IMG/VR virus record: IMGVR_UViG_3300007351_000593
Location: 1-36,588 of that record
From: a virus
Reading direction: 5' to 3' (one strand)
DNA: 36,588 bases
A program made the position numbers and the translations under genes. The notes under the pieces are model-generated. The model did no database searches and was not told where the DNA came from. It saw only the letters and a program-made list of their open reading frames with translations. Positions within the stretch are counted from its first letter, which is position 1, and each line of letters opens with the position of its first letter. Positions 1-36,588 of this stretch are shown here, one piece after another.

Positions 1-1266
1 TTACAGCTGGCCGTCAAGCAGGGTAAATTGAGTCCCTCGAAGCGCGTCAATGGTAACAACGTGGCCGCTTCGGATAGCGTTCGTTTTAATCCTTTGGTCA
101 GCGAAGTTGGGCTGTACAACGACACGAATGTATCGGTTATCATCGAGCGCCCAAACATAAAGCAGGTTTCCTGAGTTTACATCGTGAAGCACCGCTTTAG
201 GCGCGTTGAGTCTTTCCGGTAGCGCATAAACCCATTCACTCGGAATTGATTTTTCTCCTTTCCGGGCTGAAGCCAGTAAGTGCATGGCTTCGCCTTTGTC
301 CAGTGAGATGGCGGAAGTGGTGAGGCTCACGCCGACAAGCTTTGCAGCCTGCGAAACAATGTTTTGAGAGATAGCATTAACCACCCTTCTAGACCCCAAC
401 CGGGCGGCGCGATCAGCCTCAATGGCAGTAATCCATGAGGTGTATTCTGCCATCACGATCGGTGTGACGCGCTCTCTTGCGCCATCAAACACAACTGATC
501 CCCATGTCGCTGGTGAGCGCTCAACCCGCTCTGCCATGAGCCTGCCAAGGTTATTTAGCCGGCCTCCTTGTGGGTAAGAAAATTCAGGATCGACGCCAAT
601 CGGCACATCGATTGTTTCGCCAGTTCGTTTGTTCGTGTAGGAGCGGTATTTTTCCTCTGGGGCGACACTTTCGCCACCCGCTGCGTCGGCCATGGCCGCC
701 GACATTTGAATGACGCTGCATTTGCAACCCCACGCGCGCACAGGATAGTGACTCTGCCACCATGGGTCATCCGCTCTCAAAACCAACCCGTCCCAAGCGG
801 CATGCTCCTTGCGCTCATGCGGGCTCGGTGTGTGGTCATACATCAAAAACGGTAGCGTATCCTTTGCCGATTGAATGCGCTGCCACTGTCCTTCAGAATG
901 GGCTGTGCGCATATTTGTTTCATAGATGACTTTCAGACGACGTGGGCTGCCCAGTTGAACAACCTTCGTTTCCTTTGTCTGGGGGTCTGTCATCTGCGCG
1001 CGGCCCCACCAACCACGGCGCATCAGATTCGGTCGCATGTCCTTGATGAATTGCTGAAGCGTTGTGCCGTTTTGAATGGCTGCGTCGATATGCGTCCTGA
1101 AATCTGCCAGCAAATCCATCTGTGCGACCTTCGCCACCGTAAAAGCGCCCTGATTTGCCTGTCGCCACACGTCACGATGATCGAAGGCTATCGCATAGCC
1201 CTTCTGCCGAAAAAACGCCAGCGCTTCTTCAGGTTCTCGCAGACCGAAAGAAATCAGGCCGGGCAT
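1..1266 (-). CDS. MuF-type head morphogenesis protein with C-terminal nuclease-like extension
   Basis: 421 residues. The N-terminal two thirds look like a MuF/SPP1 gp7 minor head protein, which sits at the portal vertex and is injected or acts in head assembly; the Trp-rich stretch ending in W-G-C-K-C (Cys181 and Cys183) is the usual MuF cysteine motif. The last ~100 residues form a separate alpha/beta segment that resembles the phage-borne Barnase/EndoU/ColicinE5-RelE-like (PBECR2-type) nuclease domains often fused to MuF. That domain call is from family knowledge and pattern, not a search. The ATG lies 2 bp after the portal stop, so the two genes are translated together. The stop codon is the first three bases of the window, so nothing downstream is visible. 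In Mu this gene is followed by the protease operon; here that operon is about 18 kb away on the other strand. Confidence 0.88.
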   Translation of the reverse strand: MPGLISFGLREPEEALAFFRQKGYAIAFDHRDVWRQANQGAFTVAKVAQMDLLADFRTHIDAAIQNGTTLQQFIKDMRPNLMRRGWWGRAQMTDPQTKETKVVQLGSPRRLKVIYETNMRTAHSEGQWQRIQSAKDTLPFLMYDHTPSPHERKEHAAWDGLVLRADDPWWQSHYPVRAWGCKCSVIQMSAAMADAAGGESVAPEEKYRSYTNKRTGETIDVPIGVDPEFSYPQGGRLNNLGRLMAERVERSPATWGSVVFDGARERVTPIVMAEYTSWITAIEADRAARLGSRRVVNAISQNIVSQAAKLVGVSLTTSAISLDKGEAMHLLASARKGEKSIPSEWVYALPERLNAPKAVLHDVNSGNLLYVWALDDNRYIRVVVQPNFADQRIKTNAIRSGHVVTIDALRGTQFTLLDGQL

Positions 1267-1268
1267 AT

Positions 1269-2846
1269 CTACTCCTTCGGCGGCGTCGCGCGGCCGAGTA
1301 TCTGGGCATTAAAGGTGCCGAGCGCGAGGATTTTTTCGAGTTTCGCAGTGTCCATGTTTTTTACCGCATCACCAAGGCGATCACGAAACTCATCGAGCGT
1401 CGCGCAATTCGCGGCCAACTCTTCCAATGGCGCAACCATCGGCAGCATGGTTTCCTCCCATTCGCTGGCCATTTCATCCGACAGATCGTCAATAGCGTCC
1501 GGCGCGGCAGCATCCGAGCCCTGAGCGGCAACGTTCACCGCGACAGAATTCATGGCCGTATCCCTGGAAAGATCGGACGGTGCAAACGATGACGCAACCG
1601 ACAGTGTTTGAAGGACATCCTCGCCGTCGGCAGGCTGCGGAATTTGAAGCTTCTTGTGCGCCCACGCGGAGGGGATTTGCATGCCGACACCCACCAGCTT
1701 TGGGAGCGCCTCAGAATAGACCGTAATGTCTTCCGGGTCAGACGTATCAAACTCAAAACGCGGCACGCGATGCGGGTCGCGAGGGCCGCGATTATTAACC
1801 AGCATCAACCACGCCAATTGCGAAAGCGTACCGGCGAGCTGGCGCGCATCAGACTTCTTCAGGTCATCACGCACGTCTCCATGCAGGTTAGCGACTCCCG
1901 AACCCATCCCGGTGCTCTTGGCTTCACTCGATGTGGTTTGCCCGAGGATTGCCTTCGATGCCGAGCGCTCTGCCCAGTCGAGCATCGCCATATACGGGTC
2001 GCTCTGACCCTTGGCGGCTTCTTCAAACTCAATATCCATGCCTTGCGCAATGATGCCACCGGCGTTGTGGCCGATCCCCACGACAGCGCGCAAAAGCTCG
2101 GCTTTCTCAATGTCGTTCGAGCCGCTCGGATATTTGCCAAGGCGAAGCGGTAAACCATAGATTTCCAAAAACTCGGCCAGGTCACGCACCGCGTAATTTT
2201 TAAAAATGAAAGGCCACGACAAGATGCGATGCAACCCGGAGCGCGCAAGATAACCGCTCTTTGCCTTGTGAATGTGGATCAGCCAGCCGCCCGGCGTGAG
2301 CGGTTCGCCATCGATCGCCATTGTGCGCAAGCGCAGTTCATTTCGGCTTGCCTGCGGCAAAACGAACCAACTTTGCGGGCGGTGATGCAATGCTTTGGGC
2401 AGCCACTCCTTGCCGTATTTAGCCCACTCAATTTCCAGCGCTGAAAACCCGTGTCCAATAGCGTCCAGCAGGTCGTACATCGTATCGTTCAGATCACGCA
2501 TGTCCGCAAACCGCTCCTGCAACCAGGCGCAATCATCCTCTTCTGACTTGCTCGGATTTCTCGGCGCAACGATCGCCCAATCAATGGTCTCAATGACGCG
2601 CTTTCGCTTGGATATTTCCGCAAAAATGTGCGCGTCTTTCTCTTCCATGTCATTGAAAAATTCATGCTGCGCGACGATGTTTCCCTGCTCAGCAGCCTCC
2701 AGAATGCCCGCCAGGCGGCGTGGTGTAATACCCAGAGACGGATGATTTTCAAATTCCCGATGCAGCCACCCAAGACGTGCTGTTTGCGGCTCTGAGAGCG
2801 CCTTGCGCTCGATCGGGTTGCCATTGTGATCCAGTATTTGTGCCAT
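1269..2846 (-). CDS. Mu gp29-like portal protein (DUF935 family)
   Basis: 525 residues, the usual length for Mu-type portals. The sequence has typical DUF935 features: an N-terminal segment with acidic/aromatic helices, an EEKDAHIF-type helix followed by a K-R-K-R-V stretch, and a central region with I-G-H-G-F-S-A-L-E-I-E-W near residue 130. The protein forms the dodecameric ring at the capsid vertex through which DNA is packed. It lies between the large terminase (13 bp upstream) and MuF (2 bp downstream), the canonical Mu packaging order. A GGAGAA-type ribosome-binding site precedes the ATG. The C-terminal 100 residues are Ala/Asp/Glu-rich and acidic. Confidence 0.92.
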   Translation of the reverse strand: MAQILDHNGNPIERKALSEPQTARLGWLHREFENHPSLGITPRRLAGILEAAEQGNIVAQHEFFNDMEEKDAHIFAEISKRKRVIETIDWAIVAPRNPSKSEEDDCAWLQERFADMRDLNDTMYDLLDAIGHGFSALEIEWAKYGKEWLPKALHHRPQSWFVLPQASRNELRLRTMAIDGEPLTPGGWLIHIHKAKSGYLARSGLHRILSWPFIFKNYAVRDLAEFLEIYGLPLRLGKYPSGSNDIEKAELLRAVVGIGHNAGGIIAQGMDIEFEEAAKGQSDPYMAMLDWAERSASKAILGQTTSSEAKSTGMGSGVANLHGDVRDDLKKSDARQLAGTLSQLAWLMLVNNRGPRDPHRVPRFEFDTSDPEDITVYSEALPKLVGVGMQIPSAWAHKKLQIPQPADGEDVLQTLSVASSFAPSDLSRDTAMNSVAVNVAAQGSDAAAPDAIDDLSDEMASEWEETMLPMVAPLEELAANCATLDEFRDRLGDAVKNMDTAKLEKILALGTFNAQILGRATPPKE

Positions 2847-2858
2847 ATCGTTCTCCTG

Positions 2859-4472
2859 TTACCAGCCGCCGCCCTTGGAAAAAACGCTCTCCGGCAAGTC
2901 GCGGGAAATCCTGTCACGCGATCGATCTTCCGCGTCCATCTCACGCCAGGCGCCGGTGTTTCGTGGCAAGGGCGTATATTCGATCGGTGCAACATCACGA
3001 TGCATGGCCGCATGCGCCAAAAAAAGCGCGATCGCAAAATCACCGTGCCGTTGCTGCTTGCCGCCACCAGCGCGCTGCGTTTTTTCCTTGCCAATTTTCG
3101 GAACACCGTCAATACGTCGGATGGCTCGCAAATCATCACGACACTCATCGTCGCGCGGCAAGTTCTCCAGCGTCGCGTCCTCCATCGCCGCTTTGAAACG
3201 CGGCATTTTTTCGAGATAAAAGTTGTCCGTCAATTTCACCTGCTCGATGCGCAAGCGCCCGAGCGTGTCCGCCGCATATTCCGCCAGCTCAGCGCCGTTG
3301 CCGGTCGCATCCATGCTGGCCGCATAGAAATTCGGGAGATTTAATCCGACAAAACTCACCAGCTGGCGCTGCTGCGCAAAAGGCCAGTTGCCGATTTCAA
3401 CAACGACCTTCACGCGATCAATGAGGTTTTTTGTCTGCTCAAGCACCGTCAGCACGCTCAAATCGCCAACCCGCGCAAAGTCCATACCAAAACCATGGCG
3501 GCGCGTTTTATCCAGTGCCGCCAGTGTCGATTGCAACTCATCCTTCAGCCAGGCATCCACTTCCGCTTCGCGTATGGGAACCGGCAATAACCCGAATTCA
3601 TCCGGCCAGCGCTTCCTGACGATGACCGGCGCATCTATCGCATCCGGCTTTGCCATGCGCGCCTCAATCAGCGCTAGCGGCAGATAAACACCACCGCCGC
3701 GCGCCGGCACACAATCCAATTCTTCTGCTGCGCCCTCACCATAGAACGCATACACGCTTTTGACCCAGGCGGCTTGCTCATCGACATTCCAATCCTTGCC
3801 AAGGCGCAGGCACACGCGCTCATAAAGCCCGTCGGCAACAGCCTCCTGAAAGGTAATCCGATGCACAACGCCTGCGCGCTTGCCTGACCGGATATCCTCA
3901 ATCAACGTGTTGAACGGATTGTCCGCGCCATTGTGCGTCGAGATCACGCGCACCTTACCGCCCCAGATCAACATCGCCAGAGCCGCTTTCAACAGCTCAT
4001 CGAGCTTCTCGTGGAAGGCCGCTTCATCGATGACAATCACGCCCTGGCGCCCGCGCAAGTTGGACGGGCGCGAACTTAGCGCAACAATACGAAAACCGCT
4101 GGCCGGGAACCGGATCGTATAGGTCTTGATGTGCTTGTCTTCTTCCTCGCCATCCCAAAACCCTTCTTCGATTTCCGCCGCCGCATAGTTGAATAACCGG
4201 GCAAACATCGCGCATGCCTGGATATACTCGATCGTCATGTCCTGGTTGTAGGCGATGTAATAGACATTTTGGCCGCCTGCCTCGCTGCTCGACGCAGCGA
4301 TCAGCACATCATCAGCCGCCTCAGCCCACGTGATACCGGTACGTCTGCTCTTCTCAATCACCTTAAGCGGTGCCGGGTCCACCGACCACGCGCCCTGGTA
4401 GGGCATCAGCACGGCGGGGATCGGCTTTGATGCAGTATTCGGCACCTTGACCGGGACGGCTGATTTTTTCAT
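2859..4472 (-). CDS. Terminase large subunit (Mu gp28-like)
   Basis: 537 residues, an ATPase plus nuclease that packages DNA into the prohead. A Walker A-like KSRRTGIT lies at residues 41-48 and Walker B VIVIDEAA at 145-152 (Asp149, Glu150). A coupling-type S-T-H follows near 178-180. The C-terminal RNase H-like nuclease acidic residues are likely Asp331 (GMDFAR), Asp388 (MDATGNG) and Asp477 (HGDFAI), matching the terL nuclease pattern. Its ATG overlaps the stop of the small terminase by ATGA, and the portal follows 13 bp downstream, so the packaging genes are translationally coupled. The full length and intact motifs argue for a functional protein. Confidence 0.95.
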   Translation of the reverse strand: MKKSAVPVKVPNTASKPIPAVLMPYQGAWSVDPAPLKVIEKSRRTGITWAEAADDVLIAASSSEAGGQNVYYIAYNQDMTIEYIQACAMFARLFNYAAAEIEEGFWDGEEEDKHIKTYTIRFPASGFRIVALSSRPSNLRGRQGVIVIDEAAFHEKLDELLKAALAMLIWGGKVRVISTHNGADNPFNTLIEDIRSGKRAGVVHRITFQEAVADGLYERVCLRLGKDWNVDEQAAWVKSVYAFYGEGAAEELDCVPARGGGVYLPLALIEARMAKPDAIDAPVIVRKRWPDEFGLLPVPIREAEVDAWLKDELQSTLAALDKTRRHGFGMDFARVGDLSVLTVLEQTKNLIDRVKVVVEIGNWPFAQQRQLVSFVGLNLPNFYAASMDATGNGAELAEYAADTLGRLRIEQVKLTDNFYLEKMPRFKAAMEDATLENLPRDDECRDDLRAIRRIDGVPKIGKEKTQRAGGGKQQRHGDFAIALFLAHAAMHRDVAPIEYTPLPRNTGAWREMDAEDRSRDRISRDLPESVFSKGGGW

Positions 4473-5014
4473 TGTGCGATACCTAAAATCTCACGGCGCA
4501 ACTGTTCCACCGTATCGGCAGACAAACCGCCCTTACGCGCGATCTTCTCAACGCTATCGGCAGCCGCTTTCGTACGCGCCTGCACCTCCATCCGGAATTT
4601 TTTCTGGTTCACGCTGGCACGAGCAAGGGTTGCAATGTTCTTCGCGGCCTTAGACAGCAACGCGATCCGATCCTGTGGATCGATCTCTTCTTCGGTCGCC
4701 TCCTGAAGATTGACGATACTCTCAAAGAGTTCTGTCTGTACCAGCGCAATGACGGCCTCAGAACGCGCATCCTGATCGTCCGCCGCGCCATCCGTGAGGA
4801 TCTTCGCTGCTTCCGTGCTGGCCTTGATGGCCGCCAGCCGTTTTTCTATTTTCTGACCATAGCGCTGGATTGACGACTTGCCGATTGAATACCCCTTCTC
4901 CTGAAGCAACTGCTCCAGCACGACATAATCGCTGAAGTTTTTTTCAAGCAGCGCCTTATCCAGCCATTCACGAACAGCTTTTGGCAGCTGGTTGACCTTG
5001 GCCTTGCGCGCCAT
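4469..5014 (-). CDS. Terminase small subunit (DUF3486, Mu gp27-like)
   Basis: 181 residues counted from the ATG at 5014. This start is chosen because it overlaps the upstream stop as TGATG; the longer open frame upstream runs inside the preceding gene. The N-terminal part (MARKAKVNQLP, then a helical segment with S-I-G-K-S-S-I-Q-R-Y-G) looks like the HTH DNA-recognition domain of DUF3486 small terminases. The middle and C-terminus are long charged helices, as expected for oligomerisation. It would recognise the phage end and load the large subunit. The stop overlaps the large-subunit start by ATGA. Confidence 0.88.
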   Translation of the reverse strand: MARKAKVNQLPKAVREWLDKALLEKNFSDYVVLEQLLQEKGYSIGKSSIQRYGQKIEKRLAAIKASTEAAKILTDGAADDQDARSEAVIALVQTELFESIVNLQEATEEEIDPQDRIALLSKAAKNIATLARASVNQKKFRMEVQARTKAAADSVEKIARKGGLSADTVEQLRREILGIAQ

Positions 5015-5325
5015 CACGACACCCAATATTTCGTCGGTCGCGCAATACCCGGTTCGCAATCGACCGTGTACTCTGCGACATCCACCCCGTAGCGCGTCAG
5101 GTTGCACCACCAGATGCCGCTGGGCTCCTTCCTGATCGTCACAAGCTTGCGGTCAAACAGATAGTCCAGCTCGCGGCGCACTTCCCGCTGTGTCGCATCC
5201 GGATAAACCGACTGGATCGTCATGATGATCACGGCCTCGACAAGATCCTCAGGTCGCGAATTGTTCAACGCCATCAAGAGCACCCAGCGCATACCCTCAC
5301 GACGGAGTTTTTCACGGTCAAACAT
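5014..5325 (-). CDS. Mu gp26-like winged-helix phage protein
   Basis: 103 residues, with a strong AAGGAG ribosome-binding site before the ATG. The sequence reads as a small winged-helix fold: a helix (MRWVLLMALNNSRPEDL), a second helix containing Q-R-E-V-R-R-E-L-D-Y-L, then a beta hairpin (LVTIRKE..GIWWCNLT). It sits between the DUF2730-like gene and the small terminase, the position of Mu gp26. Function is not established for the family; DNA binding in packaging or regulation is an inference from the fold pattern only. Confidence 0.75.
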   Translation of the reverse strand: MFDREKLRREGMRWVLLMALNNSRPEDLVEAVIIMTIQSVYPDATQREVRRELDYLFDRKLVTIRKEPSGIWWCNLTRYGVDVAEYTVDCEPGIARPTKYWVS

Positions 5326-5327
5326 CG

Positions 5328-5657
5328 TTATTCTCCTTTTCTCAACATGACGACTTCCAGCTTGTTGTAAAGCGAATCAAGCTTTGCTTCGATAACGGTC
5401 TGCCCGCGCACGTAATCCTCGCGACGCACGTACCGCTCGGAGATATGCAGCTTGAAGTCGGCAAGGTCGCGATCAAGTCGCCGCAGTTCGCCGTCCGTCT
5501 TCTCATGAAGGTTCTCGATCGATGCAAACCGCGTGTCGATCTCTTTTGACATTTGCCGCAACAGCAGCTTGGCCAGCGCAAACATCACGCCTGCAAAGGT
5601 CGCCAGCAATCCGGCAATGCTCAACACGAACTCAATTGTCGCGTAATCCACTTTCAT
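5328..5657 (-). CDS. Mu gp25-like (DUF2730) membrane/coiled-coil protein
   Basis: 109 residues. One N-terminal transmembrane helix (roughly residues 9-31, FVLSIAGLLATFAGVMFALA) is followed by a long charged coiled coil with heptad spacing (E-I-D-T-R-F-A-S-I-E-N-L-H). This matches the DUF2730 proteins found between lysis genes and terminases of Mu-like phages. Its role is unknown; membrane anchoring is clear from the sequence. It overlaps the Rz stop by 4 bases and ends at the ribosome-binding site of the next gene. It is one of the few membrane proteins in a lysis region that has no obvious holin, so a holin-like role cannot be excluded. Confidence 0.75.
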   Translation of the reverse strand: MKVDYATIEFVLSIAGLLATFAGVMFALAKLLLRQMSKEIDTRFASIENLHEKTDGELRRLDRDLADFKLHISERYVRREDYVRGQTVIEAKLDSLYNKLEVVMLRKGE

Positions 5658-6256
5658 TTTTTAGCCTCTGTCTGGTTGTGCAGCCCGATCAGTTCGGTCA
5701 GTTGTTTTTCCATCGCCCGGCACCGGGCGCCATAGTCAGTCATGTGCGCCAGCACGTCGGCCTGGCTGACGCCTGAATCGCGTAACCGGGCACCAGCGGT
5801 TTGACTGGTTCCGGCGGGGCTGCCAGATTTGCTGGCAACGGCGGCCGCTGGTAAGTCGGGCAATCCAATGGCGGCGTTATAGAGCTGCACCCAGCCGCCA
5901 GTGAAAACGCAACGAGGCAAAGCAACAACCGCCGTGCCATCAGGTGAATAGACAGTCGAGACATCGGCAACTCTCCTTCGCAAGTTATTTTTTTCTGCTG
6001 CAAAACGGCGGCTGGCTTCAAGTAGCGATTGCTCCGCGCGGTTGGCGCGTGCGGTTTCTGCCACATAAAGAGCCATCGCCTGACGGTACGCCGCTGCTTG
6101 CGCAGCAGCGCTCTTTTCAAGATGCTGGGCAACCTCAACGCGCCCGGCCGAACGTCCATAGTCATAACCAGCCCAGCCACACAGCGCCATTGCCGACAGC
6201 ACGGCCAAAGATGAAGCGGCCACGGCGAGAAGCCTTTTTTGAACAGTGTCAAGCAC
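5654..6256 (-). CDS. Rz-like i-spanin
   Basis: 200 residues from a GTG start with a GGGAG ribosome-binding site 9 bases upstream; it overlaps the endolysin stop by 8 bases. An N-terminal signal-anchor (roughly residues 9-30) is followed by a long Ala/Glu/Arg-rich periplasmic coiled coil, the architecture of inner-membrane spanins. The Cys in PRCVF and the Pro/Ala-rich linker are in the periplasmic part. It would pair with the Rz1 lipoprotein encoded within it in another frame to fuse inner and outer membranes in the last step of lysis. The assignment rests on topology, position and the nested partner, since spanins diverge strongly in sequence. Confidence 0.85.
   Translation of the reverse strand: MLDTVQKRLLAVAASSLAVLSAMALCGWAGYDYGRSAGRVEVAQHLEKSAAAQAAAYRQAMALYVAETARANRAEQSLLEASRRFAAEKNNLRRRVADVSTVYSPDGTAVVALPRCVFTGGWVQLYNAAIGLPDLPAAAVASKSGSPAGTSQTAGARLRDSGVSQADVLAHMTDYGARCRAMEKQLTELIGLHNQTEAKK
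5740..5964 (-). CDS. Rz1-like o-spanin lipoprotein, nested inside Rz
   Basis: 74 residues in a frame different from Rz and fully inside it. The ATG at 5964 is chosen because AAGGAG lies 8 bases upstream. The signal peptide runs to the lipobox L-A-A-G-C, followed by a Pro-rich chain (ITPPLDC, QRPPLPANLAAPPEPVKPLVP), the hallmark of outer-membrane Rz1 proteins. It would span the periplasm with Rz. Nested Rz/Rz1 coding is well known in lambda-like phages; here the overlap is complete. Confidence 0.85.
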   Translation of the reverse strand: MSRLSIHLMARRLLLCLVAFSLAAGCSSITPPLDCPTYQRPPLPANLAAPPEPVKPLVPGYAIQASARPTCWRT

Positions 6257-6749
6257 GATCGGTCGCTCCCATGCAGCGGTTATAGGTTTCCTGCCGACGT
6301 TTCACGATCCCGCGACAGTTGTTCGCCGGGTCTTTGCACGACACCTTCTCGCCGTTCACCGTGATTTTGTCGAAAGAAAGAATTGATGCACACGCGGCGG
6401 CATAATTGCAAGCGCGTAGCTTTTGAGGAATGCTTGAGCGGCACACCGTCGGCGCGCCGACGTTGAAGGCCAGATCCACAAATGCGTCAAACTCATGCTG
6501 GTAAAGTGGCACATCGCCAAAGCAGCGCTTGATCTCTGTCGCGTGCGCATCAACGTTTTTCGCCAGCGTGATGAGCGCCCGCGCATGTGGCACAGGCTTG
6601 CCAGGCACGACGTTGACCGTGTTCCCATAACCATCCGTCCACTTGCCTACGGAATCCTGGTAAGGCATGCGCGCATAATCCTCATGCACGGCCAGGCCGA
6701 TCAGTCCGGCGGACGAAAAAGCCAAGAGACTGATCGCGATGCGCTTCAT
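6249..6749 (-). CDS. SAR-type endolysin (GH24 lysozyme)
   Basis: 166 residues. The glycoside hydrolase 24 (T4/P21-like) catalytic triad is visible as Glu23, Asp32 and Thr38 (spacing 9 and 6, as in T4 Glu11-Asp20-Thr26). The first ~21 residues form a weakly hydrophobic Gly/Ser/Ala-rich segment next to the catalytic Glu, with no lipobox, as in signal-arrest-release endolysins that are secreted by Sec and activated when the membrane is depolarised. Cys residues in the C-terminal half may form disulfides. It overlaps the small Cys-rich gene by ATGA and the Rz start by 8 bases. Confidence 0.93.
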   Translation of the reverse strand: MKRIAISLLAFSSAGLIGLAVHEDYARMPYQDSVGKWTDGYGNTVNVVPGKPVPHARALITLAKNVDAHATEIKRCFGDVPLYQHEFDAFVDLAFNVGAPTVCRSSIPQKLRACNYAAACASILSFDKITVNGEKVSCKDPANNCRGIVKRRQETYNRCMGATDRA

Positions 6750-6940
6750 CGTTCCATCTCCCGGTACATATCGCGTTTCGCGCAGACAGACTGGTCATGG
6801 AAGAAGCGCCATTTTTCAAGGAGCGCGCAGTTATGCCACCCCATCTCCGCCATCTTGAGGGTGTTGGTATCGGCATGCGGCTCGGGGTTGCGCCGCCAGT
6901 TGGCGCAGGTTCCGCAATGAGGAATCGTCTTGTTACTCAT
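6746..6940 (-). CDS. Small Cys-rich protein, first gene of the leftward late operon
   Basis: 64 residues from the ATG at 6940; the frame stays open further upstream, but only through the terminator hairpin. It contains H-C-G-T-C-A-N-W near the start and two further Cys, so it may bind zinc or form disulfides. It has no signal peptide or transmembrane helix, so it is not a holin by sequence. It is separated from Mor by a terminator and is the first gene likely transcribed from the late promoter. I do not recognise a named function. Confidence 0.65.
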   Translation of the reverse strand: MSNKTIPHCGTCANWRRNPEPHADTNTLKMAEMGWHNCALLEKWRFFHDQSVCAKRDMYREMER

Positions 6941-6965
6941 GCCAAAACGATACGGGCGCGCCAAT

Positions 6966-6998
6966 AAAAAAACGGGAGTGAAGTACCTCACTCCCGTT
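6966..6998 (-). terminator. Rho-independent terminator after mor
   Basis: On the minus strand, arms AACGGGAGTGA and TCACTCCCGTT (11 bp perfect, 6-base loop) are followed by a run of seven T. It lies about 40 bases after the mor stop and before the lysis genes, so it would end the early leftward transcript. Its stem shares GGGAGTGAAG with the hairpin before the protease operon at 19358. Confidence 0.85.
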
Positions 6999-7033
6999 TC
7001 ATTTGTGCAACCAGACGGATGCACGTTGTGTCG

Positions 7034-7498
7034 TTACTCCCGGAAATCTATCACAAGCTGTGCATCATCAACAAGCCCCGCCGCGATCTGACCATCGTCT
7101 GACACGCCACGTTTCAAGATGGTGCGGATCTGACGCACCGACAATCTATATTTTCGCGCAAGGTTATCGACATTGGCGCCCCCGTCGTATTTCGCAATGA
7201 TTTCAGCATCGCGCACCGCGCGGATGGCGGCCGCGCAACGTGGCACCACATAGCCACTCTCACCGCCGTAATGAAAAACGAACCGCTCCGCAGCCGTCCG
7301 GCCAATCGCTTCCACCAAACGCTGAAACATCACGCCATCCGGGCGACGTCCAACCGGCACCTTGATCGGGATGCCCGGAAAAGCGCGCACCAGCGCAAGC
7401 GCCGCCTCGAACCCGATCACGTCAATGAGCTCCTTGACGGAATCAGGCAGACGCGCGCTATGCGCACTGGTTAAGCAGTGGTGGTCCGCTTGCTCCAC
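7034..7498 (-). CDS. Mor-family late/middle transcription activator
   Basis: 154 residues. The central G-G-x-Y-V-P-like segment (ESGYVVPRCAAAIRAVRDAEI) and the C-terminal helix-turn-helix (VDNLARKYRLSVRQIRTILKRG) are characteristic of Mor/C activators, which bind as dimers next to non-consensus promoters and recruit RNA polymerase. It overlaps gemA by 28 bases and is the last early gene before the terminator at 6966-6998. Only one Mor/C-type gene is seen here (Mu has both Mor and C), so this protein probably controls the late promoters directly. Confidence 0.9.
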   Translation of the reverse strand: MEQADHHCLTSAHSARLPDSVKELIDVIGFEAALALVRAFPGIPIKVPVGRRPDGVMFQRLVEAIGRTAAERFVFHYGGESGYVVPRCAAAIRAVRDAEIIAKYDGGANVDNLARKYRLSVRQIRTILKRGVSDDGQIAAGLVDDAQLVIDFRE

Positions 7499-7914
7499 TT
7501 CTTGATCTCCTCAATGACTCTGCTGGCCTGCGCGGAAGACAACCACTGCAACGCAGCGATGCCCGTCATCCGGCGCACGAAAGAATTAAGCGCCGCCTCC
7601 GAAGGGTCGCGAATGACTCCAGCAGCGTGCAAATCAAGCCACAAGGCGCGAATTTTCCGGGACTGGGGATCATCCGCCATCACGCGCGCGCCATGCGCTG
7701 TAGCGCCTGTATTGCGGCCACCGCGCACCTTGAAACCGCAACGCTTCATGTGCGCCAACAGCTTCTCCAGCTCCGGCACGGTCAACCCGGTCGATGAATC
7801 CGTCCGGCTCCGTGAGATTTGCCGGATCGTCGCGCGATAAGCATCTTCCGCCATGCCTATCTCGCGCCTGGCAATCTGGATCAGGCGCACCAGGCGCTTG
7901 GCGTCATGCTCCAT
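7471..7914 (-). CDS. GemA-family regulatory protein (DUF1018, Mu gp16-like)
   Basis: 147 residues from the ATG at 7914, which overlaps the stop of the upstream HTH gene; the longer frame upstream lies within that gene. Typical GemA features are the N-terminal LIQIARREIGMAEDAYRA block, T-V-P-E-L-E-K-L-L-A-H-M-K-R-C-G-F-K, and a C-terminal W-L-D-L-H-A-A-G-V-I-R-D-P-S-E-A-A-L-N-S-F-V-R-R segment. In Mu, GemA modulates host gene expression and DNA topology. It is part of the leftward early operon with ATGA-type coupling. Confidence 0.9.
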   Translation of the reverse strand: MEHDAKRLVRLIQIARREIGMAEDAYRATIRQISRSRTDSSTGLTVPELEKLLAHMKRCGFKVRGGRNTGATAHGARVMADDPQSRKIRALWLDLHAAGVIRDPSEAALNSFVRRMTGIAALQWLSSAQASRVIEEIKKWSKRTTTA

Positions 7915-8134
7915 GACCAACCTCATCCGCAGTGAAAACCAGCGTATAACGCGCCACGCGCTTGCCGTTACCGACCGCAACAATCTCGGAATTGATCGTG
8001 TGCCCGAGCTGCTTCAAGTCGTACACGCGACCGCCCAGGCGATAAATGCCAAGCTCGCTCAACGCCTCCAGCGGCGTGATCGGTCCGCGCTTCAAGCGCG
8101 CCAACAAAAGTTCACATTGATTCGTCTGGCTCAT
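7904..8134 (-). CDS. Small winged helix-turn-helix protein
   Basis: 76 residues. The pattern (LLARLKRGPITPLEALSELGIYRLGGRVYDLKQLGH) is that of the HTH_39-type winged helix found in many phages: a helix, the T-P-x-E-A-L recognition turn, then R-V-Y-D-L-K. The remainder is a beta wing. It probably binds DNA; no target is known. It overlaps gemA and is 24 bases downstream of the preceding gene. Confidence 0.8.
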   Translation of the reverse strand: MSQTNQCELLLARLKRGPITPLEALSELGIYRLGGRVYDLKQLGHTINSEIVAVGNGKRVARYTLVFTADEVGHGA

Positions 8135-8158
8135 GGATTGCTCCTTATACGAGGTTGC

Positions 8159-8413
8159 TCACAGCTTCTTCAACGGGGCGGTCAAGTCATATTCCGCCAC
8201 CCACCAAAAATGCGCGTAGCGCAGCGGTTCGTCGTAATCCTCCGAGCGCCATTCGCCGTTGCGCCAGCAATACATGCTTTGCAAAATCATGACGCCGCTG
8301 CTGCCCGGCATGGCGTCGCGGCAACGTACAGCAATGAATGCAGTTTTGCCGTTTGACTCCGGGCGCTCCGTGTGCGGGCGAAGGCGCACTGTTGCTGTGA
8401 TTGGGGTGCTCAT
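8159..8413 (-). CDS. Hypothetical early phage protein
   Basis: 84 residues from the ATG at 8413, which overlaps the upstream stop (ATGA). It has a beta-rich, Trp/Tyr-rich composition (M-Y-C-W-R-N-G-E-W, H-F-W-W-V-A-E-Y) and no membrane segment. I do not recognise a family. Early-operon position suggests a host-takeover or replication accessory role, which is inference. Confidence 0.7.
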   Translation of the reverse strand: MSTPITATVRLRPHTERPESNGKTAFIAVRCRDAMPGSSGVMILQSMYCWRNGEWRSEDYDEPLRYAHFWWVAEYDLTAPLKKL

Positions 8414-8619
8414 ATCGCCTCCCAGACACTTACAGCGATCCACTTCAGAATTTCCCAACTGAGGATGCTGAACAGCGCCACGACGATGTAGGCGACGATC
8501 ATTCCGCTGGATTCGCTCTCACATTCGCATGGCTCCAGAATTGCCTCGTAGTTCGGCGCGGGCCCCCACCTGGTCACGTACCCGCGCCCGCGGCATTGCG
8601 TGCATGATTTATTCGACAT
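8410..8619 (-). CDS. Small zinc-ribbon-like protein with C-terminal membrane helix
   Basis: 69 residues from the ATG at 8619. A CTQCRGRGYV motif (C-x-x-C-x-G-x-G as in DnaJ zinc repeats) is followed by C-E-C-E, giving one potential four-Cys zinc site. Residues ~38-60 are a transmembrane helix. Coupled by ATGA to the next gene. Function unknown. Confidence 0.65.
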   Translation of the reverse strand: MSNKSCTQCRGRGYVTRWGPAPNYEAILEPCECESESSGMIVAYIVVALFSILSWEILKWIAVSVWEAI

Positions 8620-8986
8620 GTGCGCCTCCTTCCGCTTCGGCATTAGCCAGGCGTGCTTCGGCGCGGTCGAACCGCTCAATCTCGGCAAGGATTAACGCGC
8701 CAGCGCGAACAAGGTCGCGGCGCGGGTCTTTGGGGTTCCATTCCTCACGAAGCCACGGCCAAAATCCATCAATAAAATGTTTGTACGCGGCGGCCTCACC
8801 AAATGAAAGATCATTTTGAAGACTGCCCGCTGCATTCAATGCATAACAGGCGGCAGCAGCCGCCAGCTCCATGCCGTCGTGCGCATCGTCATGTCCGTCT
8901 GTGAAGCCCTCAACTTCTTTTTGACGCCGTCTCTCCGCCAGTACGTCATGCGCGGCTCTGTTGGAAATCATTTCGTGCTTGCTCAT
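8609..8986 (-). CDS. Hypothetical phage protein with ERRRQ...HDD motif
   Basis: 125 residues. The N-terminus shows the common phage pattern A-E-R-R-R-Q...E-G-F-T...H-D-D-x-H-x-G-M-E-L-A-x-A-A-A-C-Y-A followed by W-P-W...E-E-W-N-P-K-D-P-R-R-D-L-V-R-A-G-A-L-I-L-A-E-I-E-R. Such proteins are widespread in phage early regions and have a helical, acidic-site look like MazG/HD helical bundles, but the function is not established. It overlaps its neighbours on both sides by a few bases. Confidence 0.75.
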   Translation of the reverse strand: MSKHEMISNRAAHDVLAERRRQKEVEGFTDGHDDAHDGMELAAAAACYALNAAGSLQNDLSFGEAAAYKHFIDGFWPWLREEWNPKDPRRDLVRAGALILAEIERFDRAEARLANAEAEGGAHVE

Positions 8987-9219
8987 GCTCTTCTCCTCTC
9001 ATGTATGGGATTATTCGCTGTCACCATGTACTTCCTCCCATTGGGATGTTTTGTCAGGTGCCACCCGCCGCACACATCGCAGCGGTACACATAAAGCCTG
9101 CTTACGTTGCCGTGTTCCGTGATCGAGATCATCGCGGCGGCGCGCGCCGTCAGCTCGCATGAGTAGCGGCGCTTTCCTTCGCAAATCAAAACCGGTCTTT
9201 TTTTCGGCGGCGCGCTCAC
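8983..9219 (-). CDS. Small Cys-containing early protein
   Basis: 78 residues, basic. C-D-V-C-G-G-W-H-L-T-K-H near residue 47 looks like half of a zinc ribbon (C-x-x-C plus two His), suggesting nucleic-acid binding. It starts inside the end of gam and overlaps the next gene by 4 bases. No family recognised with confidence. Confidence 0.7.
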   Translation of the reverse strand: MSAPPKKRPVLICEGKRRYSCELTARAAAMISITEHGNVSRLYVYRCDVCGGWHLTKHPNGRKYMVTANNPIHERRRA

Positions 9220-9737
9220 GCGGCCTCTTGCTCGAACGGTTCGATCACAAAATCTTCAACGCCGCTCACGATGGTGATGCCTGGCACGGTACGCACCGCA
9301 TCCGGCTCATTGAGCATGGCCTCGCGGTTCGGCTCCTCCTTCGTGCGAATGAAACGGGCAAGCCCCAGCGACTTGAGCAATTCCAGAACCGCATCAACGC
9401 CGCGTATGCCGACAGAAGGCGGGCGCTGCCGCCACTGCACGCTTCCCGTCACAAAATTTGCCGTCTTGACTTTGCCGTTTTCCGTGAGCGCGGCGCGATT
9501 TGCCTCACACCAGCTCTGCACACCCGGCTGCAACGCCTCGACGTTGGCCTTGGCCTTGTCAATGTCCGGCTGGTATTTGGCCGTGACGGCCGCAATTTCA
9601 TCGTTCATCGCAGTCGACAGCCGCGCGACGGTGCGCGTGTGATCGCCGATCTGCTTGATTGCGGCGGCCACATCGTCGCGGGATTGCGCCACCCATACCT
9701 GAGCGGCGGTTTTGATACGTGGTTTGTTGCTTGCCAT
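9216..9737 (-). CDS. gam: Mu Gam-like host-nuclease inhibitor
   Basis: 173 residues, the usual Gam length. The N-terminal long helical pair (VAAAIKQIGDHTRTVARL...MNDEIAAVTAKY) and the mid segment G-S-V-Q-W-R-Q-R-P-P-S-V match the Gam family. Gam is a Ku-like dimer that binds linear DNA ends and protects phage DNA from host exonuclease. It sits directly after the transposition genes as in Mu. A GGAGAA ribosome-binding site precedes the ATG. Confidence 0.93.
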   Translation of the reverse strand: MASNKPRIKTAAQVWVAQSRDDVAAAIKQIGDHTRTVARLSTAMNDEIAAVTAKYQPDIDKAKANVEALQPGVQSWCEANRAALTENGKVKTANFVTGSVQWRQRPPSVGIRGVDAVLELLKSLGLARFIRTKEEPNREAMLNEPDAVRTVPGITIVSGVEDFVIEPFEQEAA

Positions 9738-9761
9738 TTGTGTTCTCCTGCGGTTAAAAAA

Positions 9762-10049
9762 TCACTTCGCTTGCGCCAGCGGATAAAGCATCTTGCTGGC
9801 ATCCTCTTTCACCCTGGCGGCGTACCGCCGCCGGGCAAATTCCGCTTTCGCTTCCCGAATGCGCGCCAGGTGCGCCTGCCGTGCGGCCGCAACCGTCTCA
9901 GCAGTGTGATCCGCGGCGGCCTGCTCTTCATCAAGATCGCCACCGCATGCCCTGGGCAGGCACAAGATGGCGAACACAAACAAAAAAGCCAGGCACAAAT
10001 CCCGCAGCAGTGCCGCACCTTCGCTTTTGACGCGAGGAAAGCCGTTCAC
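9762..10049 (-). CDS. Small membrane protein between transposase B and Gam
   Basis: 95 residues from a GTG at 10049 with GGAG about 8 bases upstream; a TTG at 10082 is an alternative. One strong hydrophobic segment (LCLAFLFVFAILCLP, roughly residues 16-31) ends before a long Ala/Arg/Glu-rich helix, so it is probably a membrane-anchored coiled-coil protein. It overlaps the last bases of transposase B. The function is unknown. Confidence 0.6.
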   Translation of the reverse strand: MNGFPRVKSEGAALLRDLCLAFLFVFAILCLPRACGGDLDEEQAAADHTAETVAAARQAHLARIREAKAEFARRRYAARVKEDASKMLYPLAQAK

Positions 10050-10050
10050 G

Positions 10051-11232
10051 TCACACGCTCCGCACAACGTCGGCTGTGACAACCTTCGACCCGATCTCGG
10101 CCGCGAGGTTCATCGCCGCAGTCATCATGTTGCCCACCGCCAGCGGGTAGAGCAGCGATTGCGTCTCACGCCGATCGCGCCGCGTCATGATCAGCTTGGC
10201 CTTGATCGCCTCAATCCCGGCGGCGTCAATGATGTCGCCCAGCGGCTTGTCGCGCCGTTTGAACTTGAACTGCAAATACTCCTCAAGCCGACCAGACTCG
10301 ATCGGCGCCAGTTCCACCATCTCGCAACGCTGCACCACCTCGCGCACCTCCGGGCTACTCTCCGAAAGCTTGATGCGCAACTCCGGCTGACCCAGCAAGA
10401 TGATCGACAGCAACTTCTTGAAGCCATGCTCCAGCTCGAAGAAACGCTTCAAATGCTTGATCGTCGGCAGCGGCAACGAATGCGCCTCATCGATCACCAG
10501 GCAATGACGAAAGCCCGCCGTGCCGCTGGCCGTCAGGCACCGGTGCAACTGCGCAAAGCGCGCCTCCGGGCTCGACTTCGGTTTTTCCAGGGGAGAGACA
10601 GCCGCCATGATGGCTTCCGCAATATGCGTCGCTTTGAGCGTTTTGCCCTTCGCGTCGTTATCCTCCATCGCCAGCACATAAGGGCGGATCAGGCGGATCG
10701 GCTGGTTTTCTCGGGCAATGCGGTCTTCCAGATCACGCATCAGCGTGGTTTTACCTGCGCCGCTTTCCGCCACTACGGCCAGCATGCCGCCATGCCGTGC
10801 GATCTGAAAAATCGACTCGCGCACATAACGGATCTCCGGGTTCACATACATATCCTCATGCGACTGGATGTCGTCAGAGAACGGATCAAAAAATAGTTGA
10901 AAATGCTTTCTCGTTGCAGGCAGCAACGACTGTTTGCGCAGCAGCATAAGCTCCTCCTTGGTTGGCTCGCCCTTCTCGGGCGTTTGGGTGGGTTGAGTGG
11001 TTTGGTTCGGTTGGGAAAAAACATCCTTCAGTTCATCCTGCGGCACGCCATTTTTCAGCAGGAATGCAGCAGTTTTTTTCTTGAGCGAATCCACATCGCG
11101 GCTACTCGGCCACGCGCCGTGATTCACGATTTGCGCCACGGCGCCCTCCGATAGCTCAAGATGCTTGGCGATCACCGTTTGCTTGATCCGGTGACGCTGC
11201 AATACAGCTTTTAATTCCGTCTTCTGCTTCAT
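10051..11232 (-). CDS. Transposition ATPase, MuB/TnpB-like (AAA)
   Basis: 393 residues. The N-terminus is an HTH (residues ~1-45, KQTVIAKHLELSEGAVAQIV). The AAA ATPase has Walker A AESGAGKT at 155-162 and Walker B CLVIDEAH at 244-251 (Asp248, Glu249), then an ExeA/MuB-like arginine-rich C-terminal part (TRRDRRETQSLLYPLAVGN). It would polymerise on target DNA, choose target sites and activate the transposase. It starts 13 bases after the transposase A stop. A Gln/Pro/Thr linker separates HTH and ATPase. Confidence 0.93.
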   Translation of the reverse strand: MKQKTELKAVLQRHRIKQTVIAKHLELSEGAVAQIVNHGAWPSSRDVDSLKKKTAAFLLKNGVPQDELKDVFSQPNQTTQPTQTPEKGEPTKEELMLLRKQSLLPATRKHFQLFFDPFSDDIQSHEDMYVNPEIRYVRESIFQIARHGGMLAVVAESGAGKTTLMRDLEDRIARENQPIRLIRPYVLAMEDNDAKGKTLKATHIAEAIMAAVSPLEKPKSSPEARFAQLHRCLTASGTAGFRHCLVIDEAHSLPLPTIKHLKRFFELEHGFKKLLSIILLGQPELRIKLSESSPEVREVVQRCEMVELAPIESGRLEEYLQFKFKRRDKPLGDIIDAAGIEAIKAKLIMTRRDRRETQSLLYPLAVGNMMTAAMNLAAEIGSKVVTADVVRSV

Positions 11233-11245
11233 GTGACTCCTTTCT

Positions 11246-13033
11246 TTATTCAGCGTTCACAACACGCAAAACAGCTTTCCGGCCAGCCTGCTGCCCGGTA
11301 AGCTCCTCGACAATCTGATCAACCTGGTCTGGCGGAACGCCCTCGGCAAACCGCTGCTGCAACCACGCAAAAGTCTGCGCAGACCATTCCTGCCCGGCAG
11401 ATTCGATGCGCGGCTTGATGAGGCGCGCCGCTTCCACATGCGAGAGCGGCGGCAACTCCACGCGTTGCGATACAAGATCGTGCGCCGTGCCACGACGCGG
11501 CAAAAATTCCGGCAGTTGCGTGTCATCGATATGCTTCCACGGGTCAAGCTTTCCACCGAACGGCAGCGCCCTGGCCTTGCGCACCGCCGCCGCTTCATCC
11601 AGCGAGTGCGTACCCGTCACCAGCATCTCGATCTCTTTCGCAGCCGTTTGCGCAGGCGTATCGGCATGGCGGCTGTACCGTTCGCCGATAGTGGCCGCAT
11701 CAACGGCATACCCGTATTTATCCCGCGCCACCTCCGCCACAAGGTGATAAACCTCACGGCCGTCATCGCCAACCAGCACGATTTGCGCCGCATCATCGCG
11801 CCACGGATTGCGCGTCACCATCAGCTTTTCACCGACGATGACATTCGGCACCGTTGAAACGTCATACTCGCGCCCGCCAAACGGCACGCGCAGTTTTGGC
11901 GTCACCACACGAGAAACCGGGGAAGCCACCGCCAGCGCGCGGCACACCTCCACAGACGGCGCCTTGATCAACTGATCTGCTGTGATCGTCATCCACAACG
12001 CGCTGCGTGTTTTGCCATGACGGCTATGACGGGCGGTGAAGTTGTGATGCATGCGCCACTTGCGCGCTGCCTCATTGAGCGCGTCCAGATCTTCCACCGG
12101 CTGAAACTTCAAGCCCGGCTCAAAACTGCGCTCGATGATGTCGCGCGCCTTCTCAACCGAGCCCGTCGCACGCGCATTGCCCGGCGCATGAACAATCATT
12201 TCAATACCCAGAGAACGGCAAAGATTCTTCGTCATCGCCGCCGTATTGGCCGAACCTGCATCCAGCATCAAGATCTTGGGCACGCCATGCATCACATCCG
12301 CGCCACCGCGCTCCTGCATGGCATCAATCAGCACAGAGCACAGGTTCTCGCCGCTTTCCGCACCCATCACGTACTGCACATAAATCCAGCCCGATGTGTG
12401 ATCGGTGATCTCGTAAGACCACACGCGGTCTGCCGCAATGCGCGCAAGGTTCTTCGGCTTGTTCTTGTTGAACTGATCCACCGGCATCACCTGCAAGCCG
12501 CTGCCGCCTTTGCTGCCGTTGCGCAGGTAATACAGCACGCACAAGCTCGCGTCGATCTGCCACACGTGGTTCGGGTGCCTGCTGGCCAGTTCCGTCACCG
12601 GCGCGGGCGCCGTCAACTGATCCGGATGCAAGCGATACGTGCGCAAGGCGCGATGAATGGTGGATTCCGAAAGCGGCCGAATTTCCCCCGTAGCCGGGTT
12701 AACCGATTCCGCACGCACCATGCTGTTGTAACGCAGGATTTGAGTAGCATCACCCACCGCCAGCAAACGCTTGCCGTTTTTACGGGTAGATTCCACAAGC
12801 GCGGCAGAGATTTGCGCGGCCTCATCACGGCCCAAAGACGTGCGCCCCGCATCGCAGCGGCGCTTGCGCGCAGCAGTGACAGACACTTCTTTCAGCTTGC
12901 GCATCAGCGTCTGGCGCGACATACCCAGCTCCACGCAAGCGGCGTCATAAATCTCGCCCTTCTTGCCGTGCCCGGCACACCGCGCTGCCTGCGCAATTGC
13001 CACCAGTCGCTCTGTCTTGGCCGCGCCCATCAT
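11246..13033 (-). CDS. DDE transposase A (BcepMu TnpA-like, integrase core)
   Basis: 595 residues from the ATG at 13033, which overlaps the preceding stop as TGATG; a second ATG follows immediately. An N-terminal HTH (Q-T-L-M-R-K-L-K) is followed by an rve-type RNase H fold. The catalytic residues are Asp161 (WQIDAS), Asp258 (MLDAGSAN) and Glu294 (TGSVEKARD), counted from this start, giving DDX35E. After that comes a Mu-transposase C-terminal beta barrel (VPFGGREYDVS) and a helical tail. It catalyses replicative transposition and integration, so the tyrosine recombinase at the right end is not needed for lysogeny. Confidence 0.95.
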   Translation of the reverse strand: MMGAAKTERLVAIAQAARCAGHGKKGEIYDAACVELGMSRQTLMRKLKEVSVTAARKRRCDAGRTSLGRDEAAQISAALVESTRKNGKRLLAVGDATQILRYNSMVRAESVNPATGEIRPLSESTIHRALRTYRLHPDQLTAPAPVTELASRHPNHVWQIDASLCVLYYLRNGSKGGSGLQVMPVDQFNKNKPKNLARIAADRVWSYEITDHTSGWIYVQYVMGAESGENLCSVLIDAMQERGGADVMHGVPKILMLDAGSANTAAMTKNLCRSLGIEMIVHAPGNARATGSVEKARDIIERSFEPGLKFQPVEDLDALNEAARKWRMHHNFTARHSRHGKTRSALWMTITADQLIKAPSVEVCRALAVASPVSRVVTPKLRVPFGGREYDVSTVPNVIVGEKLMVTRNPWRDDAAQIVLVGDDGREVYHLVAEVARDKYGYAVDAATIGERYSRHADTPAQTAAKEIEMLVTGTHSLDEAAAVRKARALPFGGKLDPWKHIDDTQLPEFLPRRGTAHDLVSQRVELPPLSHVEAARLIKPRIESAGQEWSAQTFAWLQQRFAEGVPPDQVDQIVEELTGQQAGRKAVLRVVNAE

Positions 13034-13935
13034 CAGGCCTTTTTCTCGATATCTTCCGTGATCCACGCTGGCACGGCATCGATCGTCGGCACCTGCAAGC
13101 CAAACTCATTCACCAGCTGCACGCAGGCATGGTCAATCAGCGCCACAATGCAGCCCATGAATTCGCGGTGGTCAATGCCCGTGTTTTCTGTGTGCGCCTG
13201 CAAGGTCAAAAAAGCCTGGTAAAGCGCGCCACGTATGCCCAGCTCGGCGGAATAGCCAAGCTGGATCGTCTCCTTGCGGATTTGCTCGCCCTCGGCATCC
13301 GGCGGCAACTTGGCAATGCGGCGCTGGGCTGCGGCCAGCTCATCGATTTTTTTGTTTTTGTCGGCCAGAATGCGAGAAGTGGCTTCGGCGTTGCCTTTTG
13401 CGTCGCGCAGAGCTGCTTTCAGCTCGCTGACACTCATGGTCTCGATTTTGTCCAGGGTTAGGCCGCGCACCGAATCACCGCTTTCCAGCGCCTCGATCTC
13501 CCCATCATCAAGTATTACTAGCTCCAACAGCTTGGTTTGGGTGCCAGCGGCGGTCAAAACGGACTTCGAAGTCCGATTTGAAAATTTCAGGGTGGCAGAC
13601 ATAAACTTGCGAGCCATCCGATCATTGATCCCAAGGAGGTCAAGGCGCTGTCTGAATTCGCCATGCTGCGTTAGCTCCTTGAGAATAAGCAGGCGCTTTC
13701 CTAACTCCAGGCACGCTTCCACGGTGCGGCGCTGGTAAAAGCGGATTTCATCCTCCAGCGCGCCGACGGTGAGCGCACCTTCATACCCCAGATGGCTGGC
13801 CAGCGCGTTAGCGTTCTCTGCGGCCTGGCTGTTGGCCAGAGCCAGCGCGTTGGCCGCCTGCGTGGCGGTTGCAAATTGTTCCTCGTTGACGGGGACATCA
13901 ATGATTTCGGGGGCTTTTTTGGCGTGGCGGGCCAT
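13033..13935 (-). CDS. DUF3102-like early protein
   Basis: 300 residues. The segment A-C-L-E-L-G-K-R-L-L-I-L-K-E-L...G-E-F-R-Q-R-L...R-M-A-R-K-F-M matches the DUF3102 pattern (a KfrA/ParB-like helical DNA-associated fold). A coiled-coil stretch (roughly 180-215) and a globular C-terminal third follow. It sits directly upstream of the transposase, as in BcepMu-like phages. A role in regulating or assisting transposition is inferred from position only. Confidence 0.75.
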   Translation of the reverse strand: MARHAKKAPEIIDVPVNEEQFATATQAANALALANSQAAENANALASHLGYEGALTVGALEDEIRFYQRRTVEACLELGKRLLILKELTQHGEFRQRLDLLGINDRMARKFMSATLKFSNRTSKSVLTAAGTQTKLLELVILDDGEIEALESGDSVRGLTLDKIETMSVSELKAALRDAKGNAEATSRILADKNKKIDELAAAQRRIAKLPPDAEGEQIRKETIQLGYSAELGIRGALYQAFLTLQAHTENTGIDHREFMGCIVALIDHACVQLVNEFGLQVPTIDAVPAWITEDIEKKA

Positions 13936-13943
13936 GGTGACTC

Positions 13944-14258
13944 CTATGGTTGGTTAAGGTTTCGGGTGAACCGTTGGCGGGTTTCTTCCACGCGGTTGGC
14001 CGCGCGGTCGAGCGAATGAAGGATGGCTAGCGCCTTCTGACCGAACATCGGCGCAAGGCGATAGTTGTCGTTATGGGGTACGCGCTCGGCAATGCCGATA
14101 TGGATGAGGTTGGCCAGGTCGCGCGTGGCATTACTCGCGCTGGTGCCAACCAGCTTGGCCACTTGGCCGGGCGCCAGCCCGTCGATCTCGTGGCCAAAAA
14201 GCACCAGCACCGTTTTGAGGATGCGCTGCTGGCTGTCGCTAATGTAGCGTGCGCTCAT
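13944..14258 (-). CDS. Winged-helix regulator (MarR/IclR-like fold)
   Basis: 104 residues. A classic wHTH pattern is visible: R-I-L-K-T-V-L-V-L-F, then L-A-P-G-Q-V-A-K-L-V-G-T-S-A-S-N-A-T-R-D-L-A-N-L (recognition helix), then an Arg-containing wing (IAERVPHNDNYRLA). It is a probable DNA-binding regulator of the early operon. The start overlaps the upstream gene's stop by 4 bases. Confidence 0.8.
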   Translation of the reverse strand: MSARYISDSQQRILKTVLVLFGHEIDGLAPGQVAKLVGTSASNATRDLANLIHIGIAERVPHNDNYRLAPMFGQKALAILHSLDRAANRVEETRQRFTRNLNQP

Positions 14259-14740
14259 TCTTCTTCTCCCGTAGCAAATTCAAATTCCGGTTGTCCGTGC
14301 TTCTTCACGTTCTCGCGCTGGAAGGCCAGGGCTTCCATGCCGTTCTGGATGGCGGCAATCGCCTCTTCGCCGACGATTTTTCCGCCGTAAAAGTCGATCA
14401 GCTTGCCGACGGCGTCATTCAGCAGGGATTGCAACTCGTTCACTTCGCCCGGCGTATTGGCGCGGCCGGAAGGGATGTCGATGAGTAGCTTCCCCTTGCT
14501 TGCGGCCAGATACTTGGTCACCAGGTCGATGCCGCAGGCCTGCTCGTAGGGAATGATCATGTTGGCGGGCATGCGGCCGCTCTGTATCCACTTGTAGATG
14601 GTCCAGTGGTCAGGCACGCCCATGAGATCGGCGATGCGTTCAACAGAGAGGTTTTTGCGCTCCTTGGCAAAGTCCTTGCACCAGTCCATTGCATGGCGCA
14701 GGCTGGGGGGTTGGGCGCGCTTCCAGTTTCGGCGTTTCAT
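14255..14740 (-). CDS. Ner-like/XRE phage regulator, first large early gene
   Basis: 161 residues from the ATG at 14740, chosen for its strong AAGGAG 8 bases upstream. The frame continues upstream to an ATG at 14824 that would add 28 residues beginning MPKEIHIPCCH (see findings). Residues ~12-60 are an HTH: W-C-K-D-F-A-K-E...S-V-E-R-I-A-D-L-M-G-V-P-D-H-W-T-I-Y-K-W-I-Q-S-G-R-M-P. The rest is helical with an acidic C-terminus. Position at the head of the transposition operon suits a Ner-like negative regulator or transposition cofactor. Specific function not established. Confidence 0.75.
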   Translation of the reverse strand: MKRRNWKRAQPPSLRHAMDWCKDFAKERKNLSVERIADLMGVPDHWTIYKWIQSGRMPANMIIPYEQACGIDLVTKYLAASKGKLLIDIPSGRANTPGEVNELQSLLNDAVGKLIDFYGGKIVGEEAIAAIQNGMEALAFQRENVKKHGQPEFEFATGEEE

Positions 14741-14899
14741 TGGAAAAGCTCCTTTCTCTGCCATCCCCTTTTTCAGGTTTTGATAGGTCACATGGCAGCA
14801 CGGGATGTGGATTTCTTTAGGCATGGGCTCTGGCTTCCAATTTCTGGGGGTTATTGGAGGCCTGCTTTCGCTGTTGCTTTACGCCCTTCCAAACAAAAA

Positions 14900-14923
14900 C
14901 CTTTTTTGCATCTAGCAAAAAGG
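14900..14923 (-). terminator. Hairpin: weak leftward terminator or operator
   Basis: Arms CCTTTTTGC and GCAAAAAGG (one extra base in one arm, ~5-base loop). On the minus strand the stem is followed by TTTTTGTTT, so it could attenuate leftward transcription before the 14740 gene. It also sits just upstream of a rightward promoter, so it could equally be an operator. The stem is A/T-rich and weak. Confidence 0.4.
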
Positions 14924-14925
14924 CT

Positions 14926-14955
14926 TTGCAAAATGCACACTTGAGGGGTGATAAT
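14926..14955 (+). promoter_or_regulatory. Sigma70-like rightward promoter
   Basis: -35 TTGCAA (14926-14931), 18-base spacer, -10 GATAAT (14950-14955), about 19 bases before the ATG at 14974. The hairpin at 14900-14923 lies just upstream. Confidence 0.55.
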
Positions 14956-14973
14956 TCAAAAGGGAGACCGAAC

Positions 14974-15231
14974 ATGAACCGGGTCGAAGAGCTGGATAAA
15001 AACATGGACACGGTGTACGACAACCTGTTTGTCTTGAACGCAGTCATTGGCGCCATGGTCAATTGCCTTCCGCTGGAATCTGCTGAAGCGATTTCGCGTC
15101 AGCTTGATCAGAGAATTGACGGCATGCGGCGGGATGGCACGAAGCTGGGGCCGCTTGGCACGCAGATGATGCATGCATGGCGCAATGAGGCAGCGAGGCT
15201 TGCAGGCATCGCACTGCGTCGACCAGGCTGA
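14974..15231 (+). CDS. Small helical hypothetical protein
   Basis: 85 residues, ATG with GGGAG 8 bases upstream and a promoter-like element before it. It is predicted all-helical: E-E-L-D-K-N-M-D-T-V-Y-D-N-L, then N-A-V-I-G-A-M-V-N and an amphipathic R-Q-L-D-Q-R-I-D-G-M-R-R-D-G. It points away from the early operon and overlaps the minus-strand frame at 15059-15337. I do not recognise it; a small regulator or toxin/antitoxin partner is possible but unproven. Confidence 0.65.
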   Translation: MNRVEELDKNMDTVYDNLFVLNAVIGAMVNCLPLESAEAISRQLDQRIDGMRRDGTKLGPLGTQMMHAWRNEAARLAGIALRRPG

Positions 15232-15337
15232 TCAGTCGTTTGCCGTTTGAGCGGGTTGCCTCGTGAAGCATTGGGGCAAGGGGGCAAGGTTGCGGATAGG
15301 CTTCGTGACAGCACGAGGGGTGGATTTTTTTAGACAT
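15059..15337 (-). CDS. Possible small protein with IHxxCCH leader (doubtful)
   Basis: 92 residues from an ATG 5 bases after the stop of the gp16-like gene. The first ~15 residues (MSKKIHPSCCHEAY) resemble the upstream extension of the 14740 gene (MPKEIHIPCCHVTY), which argues that at least the N-terminal 35 codons are translated. Beyond that, the frame is antisense to the better-supported gene at 14974-15231 and its composition (many Ala, Ser, Cys, His) looks like a shadow. The true product may be shorter. Confidence 0.3.
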   Translation of the reverse strand: MSKKIHPSCCHEAYPQPCPLAPMLHEATRSNGKRLISLVDAVRCLQASLPHCAMHASSACQAAPASCHPAACRQFSDQADAKSLQQIPAEGN

Positions 15338-15341
15338 AGGC

Positions 15342-15608
15342 TTAGGCGGCACGTTTGAGGGTGGTCGGATCGGCCTTGAGGCCGAGAAGGATGGCGGCGC
15401 GGTGAGTTTCTCCGCGGAAGCCTTTGCGGCGGCCGCGCAGCAAATCTACGAGAGCAAAGCGGCTGATGTTGTGTTGCCGCGCGATTTCGGTAACGCAAAG
15501 GCCGTGTTCGCGAATGTATTTTTTTGCTGATTCCGCCGTTTGGGGGAAAGGTATGGCGTAGCCGATTTCCCTTGTTTTTGAGGAATGCTTGTTGGTTGGT
15601 TTGCTCAT
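15342..15608 (-). CDS. BcepMu gp16-family DNA-binding regulator
   Basis: 88 residues from the ATG at 15608. The longer frame is excluded because its other starts lie at or upstream of the predicted -10 element. The core T-A-E-S-A-K-K-Y-I-R-E-H-G-L-C-V-T-E-I-A-R-Q-H-N-I-S-R-F-A-L-V-D-L-L-R-G-R-R-K-G-F-R-G-E-T-H-R-A-A-I-L-L-G-L-K is the characteristic HTH of the BcepMu gp16 phage-associated family. It is the first gene after the predicted leftward early promoter and faces the repressor, so it may act as a Cro/Ner-like switch protein. Confidence 0.85.
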   Translation of the reverse strand: MSKPTNKHSSKTREIGYAIPFPQTAESAKKYIREHGLCVTEIARQHNISRFALVDLLRGRRKGFRGETHRAAILLGLKADPTTLKRAA

Positions 15609-15639
15609 TTGCGTGTCAATGTGAGTTTCTTTGAGTTGC

Positions 15640-15668
15640 ATTATTGTGGAAATAATCCACAAAGTCAA
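15640..15668 (-). promoter_or_regulatory. Leftward early promoter with operator in the spacer
   Basis: Read leftward: -35 TTGACT (15668-15663), 17-base spacer, -10 AATAAT (15645-15640). The predicted start is about 25 bases before the ATG at 15608. The spacer is almost entirely filled by the palindrome at 15644-15662, an arrangement that suits tight repression by the divergent XRE repressor. Confidence 0.7.
15644..15662. promoter_or_regulatory. Candidate repressor operator palindrome
   Basis: TTGTGGA-AATAA-TCCACAA, perfect 7-bp arms with a 5-base centre, lying in the intergenic region between the divergent gp16-like and XRE genes and inside the early promoter spacer. Confidence 0.65.
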
Positions 15669-15683
15669 GTGCAGGGAGTGGAT

Positions 15684-16073
15684 TTGATACACATTCGTTT
15701 AAGGGGCGAGTTGGAGCGGCTGGGTATGAAGCCAGCCGCCGCCGCTAAAGCTATTGGCGACCAAGACTCTCAAGGGTTGCGGGATGTGATCGGCGGAAGA
15801 AAGCGCCTGTCGGCCGAGCTTTTGGCGGCGCTTTCGACGACTGGTGTCGATGTGCAATATGTGCTTACCGGCCAACGCGTGGATGTGTCGCTGTCATCAG
15901 ATGAACGCCAGCTTCTTGCCTTATATAGATCAGCGCCACTCGCGGTAAAAATGGCGGCGGTGGGTGCGCTTCAGGGCGCGCAGGGCGCCACCCAGCACGT
16001 CGGCGTTGTCGTCGGGCAGAACACCAACACCGGAAAGATCATCAACCATCCTCCCAAACCCAAAAAAACATAG
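15684..16073 (+). CDS. XRE-type repressor (lysogeny regulator candidate)
   Basis: 129 residues from a TTG at 15684 with AGGGAG 5 bases upstream; GTG at 15678 is an alternative. The HTH occupies roughly residues 5-55 (L-E-R-L-G-M-K-P-A-A-A-A-K-A-I-G...G-L-R-D-V-I-G-G-R-K-R-L-S-A-E-L-L-A-A-L), followed by V-D-V-Q-Y-V-L-T-G-Q-R, a common phage XRE signature. The C-terminal tail has a Gly/Asn beta motif (VGVVVGQNTNTGKIIN). It is divergent from the early operon across the palindrome operator. The assignment as c repressor is by fold and position. Confidence 0.8.
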   Translation: MIHIRLRGELERLGMKPAAAAKAIGDQDSQGLRDVIGGRKRLSAELLAALSTTGVDVQYVLTGQRVDVSLSSDERQLLALYRSAPLAVKMAAVGALQGAQGATQHVGVVVGQNTNTGKIINHPPKPKKT

Positions 16074-16079
16074 CGAATC

Positions 16080-16616
16080 ATGTTCGACGACAATAAAAAC
16101 AGAAAGTTGTCCATCCAGCTCATTGCACAAAACAACGGCCAGAGCACAAACGGCGGAGACATCATCGTTTGCAACGGTGCAGACGAATGCCCGCTCAAGC
16201 CGGAATACGCGTTACAAACCACCTTCGCTGAAAAGACCGGGATCTATTGCCCGCCCAAATCACGCGCCGAACTGAACTATCTGATGGAAGAGCGCGGCCT
16301 CACCATCAAGGAGCTGCGCTGGGCGTGGTTTTTGAATTGCATCCGCTACGACAAAGATGCGCAGTGGCTTGTTTTTAGAACCTCGCTTGCCGAGCGCGCT
16401 TTTGCCACGGCGATGCTCGTCTTTTATGCCGTGTGCATCTTGTATTTCACGGTCGGCACGGCGAACGGATGGAACATCAAAGACGTGCTGGGGATACTGG
16501 CGTTTACCGGGCTGGCGTGGGTAAAGGTGCAGTTCTATTTTGTCCCGCAAGAAACCGCCCGCCGCGCGCGGTCGGCCATAGAAAAGTTCAGGCAGCGGGA
16601 AGTGCAGGTTACTTAA
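16080..16616 (+). CDS. Membrane protein following the repressor
   Basis: 178 residues starting 6 bases after the repressor stop. The soluble N-terminal half starts with a Gln/Asn/Gly-rich beta motif (IAQNNGQSTNGGDIIV) that resembles the tail of the repressor. Two transmembrane helices lie at roughly residues 106-125 and 130-152, followed by a basic cytoplasmic tail (ARRARSAIEKFRQRE). The last ~95 bases of the gene and the following ribosome-binding site are duplicated at 17180-17280. Function unknown; a membrane-linked partner of the repressor or an exclusion protein are both possible. Confidence 0.7.
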   Translation: MFDDNKNRKLSIQLIAQNNGQSTNGGDIIVCNGADECPLKPEYALQTTFAEKTGIYCPPKSRAELNYLMEERGLTIKELRWAWFLNCIRYDKDAQWLVFRTSLAERAFATAMLVFYAVCILYFTVGTANGWNIKDVLGILAFTGLAWVKVQFYFVPQETARRARSAIEKFRQREVQVT

Positions 16617-16622
16617 AGGAGG
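16522..16622 (+). repeat. Direct repeat copy 1 (~101 bp)
   Basis: The end of the membrane-protein gene plus the AAGGAGG ribosome-binding site. Identical over 92 bases (16531-16622) to 17189-17280; the 9 bases before differ at two positions. Unit distance is 658 bp. Confidence 0.95.
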
Positions 16623-16627
16623 AATTT

Positions 16628-17182
16628 ATGAAGCGGATTGTGTTGCCGATAGCGGTAGTGGTGCTGGCGCTGCTTTCAGGATGCGATATTGGCCCAGCGA
16701 AACCTGTAAAACCGGACGCGGAGAAAAAACCGCTTCAGATCCCGATACCGCCAAACACAAAACCAGAGATCGCCAAAAAAATCGAACAGGCTAGCGCAAC
16801 GCTGAATGCGTATTGCCCGGAAATATGGAAATACCTCCCCGACCTCAATGTCCAGCCCGCGAAATATGAGCGGGATGCGGATATATATTCAGAGCGCCGT
16901 GAGTTCGGATGGAAAGATTTTGTCGAAGCGAAAGTCATCGTGGCGGATCAAACTAGGGTCGTGCCAACGACTTATCGAGCAGGCGGCCACACTTGTTACT
17001 TTAGGATGAGCAACAATGAGCTGACGGTTTCAAAAAAACCTTGTGTGAAAATATGCAATGGAGGTAATGACGCGGCAATTGAAGCCGGCTTCATATATGA
17101 GGGCAGCTGGTTCTTCAGTGAATCTCGGCCCGGCATACCTAACGCGGTGCGCACTTATTGCAAACTCACTAGGCAATGCTAA
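16628..17182 (+). CDS. Lipoprotein, inserted between direct repeats
   Basis: 184 residues with AAAGGAGG just upstream. The signal peptide ends in a lipobox L-L-S-G-C (Cys19), then a Pro/Lys-rich linker and a beta-rich domain with five further Cys, probably disulfide-bonded in the periplasm. No named family recognised. The ~100-bp direct repeats on both sides show that the gene was acquired or left by a duplication; recombination between them would delete it cleanly and leave the ribosome-binding site in front of the nuclease. A lysogenic-conversion (moron) protein is the most likely role. Confidence 0.75.
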   Translation: MKRIVLPIAVVVLALLSGCDIGPAKPVKPDAEKKPLQIPIPPNTKPEIAKKIEQASATLNAYCPEIWKYLPDLNVQPAKYERDADIYSERREFGWKDFVEAKVIVADQTRVVPTTYRAGGHTCYFRMSNNELTVSKKPCVKICNGGNDAAIEAGFIYEGSWFFSESRPGIPNAVRTYCKLTRQC

Positions 17183-17280
17183 AGGCGTAGTTCTATTTTG
17201 TCCCGCAAGAAACCGCCCGCCGCGCGCGGTCGGCCATAGAAAAGTTCAGGCAGCGGGAAGTGCAGGTTACTTAAAGGAGG
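17180..17280 (+). repeat. Direct repeat copy 2 (~101 bp)
   Basis: Second copy of 16522-16622 (92 bases perfect, two changes in the first 9). Here it is noncoding debris of the membrane-protein gene's 3' end and supplies the AAGGAGG ribosome-binding site for the nuclease gene. Confidence 0.95.
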
Positions 17281-17284
17281 GGTT

Positions 17285-17797
17285 GTGTCACGAGAGCGCA
17301 CATTGATGACGAACATCATAGCCATCCTTCTGAGCGCGCTGCTGTTGTGTTTGCCAGCGCGCGCGGCAGAACTTCCAGGCAAGGTCATCGGCGTCACAGA
17401 TGGCGACACAGTAAAAATCCTGATTGCCGGCCACAAACAAGAGCGGATCAGGCTGGCCGGTATAGACGCGCCGGAGCGCAGGCAGCCGTATGGTCAAAAA
17501 TCACGGCAACACCTCTCGAATATGATTTTTGGCAGGCAGGTTGTAGTTGTGTGGAAAAAGCGAGACAGATACAAGCGCATCATCGGGAAGATCGTGCTGG
17601 ACGAAAAAACTGACGTTGGCCTGGAACAGATAAAGGCGGGTTTGGCCTGGCATTACAAGGCTTACCAAAAGGATCAATCAGGTGATGATCGACAAACATA
17701 TGCAGACGCGGAGCTTCGCGCGCGAGACAAAAGGGCTGGCTTGTGGAGCGATGCAAATCCAGTCGCGCCCTGGGCATGGCGGCGTAACGGGAAATGA
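17285..17797 (+). CDS. Secreted thermonuclease (SNase family)
   Basis: 170 residues from a GTG 4 bases after AGGAGG; ATG 17306 is an alternative start. The signal peptide is IIAILLSALLLCLPARAAE. Staphylococcal-nuclease motifs: V-T-D-G-D-T-V-K (Asp39, Asp41), I-R-L-A-G-I-D-A-P-E (Arg56, Asp61, Glu64) and R-Y-K-R-I-I-G (Arg98), so the Ca-binding and catalytic residues are present. It would degrade DNA/RNA in the periplasm or outside. In a prophage such an enzyme could salvage nucleotides or destroy incoming DNA of competitors; this is inference. Confidence 0.9.
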   Translation: MSRERTLMTNIIAILLSALLLCLPARAAELPGKVIGVTDGDTVKILIAGHKQERIRLAGIDAPERRQPYGQKSRQHLSNMIFGRQVVVVWKKRDRYKRIIGKIVLDEKTDVGLEQIKAGLAWHYKAYQKDQSGDDRQTYADAELRARDKRAGLWSDANPVAPWAWRRNGK

Positions 17798-17833
17798 GAT
17801 GAGCTGATTGCTTGATTTGATGGGGGCAAAATA

Positions 17834-18697
17834 ATGTTGAAAAATTACGGTGTTCGATTCTACGCTGGGAATTTCGGTAACGATGCTGCAAAGGTAAGCC
17901 AAATACTGTCAGGCATAGAAGCACGCATTCGAGACGGCGCTTCCTCTCCCCAGTTCCATGAGCAAGAGGTGGTTTATGAATTGCGGGACTTTATCTCTTT
18001 TAATAATGGGGCCGCATACAGAGGTGTTTTTGCTGTATTGCGAGACGACGCCCCAAACATCAGGCAAGCCAATGGTGAAGAGCGCCCTATTGCTCTTGGC
18101 GAAAACGAACGCCTCATTGAAAAGAATCATTTTTTATTTTTTAGAGCCAATGAACTTTTGGTCTGGCAAGTGAATAGTCGAGGCAGCCATGTCCGCAGGT
18201 TTGAGCGGTTCTTGAGTAACGCATCGGATAGCACGGTAACGCTGGATGATGTTTTGAATAAAGCCTCTCTCGACAGGCTGAATAGAGGGATCGTCAAGCG
18301 CATCAGGATTAGAGTTGGGAAGCCAAGAAACGCTGTGCAGATCGACCCGCACAATTGGGAAGACGCCACCTTCTCAATGCTCAATGGTGTAAACGGCAGC
18401 TCACTTACACTGGAGGTTTCAACGAGACGAAAACAACAAGGTCTGTCAGACAACGTAAAGGAGGCGGTACACCGACTTTTAGATAGAGGTGAAACAAAGT
18501 CGCTTCAGGTAAAATTGCTTGGCGAGCAGGAGCCTATAGATTTGTTTGCGGATTGCATCAAGGATTCTGTGTCAGTTGAAATGAATGGTCTTTACCCTAT
18601 CCCGGAAAGTATGTTTGCCGCGCTCGGCGCGGCAAAGGATCGGCAAGCGGAGGCGTTGAATGCGTATTTTGGCGAAGGAAATAATATTCTGGAGTAA
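17834..18697 (+). CDS. Unknown soluble protein, partner of the overlapping membrane gene
   Basis: 287 residues, mixed alpha/beta, no signal peptide or membrane helix. The N-terminal ~110 residues have a repeating beta pattern (VRFYAGNF; VVYELRDFISF; YRGVFAVLRDD; FLFFRANELLVWQVNSRGSHVRRFERFLS) reminiscent of predicted phage or defence proteins of ~290 residues with a conserved Y/F-x-x-Y start; I cannot name the family with confidence. Codon use and higher A/T content differ from the structural genes, suggesting separate acquisition. The 38-bp overlap with the four-helix membrane protein downstream, with its own strong ribosome-binding site, suggests a two-component module. Confidence 0.7.
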   Translation: MLKNYGVRFYAGNFGNDAAKVSQILSGIEARIRDGASSPQFHEQEVVYELRDFISFNNGAAYRGVFAVLRDDAPNIRQANGEERPIALGENERLIEKNHFLFFRANELLVWQVNSRGSHVRRFERFLSNASDSTVTLDDVLNKASLDRLNRGIVKRIRIRVGKPRNAVQIDPHNWEDATFSMLNGVNGSSLTLEVSTRRKQQGLSDNVKEAVHRLLDRGETKSLQVKLLGEQEPIDLFADCIKDSVSVEMNGLYPIPESMFAALGAAKDRQAEALNAYFGEGNNILE

Positions 18698-19106
18698 GAG
18701 CGCGCTTGTTGCTGTAGCGGTTTCATTTGCCGCGCATTATTTCGGAGCGCTTGATAAGCTGGCCGCCGGCGATCTCAGAGCCGCTGCAGGAGTTCTTGCT
18801 CAAATTGGTGCAACGATGCTTGGTTTTGTGTTGGCCGCCCTCGCGATATTGGCTACCATGTCGAATTCAAAACTGGTCAGGAATATGGGGAGAACCGGCC
18901 ATTATCAGGTGCTGCTTCAGAGAATGTTTGTATGCGTTGGGGCATTCGGCCTTGTGACGATGGCTGGAGTGACCGTCATCTTCCTGCCCGTAGTAACTGG
19001 GGTTTGCGCTTATGTGCTGTCGGGGTTCAGTCTCTTGTCCATTGTGTTGTTGGTGGATGTTTCGCGCAAATTTTGGAAGGTCCTCCATCACTTCAACCCT
19101 GAGTAA
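18660..19106 (+). CDS. Four-helix membrane protein, candidate effector
   Basis: 148 residues. The ATG lies within the end of the upstream gene with GGAGG 6 bases before it. About four transmembrane helices (roughly residues 8-29, 44-67, 88-110, 112-133) are separated by a short basic loop (SNSKLVRNMGRTGHYQ) and end in a short cytoplasmic tail. There are no recognisable catalytic motifs. A terminator follows 7 bases after the stop. Paired with the cytoplasmic protein upstream, it fits the sensor-plus-membrane-effector pattern of abortive infection or superinfection-exclusion modules, but there is no direct proof. Confidence 0.7.
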   Translation: MRILAKEIIFWSKSALVAVAVSFAAHYFGALDKLAAGDLRAAAGVLAQIGATMLGFVLAALAILATMSNSKLVRNMGRTGHYQVLLQRMFVCVGAFGLVTMAGVTVIFLPVVTGVCAYVLSGFSLLSIVLLVDVSRKFWKVLHHFNPE

Positions 19107-19112
19107 CTTGAT

Positions 19113-19167
19113 CGCCTGAAAAAAATGGACAACGCATTTCCAAACCAGCCGTTTTCAGGCGTTTTTT
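19113..19167 (+). terminator. Rho-independent terminator closing the moron operon
   Basis: Arms CGCCTGAAAA (19113-19122) and TTTTCAGGCG (19152-19161), 10 bp perfect with a ~29-base loop, followed by TTTTTT. Confidence 0.8.
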
Positions 19168-19406
19168 CCGTCAGGCCGCTACCTCCCATCATCTTTTTCC
19201 CGCGAGGTACTTTATAAAGGCCTGTAAAGGTGTTCCCGGGGATTTTTGTTCGGGTGCTTCAACCGCTTGTTGAGTTTGCGGCCGAAATGGTAGTATGCTG
19301 TCGATGGTTTGGCTCGCTTTCGGCGAAAAAACCATCATCGATCACCACAACGTCCCCAAGGGAGTGAAGCGCTTCACTCCCTTTTCTTTTGTCCGCCAGC
19401 GTCAAG
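19168..19406 (+). promoter_or_regulatory. Leader of the head/tail operon (intergenic)
   Basis: This gene-free stretch has a sigma70-like promoter (TTGTTG 19267-19272, 18-base spacer, TAGTAT 19291-19296), a hairpin with arms GATGGTTT (19303-19310) and AAACCATC (19329-19336), and then the terminator-like palindrome at 19358-19383. A Mor-activated promoter may also lie here, but I cannot define one from sequence alone. Confidence 0.45.
19358..19390 (+). terminator. Perfect palindrome with T tract before the protease gene
   Basis: AAGGGAGTGAAGC directly followed by GCTTCACTCCCTT (13-bp arms, no spacer), then TTCTTTT. It looks like a terminator or attenuator in the late leader; the stem shares GGGAGTGAAG with the post-mor terminator. 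Confidence 0.7.
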
Positions 19407-20528
19407 ATGCTGGGGATGAAACCACAGCGCACAAAACCTATCTCCATCGGCCAGGTCGCCCTGGCTGTTTGCTCTGCCACAGCAGGTGAAGCACGCACTG
19501 TCAGTCAGCGTGTGCTGATCCTGCCCTTTGGCGAGTTCCGGGGGTTGAACGGCTTGCCGACAGATGTGCCCTTCTGGCGCGCCACCAACAGCGGCGGCAA
19601 AAAGATCGCAGCTGCCATCAACGCGCGCAATACGGCCACCGTCATTGACTACGACCACCAGACGCTCTTCGCTTCCAAGACGGGCGTCAAGGCCGTGGCG
19701 GCGTGCTGGTTTTCGAAAGTCGAGTGGGTGGATGGCGTTGGCCTTTTCACGACAGACGCTAACTGGACCGCTGCCGCCGCCGCGCATATTGAAGCCGATG
19801 AGTTTCGTTACATCAGCCCGGTTTTTTCGTACCACAAAAAAACGGGCGAGGTAACCGCCCTCATCAACGCTGCGCTGACCAATACCCCGAACCTCGACAA
19901 CATGGCCGATGTGGCCGCGTTGGCGATCCAATCCATAACCATACAGGAGGAACCGATGGATGAACTGATCGAGCAGCTTCGCTGGCTGCTGAACCTGCCC
20001 ATTAGCGCTGGTGCTGATGAGGTCACGTCTGAGCTGCAAAAGCTCATTGACAAACTCAAAGGCACCGGTGAGGCAACCGCCGCTAACGGCTTTGACCTGG
20101 CGGCGTATCTCGCCAAGGCGGAGACGGCGATCGCGGTCAACTCACAGGCCGCCGCTTCCCCCGCTTCGCCCGATCCGGCGCAGTACGCGCCGATAGCGGA
20201 TTTGCAGGCTGTGCAAAGGGAGCTCAATGAGTTGCGCACCGCTGCCAACGCGCAGCAGGTCGATGCGCTGATTAACCCGGCGCTGGAGTCCGGCGCGCTG
20301 TTGCCCGCTCAGGAAGTCTGGGCGCGCGAGCTGGGCAGAACGAACATTGCGGCGTTGTCGCAATTCGTCTCCACCCTGGTTGCCCCGGCTGCTTTTGGCG
20401 GCACGCAAACTGGCGGTAAGCCGCCCGCGCAGAGCACTTCGCCTGCCGGGCTGACCGATGCCGAGCTGGCTGTTTGCTCGCAAATGGGCATTGAACCGGA
20501 AGCGTTCGCCAAAACGAAGGCTGCCTAA
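19407..20528 (+). CDS. Mu gpI-like prohead protease (with embedded scaffold)
   Basis: 373 residues from the ATG at 19407; ATG 19416 is also possible and no strong ribosome-binding site is visible for either. The N-terminal half matches the Mu I protease: V-L-I-L-P-F-G-E-F-R-G, a V-I-D-Y-D-H-Q-T segment with His, K-V-E-W, and F-R-Y-I-S-P-V-F. The C-terminal half is the helical scaffold region ending in L-T-D-A-E-L-A-V-C-S-Q-M-G-I. The protease matures the prohead after assembly. It is the first gene of the rightward structural operon and sits right after a terminator-like hairpin. Confidence 0.9.
   Translation: MLGMKPQRTKPISIGQVALAVCSATAGEARTVSQRVLILPFGEFRGLNGLPTDVPFWRATNSGGKKIAAAINARNTATVIDYDHQTLFASKTGVKAVAACWFSKVEWVDGVGLFTTDANWTAAAAAHIEADEFRYISPVFSYHKKTGEVTALINAALTNTPNLDNMADVAALAIQSITIQEEPMDELIEQLRWLLNLPISAGADEVTSELQKLIDKLKGTGEATAANGFDLAAYLAKAETAIAVNSQAAASPASPDPAQYAPIADLQAVQRELNELRTAANAQQVDALINPALESGALLPAQEVWARELGRTNIAALSQFVSTLVAPAAFGGTQTGGKPPAQSTSPAGLTDAELAVCSQMGIEPEAFAKTKAA
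19956..20528 (+). CDS. Scaffold protein from an internal in-frame start (Mu gpZ-like)
   Basis: 190 residues, same frame as the protease. The ATG at 19956 has AGGAGG 5 bases upstream, far better than the protease start itself. It begins MDELIEQLRWLLNLP and is helical and Ala/Gln-rich as expected for a scaffold. In Mu the scaffold Z is made from an internal start in gene I; the same design is visible here. Confidence 0.75.
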   Translation: MDELIEQLRWLLNLPISAGADEVTSELQKLIDKLKGTGEATAANGFDLAAYLAKAETAIAVNSQAAASPASPDPAQYAPIADLQAVQRELNELRTAANAQQVDALINPALESGALLPAQEVWARELGRTNIAALSQFVSTLVAPAAFGGTQTGGKPPAQSTSPAGLTDAELAVCSQMGIEPEAFAKTKAA

Positions 20529-20552
20529 CCCTCACTACATAAGGAGTAAGAA

Positions 20553-20957
20553 ATGGGTGCATTGACTGAAGATCGCAACACCCCTCGCAAAGAGGGTCTT
20601 TCCATTCCGGTGCCGGTCGCGGCTAGCGTGAAAATTTTCACGGGCGCGCTGCTAGCGGCCGATGCGGATGGCTACGCCACGCCGGGCGCAACCGCTACCA
20701 CCCTGACCTATCTGGGGATGGCGGAAGAAACGGTGGACAACACCGACGGCGCCGATGGCGCAAAGAACGTCTTGATTCGTCGCGGCGAAGCGTTTCAGTT
20801 CGCGAACGACGGGACTGACCCGGTTACGCAGGCATCGATGGGCAAGGTTTGCTACATCGTCGATGACCAGACTGTGGCGGCCACCAGCGGCACCAATACC
20901 CGCTCTGCCGCTGGCACCGTGATCGGCATTGATGCCGATGGCGTGTGGGTGCTCTAA
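20553..20957 (+). CDS. Head decoration-like protein (DUF2190-like)
   Basis: 134 residues between protease and major capsid. Beta-rich and Gly/Ala/Thr-rich, with V-K-I-F-T-G-A-L-L-A-A-D-A-D-G-Y near the start and a G-K-V-C-Y-I-V-D-D-Q-T-V block, the pattern of small capsid-decorating trimers. AAGGAG lies upstream. Probably stabilises the shell after expansion. Confidence 0.75.
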   Translation: MGALTEDRNTPRKEGLSIPVPVAASVKIFTGALLAADADGYATPGATATTLTYLGMAEETVDNTDGADGAKNVLIRRGEAFQFANDGTDPVTQASMGKVCYIVDDQTVAATSGTNTRSAAGTVIGIDADGVWVL

Positions 20958-20984
20958 CAATTTCACGCAAAGGAGAACAACATC

Positions 20985-21896
20985 ATGTTGATCAATAAAG
21001 AGAACCTTCGCTCCATTTTTACGGGGCTCAAAACCATTTTCAACAACGCACTGACGGCCAAGCCCGGCACCTGGCAGACAACCGCCATGGAAGTGCCGTC
21101 TACCGGCGCAGGCGAAGATTACGCCTGGCTGACGCGCTTCCCGAAGATGAAGAAATGGGTGGGCGACAAAGTCATCAAGGCGATCGCTGCCGTCAAGTTT
21201 TATGTGGCCAACGAAGACTGGGAAACGACGATTGCCGTCAAACGCAATGACATCGAAGATGACCGGATGGGCATCTATCAGACGCAGACGAAGATGGCGG
21301 CAGAATCCGCTGCCGAGCTGCGCGACATCATTGTGGATGATCTGAAAAACAACGCGTTCACGGCGACCTGTTTTGACGGCAAGGCGTTTTATGCGACCAA
21401 TCATCCGGTCGGCAAAACGGTCGTCTCCAACAAGGGTACGAAAAAACTTTCTTCCGCCACGAAGGCTGCCGCTGTTGCCAGTTTGGGCGCGGCGATCACG
21501 GCCATCATGAACTTGAAGGATGAAGAAGGCATGCCGCTGCGCCTGGTGCCGGATACGCTGGAAGTGCCGGCTGCCCTGCTGGCTACCGCCAAAACTTTGT
21601 GCGAGGCCGACAAGCTGGACGATAACTCGCCCAACCCGTACCGCAACGTGCTCAAGGTGCTGGTGAATCCGGCGCTGACTTCTGCGGACGCGTGGATGGT
21701 GCATGTGACCAGCAAGGACTCGATCAAGCCGTTTGTGATCCAGATGCGCAAGTCGCCGGTCTTTGTCTCTCAAACCAGCGAAGAAAACGACGACGTGTTT
21801 AACCGTGGCGAATACAAGTTCGGTGCGGAAGCGCGTGCGACCGGCGTATATGGCTTCTGGCAGCTGTCTTACGGCAGCGACGGTTCGGTAGCGTAA
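20985..21896 (+). CDS. Major capsid protein (Mu gpT-like)
   Basis: 303 residues, the size of Mu gpT. Typical features: N-terminal LRSIFTGLKTIFNNAL, W-L-T-R-F-P-K-M-K-K-W-V-G-D, A-V-K-F-Y-V-A-N-E-D-W-E-T-T-I-A-V-K-R-N-D-I-E-D-D, and F-D-G-K-A-F-Y-A-T-N-H-P-V-G. It has the HK97-type fold in the family. Preceded by AAGGAG and followed by the head-tail connector genes. Confidence 0.96.
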   Translation: MLINKENLRSIFTGLKTIFNNALTAKPGTWQTTAMEVPSTGAGEDYAWLTRFPKMKKWVGDKVIKAIAAVKFYVANEDWETTIAVKRNDIEDDRMGIYQTQTKMAAESAAELRDIIVDDLKNNAFTATCFDGKAFYATNHPVGKTVVSNKGTKKLSSATKAAAVASLGAAITAIMNLKDEEGMPLRLVPDTLEVPAALLATAKTLCEADKLDDNSPNPYRNVLKVLVNPALTSADAWMVHVTSKDSIKPFVIQMRKSPVFVSQTSEENDDVFNRGEYKFGAEARATGVYGFWQLSYGSDGSVA

Positions 21897-21912
21897 GCGT
21901 AAGGAACACGAC

Positions 21913-22410
21913 ATGTGGATTGACGCCTCCGGACTGACAGCGCGATTTGGCGCGGAAGAGATCGCACAGCGCGCCGATCGCGGCGTGCCGCGCCTGGTCT
22001 CCGCCGAAATGCTGATCGTGCTGATTGCCGGAGGTGACATGTCCGCCTTCACGCAGGAAGAGCAAACTGCCACGCAGCGCGCGCTGCTTGTCATTGAAAC
22101 GGCGATTGCGGACGCCAACAGCGTCGTCAACGGTTATCTGGCCGGGCGGTACAAGTTGCCGATCACTCCCGTGCCTTTGTCCGTGCAGCGATTTGCCGGC
22201 GATATAGCGCGCTACATGATCTATGACGATCAGGCGACCGACACGATCCAGAAACGCTACGACGCTGCGATCAAGGTGCTGGGCGATATTTCGCGCGGTG
22301 TTGTGAATCTTGGCGACCAATCCAGCGCGCAACCCACGCCAACAGGCGGCGCGGTGCGAATTGAGTCTGGCGGTTCGGTATGGCGACGCGACCAGGGAGG
22401 CTTCATTTGA
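21913..22410 (+). CDS. Mu gp36-like head completion protein (DUF1320)
   Basis: 165 residues. The N-terminal L-T-A-R-F-G-A-E-E-I, a helical A-I-A-D-A-N-S-V-V-N-G-Y-L-A-G-R-Y and R-F-A-G-D-I-A-R-Y-M-I are diagnostic of DUF1320. It likely forms the connector ring between portal and tail. The stop overlaps the TTG start of the next gene. Confidence 0.92.
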   Translation: MWIDASGLTARFGAEEIAQRADRGVPRLVSAEMLIVLIAGGDMSAFTQEEQTATQRALLVIETAIADANSVVNGYLAGRYKLPITPVPLSVQRFAGDIARYMIYDDQATDTIQKRYDAAIKVLGDISRGVVNLGDQSSAQPTPTGGAVRIESGGSVWRRDQGGFI

Positions 22411-22853
22411 AAACCACTTTCGAAGTTCTCAGCCTCGCCCGGGTTGAAACCATCCTGGGCGCGCTGCGCTCGGAGGGTGCCAACATGGCGCCGGCCATGC
22501 GCGAGATTGCGACGCTTGGGGAATCTTTCACCCGCATGCACTTTCGCCTGCAAGCAGGGCCGGATGGCAAGGCGTGGAAGCCGAGCTTGCGCGCGAGGAT
22601 GACCGGCGGCAGAACGCTGATCAAAAGCGGGATGCTGCGTGATTCCATCTCCAGCGGGTCAAATGCGCAGTATGCGCAGTGGGGCGTTAATCGCACGTAT
22701 GCTGCCATTCACCAGTTCGGCGGCAATGCCGGGCGCGGTGGCAAGGTCAAAATCCCGGCACGTCCGTTTTTGGGTATCAGCAGCGCGCACCAGGATGAAA
22801 TCGCGACCGTCTTGATGCGGCGTCTTGGAAAGGTGATGGCAAATGCTGGCTGA
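22407..22853 (+). CDS. Virion morphogenesis protein (Mu gpG-like)
   Basis: 148 residues from a TTG that overlaps the previous stop as TTGA, with GGGAGG 6 bases upstream; an ATG at 22380 has no ribosome-binding site. The family pattern is clear: M-H-F-R-L-Q-A-G-P-D-G-K-A-W-K-P, L-I-K-S-G-M-L-R-D-S-I, Y-A-A-I-H-Q-F-G-G and P-A-R-P-F-L-G-I-S. It acts at the head-tail joint (tail completion). Confidence 0.9.
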   Translation: MKTTFEVLSLARVETILGALRSEGANMAPAMREIATLGESFTRMHFRLQAGPDGKAWKPSLRARMTGGRTLIKSGMLRDSISSGSNAQYAQWGVNRTYAAIHQFGGNAGRGGKVKIPARPFLGISSAHQDEIATVLMRRLGKVMANAG

Positions 22854-23460
22854 AATCGAAACCGGCATCGTCGATGCGCTCAAAGCGTGTTTGATTGCGA
22901 AGCACGTGCGCGAGATCGACGCCCTGCCGGATCTGGATGGCGATGCGCTGGTCAACCGCTTTGCCGTTCACGCGCCTGCCATTTACGTGAGCCTCGGCTC
23001 GTTTGCGGTTGCCGACGGCATTGCAAAGGTCGTGGCGGATATCGCATGCGTGGCGCGCAACGCATCCGGCCACAAGGCCGCGCGCCAGGGCGATGGCAAG
23101 CGCATTGGTTTGTACGAAATGCTGGATCGCGTGGCAGCCATCATGGACGGCGCGCAAGCAGGCGGTTGTGGATGGCGTGCCAGCCGGGTCGATTTTGTGG
23201 AAAGCGAGCAGCTGCTCAAAAACGGCCTGCATGTCGGCATCGTGCGGATTGAAACAAGCGGCGCAGCCTTGCCCGCCGTGATCGGTGATGAGAGCACGGC
23301 GGATCTGGGGGCGCTACAGGAATTCTTGACCTTCGGTGCGCAAATCGACGTTGCACCACATGAAACACCAGAAGAGCATCAGATGTGGCTGAAAGAGCCG
23401 CCTGACCATACGGCATCCAGGCCGGAACTGATCGACATAACCCCAATCAGGGAGGAATAA
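22843..23460 (+). CDS. Mu gp37-like tail terminator protein (DUF1834)
   Basis: 205 residues, overlapping the gpG end by 11 bases. The N-terminal I-E-T-G-I-V-D-A-L-K-A and the mid-part beta strands fit DUF1834. The last ~50 residues are acidic and Pro-rich with an H-E-T-P-E-E-H motif. In Mu the corresponding protein caps the tail tube for joining to the head. Confidence 0.85.
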   Translation: MLAEIETGIVDALKACLIAKHVREIDALPDLDGDALVNRFAVHAPAIYVSLGSFAVADGIAKVVADIACVARNASGHKAARQGDGKRIGLYEMLDRVAAIMDGAQAGGCGWRASRVDFVESEQLLKNGLHVGIVRIETSGAALPAVIGDESTADLGALQEFLTFGAQIDVAPHETPEEHQMWLKEPPDHTASRPELIDITPIREE

Positions 23461-23664
23461 ATGACGGACATCATCGCAAAACCTATCAAGGGCAAGCGTG
23501 TGCGCATGGAAAGCGGGAAAATTCTGCCGCTTGAAGGCGCGCGCGTTCCCAGAACTAGCTTCTGGCTGCGCCGTGCAAATGACGGCGATGTCGAGCTCCT
23601 GCCGCTGCCGGTCGCAAAGGCTGCGACATCAGTGGCGAAACCTGAAACCAAGACGAAGGATTGA
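23461..23664 (+). CDS. DUF2635 small tail-region protein (Mu gp38-like)
   Basis: 67 residues starting directly after the gp37 stop with GGAGG upstream. The pattern R-M-E-S-G-K-I-L-P-L-E-G-A-R-V-P-R-T-S-F-W-L-R-R...D-G-D-V is diagnostic of DUF2635. Always found before the sheath gene in Mu-like phages. Function unknown. Confidence 0.88.
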   Translation: MTDIIAKPIKGKRVRMESGKILPLEGARVPRTSFWLRRANDGDVELLPLPVAKAATSVAKPETKTKD

Positions 23665-23666
23665 TC

Positions 23667-25148
23667 ATGGCCGACAACATTACGTTTTTTACGATCCCGA
23701 CCGACTGGCGCGTACCCGGCGCATTCATTGAGGTCGATCACACCAAGGCTGTGCAGGGTTTGCCGACCATGCCGCAAAAGATCCTGCTGATTGGCCAGCG
23801 TCTGGCAACCGGCGCGGTGGGTGCCGAAGTGCTTACGCGGGTTACCCGCGAAGGCCAAGGCGGCGCATATTTCGGTCGCGGCGCCATGCTGGCGCAAATG
23901 TGCGACGCGTCGCTGCGGGCAAACAAATACACAGAGACCTGGGCGCTTGCGCTCGATGATCTGGCTGCTGGCGTCAAGGCGACTGGCACGGTGACATTCA
24001 CGGGCGAGGCCGGCGAGTCGGCAACGCTCAACTTTTATATTGGCGGCGTCAAGGTGCCGGTGGGGATCGGTGTTTCCGATACAGCCGCAACAGTGGCCGC
24101 TGCTTTTGTGGCGGCCGTTAACGCCAACACGGATCTGGCGGTGACCGCTGCAGCCGTCGCCGGAGTGGTGACGCTGACTGCAAACCACAATGGTCTGGAG
24201 GGCAACAAGATCGACGTTCGCCTGGGCTACTATCGCGAGGATACGCAGGTGGTCAATGGCATGCTTTGCGCCATCGTCAAGATGGCCAACGGTGCGGGCA
24301 ATCCGGACGTGCTCGATGCTATTGCGGCCATGGCGACCGGTTCGTTTTACACCATCGTCTCAGGTTTGTCGGATGCGGCCAACCTGACGGCGCTGGAAAC
24401 GGAACTGGCGTCTCGCTGGGGCGGCATGGATATGCGCACTGGCCATGTTTTTTCAGCCAAGTACGGCAGTTTTGCAGAGCTTGGCGATTTTGGAGCCGCG
24501 CGCAACAGTCCGCACAGCACGCTGCCCGGCATCAACGGCTGCCCGAATTTGCCATGGGTTTATGCGGCGCAATATGCCGCCGGCATCCAGTTTTCTGGTG
24601 CGAACGACCCGGCCATTCCGTTTCGCGGCATTGTGCTGCCCGACATTCTCGCGCCGCTTGAAGCTGACCGCTTTACTGATGTGGAGCGCAACCTGCTCTT
24701 GCATGACGGCATTTCGACTTGCACCGTTGACGACGGCGGCAAGGTGATGGTTGAACAAGTGGTCACCACTTACCAGACGAACAGCTTTGGACTTGAGGAT
24801 CGCAGCTTGCTTAAGCTGAATACGAAGTGGACCGTCGATTACATGCGATACGCATTCCGCGTAGCGGTGGTGACGGACTACCCGAACCACAAGTTGGCCG
24901 GTGATGATGTGCTGTCGCGCATTCAACCAGGGCAGCGCATTGCTACGCCCAGGCTGATCCGTAACACCTTGATCGCAACAGCGTCCAAGCTGGTTGAAGT
25001 CGGCTTGCTGGAGGATCTGGAGCAGTTCAAGAAGGAGCTGCAGGTGGTGCGTTCCACTGCCGACGAAAACCGCGTCAACGCCATTATTCCGCCAAACATC
25101 GTCAATCAGTTTGATGTGTTTGCTGCGGCTGTTCAATACATTCTTTAA
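23667..25148 (+). CDS. Contractile tail sheath protein (Mu gpL-like)
   Basis: 493 residues from the ATG at 23667 (a TTG two codons earlier overlaps the previous stop). Typical starts: F-F-T-I-P-T-D-W-R-V-P-G-A-F-I-E-V-D and Q-K-I-L-L-I-G-Q-R. The C-terminal third contains the conserved sheath core (V-V-T-T-Y-Q-T-N-S-F-G...Y-M-R-Y). It forms the helical sheath that contracts to drive the tube. Followed within 12 bases by the tube gene. Confidence 0.96.
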   Translation: MADNITFFTIPTDWRVPGAFIEVDHTKAVQGLPTMPQKILLIGQRLATGAVGAEVLTRVTREGQGGAYFGRGAMLAQMCDASLRANKYTETWALALDDLAAGVKATGTVTFTGEAGESATLNFYIGGVKVPVGIGVSDTAATVAAAFVAAVNANTDLAVTAAAVAGVVTLTANHNGLEGNKIDVRLGYYREDTQVVNGMLCAIVKMANGAGNPDVLDAIAAMATGSFYTIVSGLSDAANLTALETELASRWGGMDMRTGHVFSAKYGSFAELGDFGAARNSPHSTLPGINGCPNLPWVYAAQYAAGIQFSGANDPAIPFRGIVLPDILAPLEADRFTDVERNLLLHDGISTCTVDDGGKVMVEQVVTTYQTNSFGLEDRSLLKLNTKWTVDYMRYAFRVAVVTDYPNHKLAGDDVLSRIQPGQRIATPRLIRNTLIATASKLVEVGLLEDLEQFKKELQVVRSTADENRVNAIIPPNIVNQFDVFAAAVQYIL

Positions 25149-25160
25149 GGAGATCAGATC

Positions 25161-25511
25161 ATGCAGGTTACAGGACGGGTTTTTATCACGGTCAAAGGCC
25201 AGCGTCTGCGCTCCAAGGAAGGCGCGAAGCTGCGTAATTTTGGCGAAGTCGAGCGTACCGGTGTTGAGGCCGACACTGGCGTGGCGGGCTACAAGGAAGC
25301 CACGCGCATCCCGGAAATTGAATGCACCCTCATTCATGCCAGCGATACGTCGCTTTCCGATCTGCTGAATATCAAGAGCGAGAACATTTCGTTCGACACC
25401 GACACCGGGCGCAGTTATGTGTTACGCGGTGCCTGGTGTACCGGCGCGTTCGAGCTGGCCAGCGGCGAGCTGAACGTGAAGTTCCAGGGCATGAAGTGCG
25501 AGGAGGCATGA
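25161..25511 (+). CDS. Tail tube protein (Mu gpM-like)
   Basis: 116 residues, beta-rich: G-R-V-F-I-T-V-K-G-Q-R-L, the V-A-G-Y-K-E-A-T-R-I-P-E-I-E-C block and W-C-T-G-A-F-E-L-A-S-G-E-L are hallmarks of Mu-type tubes. It forms the hexameric-ring inner tube. AGGAG upstream; overlaps the next gene by the ATGATG. Confidence 0.94.
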   Translation: MQVTGRVFITVKGQRLRSKEGAKLRNFGEVERTGVEADTGVAGYKEATRIPEIECTLIHASDTSLSDLLNIKSENISFDTDTGRSYVLRGAWCTGAFELASGELNVKFQGMKCEEA

Positions 25512-25849
25512 TGAGCAAGGCTTACACGATCGCAAACGGCGTGGCAAAAGGTCGCCTCAAGCATGGTATGAAAATCGGCGAAGTCGTGCATAAGGAATTT
25601 GAGATGCGCGAGATGACCGTGGAAGACATGCTCGATGCGGAGGCGGCGACATCAACGTCGAACCCATTGAACTATGCCACCGAGCTGATCACGCGCCAGC
25701 TGGTGCGTGTGGGCGATTTCACCGGCCCTTTCACGATGGGCATGATGAAGAAAAACCTTAAGCCGACGGACTGGCGTCTGTTGCGTGAGGCGCAGATGGA
25801 GCTCGACGCATTGGGGGAAGCCGATTCGATCGGCAGCGACGCCGTATAA
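25511..25849 (+). CDS. Tail assembly chaperone, short form (Mu gp41-like)
   Basis: 112 residues from the second ATG of ATGATG (25508 is the alternative), AGGAGG upstream. Helical, with M-R-E-M-T-V-E-D-M-L-D-A-E and L-I-T-R-Q-L-V-R-V-G-D-F-T-G, as in gp41-type chaperones. A short-lived tape-measure chaperone that is extended by ribosomal frameshift (next feature). Confidence 0.88.
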   Translation: MSKAYTIANGVAKGRLKHGMKIGEVVHKEFEMREMTVEDMLDAEAATSTSNPLNYATELITRQLVRVGDFTGPFTMGMMKKNLKPTDWRLLREAQMELDALGEADSIGSDAV

Positions 25850-25965
25850 ACGGTGTCTTGCTGATCGCGCTGAAAACCGGCTGGAGCCGCGCGGAAATCC
25901 TTGCATTGCATCCGGCCGAGTTTAACCATTACCTCAATCTACTGATAACCAAAAAGGCGACCTGA
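25511..25965 (+). CDS. Tail assembly chaperone, frameshift extension form (Mu gp41/42-like)
   Basis: The region after the gp41 stop is open in the -1 frame through 25965 and encodes a protein-like extension V-L-L-I-A-L-K-T-G-W-S-R-A-E-I-L-A-L-H, ending in TGATG with the tape measure start. A slippery run T-T-G-G-G-G-G-A-A-G at 25811-25820 (frame TTG GGG GAA) allows a -1 slip from GGG to GGG; the extended protein would then continue G-S-R-F-D-R-Q-R-R-R. Tail chaperone frameshifts of this kind are conserved in tailed phages including Mu. The exact slip site is inferred. Confidence 0.7.
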
Positions 25966-27767
25966 TGGCGACGAAAGACATGGCTCTGTCGCTTCGCATG
26001 TACGCGGATGCGTCGCGATTCGTCCAGGGATTAACTAGCAGCCAGGGCGCGTTGCGCAAATTTGGCGGCGCGGTTAAAAGCGAGGCGGCCGCTCTCAAGA
26101 ATGCTTTTGGCGGCGTCCATGGCCAGATCGCCGCGCTCGGCCTGTCGTTCGGCGCAGTGGCCACACTTGCGCAGTCTGCAAGGATGGACAAGTCGCTTAC
26201 GCAAATTGGCCACACGGCCGGGGCGTCTGCCGTGGAAGTGGCGGGTCTGCGCAAAGGGCTGTTTGACATGGGGCAGCTCACGGGTCAGTCCATCGATGAT
26301 TTGCAATCCGGTTTTGCAGCAGCGGTGGCCGCTGGCTTATCGTTCAAGGAAGCCATGCCCGTCATGGGCGCGGTGAACAAGGCGGTGGCTGTTACCGGCG
26401 CATCTGCCACGGCATTGTCCGGCGCATTGACGGTCGCAGCGGCTGCGTTTGATGGCATCGACCTTTCCCAGGTAGGCAAGGCGCAGGAGCTGCTCGATAA
26501 GATGTATGTTGCCGGTAAAGCCGGTAATGCCGAGCTGGATCAATTGGCGCAAATTTTTTCGCGTGTGGGCGTGAATGCGGCGAGCGCCGGCCTTTCTTTT
26601 GCTGGTACTTTGGGTTTTATTGAGTCATTGTCAAAAATCGAGCGCGCGCCGGAACGACTGGCGACATTGGCCGATTCTACGCTGCGGATTTTTAATAATC
26701 TGAACTACATGAAGACGGCGGCAAAAGCTACCGGCATCAAGTTTTTTGATGACAAAGGCATGCGCCGCAGCATGACCGACGTTTTTGGCGATTTTGAAAA
26801 ACAATTCAGCAAACTCAAAACGGACAAAGAGCAGGCGCTGTGGATTCAGTCCGCCTTCGGTATTGCCGATCTTGATACACAGCGTGGCATGAAGGCGATG
26901 CTCAAAGAGGGACGCACAGAGGAGTTGCGCGGCCTGATTGCGCGGATTGAAAACGCGGGTGGCGAAGTTGGCAAGGAATTGCCGGCGGCGATCAATAACG
27001 CAGTCGATCAAACCGGGCGTTTGAAAAATGCACTGCGCGCGGCCGCTGATGATTTTGCAAAACCGGTTAACGAAGTGATCAGCAAGATGATCAAGTATGC
27101 CATGGGCTCGCGCGATAAGGACGGCAAGAAGTCCGGCTTGGGTTTGACAGGCGGCGAATTGCTCGCAGGCGGTGCGGCAATCGGGCTGGCCGGTCTTTTG
27201 GGTTTGCGCATGGGTAAAAATCTCATCAGCCGTTATCGAGGCACGGCCGGTGGTATTGCCGAGGGCAAGGCAATTGAAGCGGCAACTGGCGTGACGCCGG
27301 TGTTCGTGACCAACTGGCCGGCTGGCGGAGTTGGCGCTGCGGCCGGTGGCGCGGCCGCAAACGCGGCTGGCGCGATTTTGGATCGCTTTGGTAATCCGAT
27401 TAGAACGACGGTTGCAGGCGGCGCACGTGCCGCCGGCGGGTTGTCCGGACTTGCCGGGCTGGGCTCGGCGCTTGGGCCTGCTCTGCCTTTGATGGCGATC
27501 ACGGGGCTGGTGATGGCGCTAACTCATCAAATTGAGAGTTACAGCAAAGGCTCTGATCTCGACCGCGAAATGATCGACGCCGGTCACAATGAGGGCTATG
27601 ACGCCGCTGCGGTGCTTTCCGCAATACAGTCGTCGCCGGAACGCCAGCCACAGGGTTTGCAAATGCGGCAAACCATTGAAGTCAAGGATGGCAAGGTCGA
27701 GCGCGTGACGACGCAAACCGATTCCGGCTTGGATGTTTATGCTGGCGCAATGGGGGCTTTTGGATGA
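25965..27767 (+). CDS. Tail tape measure protein
   Basis: 600 residues, in the usual place after the chaperones. The N-terminal third is helical with TP901-type features (F-G-G-A-V-K-S-E-A-A-A-L-K-N-A-F-G-G; H-T-A-G-A-S-A-V-E-V-A-G-L-R-K-G). The middle has Gly/Ala-rich hydrophobic stretches (LLAGGAAIGLAGLLGLRMG; roughly residues 395-420 and 445-520) that may cross the host membrane during injection. Length sets tail length. TGATG coupling to the upstream gene and ATGA to the next. Confidence 0.93.
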   Translation: MATKDMALSLRMYADASRFVQGLTSSQGALRKFGGAVKSEAAALKNAFGGVHGQIAALGLSFGAVATLAQSARMDKSLTQIGHTAGASAVEVAGLRKGLFDMGQLTGQSIDDLQSGFAAAVAAGLSFKEAMPVMGAVNKAVAVTGASATALSGALTVAAAAFDGIDLSQVGKAQELLDKMYVAGKAGNAELDQLAQIFSRVGVNAASAGLSFAGTLGFIESLSKIERAPERLATLADSTLRIFNNLNYMKTAAKATGIKFFDDKGMRRSMTDVFGDFEKQFSKLKTDKEQALWIQSAFGIADLDTQRGMKAMLKEGRTEELRGLIARIENAGGEVGKELPAAINNAVDQTGRLKNALRAAADDFAKPVNEVISKMIKYAMGSRDKDGKKSGLGLTGGELLAGGAAIGLAGLLGLRMGKNLISRYRGTAGGIAEGKAIEAATGVTPVFVTNWPAGGVGAAAGGAAANAAGAILDRFGNPIRTTVAGGARAAGGLSGLAGLGSALGPALPLMAITGLVMALTHQIESYSKGSDLDREMIDAGHNEGYDAAAVLSAIQSSPERQPQGLQMRQTIEVKDGKVERVTTQTDSGLDVYAGAMGAFG

Positions 27768-28978
27768 GTTGGCGCGATCGATATCAGCAGGCGTCTTTCC
27801 GTGGCGTGCCGTTCAAGGTGCGCACACACGATACCCAGATCGGGCGACGTGCAACGGTTATTGAATATCCGCAGCGCGATTTGCCATACACCGAAGACAT
27901 GGGAAGGCGCGCGCGTCGCTATACGGTGCGCGCGATTGTTGTCGGCGATGATTACGACAACGAGCGGAACCGGCTTGTAGCTGCTTTCGAGGAGTATGGT
28001 CCAGGTGTGCTGGTACACCCAGCGTACGGGCGCGTGAGCGTCGCATTGGACGGGCCGGTGACGATTTCGGAATCCCCATCGCAAGAGGGCGGTAAAGCGG
28101 AGATCAGCGCCACCTTCGTCGAGTCCGGCGAGAATGCCCAGCCGGCACAGTCGGTTGATACGCAATCTTTGGTCGAGAGTGCCGCAGATGGCACGATCAA
28201 CGAAGCGATTAACGATTTTCTGGATGAGTTTTCGATAGATGGGTTGCCGGATGTTTCTCAAACCGGTGCCATCGCCGTGCTTGACGATGCGTTGCAGTCG
28301 ATAGATACCGTCACGCGGCGGATATTCGTCAACCCGACGGGATTGTATTCGATGATCAGCAAGCTTGGTCAACTACAGGGCAACGTCGCCAGGCTGCTCA
28401 GCGCGCCACGCACCATTTCTGAGAGGCTCACGCAAATGGTGTCCGGACTCGCTGCGCTCGGCTTTGCGGGCGGAGACAGCGGCACGGCACGGCAAGTCGT
28501 TGCGGCCATGTCTTTGCTCTCTTCAAGCGGGAGCGCCGCTGCATACATTCCGGCCTTTACTGAAAGCCGCCGTCAGGAGGCTGCAAACCGCGACGCTGTC
28601 ACGGCGCTTGTATCCAGAACGGCGGTGGCAGAATCCGTGCGCGTGCAAACCGCGATCAATTACGACAGCGTAGATGATGCCGAAGCGATGCGCGATTTAC
28701 TTGGCGATCAAATTGACGCGTTGGCTGACGTTGCGCCGGATGCGGTTTATCGCTCGCTGACGCGCCTGCGCGTGGCCATGGTGCAAGACATTACCAGGCG
28801 CGGCGCGGATCTGTCTCGGGTGCGCACGACCACGCTCGGGGCGACCTTGCCTTCGGTTGTTGTGGCGCATGCGTTGCTTGGCGATGCCAGGCGCGCTGAT
28901 GAGATTGTGTCGAGAAACCGTATTCGCCATCCCGGGTTTGTCCCGGGCGGCGTGCCGCTGGAGATTGTGGCGCAATAG
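27764..28978 (+). CDS. Mu gpN-like DNA circularisation/baseplate protein
   Basis: 404 residues. The N-terminal domain (W-R-D-R-Y-Q-Q-A-S-F-R-G-V-P-F-K-V-R-T-H and G-R-R-A-R-R-Y-T-V-R-A-I-V-V-G-D-D-Y) is diagnostic of the DNA-circularisation N-terminal family; a helical C-terminus follows with P-G-F-V-P-G-G at the end. In Mu, gpN enters the cell with the DNA and closes the ends, and is located in the tail. Confidence 0.93.
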   Translation: MSWRDRYQQASFRGVPFKVRTHDTQIGRRATVIEYPQRDLPYTEDMGRRARRYTVRAIVVGDDYDNERNRLVAAFEEYGPGVLVHPAYGRVSVALDGPVTISESPSQEGGKAEISATFVESGENAQPAQSVDTQSLVESAADGTINEAINDFLDEFSIDGLPDVSQTGAIAVLDDALQSIDTVTRRIFVNPTGLYSMISKLGQLQGNVARLLSAPRTISERLTQMVSGLAALGFAGGDSGTARQVVAAMSLLSSSGSAAAYIPAFTESRRQEAANRDAVTALVSRTAVAESVRVQTAINYDSVDDAEAMRDLLGDQIDALADVAPDAVYRSLTRLRVAMVQDITRRGADLSRVRTTTLGATLPSVVVAHALLGDARRADEIVSRNRIRHPGFVPGGVPLEIVAQ

Positions 28979-29032
28979 AGTGCAGCACTTCACCCCGCGC
29001 TAACCTCGCGCGCGCGCGTAAGGTGGCCGCAT

Positions 29033-30106
29033 ATGATGCCCGCACATGACAAGGTTAACCTGATCGTCGCCGGAACCGTCTATAGCGGATGGACGGATGT
29101 CGATATCGAGCGTTCAATCGAACGTTTTGCCGGATCGTTCACGATCGCGCTCACAGAGCGTTGGCCAGGGCAAGCTAGTGCGCGACCGATCAAGCCAGGG
29201 CGGCCATGCCAGGTTAAGATTGGCGACGATCTCGTGATCACTGGCTACACAGACGACTACATGCCGCGCATCGATTCTGAAACGCATAGCGTCTCCATTT
29301 CCGGGCGAGATAAAACCGGCGACCTGGTGGATTGCTCGGCCATTCACAAAAGCGGCCAGTGGAAAAAAATCAAGCTGGAGCGGATCGCAACGGATCTATG
29401 CAAGCCGTTCGGCATTTCCGTCATTACCGCAACCGATACCGGCAAGGCTTTCCCCTCTTTTAATGTGGAAGAAGGCGAGTCTGTCTTCGAATGTCTGGAT
29501 CGTGCGGCGAGGCAACGTGCGGTTTTGTTGACATCCGATGCCGCCGGGAACCTTTTGATCACGCGTGCATCTGGCGCTGTCTCACCCGGCGCACTCATCG
29601 AGGGGCAAAACGTGCTTTCCGCAGAAGGGCAGTTTTCCTGGAAAGACCGGCATTCTCGTTACACAATCAAGTCGCAGGAAAAATCCGGCGAAGATTACCT
29701 CGGCGGTCCGCCCGCAAAAAAATCCGGCGCGTCAGCCGCCGCCGCCGATACGTCGGTTGATCGTTACCGGCCGCTCATTGTGATCTCGGAAGACCACGGC
29801 GCGGGCGTGACCATGGCGCAGCGCGCTTCCTACGAGCAGCGCGTTCGGATGGGCCGTAGTAATCGCGCCGTTGTCACCGTGCAGGGCTGGCGCAGGCCGG
29901 ATGGAAAACTCTGGCAACCCAATACCCTGGTGAGCGTCAAATCCCCATCGCTTGCGCTGGATTCGCAAATGCTTATCGCTGGCTGCAAATACAGTTTGCG
30001 TGACAAATCAACGACGACGCTGACGCTTGTCCGCAAAGAGGCTTTCGATTTGATTCCGCAGGCTTCCGGCAAGAAGAAGCCCGACAACGATATGAGTGTT
30101 GTATGA
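29033..30106 (+). CDS. Mu gpP/gp44-like baseplate hub protein
   Basis: 357 residues. AAGGTGG ribosome-binding site upstream, ATGATG start. Typical gpD/gp27-like hub features: G-T-V-Y-S-G-W-T-D-V-D-I-E-R-S-I-E-R, V-K-I-G-D-D-L-V-I-T-G-Y-T-D-D, S-I-S-G-R-D-K-T-G-D-L-V-D-C-S and the V-E-E-G-E-S-V-F-E-C-L-D-R mid-domain. It forms the trimer under the tube that holds the spike. ATGA overlap with the next gene. Confidence 0.93.
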   Translation: MMPAHDKVNLIVAGTVYSGWTDVDIERSIERFAGSFTIALTERWPGQASARPIKPGRPCQVKIGDDLVITGYTDDYMPRIDSETHSVSISGRDKTGDLVDCSAIHKSGQWKKIKLERIATDLCKPFGISVITATDTGKAFPSFNVEEGESVFECLDRAARQRAVLLTSDAAGNLLITRASGAVSPGALIEGQNVLSAEGQFSWKDRHSRYTIKSQEKSGEDYLGGPPAKKSGASAAAADTSVDRYRPLIVISEDHGAGVTMAQRASYEQRVRMGRSNRAVVTVQGWRRPDGKLWQPNTLVSVKSPSLALDSQMLIAGCKYSLRDKSTTTLTLVRKEAFDLIPQASGKKKPDNDMSVV

Positions 30107-30663
30107 ACACTATGCGCAAACTCATCGCGCCGCTATCACGACGCATTCGCCTGACCGCAGCCAAGGCTTTTGTGGCGCTCATTAACGACGCCACGGCATT
30201 GCAGGGCGTGCAGGTTGAGCTGCTCGAGGGCGAAGTGCGGGATGCGACGCGATATCAAAACTACGGGCTCACCAGCCGCCCGCACGACGGTGCCGAGGGT
30301 GTGTTTTTGTCTCTTAACGGTAGCCGAGATCAAGGTGTAGTGATTGTGGTGGATGACAGACGGTATCGCCTGACCAGCCTTGAACCAGGGGAAGTTGCGC
30401 TGTATGACGATCTGGGGCACAAGGTGCATTTGACGCGTGAGGGCATCGTCATTGAGGGGGCGGGACACCCCGTCATCATCACGGACACGCCAAAACTGCG
30501 GGTGGAGGCGGACATTGAGGCCACAGGCCAGATCAAGGATCGGTGCGATACGGCCGGTCTCAGTATGTCGGCCATGCGAAGCACTTACAACTATCACACG
30601 CACCCGGAAAACGATTCCGGTGGACCGACTGACCCGCCATCCTTGCAAATGGAGGCCGAATGA
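30103..30663 (+). CDS. Baseplate spike protein (Mu gp45/gpV-like)
   Basis: 186 residues. The OB-fold start V-Q-V-E-L-L-E-G-E-V-R-D, Y-G-L-T-S-R-P-H-D-G-A-E-G-V and a C-terminal beta-helix-like repeat with a Y-N-Y-H-T-H-P metal-binding tip motif are those of Mu-type membrane-piercing spikes. The tip His probably bind iron as in phi92 and P2 gpV. Confidence 0.93.
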   Translation: MNTMRKLIAPLSRRIRLTAAKAFVALINDATALQGVQVELLEGEVRDATRYQNYGLTSRPHDGAEGVFLSLNGSRDQGVVIVVDDRRYRLTSLEPGEVALYDDLGHKVHLTREGIVIEGAGHPVIITDTPKLRVEADIEATGQIKDRCDTAGLSMSAMRSTYNYHTHPENDSGGPTDPPSLQMEAE

Positions 30664-31118
30664 CAGACATTCGCACCGTCATCGTTGATATGGCCAAGGG
30701 GGCAAATTATCTGCTTGAGGAGTCGTTGCTCGCGCAGGATGATGGGTTTGATACGGCTATCCTTATTTCACTTTTTACAGACCGACAGGCCGATGCTGCA
30801 GACACGTTGCCGCAAGGCCAAACGGATCGGCGCGGCTGGTGGGCAGACGCCTACGCAACCACAGAGAACGGAAAAAGCGACCCGATCGGCAGCCGCCTCT
30901 GGCTGCTCGATGGCAAGCGCACGCAAGCAAACCTCATCAAGGCGCGGGAGTACGCAGAGGAAGCGTTGGCTTGGATGGTCACGGATGGCATTGCACGGCG
31001 CATTGAGGCGGCCGCGCACTATCTTCGGGACAACATCCTTGCCATCACGTTGACCATTACCAGACAAACCGGCGAGGTTGCCCGCCGCCGATTTGAAATC
31101 ATGTGGAGCGCCGTATGA
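30660..31118 (+). CDS. Mu gp46-like baseplate wedge protein
   Basis: 152 residues, ATGA-coupled to gp45. The pattern F-D-T-A-I-L-I-S-L-F-T-D-R-Q-A-D...R-R-G-W-W-A-D is diagnostic of the GP46 family, with G-S-R-L-W-L-L following. It sits with gp47 and gp48 at the baseplate. Confidence 0.93.
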   Translation: MTDIRTVIVDMAKGANYLLEESLLAQDDGFDTAILISLFTDRQADAADTLPQGQTDRRGWWADAYATTENGKSDPIGSRLWLLDGKRTQANLIKAREYAEEALAWMVTDGIARRIEAAAHYLRDNILAITLTITRQTGEVARRRFEIMWSAV

Positions 31119-32215
31119 GTTACATACAACCGACCTTACCGGACTTGATTGGGCAGGCACAAGCCGACATTGAAAGCCGCCTGCCTGGCGCATCTGCGCG
31201 CACACGCCGATCGAATTTGAATGTTTTTGCCCGGGTGATGGCCGCACTGACAAAAGGGCTTTACGGGTTTATGGCGTGGCTGTACAAGCAATTTTTTCCG
31301 CACACGGCAGATGAAGAGGCGCTGCGCGTTCAGGCCTCCCTGTGGCTGGATAAACCTTACATCGCGGCCACCTATGCCGCCGGCGCCGTTACTGCCTCCG
31401 GTACAGTTGCATCGGTCATCCCAGCCGGGAGCGTCGTGCAAAGCGTTACTGGCGTTACTTACTCAGTCATTGAGGATGCCGAAATTGACGTCGCTGGCGA
31501 AGCCACTGTGCAGGTGATGGCTGATACGCCGGGCATTGCCGGAAACCTTGCGGCTGCCGCTGTGCTCTCTCTGGTGTTACCAATCGTCGGCGTCAATAGC
31601 AGCATGACTGTCGCGGCAGGCGGCATCGTTGGCGGCACCGATGATGAGACGATAGAGGCGCTGCGTGAGAGGCTGATCCGGCGCATGCAGTACACGCCGA
31701 TGGGCGGCGCATGGTATGACTACTTGTCGTGGGCATATGAGCTTCCCGGCGTGACCCGCGCATGGGTTTATCCGAAAGAGCTTAATCCCGGATCGGTAAC
31801 GCTGCGTATCATGCGTGATGCCGATGACGATCCATTTCCGTCCGGGGCGCTGCTGGCAGAAGCGCAAGCCTATATCAGCGATCGATGCAACGTTACCGCC
31901 GAGGCGGTCGTGGTAGCGCCAATCGCTGATGCAATCAATTACACCATTACGCTGGTGCCCAATACGCTTGCCGTTCGCACGGCTGTTGAAAACCAACTCA
32001 AAAACCTGCACTTCACTGAGGCGTCGCCAGGTGGCGTGTTTATCGACCCCGACACACGTCTGCAAAAAGAAGGCGGCACCCTGCTGCTCTCACATATCCG
32101 CGAAGCGATATCGCAAGCTGCCGGCGAATTTGATCACGTCCTGCACGCGCCGACGGAAGACATCAACAGCGCGACGGGACGCATTCCTGTGTTAGGAGAA
32201 ATCACGTGGCTATGA
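31115..32215 (+). CDS. Baseplate J-like protein (Mu gp47)
   Basis: 366 residues from the ATG at 31115 that overlaps the gp46 stop. L-P-D-L-I-G-Q-A-Q-A-D-I-E-S-R at the start, G-I-A-G-N-L-A near 150, T-D-D-E-T-I-E-A-L-R-E-R-L-I-R-R and P-G-V-T-R-A-W-V-Y-P are canonical gpJ features. A wedge protein connecting hub and fibres. Confidence 0.95.
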   Translation: MSYIQPTLPDLIGQAQADIESRLPGASARTRRSNLNVFARVMAALTKGLYGFMAWLYKQFFPHTADEEALRVQASLWLDKPYIAATYAAGAVTASGTVASVIPAGSVVQSVTGVTYSVIEDAEIDVAGEATVQVMADTPGIAGNLAAAAVLSLVLPIVGVNSSMTVAAGGIVGGTDDETIEALRERLIRRMQYTPMGGAWYDYLSWAYELPGVTRAWVYPKELNPGSVTLRIMRDADDDPFPSGALLAEAQAYISDRCNVTAEAVVVAPIADAINYTITLVPNTLAVRTAVENQLKNLHFTEASPGGVFIDPDTRLQKEGGTLLLSHIREAISQAAGEFDHVLHAPTEDINSATGRIPVLGEITWL

Positions 32216-32802
32216 AACCGGAAGATTATTTTGCGCAGGCACAGGCGCTTTTACCGCCAGGCGCCGCATGGCCGCGCCGACAGGATGGCGTTATGGCTGG
32301 ATTGCTTCGTGCGATGGCAGATTTTTTCTTTCGGGCGCACCACGATGCCGAAACCGTTTTAAAAGAAATCGACCCGCGCACCACGACCTTTCTGATCGAT
32401 GAGTTTGAGAGGATGCTCGCATTGCCGGAACAATGCGTCACCATTCTGGAGGTTGAGCAAACGCTTGAACAGCGTCGCGGCGCTGCTTGGTCAAAGCTGA
32501 CCGCGCAAGGTGGTGCATCGATACCATTTTTTGTTGAGGTTGCCCGTCGTTCGGGATATCCCGACACGACGATCGAGACGTATCGACCGCTGACGTGCGA
32601 CGGCGACTGCGATGGGGCGCTATGGAGTGAGGTAGACCGGTGGACTTGGCAACTCAATATAGCAGCAGCAGCAGCAGTTAGACAGGCTGATTGCAATAGT
32701 GCCTGTGATGAGCCGTTGGCGACTTGGGGCGATGAAGGATTTGAGTGTTACATCAATCAAAACAAGCCCGCCGAAACAACTGCAATTTTTGCCTATCAAT
32801 AG
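32206..32802 (+). CDS. Mu gp48-like protein (DUF2313/YmfQ)
   Basis: 198 residues from a GTG with AGGAG 7 bases upstream; ATG 32212 is an alternative. The start K-P-E-D-Y-F-A-Q-A-Q-A-L-L-P-P-G-A-A-W-P and L-D-E-F/E-R-M-L-A-L-P-E-type segment fit DUF2313, a baseplate protein that often precedes the tail fibre. The C-terminal part has paired Cys and Trp. Confidence 0.92.
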   Translation: MAMKPEDYFAQAQALLPPGAAWPRRQDGVMAGLLRAMADFFFRAHHDAETVLKEIDPRTTTFLIDEFERMLALPEQCVTILEVEQTLEQRRGAAWSKLTAQGGASIPFFVEVARRSGYPDTTIETYRPLTCDGDCDGALWSEVDRWTWQLNIAAAAAVRQADCNSACDEPLATWGDEGFECYINQNKPAETTAIFAYQ

Positions 32803-32811
32803 GGGAAGAAA

Positions 32812-33615
32812 ATGAAACGAATTGCCACATCAAATGCTGTAGCGGATTTATTCGGCGAAGGGAAGGATGGATTCCGCGACGGAAATAAAGCAGCAGGTAT
32901 TCAAGCAACGCAATTGTCCGCTTTGTGGTGTAATCATTTGCAGGAAGCAATCATTAGAACGATCGAGGCGGCTGGGTTGCCGTTATCGGATACTGACTTC
33001 GATCAGTTTCCTAATGCCTTGATGGCGCTCATTACGGCAAATTCTGCCAACTCGTATTCCATCAATAACTTACCAACGACTGACATCGGTCCCGTCCTCG
33101 TTATTGAGTGCGCTGAGGTCTGGCTCTGGTCGACGTCCGCGTATTTCACCGGCTACCGCTCGCCGCTGTGCGGGCGACCGCTCGATGGCCACACGGTCAC
33201 GCCACTGGTCAGTGAGATCGACGCTGTCGGCGGCACACTGAGCAAGGCGGCCTATCCGCAACTGTGGGGTTATGCACAGGAAAACGCGCTTGTGGTAGCA
33301 GTTGGAGACTGGATCGCCGGGACGCATCATTTCGTCGATCTTGGAGGAGATGATTTCAGAGTCCCGGATCTGCGGAATCAGTTTCGGCGCTATACCGGGA
33401 CTGACCTCGACACTGCGAATGCCACTCTGTTGGGTGGATATAAGGCAGACACGATTAAAGCGCACACACACGCTACTGGGATTATTCAACGAAGTGGTGG
33501 GGCGACTGAGGACGTGCGCCGAATTGGTGATGATGCGGCGACCCAAACGGGTAGCTTCGGTACGGCAGAGACCGCGCCGAAACATACCTACTTTCTGCCG
33601 CGCATCCATGTTTAA
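32812..33615 (+). CDS. Tail fibre (collar-type), currently fused to shufflon cassette 1
   Basis: 267 residues. Residues 1-200 are constant: an N-terminal baseplate-attachment helix region and a tail-collar type domain (C-G-R-P-L-D-G-H; F-R-V-P-D-L-R-N-Q-F-R-R-Y-T-G-T-D). Residue 201 onwards (T-A-N-A...) is read through the recombination core at 33411-33422, so the last 67 residues are cassette 1: L-G-G-Y-K, K-A-H-T-H and the end F-L-P-R-I-H-V. The His-x-His motif is typical of collar-fibre tips. It binds the host receptor; the C-terminal tip is exchangeable by inversion (see shufflon). AGGGG before the ATG. Confidence 0.93.
   Translation: MKRIATSNAVADLFGEGKDGFRDGNKAAGIQATQLSALWCNHLQEAIIRTIEAAGLPLSDTDFDQFPNALMALITANSANSYSINNLPTTDIGPVLVIECAEVWLWSTSAYFTGYRSPLCGRPLDGHTVTPLVSEIDAVGGTLSKAAYPQLWGYAQENALVVAVGDWIAGTHHFVDLGGDDFRVPDLRNQFRRYTGTDLDTANATLLGGYKADTIKAHTHATGIIQRSGGATEDVRRIGDDAATQTGSFGTAETAPKHTYFLPRIHV
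33411..33422 (+). repeat. Shufflon site 1 (active, in fibre gene)
   Basis: CACTGCGAATGC, read in frame as (D)TANA at residue 201. Right flank CACTCTGTTGGG. Confidence 0.93.
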
Positions 33616-33626
33616 CATGTCGCCAT

Positions 33627-33638
33627 CACTGCGAATGC
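33627..33638 (+). repeat. Shufflon site 2
   Basis: Core preceded by AT; right flank TCGGGCGCTCGG. Confidence 0.93.
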
Positions 33639-33831
33639 TCGGGCGCTCGGTAGCAAACAAACCGATTCCTTTTCTCAGCATGATCACGGAGTTGGTTGGG
33701 TATCTTCTGCCGCTGGAGCCTCTCCAGGCAGTACCGTGTCCGGAGCAAGTGAAGAACGCAAATCTACGCCTCGCGGCGGAACAGAAACACGCCCTGTCAA
33801 CACAGCTTTCGCGCCGCGCATTCATGTCTAA
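33628..33831 (+). other. Silent fibre C-terminal cassette 2
   Basis: 67 codons plus stop, in the same phase relative to the core as cassette 1: T-A-N-A-R-A-L-G-S, then S-F-S-Q-H-D-H-G and the end E-T-R-P-V-N-T-A-F-A-P-R-I-H-V. No start codon or ribosome-binding site in front. The tip motif E-T-R-P-V-N is common in collar fibres. Confidence 0.9.
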
Positions 33832-33839
33832 GACCATAT

Positions 33840-33851
33840 CACTGCGAATGC
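33840..33851 (+). repeat. Shufflon site 3
   Basis: Core preceded by AT; right flank TCGGACGCTCGG. Confidence 0.93.
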
Positions 33852-34077
33852 TCGGACGCTCGGCAGTGTGCAGACTGCAAAAGCTGGGAGCATCAACGTT
33901 ACTGCTGCGTCTACTAGCGTTAACGCACCGGGGGCGAACTATTTGCTCAACGATCTGGTCATTAATGGCACTTCCTTTGATGCCGCAAATACCACACCGA
34001 TTTCCGCGACGATACAAGTTACTCCAGGCGACAGCCGACCAATCAATGCGGCCTTTCACCCACGTATCCATGTCTAA
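33841..34077 (+). other. Silent fibre C-terminal cassette 3
   Basis: 78 codons plus stop: T-A-N-A-R-T-L-G-S, beta-rich G-S-I-N-V-T-A-A-S-T-S-V-N and the end S-R-P-I-N-A-A-F-H-P-R-I-H-V. No start of its own at the site. No His-x-His pair, unlike cassettes 1, 2, 5 and 6. Confidence 0.9.
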
Positions 34078-34088
34078 GCCGACTGCAT

Positions 34089-34100
34089 CACTGCGAATGC
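34089..34100 (+). repeat. Shufflon site 4
   Basis: Core preceded by AT; right flank TCGGACGCTTGG. Confidence 0.93.
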
Positions 34101-34359
34101 TCGGACGCTTGGCTCTACGCAAGGTGATGCCATTCGGAACATCACTGGCACACTTACGTTGTTTAAAGATAGCGAGGGAATTCTCGGCAAGACCGGCGCG
34201 TTCACCAACTCGATCGCGGCAGGCGCCACGACGGCAGGCCACACAACCGGAAGCATTTCTGGGACGATTACACATGATTTCGATGCAAGCCTTATCGTCC
34301 CGACAGGTGCAGAAAATAGGCCTATTAACAGCGCATATCACCCACGAATTCATGTCTAA
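34090..34359 (+). other. Silent fibre C-terminal cassette 4 (longest)
   Basis: 89 codons plus stop: T-A-N-A-R-T-L-G-S, a G-A-T-T-A-G-H-T-T-G-S-I-S-G-T-I beta region and the end E-N-R-P-I-N-S-A-Y-H-P-R-I-H-V. Ends tail-to-tail with cassette 5 with one base between the stops. Confidence 0.9.
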
Positions 34360-34360
34360 A

Positions 34361-34561
34361 TTAAACATGAATCCGAGGTGCAAAAGCTGTGTTGACAGGC
34401 CGCGTTTCCGAGATGCCGGTTGCTCCAGACGGTTGATCGATAGATCCTGTGAAGCCAGCGCCTTGCACACCAAACAACCCGCCAAGGCCGACACGTGTGA
34501 TGTGCGTATGGCTTTCAAACCCGTCGAGCTGGTATGTGCCGAGATCTCTGGCATTCGCAGT
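34361..34561 (-). other. Silent fibre C-terminal cassette 5 (inverted)
   Basis: 66 codons plus stop on the minus strand: T-A-N-A-R-D-L-G-T-Y, F-E-S-H-T-H and the end E-T-R-P-V-N-T-A-F-A-P-R-I-H-V, the same end as cassette 2. Inversion between sites 1 and 5 would fuse it in frame to the fibre. Confidence 0.9.
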
Positions 34562-34562
34562 G
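34551..34562 (-). repeat. Shufflon site 5 (inverted)
   Basis: GCATTCGCAGTG on the plus strand; on the minus strand preceded by AT with right flank CAGAGATCTCGG. Confidence 0.93.
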
Positions 34563-34573
34563 ATATGGCCGCG

Positions 34574-34777
34574 TTAAACATGGATGCGCGGCAGAAAGTA
34601 GGTATGTTTTGGCGCAGTCTCTGCCGTACCAAAAACTCCGGTGGCGGTGGCGCTACCGGATGGGACGGCATTTCCACCGCCCGCGCACCCGCCGAAAGCG
34701 GAGCCGAAAAATCCGGGGTGGCTGTGGCTCTTGATAGTGTCCGTCTTATATCCGCCCAGCGTAGTGGCATTCGCAGT
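34574..34777 (-). other. Silent fibre C-terminal cassette 6 (inverted)
   Basis: 67 codons plus stop on the minus strand: T-A-N-A-T-T-L-G-G-Y-K, I-K-S-H-S-H-P-G, a Gly-rich middle and the end H-T-Y-F-L-P-R-I-H-V. Start and end match cassette 1 closely while the middle differs. Inversion between sites 1 and 6 would fuse it in frame. Confidence 0.9.
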
Positions 34778-34778
34778 G
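34767..34778 (-). repeat. Shufflon site 6 (inverted, distal)
   Basis: GCATTCGCAGTG on the plus strand; right flank on the minus strand CACTACGCTGGG. It forms the outer boundary of the shufflon. Confidence 0.93.
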
Positions 34779-34812
34779 CGATGATCAACTAAGCAAATTT
34801 AAAGGAGAAAAA

Positions 34813-35190
34813 ATGAGCACTAAAACCGTTTACCAAACCGATCCGGAAGGTGTTTTCCTCTATGAGACAAAAGCGCACGCGCTGCCGCTGTCACCTGGTC
34901 GATTTAATATTCCATTCGGTGCCTACGAGGATGCGCCGCCGATCGCGCCGGACGGCTCCGCCGCCGTGCGCGTGGGCATCAGCTGGGAAGTTTTTGAGGA
35001 TCACCGCTCCGACGTACTTTACGTCGTGGAAACTGGCGCACAATATTCTCGGGGCGCGGATGTTGATGTTGAGGGTGTTGCGGTCAGTTATTCCGGCCTT
35101 GGCCCCATCCCGGCGTGGCTCACACTAACGCCGCCCCCCGCGCCGGAGCCTGAAACTGTTACGGAAACGCCTGAAACACCGGCGGGTTAG
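34813..35190 (+). CDS. Small tail protein after the fibre (fibre assembly-type)
   Basis: 125 residues, strong AAAGGAG upstream, outside the invertible region. The N-terminal Y-Q-T-D-P-E-G-V-F-L-Y-E-T-K-A-H-A-L-P-L-S-P-G-R-F-N-I-P-F-G-A-Y is typical of the small proteins that accompany collar-type fibres in Mu-like phages; the C-terminus is Pro/Glu/Thr-rich. It may be a chaperone that must work with every fibre tip made by the shufflon, or a structural attachment piece; the exact role is not settled. Confidence 0.75.
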   Translation: MSTKTVYQTDPEGVFLYETKAHALPLSPGRFNIPFGAYEDAPPIAPDGSAAVRVGISWEVFEDHRSDVLYVVETGAQYSRGADVDVEGVAVSYSGLGPIPAWLTLTPPPAPEPETVTETPETPAG

Positions 35191-35197
35191 GCGTGAT

Positions 35198-35275
35198 ATG
35201 AGTATCGTCGAGATAATAGGGTGGGTCACAATAATTGTGCTGGTAATGCGCGGCCTTTGGACGTTTTTAGAGTGA
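35198..35275 (+). CDS. Possible 25-residue membrane peptide
   Basis: MSIVEIIGWVTIIVLVMRG... is almost entirely one transmembrane helix. It begins 7 bases after the tail protein stop without a clear ribosome-binding site, and its last 9 bases overlap the end of the recombinase gene. Could be a chance frame. Confidence 0.3.
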   Translation: MSIVEIIGWVTIIVLVMRGLWTFLE

Positions 35276-36277
35276 TGTTGAATTTTGGGATCGGACAGTA
35301 TCCCGTAGCGCAGCCAGCTGCCGTTTCCCGAGGGAGCTGCGCCGTAGCTTCTTGGCCAGCACGCTCCCTCGTGGGTGGTAGTAGCGCAGCAGCATCCGCG
35401 TATCGCTATGGCCGGTGATCTTGGCCAGCTCGTGCATGTCGTAGATCTCTGCCAGCACTGACGTTGCCTCATGACGCAAATCATGAAAGCGCAGATCGTG
35501 AAAATAATCCTTTCTCGGCCTACGCCCTTTTTGGCGGCATAGTGCCTCGTATTCGCGCCGAGCGCGTTGCTTGGCTCTGATGAACGCTCGTGTGACCGCG
35601 CTTGGGGAAAGTGTGAATATGCGCCCTCGATGGGGTCTGCTTTCAAGCCATTTTCGTAGTGCCTCTACGGCGAATGGTGATAACGGCACTTCCCTTGATT
35701 TCCCGTTCTTGGTGTCCGGCAGATATGCCGTGCCGAGCCTGAGGTTGATCCATTCTCTCCGTAATCCGGCAATTTCAGCACGACGCATGGCCGTCTCTCT
35801 GGCAAGGATCAGGATCGTCGGCAGCTCCGGTGATAGGGTGGCTTTTATGATCCACGTCAGCTCATCTTCCTGCACACCCATGCCGCGCAGCTTCACCCGC
35901 TCCTGTAGGCGCCGGTCTCTCGCGTCACGCACGGCGGGGCGACGCACAAGCTGCACCGGGTTGACTACGTCGTGGTGCCCCCAGTCCTTACGCAAGACGG
36001 TGTACAGATGGCTCAGCAGCGCCATTCGCCGCACAACCGTTGCTGGGGCATATTTACCCAGCCAATCGTCCCGTATGTCCGCTATATCAGCAGGTCTGAC
36101 TCGGTCGATTTGTCGGTTTCCAAGTCTGGTTGACTGCCATATTCTGGCGATTGAACGCTCAGCTGCTGCGCCTTTTTTGGATGGTGATATTTCTGTAATA
36201 TACCTGTCCAGTGCTTGGGCGATTGTTGGAATGGATTGGCGGCGATGATGAAGGTTGAAGCGTCTGATATTTGACAT
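35267..36277 (-). CDS. rci-like: Shufflon-type tyrosine recombinase (Rci-like)
   Basis: 336 residues from the ATG at 36277; a TTG at 36307 would add ten and is used for the numbering here. The catalytic residues are intact: Arg175 (ETAMR), Lys200 (PDTKNGKSREVPLS), His275-x-x-Arg278 (HDLRHEA), His300 (TGHSD) and Tyr309 (RYYHPR). Several blocks closely match R64 Rci as I know it: the L-L-S-x-L-Y/F stretch with W-G and N-P-V-x-L-V-R-x-P-x-V and R-D-R-R-L, A-x-E-T-A-M-R-x-x-E-I, L-P-x-T-K-N-G-x-S-R-x-V-P-L-S. It lies one gene from the fibre shufflon, as rci does in R64, and would invert the cassettes. It is not needed for integration, because the phage has a DDE transposase. A hairpin with arms GGCGAAA/TTTCGCC abuts the ATG. 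Confidence 0.93.
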   Translation of the reverse strand: MSNIRRFNLHHRRQSIPTIAQALDRYITEISPSKKGAAAERSIARIWQSTRLGNRQIDRVRPADIADIRDDWLGKYAPATVVRRMALLSHLYTVLRKDWGHHDVVNPVQLVRRPAVRDARDRRLQERVKLRGMGVQEDELTWIIKATLSPELPTILILARETAMRRAEIAGLRREWINLRLGTAYLPDTKNGKSREVPLSPFAVEALRKWLESRPHRGRIFTLSPSAVTRAFIRAKQRARREYEALCRQKGRRPRKDYFHDLRFHDLRHEATSVLAEIYDMHELAKITGHSDTRMLLRYYHPRGSVLAKKLRRSSLGKRQLAALRDTVRSQNSTSL

Positions 36278-36299
36278 GGCGAAATCTGTTATTTTCGCC
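36278..36299 (-). promoter_or_regulatory. Hairpin directly before the recombinase ATG
   Basis: Arms GGCGAAA and TTTCGCC with an 8-base loop, ending at the base before the ATG at 36277; no clear ribosome-binding site is present. May limit translation of the recombinase or mark an operator. Confidence 0.4.
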
Positions 36300-36588
36300 A
36301 GTCGCAATTATGTTGCTGCGTGTAAAATGGTTTATGGCTTTTATTTATCGCGCAAAAAAGGCACCATTTATCGCGCCGCGCTTCACCCAGCACGTAAATG
36401 ATCGGCAGACGAACCGTCGCCCCCCCAATCCGGGCAGTCTCATCATCCAGCAAATTGATGTGCGCGTCAGGCAAATCACTCTGCCAGGCACGCAACAACG
36501 CATACAAAGCCAGCCCCGTCATCAGGACAAATACCAAGCCCTTGTAGATTTCCAGCTCGTTGCGCAACGCGGAATAGCCGGCAAACAT
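36289..36588 (-). CDS. Partial or interrupted membrane protein at the window edge (host?)
   Basis: 99 residues with the ATG at the last bases of the window; the true start may lie outside. One transmembrane helix (Y-K-G-L-V-F-V-L-M-T-G-L-A-L-Y-A-L-L, roughly residues 15-33) follows a short N-terminus, then a polar segment I-N-L-L-D-D-E-T-A-R-I-G-G-A-T-V-R-L-P. The last ~25 codons run through the TTTATCGCGC repeats and end inside the leader of the recombinase, and look unlike the rest. It may therefore be a host gene cut by prophage insertion. The family is not recognised. Confidence 0.45.
   Translation of the reverse strand: MFAGYSALRNELEIYKGLVFVLMTGLALYALLRAWQSDLPDAHINLLDDETARIGGATVRLPIIYVLGEARRDKWCLFCAINKSHKPFYTQQHNCDWRK
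36331..36376. repeat. Candidate transposase-binding repeats near the right phage end
   Basis: TTTATGGC (36331-36338), TTTATCGCGC (36344-36353) and TTTATCGCGC (36367-36376); the last two are 23 bp apart. Short spaced repeats of this kind occur at the ends of transposable phages. A CA follows the middle copy (36353-36354 in TTTATCGCGCA), which fits a 5'-TG...CA-3' terminus, but the exact end cannot be fixed without the left end. Confidence 0.4.

Follow-up and report, generated by a model that had tools for sequence, protein, structure and literature searches.

What does the 3′ end of a phage tail-fibre gene do when it is followed by five further open frames behind copies of the same short sequence? 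The window, that is, the whole 36,588-nt stretch of viral DNA that was analysed (IMG/VR record IMGVR_UViG_3300007351_000593, positions 1 to 36,588), contains six exact copies of CACTGCGAATGC, four on the plus strand and two on the minus strand. Our preferred reading, to which we give a probability of about 0.92, is that a Mu-like (transposable) prophage here carries a multi-inversion tail-fibre shufflon, driven by a tyrosine recombinase of the phage. The relevant features, in window coordinates, are:

10051..11232, minus strand: MuB-type DNA transposition protein (phrog_296, E=4.9e-68)
11246..13066, minus strand: MuA-type transposase, which marks the phage as transposable (phrog_310, E=5.7e-128)
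32812..33410, plus strand: tail-fibre gene, constant N-terminal part, about 199 codons (PHROG tail-fibre, best phrog_1858, E=1.3e-27)
33411..33422, plus strand: putative recombination site 1, inside the fibre gene (exact CACTGCGAATGC)
33412..33615, plus strand: cassette 1, expressed fibre tip, 67 aa, with an HTH (His-x-His) motif (open frame)
33627..33638, plus strand: putative recombination site 2 (exact CACTGCGAATGC)
33628..33831, plus strand: cassette 2, silent, 67 aa (open frame)
33840..33851, plus strand: putative recombination site 3 (exact CACTGCGAATGC)
33841..34077, plus strand: cassette 3, silent, 78 aa (open frame)
34089..34100, plus strand: putative recombination site 4 (exact CACTGCGAATGC)
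34090..34359, plus strand: cassette 4, silent, 89 aa (open frame)
34361..34561, minus strand: cassette 5, silent, inverted, 66 aa (open frame)
34551..34562, minus strand: putative recombination site 5 (exact CACTGCGAATGC)
34574..34777, minus strand: cassette 6, silent, inverted, 67 aa (open frame)
34767..34778, minus strand: putative recombination site 6 (exact CACTGCGAATGC)
34813..35190, plus strand: tail-fibre assembly protein (phrog_105, E=8e-12)
35267..36307, minus strand: tyrosine recombinase, candidate inverting enzyme (Pfam Phage_integrase, E=3.4e-22)
36344..36385, no strand: probable prophage right end, with a presumed end point (two TTTATCGCGC repeats, then ...TTCA)

The cassette array and its Mu-like setting

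Chance repeats are ruled out by mismatch counts and by shuffling. All other CACTGCGAATGC-like matches in the window have two mismatches, which corresponds to chance level, and in 1,000 dinucleotide shuffles of positions 33301-34850 no 12-mer exceeded two copies, against the six observed. Two more exact copies of the 12-mer were localized in the 2.3-Mb host genome (C2, C9), in unrelated frames. All 12 core columns are invariant across the six copies, synonymous positions included, while nearly all flanking columns vary, which argues for a constraint on the DNA and not on the peptide alone. The reading phase is identical at the six sites, each of which leads into an open frame beginning with TANA and ending with PRIHV-stop. 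Cassettes 2 to 6, each lying between its own site and stop, are not joined to the fibre start. Protein identity between cassettes is mostly 34-47%, reaching 61% between cassettes 6 and 1, and a 95-nt inverted repeat (85%) spans the surroundings of sites 2 and 5. The array has the organization of a shufflon: at least three short sites that occur in both orientations and each lead in frame into an alternative C-terminus, next to a dedicated recombinase whose catalytic set is intact. Two overlapping long open frames, 33070-34788 on the minus strand (572 aa) and 33302-34792 on the plus strand (496 aa), cover the whole array and could lead automatic annotation to one long gene instead of cassettes.

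Nucleotide homology between the fibre gene of the window and those of two relatives (L028 and L043) ends exactly at position 33422, the end of the core. The fold prediction of the fibre was uninformative (mean pLDDT of 44). A “hypothetical” fibre of the Burkholderia jumbo phage FLC6 (L015, 5914-6669) is 40% identical to residues 71-267 of the window fibre.

We simulated all inversions between oppositely oriented sites on the window array. In total, 240 arrangements are reachable, six of six tips arrive at the fibre in two inversions or fewer, and every simulated fusion is in frame with PRIHV at its end. These results bear out the original prediction, which had placed six sites at positions and on strands that are exact to the base and need no correction, and had described six in-frame cassettes of 66-89 codons that translation confirms, the first of them being the C-terminus of the fibre ORF (32812-33615), and inversions able to present all six tips. 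The span given by that prediction omits the tail-fibre assembly gene and the recombinase gene.

The setting in a Mu-like prophage, also part of the prediction, holds: besides MuA and MuB, the Mu head and tail families Portal_Mu, Phage_Mu_F and Phage_Mu_Gp48 are present in the window, as is Baseplate_J. Genes follow the order gp48, fibre gene (32812-33615), array, fibre-assembly gene and, on the minus strand, tyrosine recombinase. Repeats of TTTATCGCGC at 36344 and 36367, and of GAGATAAAT at the contig start on the left side, suggest both phage ends and would thus place the recombinase and the array at the right end. In Mu, the right end is where the G segment and gin are found. The block carrying MuA, MuB, terminase, portal and F (1-13066) is oriented leftward and the major head, tail and fibre genes (17834-35190) rightward, in contrast with the single direction found in Mu.

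We propose that the recombinase would act on inverted pairs of CACTGCGAATGC by conservative site-specific recombination, with crossover inside the core. An inversion using site 1 would join another cassette, in the correct frame, to the constant fibre region, and inversions between other pairs of sites would reorder the stored cassettes. Because site-1 inversions would swap tips, the phage probably releases particles with varied fibre tips, and one virus genome probably makes several host-recognition variants. We infer from their position and from known systems that the fibre tips determine host range. Directly repeated sites would delete cassettes upon recombination; six cassettes are still present in the window, and the retention of four direct copies is consistent with recombination between inverted sites only.

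The recombinase clade and the spread of the module

The recombinase is 346 aa long from a TTG at 36307 or 336 aa from an ATG at 36277, and its catalytic set is complete (R175, K200, H275, R278, H300 and Y309); the third-motif H is replaced by W in one relative. Its association with the sites points to this protein as the inverting enzyme. We carried out a homologue scan using an alignment of the window recombinase and the L029 relative as the query. Homologues with 57-62% identity were retrieved from Pandoraea captiosa, Pandoraea nosoerga, Paracandidimonas soli, Burkholderia sp. lig30, Paraburkholderia saeva and a Burkholderiaceae MAG, along with two IMG/VR contigs, one of these being the same Paracandidimonas phage. 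The CTGC[A/G]AATG core occurs at all these homologue loci except that of P. nosoerga; the lig30 locus has one site only, in which its contig ends, and the P. captiosa array is split over contigs. These close homologues keep their position downstream of fibre cassettes in Mu-like and P2-like phages.

In a tree of 20 recombinases, the cassette-linked ones form a single clade (support 100/100). Seven of its eight members adjoin cassettes, which are readable at six of these loci, those of lig30 being cut off by contig ends; the eighth, from P. nosoerga, is almost the same as the P. captiosa recombinase. The P. nosoerga region (L039, 7971-9713) has no cassettes, contains a MuA-type transposase and a tail sheath, and is possibly a rearranged or decayed prophage. 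Seven homologues outside the clade (38-51% identity) had no cassettes in the fetched DNA, and no cassettes are linked to two recombinases at 37-38% identity (L022, L023) or to a Paraburkholderia terrae plasmid homologue (L016). Among 50,697 deposited phage records, the best recombinase match was below 40%, with no close member, and the nearest relatives carry an integrase annotation. KS10 has no such site. BgVeeders33 (L017, L086), a Mu-like Burkholderia phage from sewage, carries an unannotated frame for a tyrosine recombinase (29% identical) directly downstream of the fibre genes, and no comparable cassette array. Pseudomonas phages MK511001-MK511014 encode an annotated “shufflon-specific DNA recombinase” and may carry dusA-type-related integrases.

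Scanning IMG/VR with seven clade members yielded 60 recombinase loci, many of them on contig fragments. At least one site and a cassette-like frame were found at 46 of the 60, a few of the single-site matches being short and perhaps spurious, and about 36 loci carry at least two, the maximum being nine. For a minority of clade members, cassettes are lacking in the DNA examined. The core is CTGCAAATG at essentially all IMG/VR loci. The window is the only member with a G in the core (CTGCGAATG versus CTGCAAATG), a base shared by all six copies; this uniformity fits homogenization by crossing over and could also be one ancestral change copied with the array. Results from relatives are therefore transferred to the window across a one-base change. 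Six IMG/VR contigs matched by the exact core pattern of the window have single sites and no cassettes.

Baseplate markers split the loci into Mu gp48, P2 gpI/fibre and DUF2612 types. A full MuA-type transposase is encoded on two Mu-tailed IMG/VR contigs (L132, L133), and the fibre contigs of P. captiosa and lig30 also encode one of MuA type, about 29-31 kb from the fibre, the P. captiosa copy having one internal stop. No transposase match was found on contigs L131, L135 and L119, which may thus be either incomplete or Mu-tailed without being transposable. Of the two such prophages in P. captiosa, one is Mu-tailed and the other P2-tailed. The gene for a D12 adenine-specific DNA methyltransferase is situated between those for fibre assembly and the recombinase in a P2-like relative (L029, 9844-10608) and downstream of the array in L028 (7685-8539). 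In L037, L118 and L135 (reverse-complement coordinates), back-to-back divergent site pairs are about 17 bp apart and cassette orientation alternates, as opposed to the four-plus-two arrangement of the window.

Inversion in relatives and competing explanations

Inverted or rearranged junctions, which had been named beforehand as the test of the prediction, were found in relatives. Contigs L131 and L135 have collinear flanks (98.1% identity over 1,141 bp on the fibre side and 94.2% over 979 bp on the far side), between which a 489-bp cassette segment is 97.5% identical in opposite orientation; a 450-bp segment (92%) is likewise inverted between L130 and L135. Both borders of the inversion fall at the core: on the left, identity continues through CACTGCAAATGCA and then ends, and on the right it starts at the core and runs outward. 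In L108, L132 and L134, the cassettes differ in place. Two contigs from one isolate genome (L026 and L089, IMG 2855751197) contain a 592-bp segment that is 100% identical and in opposite orientations, the same flank being joined at the core to two different cassettes.

Breaks in draft genomes give a similar picture. In P. captiosa, the fibre contig ends at the last base of the core, the cassette contig begins at its first base, and two more contigs break off 77 nt away from where a core starts. In lig30, one and the same 18-nt string, CACTGCAAATGCGCGGGC, terminates the contig with the fibre and the contig with the assembly gene, as expected if two cassettes alternate. Contig ends of this sort would be produced by a de Bruijn assembler when both orientations are present in the reads. 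Given that the fibres of the P. captiosa prophages are only 77% identical, shared sequence does not explain these ends. Inversion at the core sites happens in relatives.

The position of these borders bears on the most serious alternative, a fixed store of tips altered by slow homologous recombination or gene conversion, with a recombinase that is dead or otherwise employed. The cassettes do have conserved ends, such as the inverted repeat around sites 2 and 5, and the window assembly displays one order only. However, the inverted segments of relatives border at the core and are not spread across homologous ends, cassettes so divergent in protein sequence are poor substrates for homologous recombination, and the recombinase retains its catalytic residues in a clade that tracks cassettes, all of which makes this explanation improbable. 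It is highly unlikely that the recombinase is an ordinary prophage integrase, with unrelated repeats and an array driven by a serine invertase encoded elsewhere in the genome. Both PHROG and Pfam class the protein as an integrase, in keeping with the annotation of its nearest deposited phage relatives, but MuA and MuB already serve integration, close homologues remain next to fibre cassettes in phages of two types, the neighbour of the array is a tyrosine recombinase and not a serine invertase, and the proteins scanned, which represent part of all ORFs, include no serine invertase. That the cassettes are just fibre fragments, duplicated or decaying and not subject to programmed rearrangement, is scarcely credible: tail-fibre 3′ ends are often duplicated and the silent cassettes lack starts, but six of six frames are open with like ends, the core is invariant between variable neighbours, and rearranged cassette orders are present in relatives. 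Integron-like cassettes are unlikely since those of the window are in-frame gene ends and not free genes, and so is a diversity-generating retroelement since no template/variable repeat pattern was seen.

The shufflon reading thus holds, from the sites, the cassettes, the simulation and the junctions of relatives. In the window itself, the array is unbroken inside a 59-kb contig, which indicates that one order predominated in the sequenced culture and that activity here could be low or absent; a search for a near-identical phage with another cassette order returned none. The recombinase is presumed to work in this lysogen.

Comparison with known switching systems

Multi-cassette switching of a C-terminus by an arm-less tyrosine recombinase is shared with the Rci shufflons of R64 and other IncI plasmids, in which the target is the PilV pilus adhesin of a conjugative plasmid and not a phage tail fibre. 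Plasmid Rci is about 35% identical over about 90% to the window recombinase and falls outside the phage clade (100/100). The “Rci-driven” of the original prediction stands as regards homology with R64-type Rci; since the recombinase belongs to its own clade and not to the R64-type Rci family, the term should read “Rci-related”. The repeats do not correspond to the 19-bp sfx site of R64 (GTGCCAATCCGGTNNNTGG), to which the phage core CTGC[A/G]AATGC is only partly alike. The plasmid site CTGTCAATCC.. (CTGTCAATCCGGCGTGTGG in full) resembles this core, with about 7 of 10 core bases in common, a partial match that hints at, but does not prove, a shared origin of the sites. In R64, direct-site recombination is reportedly inhibited by site asymmetry (Gyohda 2006). 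The window recombinase offers a natural comparison with Rci on the question of why enzymes of this kind produce inversions and no deletions, and the compact core and its 12-nt identity make it easy to test.

A closer parallel in phages is Rin, reported in 2018 as a tyrosine-recombinase shufflon of Bifidobacterium prophages, with a second case in Eggerthella; its cassettes lie behind an 11-bp asymmetric repeat, and inversion was seen in reads (PMC6109161, PMC8778435). As in the window, the recombinase is phage-borne and beside the array, and a receptor-binding protein has a constant N-terminus and several C-terminal cassettes. The Rin repeat, TTCCCTAACCC, is not the crossover site CTGC[A/G]AATG of the window clade, and Rin belongs to actinobacterial phages with cassettes akin to the TP901-1 RBP, whereas those described here are tail-collar fibre tips of Mu-like and P2-like phages. 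Site, cassettes and phage hosts set the system of the window apart from Rin. The mechanism is therefore not unprecedented, and the prediction that such a system is “poorly described or undescribed” is upheld for the clade and its Mu-like setting, no description of the shufflon of this clade having been found in the open-access journal literature searched. What is new here is a separate Rci-related recombinase clade common to Mu-like and P2-like Burkholderiales phages. We consider it likely that these phage tyrosine DNA invertases form an undescribed and widespread clade, separate from Rci and perhaps also from Rin, which drives tail-fibre shufflons of 2-9 cassettes and whose module travels among Mu-like, P2-like and other contractile-tailed Burkholderiales phages as the tyrosine counterpart of the role of Gin in Mu. 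The presence of the same module in P2-like phages suggests that evolution reached this solution on more than one occasion and that it passes from one phage type to another. With tens of phage contigs carrying the module and none close in the 50,697 deposited records, predicting host range from one assembled fibre sequence would be misleading for these phages.

Multi-state switching of a phage fibre C-terminus is also known from p15B Min and the Gin-type, three-state FRphi system, both of which rely on serine invertases and other sites. In FRphi, locked variants of the serine-invertase system proved the effect on the receptor (PMC13418256). Like the Mu G segment with Gin and like P1 Cin, the module of the window is a predicted invertible fibre module at the prophage right end with an adjoining recombinase. 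The enzyme of the window is a Phage_integrase with an R-K-H-R-H-Y set and not a serine recombinase, there are six cassettes instead of two states, and the assembly gene lies outside the invertible part, unlike the fibre-assembly gene involved in the Mu G segment. The textbook example of fibre switching is Mu, with a serine recombinase and two states; the window presents a Mu-like phage with six predicted states and a recombinase of an unrelated class.
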